A stretch of DNA of 23,002 nucleotides from positions 1 to 23,002 of the IMG/VR virus record IMGVR_UViG_3300010297_000089; one strand, 5' to 3'. Position 1 is the stretch's first letter, and each line of letters begins with the position of its first letter. This DNA is from a virus. This document shows, piece after piece, positions 1 through 23,002 of this stretch. The translations under genes and the position numbers were made by a program. The notes beneath the pieces were generated by a model. The model was not told where the DNA came from. It searched no databases and saw nothing but the letters and a program-made list of their open reading frames with translations.

Positions 1-1
1 A

Positions 2-3000
2 CAAGAATTGGTTGACGAATCTGTATATTTTGTAAAAGTATTAAACAATACTACTGTTCAGATTCATAATACTTTTGGAGATTCGATATCTGGTGTTAAC
101 ACAGTTGGATTTACTACTATTGGAACATCTGGCATTCAAAAGTTTAAAACAAAAATATCAAATACACTATCAGAAATTAAAGTTTATGATGGTGGAGAAG
201 GATTCACAAATAGAAATTTAAGAGTTAATCCATCTGGTATATCAACTTATAAAAGTACTATTAATTTTGTAAATCATGGATTTTCAACAGGAGAAATAGT
301 AACTTATAATTATCAAACTAGTCCAATAACTGGAATATCTACAAACAATCAATACTATGTAATTAAACTTACTAATAATGCTTTTAGAATTTGTGATGCT
401 GGAATTGGTGCGACTATTAGGGAAAATTATGAAAAAAATAATTATGTAAAATTTTCTAGTACTGGATCAGGATATCAAATCTTCAATTATCCACCAATAT
501 CAGTAACTGTAAATTATAATTCAATAGGAGTTGGTACAACGGCAATTAGAGGTACAATAGTTGCAACTCCAGTAGTTAAAGGTGGAATAGTTGATACTTA
601 CGTATATGAAAAAGGATCTGATTATGGATCTAAAGTATTAAATTTCCATAAAAAACCATCAATAAAGGTTGAAGAACCCAATCATGCTCAAATAAAACCC
701 ATTATTAGTGATGGAAAAATAATCAAAACCCTGATTCTTTATTCCGGATCTAAGTATAGTTCTACCCCAGACATTGCTGTTATAGGAGATGGTACTGGGG
801 CTAAATTAAGGGGTATTATAGGATCAAACGGAAAACTTTCCTCGATAATTGTAGTTAATCAGGGATTTGGATATAGTGAAGAAAAAACATCAATTTTAGT
901 TAGATCTCTCGGACAGAATGTAATTTTTAATCCTAATGTAAGAAGTCTATCTATAAATCAAGGATATAAGTATGGTATACAAGGAGCATTTGGTAGAGAA
1001 GTTGCAAATGAGTTATTATATAAATCTGATAAAGGATTGCAATATTTTGTATATGCATATACTAAAAAGATTCAAGATTACTTTAATGATACGGGAACAA
1101 CACATTCACCAATAATTGGATGGTCTTATGATGGTATTCCAATATATGGACCATACGGATATACGGATCCTTATAATTCAAATACATCACCAAAATTAAT
1201 TTCTACTGGATATGGTACAACTACTATTGTAAATAGACCTTCTGAGTTTGAAATTGGATTTTTTAAGGAAGATTATGCATTTAATGGGGAAGGTGACTTA
1301 GATGAACATAATGGTAGATATTGTGTAACCCCAGAATTTCCAAATGGAACCTATGCTTATTTTGCAACTTCAGAATTAAATGTTCTTGGAGAATTAACTG
1401 GAAAGTTTCCGTATTTTATTGGAAATCATTTTAGATCAAAATTTATATCTGATAATATAAATTTAAATCAATCTACATTTGATTTAAATAATTCAGGTTT
1501 GTTTAGAAATACCTTACCATATAATGTTAATGATCAATATGCTGGGAATGACTTTATTGTCGAATCAAATGAACTAATTAACCAAACTGCACAAATTGAG
1601 TCTGTCAGTCGTGGTGAAGTAACATCTTTAAAGATTATAGAATCAGGAGATAATTACAAGGTATCTGACAGATTGAATTTTGATGAATCTAATTCCGATG
1701 GATTTGGAATCAATGCCCAAGTTTCGGAATTAAAAGGTAGACAAATTGTTGAAATTAATACAAATAGAATTACTTATCAGAATGTTGTTGTTACTAGAAA
1801 AAATAATAAAAAACTTGAATTTAGAATAGATCCATATCATGAATTTAATAGTGGTGATAATATTAATATTTCAGGAATAACTACAGATTTATTCACTCTA
1901 AATGGTCAATATAAAATAGGATTTACAACTTATACTTCATACACCACCAAGTACATTCCACCGGCAGGTAGTACTGGTATTGTAACATTCATGACTTTAC
2001 CTTTCATTCCCGAAAATATTTCTATAGGAAGTAGTATCAAAATTGAAAATGAAGTTGTAGAAATCCTTGATAAATTTGATATTCAAAATACATTAAAAAT
2101 TAAAAGAGTTGGATCTGGTGTATCTCATGCTGAAGGAACTTCGGTTTATTTCTTACCCAATTCGTTTGAAATTGATAAAGATACTGATCCGTTCAATTCC
2201 AAAAATACTACAAAAGTGTATTTCAATCCAAGAAATACGTTGGGGATTGGAACTACATCAGGTGGTGGAGATAATAGAAGTTATTGGATAGATGGTGTAA
2301 AATATTACACATTTACACCAACCCAATCAATATTCATACCAAAACATCCATTTAGAACTGGACAAAAACTTACTTTTAGAAAGCAGTCTGGAACTTCTGG
2401 ATTAACAATAAGAGACGAAAGTGGAAATACTTCTATATTATTATTATCATTGAGTCAGACAATGTATGCTATTAATAAGTCTAAAGACTATATTGGAATT
2501 GCTACTAGTAGAGAATCTGCAGTAACTGGTAATGGAGTATTTTTCCCTGGACCAACAGGAACAGATAATGAGTTTTATACTATCGAATCATCAGAAACGC
2601 AAATTCTTTGTGATGTAAATAAACTTGAGTCTACAATAGTAACTACATCTGAACATTTACTTCAGAAAAATGATCAAATAGATCTCATAATTAAACCAAA
2701 TTTATCTGTTGGAATTGGAACTACAACTGCAATAAAATTAAGATATAGTGATCAGTCAAAGTCTTTGTTAGTACATAAAACTTTAATCGAAAATGTTAAT
2801 ACCTCCACGAATACTATAGGTATAACATCACATTTATTTAATACTGGCGATTTAGTTTATTATGATTCTGAAGATACTGTTGCCGCTGGATTGGTCACAG
2901 GAAAATATTATGTTTGTAAGATAGATCATAACAATATTAAATTATCTACAAATTACTATGATTGCTTTTTAGATTCACCAAAAACTGTGTCTATTACTTC

Positions 3001-6000
3001 TAGTGGAGGTAATTTACAAGAACTTTGGTTTGTTAATCCAAAATTAAACTTTGTAAACAACAATAATATTATATTTGATGCTACAGATCCATCATTAGTA
3101 GGGTATAATTTTAATCTGTATTATGATAATAAATTTAACAATAAATTTATATTAGATTTTGAAGACCCGACTCCAATTTTATCGGGAGTTGGAACTTTTG
3201 GGTCGTCTGGATTTTTAACTATTAACCATTCTGGTAGAATTCCACAAAAATTATATTATAATTTAGAAAAAAATCACATACCACAAGATATTGATGAAGA
3301 TGTTATTGATTTTTGCGAGATTGAATTTTCTAATAGTGCTTATAATGGGCGATATAATGTTCATGGAATAGGTTCTACATCATTTAGTATTTCCTTAAGA
3401 AACACTCCAGAAAAATTAAATTATACTAGTTCTAATTGTGATGTTTTGGAATATGTTACAACTTCAAAGTCTGCCAAAGGTCCAATTAATAAAGTAAAAA
3501 TTATTTCTGGTGGATCTAATTATAATAAGTTACCAGTTTATAATGGTGTAATATCTCAAAATGGCGATGGTGCATATATTATACCAAAATCTTTAAGTAT
3601 TGGTAGATTAAATAGATTTAGAATTATCAATGAAGGATTTGAATATTCGTCGGATAAAACTTTAGTACCATTTGCAGAAATTCCAAAAGTAGTCTCACTT
3701 AAAAATTCTAAAAAAGTATCTTTCGTCGATGTTGTTTATGGTGGAAAATATTATCTGACACCACCAAATTTAGTTTTAGTGAATAAAACTACGGGTAAAA
3801 AGATAGATAGTGGACTATTAACTGCAAATTTAAATGGAAATTCAATTGTTAGTGTAGATATTCAAAAAACTCCTGTAGGAATCCCTCTTGAACCCCCCAT
3901 AGTAAGATCTGTAAATAATACTAATGGTATTAAAATTGACACCATTCAAACCTCAGTAACTGGTGTAGGTACAATTTTCTTAGCGACTCCTATTGTAGGA
4001 TTTGCAACATCTCCTTTTGTAACTGGTGATTTCGTTTTTGTTGAGGGTGTCACTAATCATGATCCCGGAATTGGTAATACAATTGGTCTTGGGTTTAATT
4101 CTGCAGATCATGGGTATGAATTTTTTGAGGTTACTAACTATTTTACAGGTTCTAATCCAGGAAAACTTGAATTTAAAATTCCAAAATTATATGGAAATCC
4201 TGGACTAGCAAAAACTGTCCAAGATTCTTTTGCGACGGTAGTAAATAAAACCAAAATGCCATCATTTACAGTTACTACAGAAAAGTCTATTTTCTTAGAA
4301 ACTGAACAATTATATTCCTCCAAAAATGGTCAAGAATTCGAAAAAAGAGATTTATATGTATCATATTCCGATGGAAACTCGGTAAGATTAACTGGTAGTT
4401 ATAATCTAACTATAGGTGAACTCATAAAAGGATCTTATTCATTCTTTACTGGTCAAGTAAGTGATATTGAATCATATGAAGGTGTATTCGACGTTAGTTT
4501 TTCAAAAACAGAGGATATTGGGTGGATTGATGATGCAGGAAAAATAAGTAATGATACTCAGGTAATACAAGATAATGATTATTATCAAAATCTTTCATAC
4601 ACTATTAAAAGTTCTAAGAGTTGGGAAGAGATAGTAACACCGGTTAATAACTTAGTCCATCCTACTGGACTTAAGAATTTTGCAGACATAGAAGTGCAGC
4701 AAAATGCTCAGACTGGAATTGCAACATTTGGTAATAGTCAAATTGAAATTATCAGAGACTGTATTCAAGTTTCTGATGTTACTACTGTTAATAATATAGA
4801 TTTGGTTTATGATATAGAACCTTTAATAGATTCTACAAATATTGTTAAGTTTCAAAACCTTAAACTTGCAGATTACGTTGAGTGTAGAACTAATAGAGTA
4901 TTAGCTATAGATGATATTAGTCCATTATTCTCCAGTATCGAAGACGAGAAAAAATTAGCATACACAATTGTTTCACCATTAAGTATATTAAAAAGACTTA
5001 ATAAAGCTTTAATACAAATTAAAGAGATTGGTGGTAATGACATACAAATATCGGAAATTGTTGTTATTAATGATCCTGATGAATCATTCACTTTACAAAG
5101 AGGATTTGTTTCAAACAAAAATACTTCTATAGGTGATGTAACTGGATTTATTGATGATTTTAGTACATTCTTCTTGAAATTTGATCCGGTAGATACTTTC
5201 AATACAGATTATGAATTAAAAATTTTGAAGACAGAATTCACAACTTCATTTACCGGTATTTCAACTTATAGTCTAGGGATGAATAGACTAATTTCATCTA
5301 ATGCTATAGTTAATCCAGGAATAACAACTACTATAGTATCATTTGAATCTGAAAAATTTGATTCATTCTATACCAGTGTTCATTTTTATGATATTGTGAC
5401 TAATGAAGCAAACTATGTGGAACTTTTTGTCACACATGATAACGAAAATACATATGTAAATGAATTCTATTTTGATAGTAATGATTCTAATTATGGAAAT
5501 TATATTGGATCTTTTGGTGCATCACTATCTAATGGTGTTATAAGTCTTGATTTTGAAAATTTAAATACCAGCAATAAGTACAGATTCTCTAGTAAGACAG
5601 TTGGATTTGGATCAACAGCTGTTGGAATAGAAACATATAGATTTAAATATTCTGGACAACCTGATGGATTAGAGCAAACTGCATTATATGCATCAGAATA
5701 TGTTAATTCAGCATCTAATGTTGATGTAGTTGTTGTAGATTCAAGAAGAATTACATCTTTAAAATCTACCGTAAGAGTTTCTTATGGACAAACATCTGCT
5801 CTACATCAAGTATTGCTTGTTTCAGATAAAATTGATGTATCTACTACTCAATATCCATTCGTATCTATTGGTGCAACATCTGGAATAGGCACATTTGGCG
5901 GATCTATAGATGGATTTGATTTAAAATTAACATTTTATCCAGATGTTACAGAAACAAATGGTGCTAATTTAGAAATTAGAGCATTTACTGAAGAATTCTA

Positions 6001-9000
6001 TGGTGAGTTTGATGAGATTAATATACCACCAAAACTTTTCTATGGACAAGTTACAGAGTCATTTAATATTGCAAAATATTTCGGTTCTAATTCGGAAAGA
6101 AAAGATAGATTAAACTTCACATTAAATCACAATGGAACACCAATATTCCAAAAAGAATTTGATCCATCTGATATTAATGTTTTAGATCGCAATACTCATA
6201 CATTTAATATTACAGACCATTTCTTCAGCACTGGAGAAGAACTTTATTACAGACCTAAATCTACTTATGTTGGTGTTGGAACTGTTGCAGTTGGTATAGG
6301 TACAACTGAAAATTATCTTGGGATAACTACAGATATACTTCCAGAAAAAGTGTATCCAATTAAAATAGATAATAATCAATTTAGATTATCAACAAAAAGA
6401 GAATATGCTCTTGCTGGTATATATGTGACATTTACATCATATGGTGAAGGAAACGCTCATCAACTCGAAATGGCTAAGAAAAATGAAAAAGCATTTATCA
6501 CCGTTGCAAACTTAACTCAATATCCATTGTCATGGACACCAAATTATCAAACATTGCAAAATAACGGTGGATCAATTGGAGTTGGAAATAGTATTTTTGC
6601 TTTAAGTGGAATTAGTAGTGTTGTAATTAGAGATGTAATTAAAATTGATGATGAATATATGAAGATTGTTAATGTTGGATTTGGTACAACGAGTATAGGT
6701 CCTATAACATTTAGTGGAGATGTTCCATTAATTGAAGTGACTCGTGGATTTTGTGGGACTGCATCATCAGCACACACTGATGGGTCTGAGGGTAGAATTT
6801 ATAAAGGATCTTACAATATAACTGGAAAAGAAATATTCTTTACAGATCCTCCAAGAGGAAATATCACGGATCTTGTTGGATTAAATGAAAGTAATCTTGT
6901 TAGGGAAAGAGCAAAATTCTCTGGTAGAGTATTCTTAAGAAAAGATTATACACGAAATACTGTGTATGATAATATTTCTTCAGAATTTACTGGAATTGGT
7001 CAAACATACACATTAACAACATTGGGTGTTAATACTGTAGGTCTTGGAACAACTGCAGGAAATGGACTGATATTTATTAATAGCATTTTCCAAACTCCAA
7101 CTACAGAAAATCCAACTTTAGCAAACTATCAAATTGTTGAGGATCTTAATGTTGGTATTACTAGTGTTATATTCTCCGGTATTACCAGTTCAAATGGTCA
7201 AAAAATAGTTTCTGATTATGACCAAAATCAAAATCAATTACCTAGAGGCGGTCTAATTGTTTCATTAGGATCAACTCCAGGTCTTGGATATGCCCCCCTA
7301 GTTGGAGCAAAAGTTATTACAAGAGTTGATGGGTCGGGAACAATTCAAAGTATAGTTGGTGTTAATACAATTGGGTCAGAATTAAACATCGATTCTGCAT
7401 ATTATGATCATAATGTGGGGGTTTTAGAACTCACTACTGCTGAAGATCATAGATTTGGTGAGACTGGAATTTCTGTCGCAACTAATAGTGTATTTCTGGA
7501 AGGATTGGAATTTAGTTGTTCTGTAGAACACACAGGTATAACATCAACTATTTTCCCATATCCCGGATCAAGTCCATATGGATTTATTTTCCCAGTAATT
7601 GGTATTGCGTCTGATAAAACATTTACTGTTAGAGTGGGGACTAGTACAATTCCACATACTTATGTTGGATCTGGAACTGCATACCCTTATTATTATGATT
7701 TAACCTATGGTTCTGGATATAGAGGTACAGTATCAGTTGCAGTAACAGAAACAGGGCATACTGGGGATGTGGCTACAATAACAGCAACTGTTGGTCTTGG
7801 CGGTACATTGGCGTTTAATATTGTTGATGGTGGTACTGGTTATACAAATCCTCAAGTTGTTGTACCACCACCATCTTATGAATATATGCCAATTACTGGT
7901 ATATCTAGATTAGGTGTTGGAGAAACTACCGAATGTGGAACTGGCGTATTATTAAATCTTGAAATTGGACCAAGTGGATCTACCGTTGGTATTGGTACTA
8001 CATTATTTGAAGTTTCATCATTTAAAATAACTAGATCTGGATTTAATTTCAGGGAAGGTGATGTATTTACTGTGGGTGGATTAGTTACTGATAGAAGTTT
8101 AAGTCAACCGATTGAAGAATTTAAAGTAACCGTCTTAGAAACATTTAGTGACTCTTTTGGTGCTATACAATTGGGTGAAATGAATTATATTGATTCTATA
8201 AGAAATTTACAAGATGGAAAACGAGTAAGATTCCCACTTTATTATAATTCAGAACTTTTAAGCTTTGAATCTAATCCAGAGGATCCAGATTCGTCATTAA
8301 TAGAATTTGATGCACTTTTAGTTATTTTCATAAATGGAATATTACAAGAACCTAAGAAAAATTATAATTTCAGTGGTGGTACAACATTTACATTTACTAC
8401 AGCACCTAAAAAAGAAGATAATGTTTCCATCTTCTTCTATGTTGGTACTAGAGATGACGATAGCATTAGAGTTTCGGTGTCTCAATTCATTGAACCTGGA
8501 GATATTATTCAAATAAACAGTAATAATAATTTACTGGATAGTACAGTTACCCAAAATAATAGAACTGTAGCATTAATTAGCGGATCTGATAGATTGGAAA
8601 CAAATATCTATAGAGAACAGGGAATTGATGAGATTAATCCAAAACCACTGTATTGGACTAGAAAGAAAAAAGATGTTGTTATTAATGATGAAATTATTTC
8701 AAAAGCAAGAGATTCTATAGAACCTCAAGTGTATCCAACGTCTAAAATTATTCAAAATTTCAATATAGATGATACTGATTTATTCATAGATAATGCAGAA
8801 TTCTTCGATTATGAAGAAGGTTTACCAATAGATCCATTTGATTGTTTGATCATAAACGATCAAGATGTAAGAGTTGCTGGTGCAGTTACAGCTATAGTTT
8901 CTGCTGGTGGAACAATCAGTTCTTTAGATATTGTAGATGATGGTGATGGATATAGTGGATCTTCAGTTCAGGTAAAAATTTCAGCTCCAAAAAGAATTGG

Positions 9001-9676
9001 TGTTGGGATAGGAACCACAGCAACTGCAACAATAGAAGTATTGGGTGGCAAATTAACCAACAATGTAACAATTACTAATCCCGGATTCGGTTATACCAGA
9101 ACAAATCCCCCAAATGTAATTGCACCCTTCCCCCAAGGATCTACGGAATTGATTAAAAATATATCAATTGCTCAAGGATTTGATGGAGTTATTACAGGAA
9201 TTGCTGTAACTGATGGATTAAATGGTGCATCGTTAGCATTAGAATTTAAAATTGTTAGAGATCCTGCTGTATATACTGATTTAAATATTGGATATCCAAT
9301 TTATATTAATAATACTAGAGTTGGTAGTGGAGTTACTTCTATTGAATATAATGATAATGATACTGTTGCCATAGGAACTGCATTTTTAGATAATATCTAC
9401 CACATTCACGGTATCAATAAAACTTTGGGAATAATTACTTGTAATGTTGCATCAGACACTAGTATTGTTGGTATTGCCACTACAGGAACTGTTTCTTATC
9501 CTGTTGGAACTTTCTCATGGGGAAGATTATCTGGATTCTCTAGGTCAAATCCAGTATCAATAGCTGTTACTGGTAAAACTCTTGATGTTGGACTGTCAAC
9601 TTTTGCAAGTGTTCAAAGGAGAGGAACTGGATTAAGAAATGTCGGACCTTTGAAAAAGCGGGTAATGGGATTATAA
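2..9676 (+). CDS. Giant virion structural protein (putative baseplate/tail protein), 5' end missing
   Basis: The reading frame is open at the left edge and runs 3224 codons to a TAA at 9674-9676. The TTG at nt 8 is only the first possible start inside the window; the true start lies upstream. The protein is a chain of beta-rich modules with no membrane segment that I can see. Counting residues from nt 8, a YHYH-type domain lies at about 342-471, and modules of the type H-x-F-x-T-G-[DE] ... Y-[YP]-[VI] are at about 90-131, 936-988 and 2062-2137. About a dozen G-x-G-Y-like repeats are scattered along the length. A FINGILQEP segment, frequent in marine phage tail proteins, is at about 2776-2784. 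The C-terminus (GTFSWGRLSGF, then VQRRGTGLRNVGPL) resembles the end of large structural proteins in marine T4-like phages. Directly before gp8, it holds the place of T4 gene 7 (baseplate wedge), but I cannot show homology to gp7. Baseplate or tail-fibre attachment is inferred from position. Confidence 0.8.
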   Translation, partial: QELVDESVYFVKVLNNTTVQIHNTFGDSISGVNTVGFTTIGTSGIQKFKTKISNTLSEIKVYDGGEGFTNRNLRVNPSGISTYKSTINFVNHGFSTGEIVTYNYQTSPITGISTNNQYYVIKLTNNAFRICDAGIGATIRENYEKNNYVKFSSTGSGYQIFNYPPISVTVNYNSIGVGTTAIRGTIVATPVVKGGIVDTYVYEKGSDYGSKVLNFHKKPSIKVEEPNHAQIKPIISDGKIIKTLILYSGSKYSSTPDIAVIGDGTGAKLRGIIGSNGKLSSIIVVNQGFGYSEEKTSILVRSLGQNVIFNPNVRSLSINQGYKYGIQGAFGREVANELLYKSDKGLQYFVYAYTKKIQDYFNDTGTTHSPIIGWSYDGIPIYGPYGYTDPYNSNTSPKLISTGYGTTTIVNRPSEFEIGFFKEDYAFNGEGDLDEHNGRYCVTPEFPNGTYAYFATSELNVLGELTGKFPYFIGNHFRSKFISDNINLNQSTFDLNNSGLFRNTLPYNVNDQYAGNDFIVESNELINQTAQIESVSRGEVTSLKIIESGDNYKVSDRLNFDESNSDGFGINAQVSELKGRQIVEINTNRITYQNVVVTRKNNKKLEFRIDPYHEFNSGDNINISGITTDLFTLNGQYKIGFTTYTSYTTKYIPPAGSTGIVTFMTLPFIPENISIGSSIKIENEVVEILDKFDIQNTLKIKRVGSGVSHAEGTSVYFLPNSFEIDKDTDPFNSKNTTKVYFNPRNTLGIGTTSGGGDNRSYWIDGVKYYTFTPTQSIFIPKHPFRTGQKLTFRKQSGTSGLTIRDESGNTSILLLSLSQTMYAINKSKDYIGIATSRESAVTGNGVFFPGPTGTDNEFYTIESSETQILCDVNKLESTIVTTSEHLLQKNDQIDLIIKPNLSVGIGTTTAIKLRYSDQSKSLLVHKTLIENVNTSTNTIGITSHLFNTGDLVYYDSEDTVAAGLVTGKYYVCKIDHNNIKLSTNYYDCFLDSPKTVSITSSGGNLQELWFVNPKLNFVNNNNIIFDATDPSLVGYNFNLYYDNKFNNKFILDFEDPTPILSGVGTFGSSGFLTINHSGRIPQKLYYNLEKNHIPQDIDEDVIDFCEIEFSNSAYNGRYNVHGIGSTSFSISLRNTPEKLNYTSSNCDVLEYVTTSKSAKGPINKVKIISGGSNYNKLPVYNGVISQNGDGAYIIPKSLSIGRLNRFRIINEGFEYSSDKTLVPFAEIPKVVSLKNSKKVSFVDVVYGGKYYLTPPNLVLVNKTTGKKIDSGLLTANLNGNSIVSVDIQKTPVGIPLEPPIVRSVNNTNGIKIDTIQTSVTGVGTIFLATPIVGFATSPFVTGDFVFVEGVTNHDPGIGNTIGLGFNSADHGYEFFEVTNYFTGSNPGKLEFKIPKLYGNPGLAKTVQDSFATVVNKTKMPSFTVTTEKSIFLETEQLYSSKNGQEFEKRDLYVSYSDGNSVRLTGSYNLTIGELIKGSYSFFTGQVSDIESYEGVFDVSFSKTEDIGWIDDAGKISNDTQVIQDNDYYQNLSYTIKSSKSWEEIVTPVNNLVHPTGLKNFADIEVQQNAQTGIATFGNSQIEIIRDCIQVSDVTTVNNIDLVYDIEPLIDSTNIVKFQNLKLADYVECRTNRVLAIDDISPLFSSIEDEKKLAYTIVSPLSILKRLNKALIQIKEIGGNDIQISEIVVINDPDESFTLQRGFVSNKNTSIGDVTGFIDDFSTFFLKFDPVDTFNTDYELKILKTEFTTSFTGISTYSLGMNRLISSNAIVNPGITTTIVSFESEKFDSFYTSVHFYDIVTNEANYVELFVTHDNENTYVNEFYFDSNDSNYGNYIGSFGASLSNGVISLDFENLNTSNKYRFSSKTVGFGSTAVGIETYRFKYSGQPDGLEQTALYASEYVNSASNVDVVVVDSRRITSLKSTVRVSYGQTSALHQVLLVSDKIDVSTTQYPFVSIGATSGIGTFGGSIDGFDLKLTFYPDVTETNGANLEIRAFTEEFYGEFDEINIPPKLFYGQVTESFNIAKYFGSNSERKDRLNFTLNHNGTPIFQKEFDPSDINVLDRNTHTFNITDHFFSTGEELYYRPKSTYVGVGTVAVGIGTTENYLGITTDILPEKVYPIKIDNNQFRLSTKREYALAGIYVTFTSYGEGNAHQLEMAKKNEKAFITVANLTQYPLSWTPNYQTLQNNGGSIGVGNSIFALSGISSVVIRDVIKIDDEYMKIVNVGFGTTSIGPITFSGDVPLIEVTRGFCGTASSAHTDGSEGRIYKGSYNITGKEIFFTDPPRGNITDLVGLNESNLVRERAKFSGRVFLRKDYTRNTVYDNISSEFTGIGQTYTLTTLGVNTVGLGTTAGNGLIFINSIFQTPTTENPTLANYQIVEDLNVGITSVIFSGITSSNGQKIVSDYDQNQNQLPRGGLIVSLGSTPGLGYAPLVGAKVITRVDGSGTIQSIVGVNTIGSELNIDSAYYDHNVGVLELTTAEDHRFGETGISVATNSVFLEGLEFSCSVEHTGITSTIFPYPGSSPYGFIFPVIGIASDKTFTVRVGTSTIPHTYVGSGTAYPYYYDLTYGSGYRGTVSVAVTETGHTGDVATITATVGLGGTLAFNIVDGGTGYTNPQVVVPPPSYEYMPITGISRLGVGETTECGTGVLLNLEIGPSGSTVGIGTTLFEVSSFKITRSGFNFREGDVFTVGGLVTDRSLSQPIEEFKVTVLETFSDSFGAIQLGEMNYIDSIRNLQDGKRVRFPLYYNSELLSFESNPEDPDSSLIEFDALLVIFINGILQEPKKNYNFSGGTTFTFTTAPKKEDNVSIFFYVGTRDDDSIRVSVSQFIEPGDIIQINSNNNLLDSTVTQNNRTVALISGSDRLETNIYREQGIDEINPKPLYWTRKKKDVVINDEIISKARDSIEPQVYPTSKIIQNFNIDDTDLFIDNAEFFDYEEGLPIDPFDCLIINDQDVRVAGAVTAIVSAGGTISSLDIVDDGDGYSGSSVQVKISAPKRIGVGIGTTATATIEVLGGKLTNNVTITNPGFGYTRTNPPNVIAPFPQGSTELIKNISIAQGFDGVITGIAVTDGLNGASLALEFKIVRDPAVYTDLNIGYPIYINNTRVGSGVTSIEYNDNDTVAIGTAFLDNIYHIHGINKTLGIITCNVASDTSIVGIATTGTVSYPVGTFSWGRLSGFSRSNPVSIAVTGKTLDVGLSTFASVQRRGTGLRNVGPLKKRVMGL
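1030..1420 (+). other. YHYH-type domain inside the giant protein
   Basis: The segment carries YDGIPIYGPYGY (around nt 1127-1162), then DEHNGRYCVTPEFPNGTYAYF-like sequence (about nt 1300-1362) and GKFPYFIG (about nt 1399-1422). This order of motifs is the hallmark of the YHYH domain family known from bacterial secreted proteins and some marine phage structural proteins. The biochemical role of the domain is not established; a surface-binding role on the virion is an inference. Confidence 0.75.
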
Positions 9677-9679
9677 ATA
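9672..9679 (+). promoter_or_regulatory. T4-type late promoter motif upstream of gp8
   Basis: TATAAATA is an exact match to the T4 late promoter -10 element recognised by the gp55 sigma factor with the gp33/gp45 apparatus. It overlaps the stop codon of the giant gene and ends 19 bases before the gp8 ATG, in one of the few intergenic gaps of the window (22 bases). T4 late promoters need no -35 box, so only this octamer can be judged. In AT-rich DNA chance matches occur; the position immediately before a start codon is the supporting argument. Confidence 0.55.
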
Positions 9680-9698
9680 TAGAAAAAAAGTATTATAA

Positions 9699-11291
9699 AT
9701 GTCCGCAATTGTAACAGATCAATTTAGAATACTGAACGCCTCCAATTTCGTAAATTCCATTGAAACTGGCAGTGATTCATATTATGTCTTTGTAGGACTT
9801 CCAAACCCTCAGTCGAATGATGGTCCTGGAAGAAATGAAAACTGGGATAGACTTGATATCCCGGACCCCAATTTGGCAGTTGTTCCAAATCCTGTTGATA
9901 ATTTCTCATATCTAGATCATTATGGGCAGATGTCATTATTTGGTAAAAAGATAACTGGATCTACAATAAGAAGAGCTGTAAGAAGAATTGATTGGACGCA
10001 GGGAACTAGATATGAAATGTATCGACATGACTATAGTGTTATAAATCCTTCCCCAAACTCCAATAGTAATAGATTATATGATACCAATTACTATGTGATG
10101 AATTCTCAATACCAAGTATACATCTGTATAGATAATGGATCTTCTGGAATTAATACAAATGGCAACCAATCAAAGGATGAACCAGTATTTACAGATTTAG
10201 AACCATCAAGAGCAGGGGAAAGTGATGATGGATATCTTTGGAAATATTTGTATACCGTTACTCCTAGCGACATTGTAAAATTTGATTCAACTGAATATAT
10301 CACCATTCCAAGTCAATGGGAAACATCTACAAACCCCCAAATTGTCTCTGTGAGAGAAAATGGAGATTCTTCTATAAACGAAAATCAAATTAAAAAAGTT
10401 TATATTGAAAATACCGGAAAAAATTATTCTTCAGGAGAAGTTGATATTTTAGGTGATGGAACTGGTGGAAGAGTTTTTATAGATGTTAATGAAAATGGAG
10501 AAATTACAACTGCTTTGGTAACTTCTGGTGGATCTGGATATAGTTATGGTATAGTTGACCTTGGACCTTTACAACCTTCAGGAAGTTTACCATATCCGGC
10601 AAACTTAATTCCAATTATCCCACCATCTAGAGGTCATGGATATGATATTTATAGGGAACTGGGAGCGGATAAACTTTTAATTTATACTAGATTTGATGAT
10701 TCTACCAAAGATTTCCCAGTTGATACAAAATTTTCTCAAATTGGTATTGTAAAAAATCCAACTAAATTTATTTCAACGGAAACTTTTGTTGAAAGTCAGT
10801 TTTCAAGTTTGTATGCACTAAAAGTTACTCCAACGTCTAACAATATACCAGAAATTGGTGAAAAAGTCTCACAAGATACTGATGGTACTGGAAATAGAAT
10901 TGCCGTTGGATATGTCGCATCATATGATACTGAAACTAAAGTTTTAAAATATTTTAAAGATAGATCTTTATATTATAATCCATCATCCTATGATACTAGG
11001 GATTATTTTGATGTCTCCGTAAAGGCGAATGCTACTATAGATTTTGTTTATACTGGAGGATCAATATCTACTCCTAGTGGATTTACGGCATCTATAGATA
11101 ATTTTAGTGGGATTTCAACAGTTCCAACAAATAGTACAAAAATAGTAAACTTAGGAACTGAATTTCAAAATGGTGTATCTCTACCAGAGATAAATAAAGA
11201 ATCGGGGGATATTATTTACATCGATAATAGACCTTTAATTTCTAGAAATCTTAGGCAAAAAGAAGACGTTAAAATTATCCTGGAATTTTAA
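9699..11291 (+). CDS. gp8: gp8-like baseplate wedge protein
   Basis: This is a 530-residue protein homologous to T4 gp8, a baseplate wedge subunit that acts in the tail baseplate with gp6, gp7, gp10, gp11, gp25 and gp53. Visible matches to T4 gp8 are the N-terminus (AIVTDQFR against T4 AIVTSKFR), the central DDGYLWKYLY ... EYITIP stretch (T4 GDGYVWEYLF ... EYIVVP), QIGIVKNP (T4 ISIITNP) and the C-terminus IIYIDNRPLI ... IILEF (T4 MIYMENRPPI ... ILFTF). T4 gp8 has 334 residues. The extra length lies mainly at about residues 230-290, which contain two G-x-x-Y/G-S-G-Y repeats, and between about 355 and 500. ATG at 9699 is chosen because the protein starts in register with T4 gp8. No clear Shine-Dalgarno sequence is visible. 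It lies 22 bases after the giant gene and 3 bases before the DUF4815 gene. Confidence 0.93.
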   Translation: MSAIVTDQFRILNASNFVNSIETGSDSYYVFVGLPNPQSNDGPGRNENWDRLDIPDPNLAVVPNPVDNFSYLDHYGQMSLFGKKITGSTIRRAVRRIDWTQGTRYEMYRHDYSVINPSPNSNSNRLYDTNYYVMNSQYQVYICIDNGSSGINTNGNQSKDEPVFTDLEPSRAGESDDGYLWKYLYTVTPSDIVKFDSTEYITIPSQWETSTNPQIVSVRENGDSSINENQIKKVYIENTGKNYSSGEVDILGDGTGGRVFIDVNENGEITTALVTSGGSGYSYGIVDLGPLQPSGSLPYPANLIPIIPPSRGHGYDIYRELGADKLLIYTRFDDSTKDFPVDTKFSQIGIVKNPTKFISTETFVESQFSSLYALKVTPTSNNIPEIGEKVSQDTDGTGNRIAVGYVASYDTETKVLKYFKDRSLYYNPSSYDTRDYFDVSVKANATIDFVYTGGSISTPSGFTASIDNFSGISTVPTNSTKIVNLGTEFQNGVSLPEINKESGDIIYIDNRPLISRNLRQKEDVKIILEF

Positions 11292-11294
11292 AAA

Positions 11295-14200
11295 ATGGCC
11301 CAAAAAACAAACCTTAACGTAAGTCCATATTTTGATGATTTTGATTCGGGTAAAGACTTTTATAAAGTTTTATTTAATCCAGGGCGACCTATTCAAACAA
11401 GAGAATTAAATACTCTACAATCAATATTACAAAATCAAATTGAATCGTTTGGAAGTCACATTTTTAAGGAAGGGTCTGTAGTTATTCCTGGGGGAATTAG
11501 TTACGACTCTCGTTTTTATGCAGTAAAATTAAACCCAACTGCTTTTAATATTGATATTTCGATTTATATCAAAAATTTTATAGGGAAAAAAATAAAAGGT
11601 CAAGCATCCGGAATTACAGCATCTATACAACATGTTGAATTTCCTAATGGTGGAGATATTGATTATCTCACAATATATGTAAAATATCAAGAATCTGATA
11701 CTGATTTTGTAGCATCGCAATTTATTGATGGTGAGGGTTTGAGTTGTGTTGAAAATGTAGTTTATGGAAATACTACAATTTCAGCAGGAACTGTATTTGC
11801 GTCGTTGATATCTGAAAATGCCACATCCATAGGATCAGCAGCGTCAGTCAATAGTGGAATTTATTTCGTCAGAGGTACTTTTGCGAGGGTATTAAAGCAG
11901 ACTTTAGTATTAGATTACTATACAAATACACCATCATACAGAGTTGGACTGCAGATAATTGAAGATGTAATTTCTGCGAAAGATGATCCATCTTTATATG
12001 ATAATGCAAAAGGATTTAGTAATTATGCAGCTCCCGGTGCAGATAGATTTAAAATATCTTTGGTTTTAACCAAGAGAGAATTGAGTGATTATTCAAGTGA
12101 TACTGATTTTGTAGAATTATTGCGTGTTAATGATGGATTGGTCCAAAAAATTCAATCAAAAAGTGAATATAGTATTATAAAAGATTATCTGGCTCAGAGA
12201 ACATATGATGAGTCTGGAAATTATTCAGTTACCCCATTTACAGTAACTGTAAATAATTCATTAAATAATAGATTGGGAAATGATGGGTTATATTTTGATA
12301 ATGAACAAACAGATAGTGGAAATGATCCAAATGATGACTTAATGTGTATTAAAGTATCTCCAGGAAAAGCCTATGTAAGGGGATATGATGTTGAAAAAAC
12401 TGGTACAACTATAATAGACGTTGAAAAACCAAGAGATAAAAATTTGGTTTCTGGTATTGGTGTCCCATTTGAAATGGGTAATTTAATTAGAGTTAATAAT
12501 GTTAGTGGATGTCCAACAGAAAGAAGTACGATAGATCTTTATAATAGAAGAATTTTAGACTCAAATTCTGTAAAAATTGGTGATGGTAGAGTATATACTT
12601 TTAATTTGACAGATGCTGCGTATGCTAACGATGCAACATCTTGGGATCTATACTTATATGACATTGAAACATATACAAAATTAACTTTAAATAATAGTTT
12701 ATCAGATTCTCAATTAGTATCTTCGTCTTTTATAAAAGGTAAGAGTAGTGGAGCAACTGGATATACAATTGCATCTGGTGGAGGATCTGCAGAGATTACT
12801 TTAACGCAGGTTTCTGGTTCATTTATTTCTGGTGAACCTATTTTAATTAATGGTGTAGAATTAGATTCTAGAGTAATTAAAAACATTAAAAATTATACCA
12901 TTGAAGATGTTAAATCTGTAATTCAGACAGGATCACCTGCATTTAATGCGGACACAGTTTTAATCGCTGCATCGGCACCTGGATTTAGTAGTCAAGACCA
13001 AATAACTGTAAAGACTGATGGAACAATAACTTCACCCAATAAATTATTTTCTGGTATAAGTACTGATTCTATATTTCAATACTCAATACCAGGTTTTAGT
13101 ACAGTAACTTATAATAGAGTAACTTCGATTTCTGCTGATGGATTATCTCTTAATGTGACTTCAGTACCAACTGTTTTGGGAGTTTGTGTAGGAGATCTTC
13201 CTGCATCAGAGTTGACATCAAGATTCTCTATAGTTTCTCCCAGAATATTAAATTCGGAGAACGCTTATTTATTCACAAAATTACCAAGTAGCGATATTGC
13301 TACTGTTGATTTAGAAAATTCAAATCTAAGTTTTTCAGCACAATCTAATATTAATTCTACAGTATCATCTAATACATTAACAATAACTCCAGCAGATTTT
13401 GATTTACCATCTGGTCTTTCTGACGCTATATTCCAAGCATATGATGAGGAACGATATTCAATTCATTATACTGATGGAACAGTTGAGACACTTACTTCGG
13501 ATGAAGTTAGTGTGTCTGCAAGTAGTGTGGTATTTAGTGGTATAAGCAATAAAACAATACATAAAATTAATGCAACATTTATTAAGGAGGGAATACAAAG
13601 TAGAGTAAAAACTTATTATAAGAGTAGAATACTTGGCGTTTCATTATCAAAATATAAAACTTCCGGATCTGGAATTAGCACCTCCATTGTTGATGGATTA
13701 ACTTATAATCCATATTACGGATTAAGAGTTCAAGATGAAGAAATATCATTAAATTATCCCGATGTTTCAAAAGTAGTTGCAATCTACGAATCTTTGGATG
13801 AAAATCCTCCTGTATTTGATATACTCAATTTTTCAGCATCTGATAATGTTTCAGTAAATACTGTAGTTGGAGAAAATATTATAGGTACTGATAGCAATAC
13901 ATTAGCTAGAATTGTTAGAAAACCCAATGGATCGCCAAACAGTCTTGAAATAGTATATTTAAATGCAAATAGATTTTCAACTACTGAAATTGTTAAATTT
14001 GAAGAATCAAATATTGAAACAGAAATAGATTTTATAGTTCCAGGAAAATATAAAGATGTAACAAATGCATTTAGACTTGATAAGGGTCAAAGAGATCAAT
14101 ATTATGATTATTCAAGAATAGTAAGAAATAGAGGTGAATCTGAACCTGGTAGAAAATTATCTGTTGTTTTTGACCACTATTTAATTCCCGAAAGTGATAA

Positions 14201-17200
14201 TGGGGATGCATTCACAGTCTATAGTTATAGTAAAAATAGATTTTTAAGGGATGTCCCATATATTGGGTCAGATCAAGTAAGAGCATCAGATACTTTAGAT
14301 TTTAGACCAAGAGTTTCCAATTTCACCGGATCGTCAACTTCTCCTTTTGTTTTCTCGTCTAGAAATTTTGCAACATCTCCAAGGACAATTCTAAAACCAA
14401 ATGAATCTTCTGTTATATCTTATGAGCATTATTTACCAAGAGTTGATAAATTATATCTTGATAAATTTGGTGGATTAATTGTAGAAAAGGGAATTTCATC
14501 AATAGAACCAAAAGAACCTCTTAAAGATGATACAGTATTAGAAATAGCATCAATTTATTTACCACCATATCTTTATAGTCCAAAAGATGCAAAAATAACT
14601 ACAATTGAAAACAGAAGATATACTATGAGGGATATTGGTAAAATAGAAAATAGGGTAGAGAATTTAGAAAAAGTTACTTCATTATCTCTCTTAGAATTAA
14701 ATACCCAATCTTTACAGATTCGTGATGCTGATGGATTTAATAGGTTTAAAACCGGTTTTTTTGTAGATGATTTTAGGACCACCAATTTTATTGATTTAAA
14801 TCTGTCTCTATCAGAAGTAAATAGAACTACAAATCAGTTAACACCTCTAATTTCTAGAAATAGTTTAGAGAGTCAACTTGTACCAGCATCTAATATATCT
14901 TCATCTACTCTAGATAGGAGATCAAATTATAAATTATTAGATGATAGAGTTCAAAAAACTGGTAGATTAGTAACATTAAAATACACAGAAGTTGATTGGA
15001 TTGAGCAACCATTTGCAACAAGAGTTGAAAATGTAAACCCATTCCATGTTATTGACTACTCTGGGCAAATATCTCTAACGCCAACAAGAGATACGTGGAT
15101 TAGAACGGTTCAACTTCCATCTAGAGTTTTGTCTCATAATAATACATTAAACTTACAGATAAGAACTGAAACCAATAGGGTTAGACTTAATAACGTGGAC
15201 AATAGATCCAGTGCAGGAGGTGGAACTGGACTAAACGGTAGAACAGTTACGGTTGCAGATACATTTACAACTTTAAGTAGTAATACTACAACAGAAAATA
15301 GAACTACAAGATCTAGTGATACAAGCACATCAGAAACAGAAGAAACTGCATTTGTTACTCAAGAAAATGAAACTTTCTTAAGATCGAGAAATACTGAATT
15401 TGTGGCAACTAATTTAAAACCACACACACGGTTCTATCAATTTTTTGATGGTAATGGTTCTGTCGATTTTGTTCCAAAATTAATTGAGATATCTACTGAC
15501 ATTGATCTTACTAATGATGGATCTGTGGGTTCTTTTGAAATTGGGGAAACTGTTTTTGGGTATTTTAACTTAGAAAATGTTTTAAGATTTAGAGTCGCAC
15601 AACCAAATCATAAATTTGGACCATTTGACGATCCATCGGATACTTATGATGTTAATCCATACAATAGAGATGAATCTCTCCCAACACTCTATAGTCCATC
15701 AACAAAAGTTTTGAATGTAGATACATTTTCTCTTGCGGAAGCGATTGATGGAAGATATATTGGATATGTTTTACCACAAATGGTTTTAATTGGATCTACA
15801 AGTGGTGCCATTGCATATGTAAAGTCTACAAGACTTGTTTCTGATAATTACGGGGACTTGATAGGATCATTCTTTATCAGGGATCCTAATACAACTCCAC
15901 CCCCATCGGTTAGAATTACAACGGGAAATAAGACATTTAAACTTTCTTCAAGTTCTACCAATGAACCTGCAAGATTAGGATCTACTGATCTATCTTCTGC
16001 TCAAGCAAATTATCTTGCAGAAGGTACCGTACAAATGTACCAAGATATTATTAGAAGAAATACAATTACTGCTAATTTAGATCATTTTGAAACTATTAAC
16101 ACAACCACTATTACAGCTACAACACAAACAGCAGTATCCCAGTTTAATCTTCCACCTGAGGAGATTAATTTTATTACAAATATTACAAATAATGTGACTA
16201 ATGTGACTAATGTGACCAATAATAATGTTACTAATTTAATTCAACAACAAGCGCAAAGAGTTGATCCATTAGCACAAACATTTGTTGTTGGTACTGGCAT
16301 AGATGCTCCTTCACAACAAGTATTCACTGAAGATGTAAATGGGGTATTTCTTACTGCAGTGGATATTTATTTTGCGAAGAAAGATTCTGGAAATAATCCA
16401 GTTACTGTGCAAATACGTACAGTTGAACTTGGTACACCAACACTGACTCTTTTAGGAAATTCTGTAACATTAAGACCAAGCCAGGTTAATATTTCTACTG
16501 ATGGCACAGTTCCAACTAAATTTACATTTGATTCACCTATATTCTTACCTCCAGGTCTTGAATATGCGGTTGTAATACTTGCACCAGAGTCTGATCAATA
16601 TGAGGTGTGGATCGCAGAGATGGGAGAAAAAACTATCAATACTGCTACTTTACCTGATGCAGAATCTGTTAGATACACAACTCAATTTGCGATTGGAAGT
16701 TTATTCAAGTCTCAAAATGGATCAGTGTGGTCTTCTAGTCAGTATCAGGATCTGAAATTCAAATTACATAAAGCAGTCTTTACAGAATCGAGCGGTGTGG
16801 TATTCTTTGAAAATCCAGATTTAAACATTGGCAATAGTTATACGAAAAAACTTATTAATAACCCAATTACAACATATCCTAGAAAATTAAGAGTTGGAGT
16901 AACTACTATTACAGATTCTGGACTGATAAGTGAATTATCATCTGGTAGAAAAATTAGTGAAAATTATAAAACTTATAATTTTGGTTATATAGTAGGAACG
17001 GGTTCTTCGGTATCTTCAGTTGAAGTTACAGATGCTGGAAGAAATTATGTAACAGATTCTCAAGTTTCAACTTATAATATTACTGGCAAAGGGTCTGGTT
17101 TGACATTAAATATTACTGCTTCTGGTGGACAGATTGCTGGTACTCCAACTATTGTTAATTATGGAAATGGATATGCAGTCGGAGATGTTGTTGGTATTGT

Positions 17201-18776
17201 AACATCTTCGGTTTCATCAAATACTGGTGAAAATGCAAGAATTACCATAACTGGAAATAATAACTCTATAGATACATTATATCTAACAAACGTTCAAGGT
17301 GATTCTTTTGTTAATGGTTCTAAATTGGTTTATTATAATGATTCCAATGTCAGAGTTTCTTTAGCCAATACTTATATTAGGGGGGCATCTGTAGAAGAAG
17401 GTGGTATTTATAGTGGACATCATATAAAAGTAGATCATTTTGATCATGGAATGTATGCAAGTAACAATAAAGTAACCTTATCTGATGTTTCATCTAATAT
17501 AGCACCCGTTTTATTGTCTTCCAGTATGACTACATCGGATGTAGAAGTAAATGTTTCTATTGCAGATACTTCGGCATTTGGAATGTTTGAAGGTGTTCCA
17601 GTGAGTGCTCTTAACCCAGGGTATTTAAAAATTAATAATGAAATTCTCCAGTATACTAATGTAGAACCAGGATTACTATCTGGAGTAACAAGGGGGCAAG
17701 ATAATACGGTTGCTTTCCCACATAGTGTAAATTCTTCAGTTTATAAGTATGAAGTTAATGGAATATCTTTAAGGAGAATCAACACAACTCATGATATAAG
17801 TTCTATTGGAATGGATATTGATAGTTATCATTTAGAATTAGATCTTCAATCTAACGGTCCAGATAGACGTTATGACGGACTTATTGATGGATTTGGTGGA
17901 AATTATCCAAAAACATCATTTAATTTGGAATCATCGGTTGGAGGAAGATCTGCATATGGAACACAAAACATAATTTATAATTCTGTAATACCGGTATATC
18001 AAGTTCTAAATCCAGGATCATCAACTAACTTTAGTGCTCAAATTAGAACTGTTAGTGGTACGAGTGTTGATGGAACCGAACTATCTTTTGTTGATAAAGG
18101 ATATGAAAATGTATTATTAAATGCAGAGAATGCTCTTAATTCTACAAGAATTGTATGTTCAAAAACTAATGAGTCAACACACTTAACTGGAATACCAAAT
18201 AATAAATCATTTATAACGGCAATCACGTTAAATACCAGAAATGCTTTCCTTTCTCCAATGATTTTCTTGAATACTGCATTTACTGAATTTGTTTCTGCAA
18301 GACTGAATAAACCAGTTGCAGATTATATTAATAATGGGAGAGTTAATTCAATTAATGATGATCCCCATGCTGCGATATACGTTTCAAATACAATTAGACT
18401 ATCTCAACCATCAAACACATTAAAATTATTCCTATCAGCATATAGAAATTCATCTTCTGATATTAGAGTTTTATATAGTTTGGTGAGACCAGATTCTAGT
18501 GAGGTGAAACAATCTTTTGAACTATTCCCAGGATATAGGAATTTAACTATTGATAGCAATCAAGATGGTTATTTGGATGTTGTTGATACATCCAAAAACA
18601 GTGGTTTGCCAGATGTATTTGTTCCTTCAAGTTTGGAAAATGAATTTTTAGAATATCAGTATACTGCACCAAATGTTGGACCATTTATTGGATTTAAAAT
18701 CAAAATTATAATGTCTGGTTCCGATCAGGCAAATTATCCAAGAATTAAAGATTTAAGAACAATTGCTTTAGCGTGA
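11295..18776 (+). CDS. Large DUF4815-type virion structural protein
   Basis: A 2493-residue protein. The N-terminus (NLNVSPYFDDFD ... PGRPIQTRELNTLQ ... SYDSRFYAVKL) and SPGKAYVRGYDVEKTG at about residues 356-371 are typical of the DUF4815 family of phage structural proteins. Further segments familiar from large structural proteins of marine T4-like phages are YTMRDIGKIENRVENLE near residue 1108, a probable short coiled coil; EQPFATRVENVNPF near 1236; FYQFFDGNGSVDF near 1380; DPLAQTFVV near 1655; and PRIKDLRTIALA at the end. A Ser/Thr/Asn/Glu-rich linker lies at about 1325-1370, and an Asn-Val-Thr repeat at about 1622-1650. SGA-type modules, one G-x-G-Y segment and one VTRG ... H module are present. 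It occupies the position of T4 genes 9-12 and wac, so a role in the baseplate periphery or in fibre attachment is likely but inferred. The ATG at 11295 follows gp8 by 3 bases. Confidence 0.85.
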   Translation: MAQKTNLNVSPYFDDFDSGKDFYKVLFNPGRPIQTRELNTLQSILQNQIESFGSHIFKEGSVVIPGGISYDSRFYAVKLNPTAFNIDISIYIKNFIGKKIKGQASGITASIQHVEFPNGGDIDYLTIYVKYQESDTDFVASQFIDGEGLSCVENVVYGNTTISAGTVFASLISENATSIGSAASVNSGIYFVRGTFARVLKQTLVLDYYTNTPSYRVGLQIIEDVISAKDDPSLYDNAKGFSNYAAPGADRFKISLVLTKRELSDYSSDTDFVELLRVNDGLVQKIQSKSEYSIIKDYLAQRTYDESGNYSVTPFTVTVNNSLNNRLGNDGLYFDNEQTDSGNDPNDDLMCIKVSPGKAYVRGYDVEKTGTTIIDVEKPRDKNLVSGIGVPFEMGNLIRVNNVSGCPTERSTIDLYNRRILDSNSVKIGDGRVYTFNLTDAAYANDATSWDLYLYDIETYTKLTLNNSLSDSQLVSSSFIKGKSSGATGYTIASGGGSAEITLTQVSGSFISGEPILINGVELDSRVIKNIKNYTIEDVKSVIQTGSPAFNADTVLIAASAPGFSSQDQITVKTDGTITSPNKLFSGISTDSIFQYSIPGFSTVTYNRVTSISADGLSLNVTSVPTVLGVCVGDLPASELTSRFSIVSPRILNSENAYLFTKLPSSDIATVDLENSNLSFSAQSNINSTVSSNTLTITPADFDLPSGLSDAIFQAYDEERYSIHYTDGTVETLTSDEVSVSASSVVFSGISNKTIHKINATFIKEGIQSRVKTYYKSRILGVSLSKYKTSGSGISTSIVDGLTYNPYYGLRVQDEEISLNYPDVSKVVAIYESLDENPPVFDILNFSASDNVSVNTVVGENIIGTDSNTLARIVRKPNGSPNSLEIVYLNANRFSTTEIVKFEESNIETEIDFIVPGKYKDVTNAFRLDKGQRDQYYDYSRIVRNRGESEPGRKLSVVFDHYLIPESDNGDAFTVYSYSKNRFLRDVPYIGSDQVRASDTLDFRPRVSNFTGSSTSPFVFSSRNFATSPRTILKPNESSVISYEHYLPRVDKLYLDKFGGLIVEKGISSIEPKEPLKDDTVLEIASIYLPPYLYSPKDAKITTIENRRYTMRDIGKIENRVENLEKVTSLSLLELNTQSLQIRDADGFNRFKTGFFVDDFRTTNFIDLNLSLSEVNRTTNQLTPLISRNSLESQLVPASNISSSTLDRRSNYKLLDDRVQKTGRLVTLKYTEVDWIEQPFATRVENVNPFHVIDYSGQISLTPTRDTWIRTVQLPSRVLSHNNTLNLQIRTETNRVRLNNVDNRSSAGGGTGLNGRTVTVADTFTTLSSNTTTENRTTRSSDTSTSETEETAFVTQENETFLRSRNTEFVATNLKPHTRFYQFFDGNGSVDFVPKLIEISTDIDLTNDGSVGSFEIGETVFGYFNLENVLRFRVAQPNHKFGPFDDPSDTYDVNPYNRDESLPTLYSPSTKVLNVDTFSLAEAIDGRYIGYVLPQMVLIGSTSGAIAYVKSTRLVSDNYGDLIGSFFIRDPNTTPPPSVRITTGNKTFKLSSSSTNEPARLGSTDLSSAQANYLAEGTVQMYQDIIRRNTITANLDHFETINTTTITATTQTAVSQFNLPPEEINFITNITNNVTNVTNVTNNNVTNLIQQQAQRVDPLAQTFVVGTGIDAPSQQVFTEDVNGVFLTAVDIYFAKKDSGNNPVTVQIRTVELGTPTLTLLGNSVTLRPSQVNISTDGTVPTKFTFDSPIFLPPGLEYAVVILAPESDQYEVWIAEMGEKTINTATLPDAESVRYTTQFAIGSLFKSQNGSVWSSSQYQDLKFKLHKAVFTESSGVVFFENPDLNIGNSYTKKLINNPITTYPRKLRVGVTTITDSGLISELSSGRKISENYKTYNFGYIVGTGSSVSSVEVTDAGRNYVTDSQVSTYNITGKGSGLTLNITASGGQIAGTPTIVNYGNGYAVGDVVGIVTSSVSSNTGENARITITGNNNSIDTLYLTNVQGDSFVNGSKLVYYNDSNVRVSLANTYIRGASVEEGGIYSGHHIKVDHFDHGMYASNNKVTLSDVSSNIAPVLLSSSMTTSDVEVNVSIADTSAFGMFEGVPVSALNPGYLKINNEILQYTNVEPGLLSGVTRGQDNTVAFPHSVNSSVYKYEVNGISLRRINTTHDISSIGMDIDSYHLELDLQSNGPDRRYDGLIDGFGGNYPKTSFNLESSVGGRSAYGTQNIIYNSVIPVYQVLNPGSSTNFSAQIRTVSGTSVDGTELSFVDKGYENVLLNAENALNSTRIVCSKTNESTHLTGIPNNKSFITAITLNTRNAFLSPMIFLNTAFTEFVSARLNKPVADYINNGRVNSINDDPHAAIYVSNTIRLSQPSNTLKLFLSAYRNSSSDIRVLYSLVRPDSSEVKQSFELFPGYRNLTIDSNQDGYLDVVDTSKNSGLPDVFVPSSLENEFLEYQYTAPNVGPFIGFKIKIIMSGSDQANYPRIKDLRTIALA
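15260..15405 (+). other. Low-complexity Ser/Thr/Asn/Glu linker in the DUF4815 protein
   Basis: About 46 codons dominated by Thr, Ser, Asn, Glu and Arg (for example SSNTTTENRTTRSSDTSTSE) with few hydrophobic residues. The segment falls between two better-conserved parts of the protein, so it is probably a flexible or extended linker. Function is inferred only from composition. Confidence 0.55.
16191..16217 (+). repeat. Tandem 9-bp repeat coding for Asn-Val-Thr triplets
   Basis: Three tandem copies of AATGTGACT (the third ends in ACC) at 16191-16199, 16200-16208 and 16209-16217. A diverged fourth copy, AATGTTACT, follows at 16224-16232 after two extra AAT codons, and related ATT-ACA-AAT triplets precede the array. 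The repeat is in frame and codes for N-V-T units, extending an I-T-N/V-T-N region of about 29 residues with a hydrophobic residue every third position. Confidence 0.85.
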
Positions 18777-18976
18777 TGATACCAGTAAAAGGATTTTCAA
18801 ATTTATATCGTGATGAAAATACAGGAGCAATTATTAATTGTGACAGTGTTGAATATGAACAATACATGAGTACAATTAATAGTAGAATCACACAAAAACA
18901 TGAACTTGAATCAATGAAGAAAGAAATGTCCGAAATTAAAACTTTATTAAAGGAGCTTATTAATGGACTTAAATGA
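18776..18976 (+). CDS. Small conserved phage protein with C-terminal coiled coil
   Basis: A 66-residue protein starting at the ATG whose A is the last base of the preceding TGA stop (TGATG), which indicates translational coupling to the DUF4815 gene. A GTG in the same frame at 18773 would add one Met, but the coupled ATG is more likely. No Shine-Dalgarno sequence precedes it. The N-terminal half (IPVKGFSNLYRDENTGAIIN, then CDSVEYEQY) resembles a small hypothetical protein I recall from marine T4-like phages near gene 13. The C-terminal half, about residues 40-66, is rich in Glu, Lys, Leu and Met in a heptad-like pattern and probably forms a coiled coil. It lies where T4 carries wac (fibritin), itself a coiled-coil protein, but there is no visible sequence relation. 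Function unknown. Confidence 0.8.
   Translation: MIPVKGFSNLYRDENTGAIINCDSVEYEQYMSTINSRITQKHELESMKKEMSEIKTLLKELINGLK
18951..18955 (+). promoter_or_regulatory. Strong Shine-Dalgarno site for the 59-codon gene
   Basis: AGGAG is placed 7 bases before the ATG at 18963, an optimal spacing. It is the clearest ribosome binding site in the window and lies inside the end of the preceding gene. It is a main argument that the short downstream frame is a real gene. Confidence 0.75.
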
Positions 18977-19142
18977 AATTTCTTTGGATGATATTAATAA
19001 ATCATTCGAATATGAGAGACAAGCAAGATTTATTGATTCTATGGATAACATTGATGATCTTAAAAATTTTGCAAAACTTTACTGTAAATTATACTTAAAG
19101 CAGCAAGAGGTCTTATCTATTTTTGAAATAAATAGTATTTAG
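18963..19142 (+). CDS. Small 59-residue protein, function unknown
   Basis: A short frame of 59 codons from ATG 18963 to TAG 19140-19142. It overlaps the end of the 66-codon gene by 14 bases in another frame and fills the gap before gp13. An AGGAG site 7 bases upstream supports the start. The protein is charged and predicted helical: an acidic N-terminus (MDLNEISLDDINKSFEYE), then probably a second helix with LKNFAKLYCKLYLKQQE. No signal peptide or membrane segment. I recall similar short proteins beside gene 13 in marine T4-like phages, but no function. The two-helix layout and the LYCKLYLKQQE stretch weakly recall NblA, the phycobilisome degradation adaptor of about 60 residues; this is a suggestion only. 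If it is not NblA-like, it is a hypothetical late protein. Confidence 0.75.
   Translation: MDLNEISLDDINKSFEYERQARFIDSMDNIDDLKNFAKLYCKLYLKQQEVLSIFEINSI
19127..19134 (+). promoter_or_regulatory. Candidate late promoter motif upstream of gp13
   Basis: AATAAATA matches 7 of 8 positions of the T4 late element TATAAATA and ends 29 bases before the gp13 ATG. It lies within the end of the 59-codon gene. gp13 follows a 21-base gap, and no Shine-Dalgarno sequence is seen. The AT-rich composition makes a chance match quite possible. Confidence 0.35.
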
Positions 19143-19163
19143 TAAAATAAACAATAAAATATA

Positions 19164-19994
19164 ATGGCAAAACCATCATCTAGGCAAGAACTTATTGATT
19201 ATTGTTTAAGGCGTTTGGGAGCCCCTGTTTTAGAGATTAATGTTGATGATGATCAAATAGATGATCTGGTTGACGATGCATTACAATATTTTAATGAGCG
19301 TCATTTTGATGGCGTTGAAAGAATGTACTTGAAGTACAAAATAACCCAAGGCGATGTTGATAGGGGAAAAGCAGATCCACCAAATGCAGTTGGAATAGTA
19401 ACAACTACTGCAACTTCAACTACCGGAACATCTTTCAATTGGTACGAAAATTCAAACTTTATTCAAATACCAGATTCTGTTATTGGTATTGAAAAAGTTT
19501 TTAAATTTGACACCAGTTCAATCTCTGGTGGTATGTTTAGTATAAAATATCAGTTATTTTTAAATGATTTATATTATTTTAATTCCGTAGAACTTCTTCA
19601 ATATTCTATGGTTAAAAGTTATTTAGAAGATATTGATTTCTTATTGACAACTGATAAGCAGATAAGATTTAATAAAAGACAAAATAGAATGTATTTAGAT
19701 ATTGATTGGGGGGCACAATCACCCGATACATATCTTGTTATAGATTGCTATAGGATTTTAAATCCTACAGAATTTACTAATGTATATAATGATAGTTTTT
19801 TAAAGCAATATTTAACCTCTTTAATTAAGCGCCAATGGGGTCAAAATTTAATTAAATTTAGGGGTGTAAAACTACCAGGTGGAATTGAATTGAATGGTAG
19901 AGAAATCTATGATGATGCAGAAAAAGAATTAGATTCTATTAAATCTAGAATGGCAATGGATTACGAACTTCCACCTTACGATTTTATTGGATAA
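19164..19994 (+). CDS. gp13: gp13-like neck (head completion) protein
   Basis: A 276-residue homologue of T4 gp13 (309 residues), which with gp14 forms the neck that closes the packaged head at the portal vertex and takes part in joining the tail. The N-terminal block DYCLRRLGAPVLEINVDDDQ, followed by DDALQYFNERHFDGVER, is the family signature and is close to the T4 sequence. Further matches are IRFNKRQNRMYLDIDW in the middle, KRQWGQNLIKFRGVKLPGG, and the C-terminal YELPPYDF. The ATG at 19164 puts the MAKPSSRQELIDYCL start in the usual place for marine phage gp13. Its stop overlaps the gp14 start by one base (TAATG), so the two are probably translationally coupled, which suits proteins that act together. 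A candidate late promoter lies just upstream. Confidence 0.95.
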   Translation: MAKPSSRQELIDYCLRRLGAPVLEINVDDDQIDDLVDDALQYFNERHFDGVERMYLKYKITQGDVDRGKADPPNAVGIVTTTATSTTGTSFNWYENSNFIQIPDSVIGIEKVFKFDTSSISGGMFSIKYQLFLNDLYYFNSVELLQYSMVKSYLEDIDFLLTTDKQIRFNKRQNRMYLDIDWGAQSPDTYLVIDCYRILNPTEFTNVYNDSFLKQYLTSLIKRQWGQNLIKFRGVKLPGGIELNGREIYDDAEKELDSIKSRMAMDYELPPYDFIG

Positions 19995-21430
19995 TGGCAT
20001 TAAATCCTTTTTTTCAACACGGTTCAGCAAGTGAACAGAGATTGATACAGCAACTGATCAATGAACAATTGAGGATGTATGGTATTGAAATTGGATACTT
20101 GCCCAGAAAATTTGTAAGAACTAATACAATAATCAGAGAAGTTGTATCATCCAAATTCAACGATACCTTTATGCTAGAGGCTTATTTAAGCACTTATGAA
20201 GGTCATACTGGATCTGGTGATATTCTAACTAAATTTGGAATGAGTTTAAAAGATGAATTAACATTAGTTATATCTAAAGAACGATTTGAAGATTTTATTT
20301 CGCCATTTTTAGAGTCGATGCCTGATGATGAAATTACAGTGTCTTCTAGACCAAGAGAAGGAGATTTAATTTATTTTCCTTTAGGTAGACGATTATTTGA
20401 AGTTAAATTTGTAGAGCACGAAAAACCATTTTATCAATTGGGACAATCATATGTTTATGAACTTCAATGTGAATTATTTGAATACCAGGATGAACTTGGT
20501 GGATATGATGGTCTTGATAGTACTCTAGATGAAATAGATGAATCATTGCAAAATGAGGGATATATTACTGCTCTAGAACTATTCCCATCGGTAACAACTG
20601 CTGAAGTTATTGGCGGAAACAACAATGGATCTACTGGATATGTAAGAAGAATTATAATGAATGATGATGGTTCTGGATATACATCTAGACCTAGAGTTGC
20701 AATTTCTACAGCGCCAGTTGGTGGTACCAATGCCTCAGCGGTTGCAATTACAACTTGCAGAAATGGTGTTTGCTCTATTCAGGAAATACTTTTAACCTCG
20801 ATAGGGTCTGGATATACAGTTACACCTACAGTTACAATTATTGGTGGAGGTGGAGTTGGTGCCGCAGCAACTGCTGAAATTGTAAATACTGCAAATTATT
20901 TTGGATTCTCTCCAACCAGTATCTCTAATGCTGGTAGTGGATATGTTTCAAAACCAACAGTTACTATAGAAGAACCACTTGGAGAACTTGCACCAATAAT
21001 TGATAGAAGACAGGCGTATGCAATTGGTGTCGTTGGAACAGGATCTTCGGTTGGTATTATAACTCAGATATTAATATCAGATGCTGGAATCGGGTATCAT
21101 TCAAATCCAACAGTTACAATATCAGCGCCTCCAGGAACCTCTGGAATTGGTACATTTATCTTTAATGAGGTTGTTACGGGACAAGTTTCAGGTACTAAAG
21201 CAAGAGTTAAAACTTGGAATAGTTCCAATTCAACAATTAGTCTTGGTATGCCATCTGGAGAATTTGTTTTGGGTGAAAATATTGTTGGAGCAGTATCTGG
21301 CGCTAGCTATAGTATTAAAGTTGTACAACCACAATCTTCAATCGATAAATATGAGCAGAACGATGAGATCGAACAAGAGGCAGATCTAATCATAGACTTT
21401 ACAGAATCAAATCCATTTGGAACTTACTAA
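19994..21430 (+). CDS. gp14: gp14-like neck protein with a large beta-repeat insertion
   Basis: A 478-residue homologue of T4 gp14 (256 residues), the partner of gp13 in the neck. The N-terminal part matches T4: EGDLIYFPLGRRLFEV near residue 122, PFYQLGQ near 145, and an acidic stretch after that. The last 29 residues (IDKYEQNDEIEQEAD ... ESNPFGTY) correspond in style to the T4 C-terminus (IDQYAEVDQINAEAE ... FESPF). Between them, about residues 216-446 have no counterpart in T4. They hold four G-x-G-Y repeats (at about 216-241, 262-286, 306-328 and 356-379) and one SGA-type module (about 391-446). The insert also has a close Cys pair in TTCRNGVCS. Both ends of the gene share one base with their neighbours (TAATG), implying coupling with gp13 and gp15. 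Confidence 0.93.
   Translation: MALNPFFQHGSASEQRLIQQLINEQLRMYGIEIGYLPRKFVRTNTIIREVVSSKFNDTFMLEAYLSTYEGHTGSGDILTKFGMSLKDELTLVISKERFEDFISPFLESMPDDEITVSSRPREGDLIYFPLGRRLFEVKFVEHEKPFYQLGQSYVYELQCELFEYQDELGGYDGLDSTLDEIDESLQNEGYITALELFPSVTTAEVIGGNNNGSTGYVRRIIMNDDGSGYTSRPRVAISTAPVGGTNASAVAITTCRNGVCSIQEILLTSIGSGYTVTPTVTIIGGGGVGAAATAEIVNTANYFGFSPTSISNAGSGYVSKPTVTIEEPLGELAPIIDRRQAYAIGVVGTGSSVGIITQILISDAGIGYHSNPTVTISAPPGTSGIGTFIFNEVVTGQVSGTKARVKTWNSSNSTISLGMPSGEFVLGENIVGAVSGASYSIKVVQPQSSIDKYEQNDEIEQEADLIIDFTESNPFGTY
20639..21330 (+). other. Beta-repeat insertion in gp14 (four G-x-G-Y units plus an SGA unit)
   Basis: The four units follow a shared pattern: a hydrophobic strand, [DN]-x-G-x-G-Y, then x(3)-P-x-V-x-I. 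Their cores read DDGSGYTSRPRVAI, SIGSGYTVTPTVTI, NAGSGYVSKPTVTI and DAGIGYHSNPTVTI. The last part (SGEFVLGENIVGAVSGASYSI) belongs to a second module type also seen in the DUF4815 protein. The block separates the gp14 core from its conserved C-terminal tail. Confidence 0.8.
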
Positions 21431-22479
21431 TGTTAGGAACTTATTACTATCACGAAATTATAAAAAAAACCATTACTGGTTTTGGAACTTTATTTAATCA
21501 AATTTACATTAAACATAAAGATTCAAATGATAATGATTATAGTGAAATGCGAGTTCCTTTAGCATATTCACCAATTCAGAAATTTTTAGCAAGATTGCAG
21601 CAGCAATCAAATTTAAATAAACCAGTTCAAATTACGTTACCAAGAATGTCATTTGAGATGGTTTCCTTAACATACGATCCATCCAGAAAAACTACAGTAA
21701 CACAAACTTTTAAGGCTGTTGATGCTAATAATAATGTGAAAAAGGTTTTTATGCCTGTTCCTTATAATATTGGATTTCAATTAAATATCTACACTAAATT
21801 GAATGAAGATGCTTTGCAAATAATTGAGCAAATATTACCATTTTTTCAACCTGGTTTTAATATTACAATCGATTTAGTAAGTTCTATTGGTGAAAAAAGG
21901 GACATTCCAGTAATATTGGATAATATAACATTTAAAGACGAATATGAGGGTGATTTTTCTACTAGAAGAGCATTAATTTACACATTATCATTTACAGCTA
22001 AGACATATCTATTCGGACCAATAGCAGATAGTACGGAAGGTCTTATCAAGAAAGTTCAAGTTGATCTTTATAGTAATACTGATACGATAAATGCTAGACG
22101 TGAAGTTCGGTATGTAGTAACACCTCAAGCAAGAAAAGATTATAATAATGATAACACATCGACTTTGATTTCGGATATTAGTGTATCTTCATTAATTTTA
22201 AATGTCAATTCAACAACTTCATTTGCAGTAGATGATAGGATTATTATTGATAATGAAATTATGTTAATTACAAATATTGTCGATGAGAATACATTAAATG
22301 TAAGGAGATCTTATGACAATACTACAGCAGCAGTACATTTATCAGATAGTGTTATTAATAAATTAACCGTACAGGATGATGCATTAATTGAACCAGATGA
22401 TGATTTTGGATTTAATGACGATTGGTATGATTTTTCAGACTCTAAATTGTATAGTCCAACACAACAAAGGGATATTTGA
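21430..22479 (+). CDS. gp15: gp15-like tail completion and sheath stabiliser protein
   Basis: A 349-residue homologue of T4 gp15 (272 residues), the terminator ring at the head-proximal end of the contractile tail; it stabilises the sheath and tube and binds the neck. Clear matches with T4 are IIEQILPFFQPGFNITI at about residues 130-146 (T4 IVEQILPYFQPHFNTTM), MRVPLAY, TLPRMSFEMVSLTYDP, KRDIPVIL, the TRRALIYTLSF stretch, and TEGLIK (T4 AEGLIR). The T4-like core ends near residue 220. The rest is an extension with a module at about 241-314 (DDRIIIDNEIMLI, then LNVRRSYDNTTAAVH) that is shared with the giant protein and the DUF4815 protein, followed by an acidic tail (EPDDDFGFNDDWYDFSD). The ATG overlaps the gp14 stop by one base. 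gp16 follows after 6 bases. Confidence 0.94.
   Translation: MLGTYYYHEIIKKTITGFGTLFNQIYIKHKDSNDNDYSEMRVPLAYSPIQKFLARLQQQSNLNKPVQITLPRMSFEMVSLTYDPSRKTTVTQTFKAVDANNNVKKVFMPVPYNIGFQLNIYTKLNEDALQIIEQILPFFQPGFNITIDLVSSIGEKRDIPVILDNITFKDEYEGDFSTRRALIYTLSFTAKTYLFGPIADSTEGLIKKVQVDLYSNTDTINARREVRYVVTPQARKDYNNDNTSTLISDISVSSLILNVNSTTSFAVDDRIIIDNEIMLITNIVDENTLNVRRSYDNTTAAVHLSDSVINKLTVQDDALIEPDDDFGFNDDWYDFSDSKLYSPTQQRDI
22150..22370 (+). other. C-terminal R-[GS]-x3-T-x3-H module of gp15
   Basis: The module has two parts: a strand pair around DRIIIDNEIMLITNIV, and a signature NVRRSYDNTTAAVHLSDSVI. Equivalent segments are IRDVIKIDDEYMKIVNVG with EVTRGFCGTASSAHTDGS in the giant protein (about nt 6541-6820), and YLKINNEILQYTNV with GVTRGQDNTVAFPHSVNS in the DUF4815 protein (about nt 17519-17782). 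The T4-like core of gp15 ends before it. Confidence 0.75.
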
Positions 22480-22485
22480 TAAATT

Positions 22486-22908
22486 ATGGCAAAAAATTAT
22501 GATTCTTTAGATAAAGCTTTAAGTATTGAAAGTAGTATTGTTGAGACACAGAAAAATTCTGAAAAAATTTCAATCGACCCAAATAATCCTTGCGACTTAA
22601 GCAAAGATTATGAATATACTAGAGCAAATTTATATTCACTAATTGAAAAAGGTCAAGAAGCAATTAATGGAATAATGGAACTTGCAGGAGAATCAGATTC
22701 TCCTAGGGCCTATGAAGTTGCCGGACAATTGATAAAAAGTGTTGGAGATGTTACAGATAAACTTATAGATCTCCAAAAGAAGTTAAAAGATGTTGAACAA
22801 ACAAAAGAAAAAACTACAAATAATGTCACTAATAATGCCTTGTTTGTAGGTTCAACTTCGGAATTATCTAAACTTTTAAAGCAAGGATTCCTAAATAATA
22901 AAGAATAG
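22486..22908 (+). CDS. gp16: gp16-like small terminase subunit
   Basis: A 140-residue homologue of T4 gp16 (164 residues), the ring-forming small terminase that recognises concatemeric DNA and stimulates the gp17 packaging motor. The central part is the predicted helical-hairpin core: DLSKDYEYTRANLYSLIEKG, then GIMELAGESDSPRAYEVAGQ (compare T4 ETAKNADSPRHMEVFATLM) and KLIDLQKKLKDVE. The C-terminus has NNVTNNALFVGSTSELSKLL, which matches T4 NIQNATVFMGSPTELMDEI. The N-terminal part is shorter than in T4. The ATG at 22486 is 6 bases after gp15 with no clear Shine-Dalgarno sequence. gp17 is not in the window and would be expected to the right. Confidence 0.93.
   Translation: MAKNYDSLDKALSIESSIVETQKNSEKISIDPNNPCDLSKDYEYTRANLYSLIEKGQEAINGIMELAGESDSPRAYEVAGQLIKSVGDVTDKLIDLQKKLKDVEQTKEKTTNNVTNNALFVGSTSELSKLLKQGFLNNKE
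22891..22897 (+). promoter_or_regulatory. Candidate late promoter motif upstream of the last gene
   Basis: CTAAATA, at the end of gp16, shares the TAAATA core with the T4 late element and ends 24 bases before the ATG at 22922. Its distance to the start codon is similar to that of the motifs before gp8 and gp13. It is inside coding sequence and short, so this remains a weak call. Confidence 0.3.
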
Positions 22909-22921
22909 ATTTTTTTCTAGA

Positions 22922-23002
22922 ATGAGTTGGTCTGAAAAATATAAAAAATCTATAGATTGTAATAATCCAAAGGGATTTTCACAAAAATCTCATTGTCAAG
23001 GG
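22922..23002 (+). CDS. N-terminus of a small protein with a CNNPKGFSQKSHCQG motif, cut by the right edge
   Basis: Only 27 codons are visible, starting at ATG 22922 (MSWSEKYKKSIDC, then the motif through Gly27). The start lies 13 bases after the gp16 stop. The stretch with Cys13 and Cys25 and a PKGFSQKSHCQG core is one I recall as recurrent in small basic proteins of marine phages. It does not resemble the N-terminus of T4 gp17, the large terminase expected here. Two readings are possible: a small gene inserted between 16 and 17, or an unusual N-terminal extension of gp17. The function of the motif is unknown to me. Confidence 0.7.
   Translation, partial: MSWSEKYKKSIDCNNPKGFSQKSHCQG

Follow-up and report, generated by a model that had tools for sequence, protein, structure and literature searches.

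What does a YHYH-type block do inside a giant tail protein of a phage? The question is raised by a virus record of 23,002 nucleotides (IMGVR_UViG_3300010297_000089; this whole stretch is called the window here), for which the first-pass annotation had suggested a specific binding or catalytic role of the block, possibly toward the host surface. By its open frames and its Pfam and PHROG matches, this 23 kb record holds part of a T4-like phage structural module. The window opens inside a giant gp7-like protein, which matches phrog_2885 'baseplate wedge subunit' with 2,599 bits (residues 2-2475 on profile positions 858-3357 of 4179), a match along the protein that places it in this family. The gp8 gene follows directly; gp6 lies just upstream in relatives, a place that falls outside the window here. 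The window further holds a DUF4815 protein of 2,493 aa, two small frames, and genes with matches to the head-tail adaptor, head closure, tail sheath stabiliser and small terminase families. Because the nearest records of the tail sheath stabiliser are those of a marine single-cell virus (61%) and of Synechococcus phages (55% and below), the source is likely a T4-like, cyanophage-type virus. The name gp7 is one given by annotation: according to a passage of PMC7029224 these phages have no T4 gp7, and one of PMC3037559 describes gp7 as highly divergent among non-cyanophage T4-like phages.

Several features of the window lie outside the block. A search of its whole length found no Rfam family and no tRNA. 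What looks like a gap ahead of the head-tail adaptor gene (18773-19142) contains two overlapping plus-strand frames of 67 and 59 aa. Residues 235-292 of gp7 (704-880) are 34% identical over 58 aa to residues 226-282 of gp8 (10374-10544; E 2.9e-5), and the two stretches are best read as a shared small module. Two further stretches, residues 200-369 of the head-closure protein (19994-21430) and residues about 238-318 of the tail sheath stabiliser (21430-22479), match giant structural or tail fibre protein families, as if virion proteins shared modules.

Table 1. Positions in the window of the wedge genes, the YHYH block and its motifs
Feature	Position	Strand	Basis
Giant gp7-like wedge protein of the baseplate, truncated at its 5' end; 3,224 aa in window	2..9676	+	open frame
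Region for expected N-terminal half with Asp/His/His/His signature; signature absent	902..1087	+	gp7 rows, profile comparison
Conserved block, gp7 residues 345-488 (window numbering)	1034..1465	+	above-flank conservation, two row sets
Match to PF14240 (Pfam YHYH) over profile positions 88-187 of 193	1088..1387	+	hmmscan
HSPIIGWSYDGIPIYGPYGY motif	1103..1162	+	conserved residues in 39 gp7 rows
DGIPIYGPYGY motif	1130-1162	+	read in frame
DLDEHNGRYCVTPEFPNGTYAYF motif	1295..1363	+	conserved residues in 39 gp7 rows
NGRYCVTPEFPNGTYAY	1310-1360	+	read in frame
FPYFIG motif	1406-1423	+	FPYF and Gly in 39/39 rows, Ile in 36/39
gp8-like baseplate wedge protein, gene after gp7	9699..11291	+	PF09215 Phage-Gp8, 47.8 bits; phrog_438

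The three motifs from which the domain had been recognised (DGIPIYGPYGY, NGRYCVTPEFPNGTYAY and FPYFIG) are present in that order and in one frame, and the proposed YHYH identity is confirmed by the profile search, in which PF14240 scores 84.2 bits against a curated cut-off of 25 (E 1.5e-23). A six-frame search with the same profile gives 89.8 bits, with no stop codon inside the match. Coverage does not extend to the whole profile, gp7 reaching positions 88-187 of 193 only. The C-terminal half is present as HSPIIGW-YDG-PIYG, GDLD--NGR, T-EFP-G-YAYF and FPYFIG. Across 39 non-redundant gp7 rows, Asp377, Gly378, Pro380, Ile381, Tyr382 and Gly383 of the HSPIIGWSYDGIPIYGPYGY motif are invariant (His368 in 37/39), as are Leu433, Asp434, Asn437, Gly438, Arg439, Tyr451, Ala452 and Tyr453 of the DLDEHNGRYCVTPEFPNGTYAYF motif and, besides these, Asp363, Ser369, Gly373, Trp374 and Asp424 (Asp432 in 37/39). 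A second set of 58 rows keeps Asn437 and Arg439 in 58/58 and Ala452 and His368 in 57/58. At a single motif residue the window differs from the rest of its clade, reading DGI where 38/39 rows have DGN; IMG/VR contig 3300006810_000520 is identical to it over the block.

The block had also been said to be conserved above its flanks in related phages, and this holds in both sets of rows. The first set was found through the block itself (80 of 491 relatives kept; 60 relatives plus the window, reduced to 39 rows by removing those more than 90% identical), and pairs of its rows are on average 0.60 identical within the block, against 0.50 over the remainder of the 1,650 residues compared. Because choosing rows through the block is biased, the comparison was repeated on loci retrieved with a segment lying some 1,150 aa downstream of it (80 of 576 kept; 68 relatives plus the window, reduced in the same way to 58 rows), which gave 0.55 in the block against 0.43 for residues 251-1490 outside it. 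The 'strong' conservation of a single domain thus stands as a real excess, but a moderate and not an extreme one: 36 of 1,096 overlapping stretches of block length score at least as high as the block in the 58 rows, the top one beginning within the block, at residue 368. Conservation over the compared part of gp7 is highest in the block, by a moderate margin. Its place is constant as well, since all 69 of the 80 loci that have at least 1,160 aa upstream of the downstream segment carry the block, 1,136-1,313 aa before that segment. A further gp7 segment is present in 399 of 50,697 phage records, and a single-sequence search with another gp7 segment returned 2 loci only. The description of the rest of the protein as 'repetitive' found no support, a self-comparison of gp7 giving no off-diagonal match at E <= 0.001.

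Cellular YHYH proteins share, in two sets, a signature consisting of Asp, about four residues, His and then Tyr-His-x-His. Counted by column, Asp is kept in 79/82 bacterial rows and each His in 81/82, in a set that is mostly one subfamily. In the second set all four residues are kept in 31/31 cellular rows, a count that is partly circular because these rows, the 30 best loci (29 new ones and L229) plus a Deinococcus protein, were ranked by a profile containing the signature; some rows of this column count are cut at an upstream DG and count for the N-terminal half only. The 82 rows were found through a C-terminal pattern (80 of 520 relatives kept) and are not circular in this way; the same Deinococcus protein is in both sets. 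Searched as a pattern, D-x4-H...Y-H-x-H occurs in 75/82 and 31/31 of these rows, so that 7/82 bacterial rows fail it though each His column stands at 81/82, and in 0/39 and 0/68 gp7 rows, the latter not dereplicated and sharing contigs with the 39-row set. The domain is widespread in cells: a YHYH match at E <= 1e-20 is found in 132 of 395 genomes of the class of Mariniflexile, which we take to be Bacteroidia.

The gp7 rows contain neither D-x4-H...YHxH nor HxH in the aligned region (0/39, 0/68). The sole HxH among the 3,224 aa of the window's gp7 lies well away from the block, at residue 3134. An isolated His stands near the first motif in 8/39 rows, and two of the three His columns are each occupied by His from a single row in the alignment. 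A profile comparison of 36 gp7 with 45 bacterial sequences joined the C-terminal halves only (probability 95.9). Judged by patterns and profiles, the gp7 type would be the C-terminal half alone, with the N-terminal half absent or unrecognisable. AlphaFold on the 36 gp7 sequences gave a poor model (mean pLDDT 49.8), which was not used; with so poor a model, gp7 may instead have kept a diverged N-terminal half with other ligands. A reading in which the phages had replaced seven conserved His was dropped, as NGR and YAYF are native in the nearest bacterial protein, L341, and the 82 rows are mostly one subfamily; with both motifs native there, they are not phage inventions, and gp7 misses the signature of the first motif only. 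Selective loss of His was not significant over all conserved columns (0/7 His kept against 18/49 others, p 0.08) or in the C-terminal half (0/4 against 17/31, p 0.10), and His loss is statistically indistinguishable from the general loss of conserved columns in gp7.

The bacterial domain, by comparison, is modelled confidently from 45 sequences (pLDDT 87.5; mff659bdcb379, first sequence L145:3001-3738). Searched against the PDB, this model gave 91 Foldseek matches at E <= 10, of which 0 reach E <= 0.001, and 0 of 349 chains with Z >= 2 in VIA-align; sequence searches of the PDB returned chance-level matches only (best E 0.24, 0.26 and 0.068). The predicted bacterial fold may thus be new to the PDB, a missing match being weak evidence. 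A viral structure library gave 8 matches at E <= 0.001, of which 3 are nameless and 5 are named YHYH or YhyH, the latter from S-RIM14, P-TIM40, an uncultured Caudovirales phage, Megaviridae and Mimiviridae ChoanoV1.

A tblastn search with the block found it in 463 of 50,697 phage records, of which 462 are cyanophage or marine by name (first words Synechococcus 372, Cyanophage 61, Prochlorococcus 24, Marine 5 and Actinomycetia 1). One PF14240 match each was present in 18/18 records scanned first; ten further records were picked for diversity, and 9 of these carry one to four matches (22 in total), located in gp7, other giant structural proteins and stand-alone proteins, with no match in Bacillus phage G. 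On these counts the domain is an ordinary one in cyanomyoviruses. One phage record already labels its protein 'YHYH domain-containing protein'. Among 12 other phage copies in the alignment, 10 are without the signature.

Some of these records hold further points. In Synechococcus phage S-SKS1 (NC_020851.1, L085), the gp7 block lies around 136267-136662 in an unannotated open frame of 1,601 aa, and gp7 is missed or broken in that record. By eye, YHYH is interrupted by a cupredoxin-like stretch in a 1,154-aa protein of S-SSM4 (L108:1618-5082) and in WJZ48554.1 of Actinomycetia phage DSL-LC01 (L141:2180-3550), and in both an order of His ... Cys ... His ... Met could represent copper ligands; Pfam calls YHYH only. 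In S-RIM14, AOO13635.1 (L223:427-1851, cut at the locus end) has a complete YHYH domain, after which an alpha/beta-hydrolase-like stretch (HGAGG, GSSNGG) is seen by eye, and Pfam on 475 aa of this protein finds YHYH and no hydrolase family.

The gp7 copies group as one clade, with support 100/91, in a tree built on 73 rows and 124 columns of the C-terminal half, whose bootstrap had not settled and many of whose forks are unresolved. The gp7 block and the bacterial YHYH proteins have a common ancestry. The same tree does not resolve the branching among the phage types, or between these and the bacterial subfamilies, and therefore shows neither the direction nor the number of transfers. It is possible, though short of probable, that a bacterial metallo-domain with a fold unmatched in the PDB was acquired by T4-like marine phages, which would keep it whole in stand-alone proteins and, in the giant wedge protein gp7, as a near-invariant, metal-free half with a new and purely structural or binding function.

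The domain is already known in phages, and a hydrolase prediction has been published for it: passages of PMC7824862 predict phage YHYH to be a tail-associated metal-dependent hydrolase with three His and an Asp, and place such domains among enzymes opening the host wall. We equate these residues with the D-x4-H...Y-H-x-H signature, and on this equation no gp7 row has them (0/39, 0/68). The giant S-RIM14 protein AOO14285.1, the exemplar of PMC7824862, lacks the signature as well, and because it is missing from both, the published metal-site prediction is not transferable to the baseplate copies. The catalytic role of the predicted kind that the first-pass annotation had left open is thereby argued against. 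That the gp7 block itself would be a metal-dependent hydrolase aiding the breach of the host wall is accordingly a very improbable reading, for which the published prediction speaks, together with the full signature kept in three stand-alone phage proteins (L115, L116, L223).

The gp7 copies match the C-terminal half, lack the signature, form a single clade and, in the loci examined, always carry the block at a constant place. For this block we propose a different role. In T4-like viruses of the cyanophage type, the gp7-like wedge protein would have taken in the C-terminal half of a YHYH domain, the N-terminal half with its predicted metal-binding Asp and three His being gone or unrecognisable. 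The half-domain would then serve as a fixed element of the baseplate wedge, making protein-protein contacts or offering a constant surface, and not as a hydrolase. We infer both the loss of metal binding and the structural role, and consider that the half-domain is probably a metal-free structural module of the wedge. Strong conservation alone cannot tell structure from binding; taken together with constant presence and position, it fits a structural role better than strain-specific receptor binding. A host-surface binding module on the baseplate, lectin-like or receptor-binding, has been proposed in general terms in a passage of PMC7029224, and the bacterial relatives look secreted, with N-terminal ends that are signal-like by eye; nonetheless, the block is the least variable stretch compared, whereas receptor-binding parts usually vary, and Pfam gives no carbohydrate-binding family match. 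We regard this role as possible but less likely. In an experimental evolution of S-TIM4, tail and baseplate genes mutated, and the portion of PMC6224464 considered ties no mutation to the YHYH domain; in the virion proteome papers PMC9602691 and PMC10665884, the portions considered, which were selected by terms other than the domain, make no mention of it. It is less likely still that the block binds an ion such as calcium in a stabilising site, through its invariant Asp and not the lost His. Asp363, 377, 424 and 434 are indeed kept in 39/39 gp7 rows and Asp432 in 37/39, and the bacterial columns facing Asp377 and Asp434 are conserved in 81/82 rows, but in the 58-row set Asp363 is no longer among the columns conserved at 95%, and invariant Asp in turns are common without metal. 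The structural, binding, ion and hydrolase readings are partly compatible, and the likelihoods given to them need not sum to one.

The main new point is negative but useful, namely that the printed enzyme prediction misfits the baseplate copies examined. What is new is the gp7 type itself, seen in the alignments as a C-terminal half without the cellular signature. In the open-access literature, PMC7824862 and PMC7029224 were the only phage papers found on YHYH, and the loss of the signature from gp7 copies was not found in print there. If baseplate copies lack the predicted metal site, enzyme function cannot be assigned by the name of the domain, and the label 'YHYH domain-containing protein' would mix possible enzymes (the stand-alone proteins) with probably structural parts (gp7 and the giant virion proteins). 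A stand-alone copy and a baseplate copy make a clear pair for a test.

Among known systems, the gp7 'baseplate wedge subunit/initiator' of Prochlorococcus phage P-SSM2 (YP_214343.1) and of Synechococcus phages S-T4 and S-SRM01 is the same giant protein as that of the window, with a block 48.6-53.7% identical and in the same place; apart from DGI for DGN in the first motif, the window's gp7 is an ordinary member of this cyanomyovirus type. AOO14285.1 (located in KX349303; 666 aa around the domain compared) belongs to another type of giant structural protein, which has the C-terminal half seen in gp7, likewise without the signature, and a remnant, EYAHLSNP, near the first motif. The stand-alone phage proteins of S-SSM4 (L115), ACG-2014d (L116) and S-RIM14 (L223, AOO13635.1) share the C-terminal half with gp7 but, unlike it, keep the signature and most of the PF14240 profile (10-184 in L115); 64 of the 463 phage records have a place at least 60% identical to L115, by identity only. 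The nearest cellular protein found is the Bacteroidia protein L341, 45% identical to the window over 119 aa with the same motif order; WP_239051980.1 of Deinococcus is 44% identical over 91 aa. L341 shares HSPLIG, NGRFCVTPEYPNGTYAYF and the PY-G ending with the window, and keeps DCSKGHPAMGNYHHH upstream. On the plasmid of Deinococcus sp. KNUC1210 (L137:991-3067), a YHYH gene is immediately followed by one of the HupE/UreJ family, which may hint at metal handling. Unlike gp7, L341 and the Deinococcus protein are free-standing proteins of 326-444 aa that hold the complete domain with its signature.
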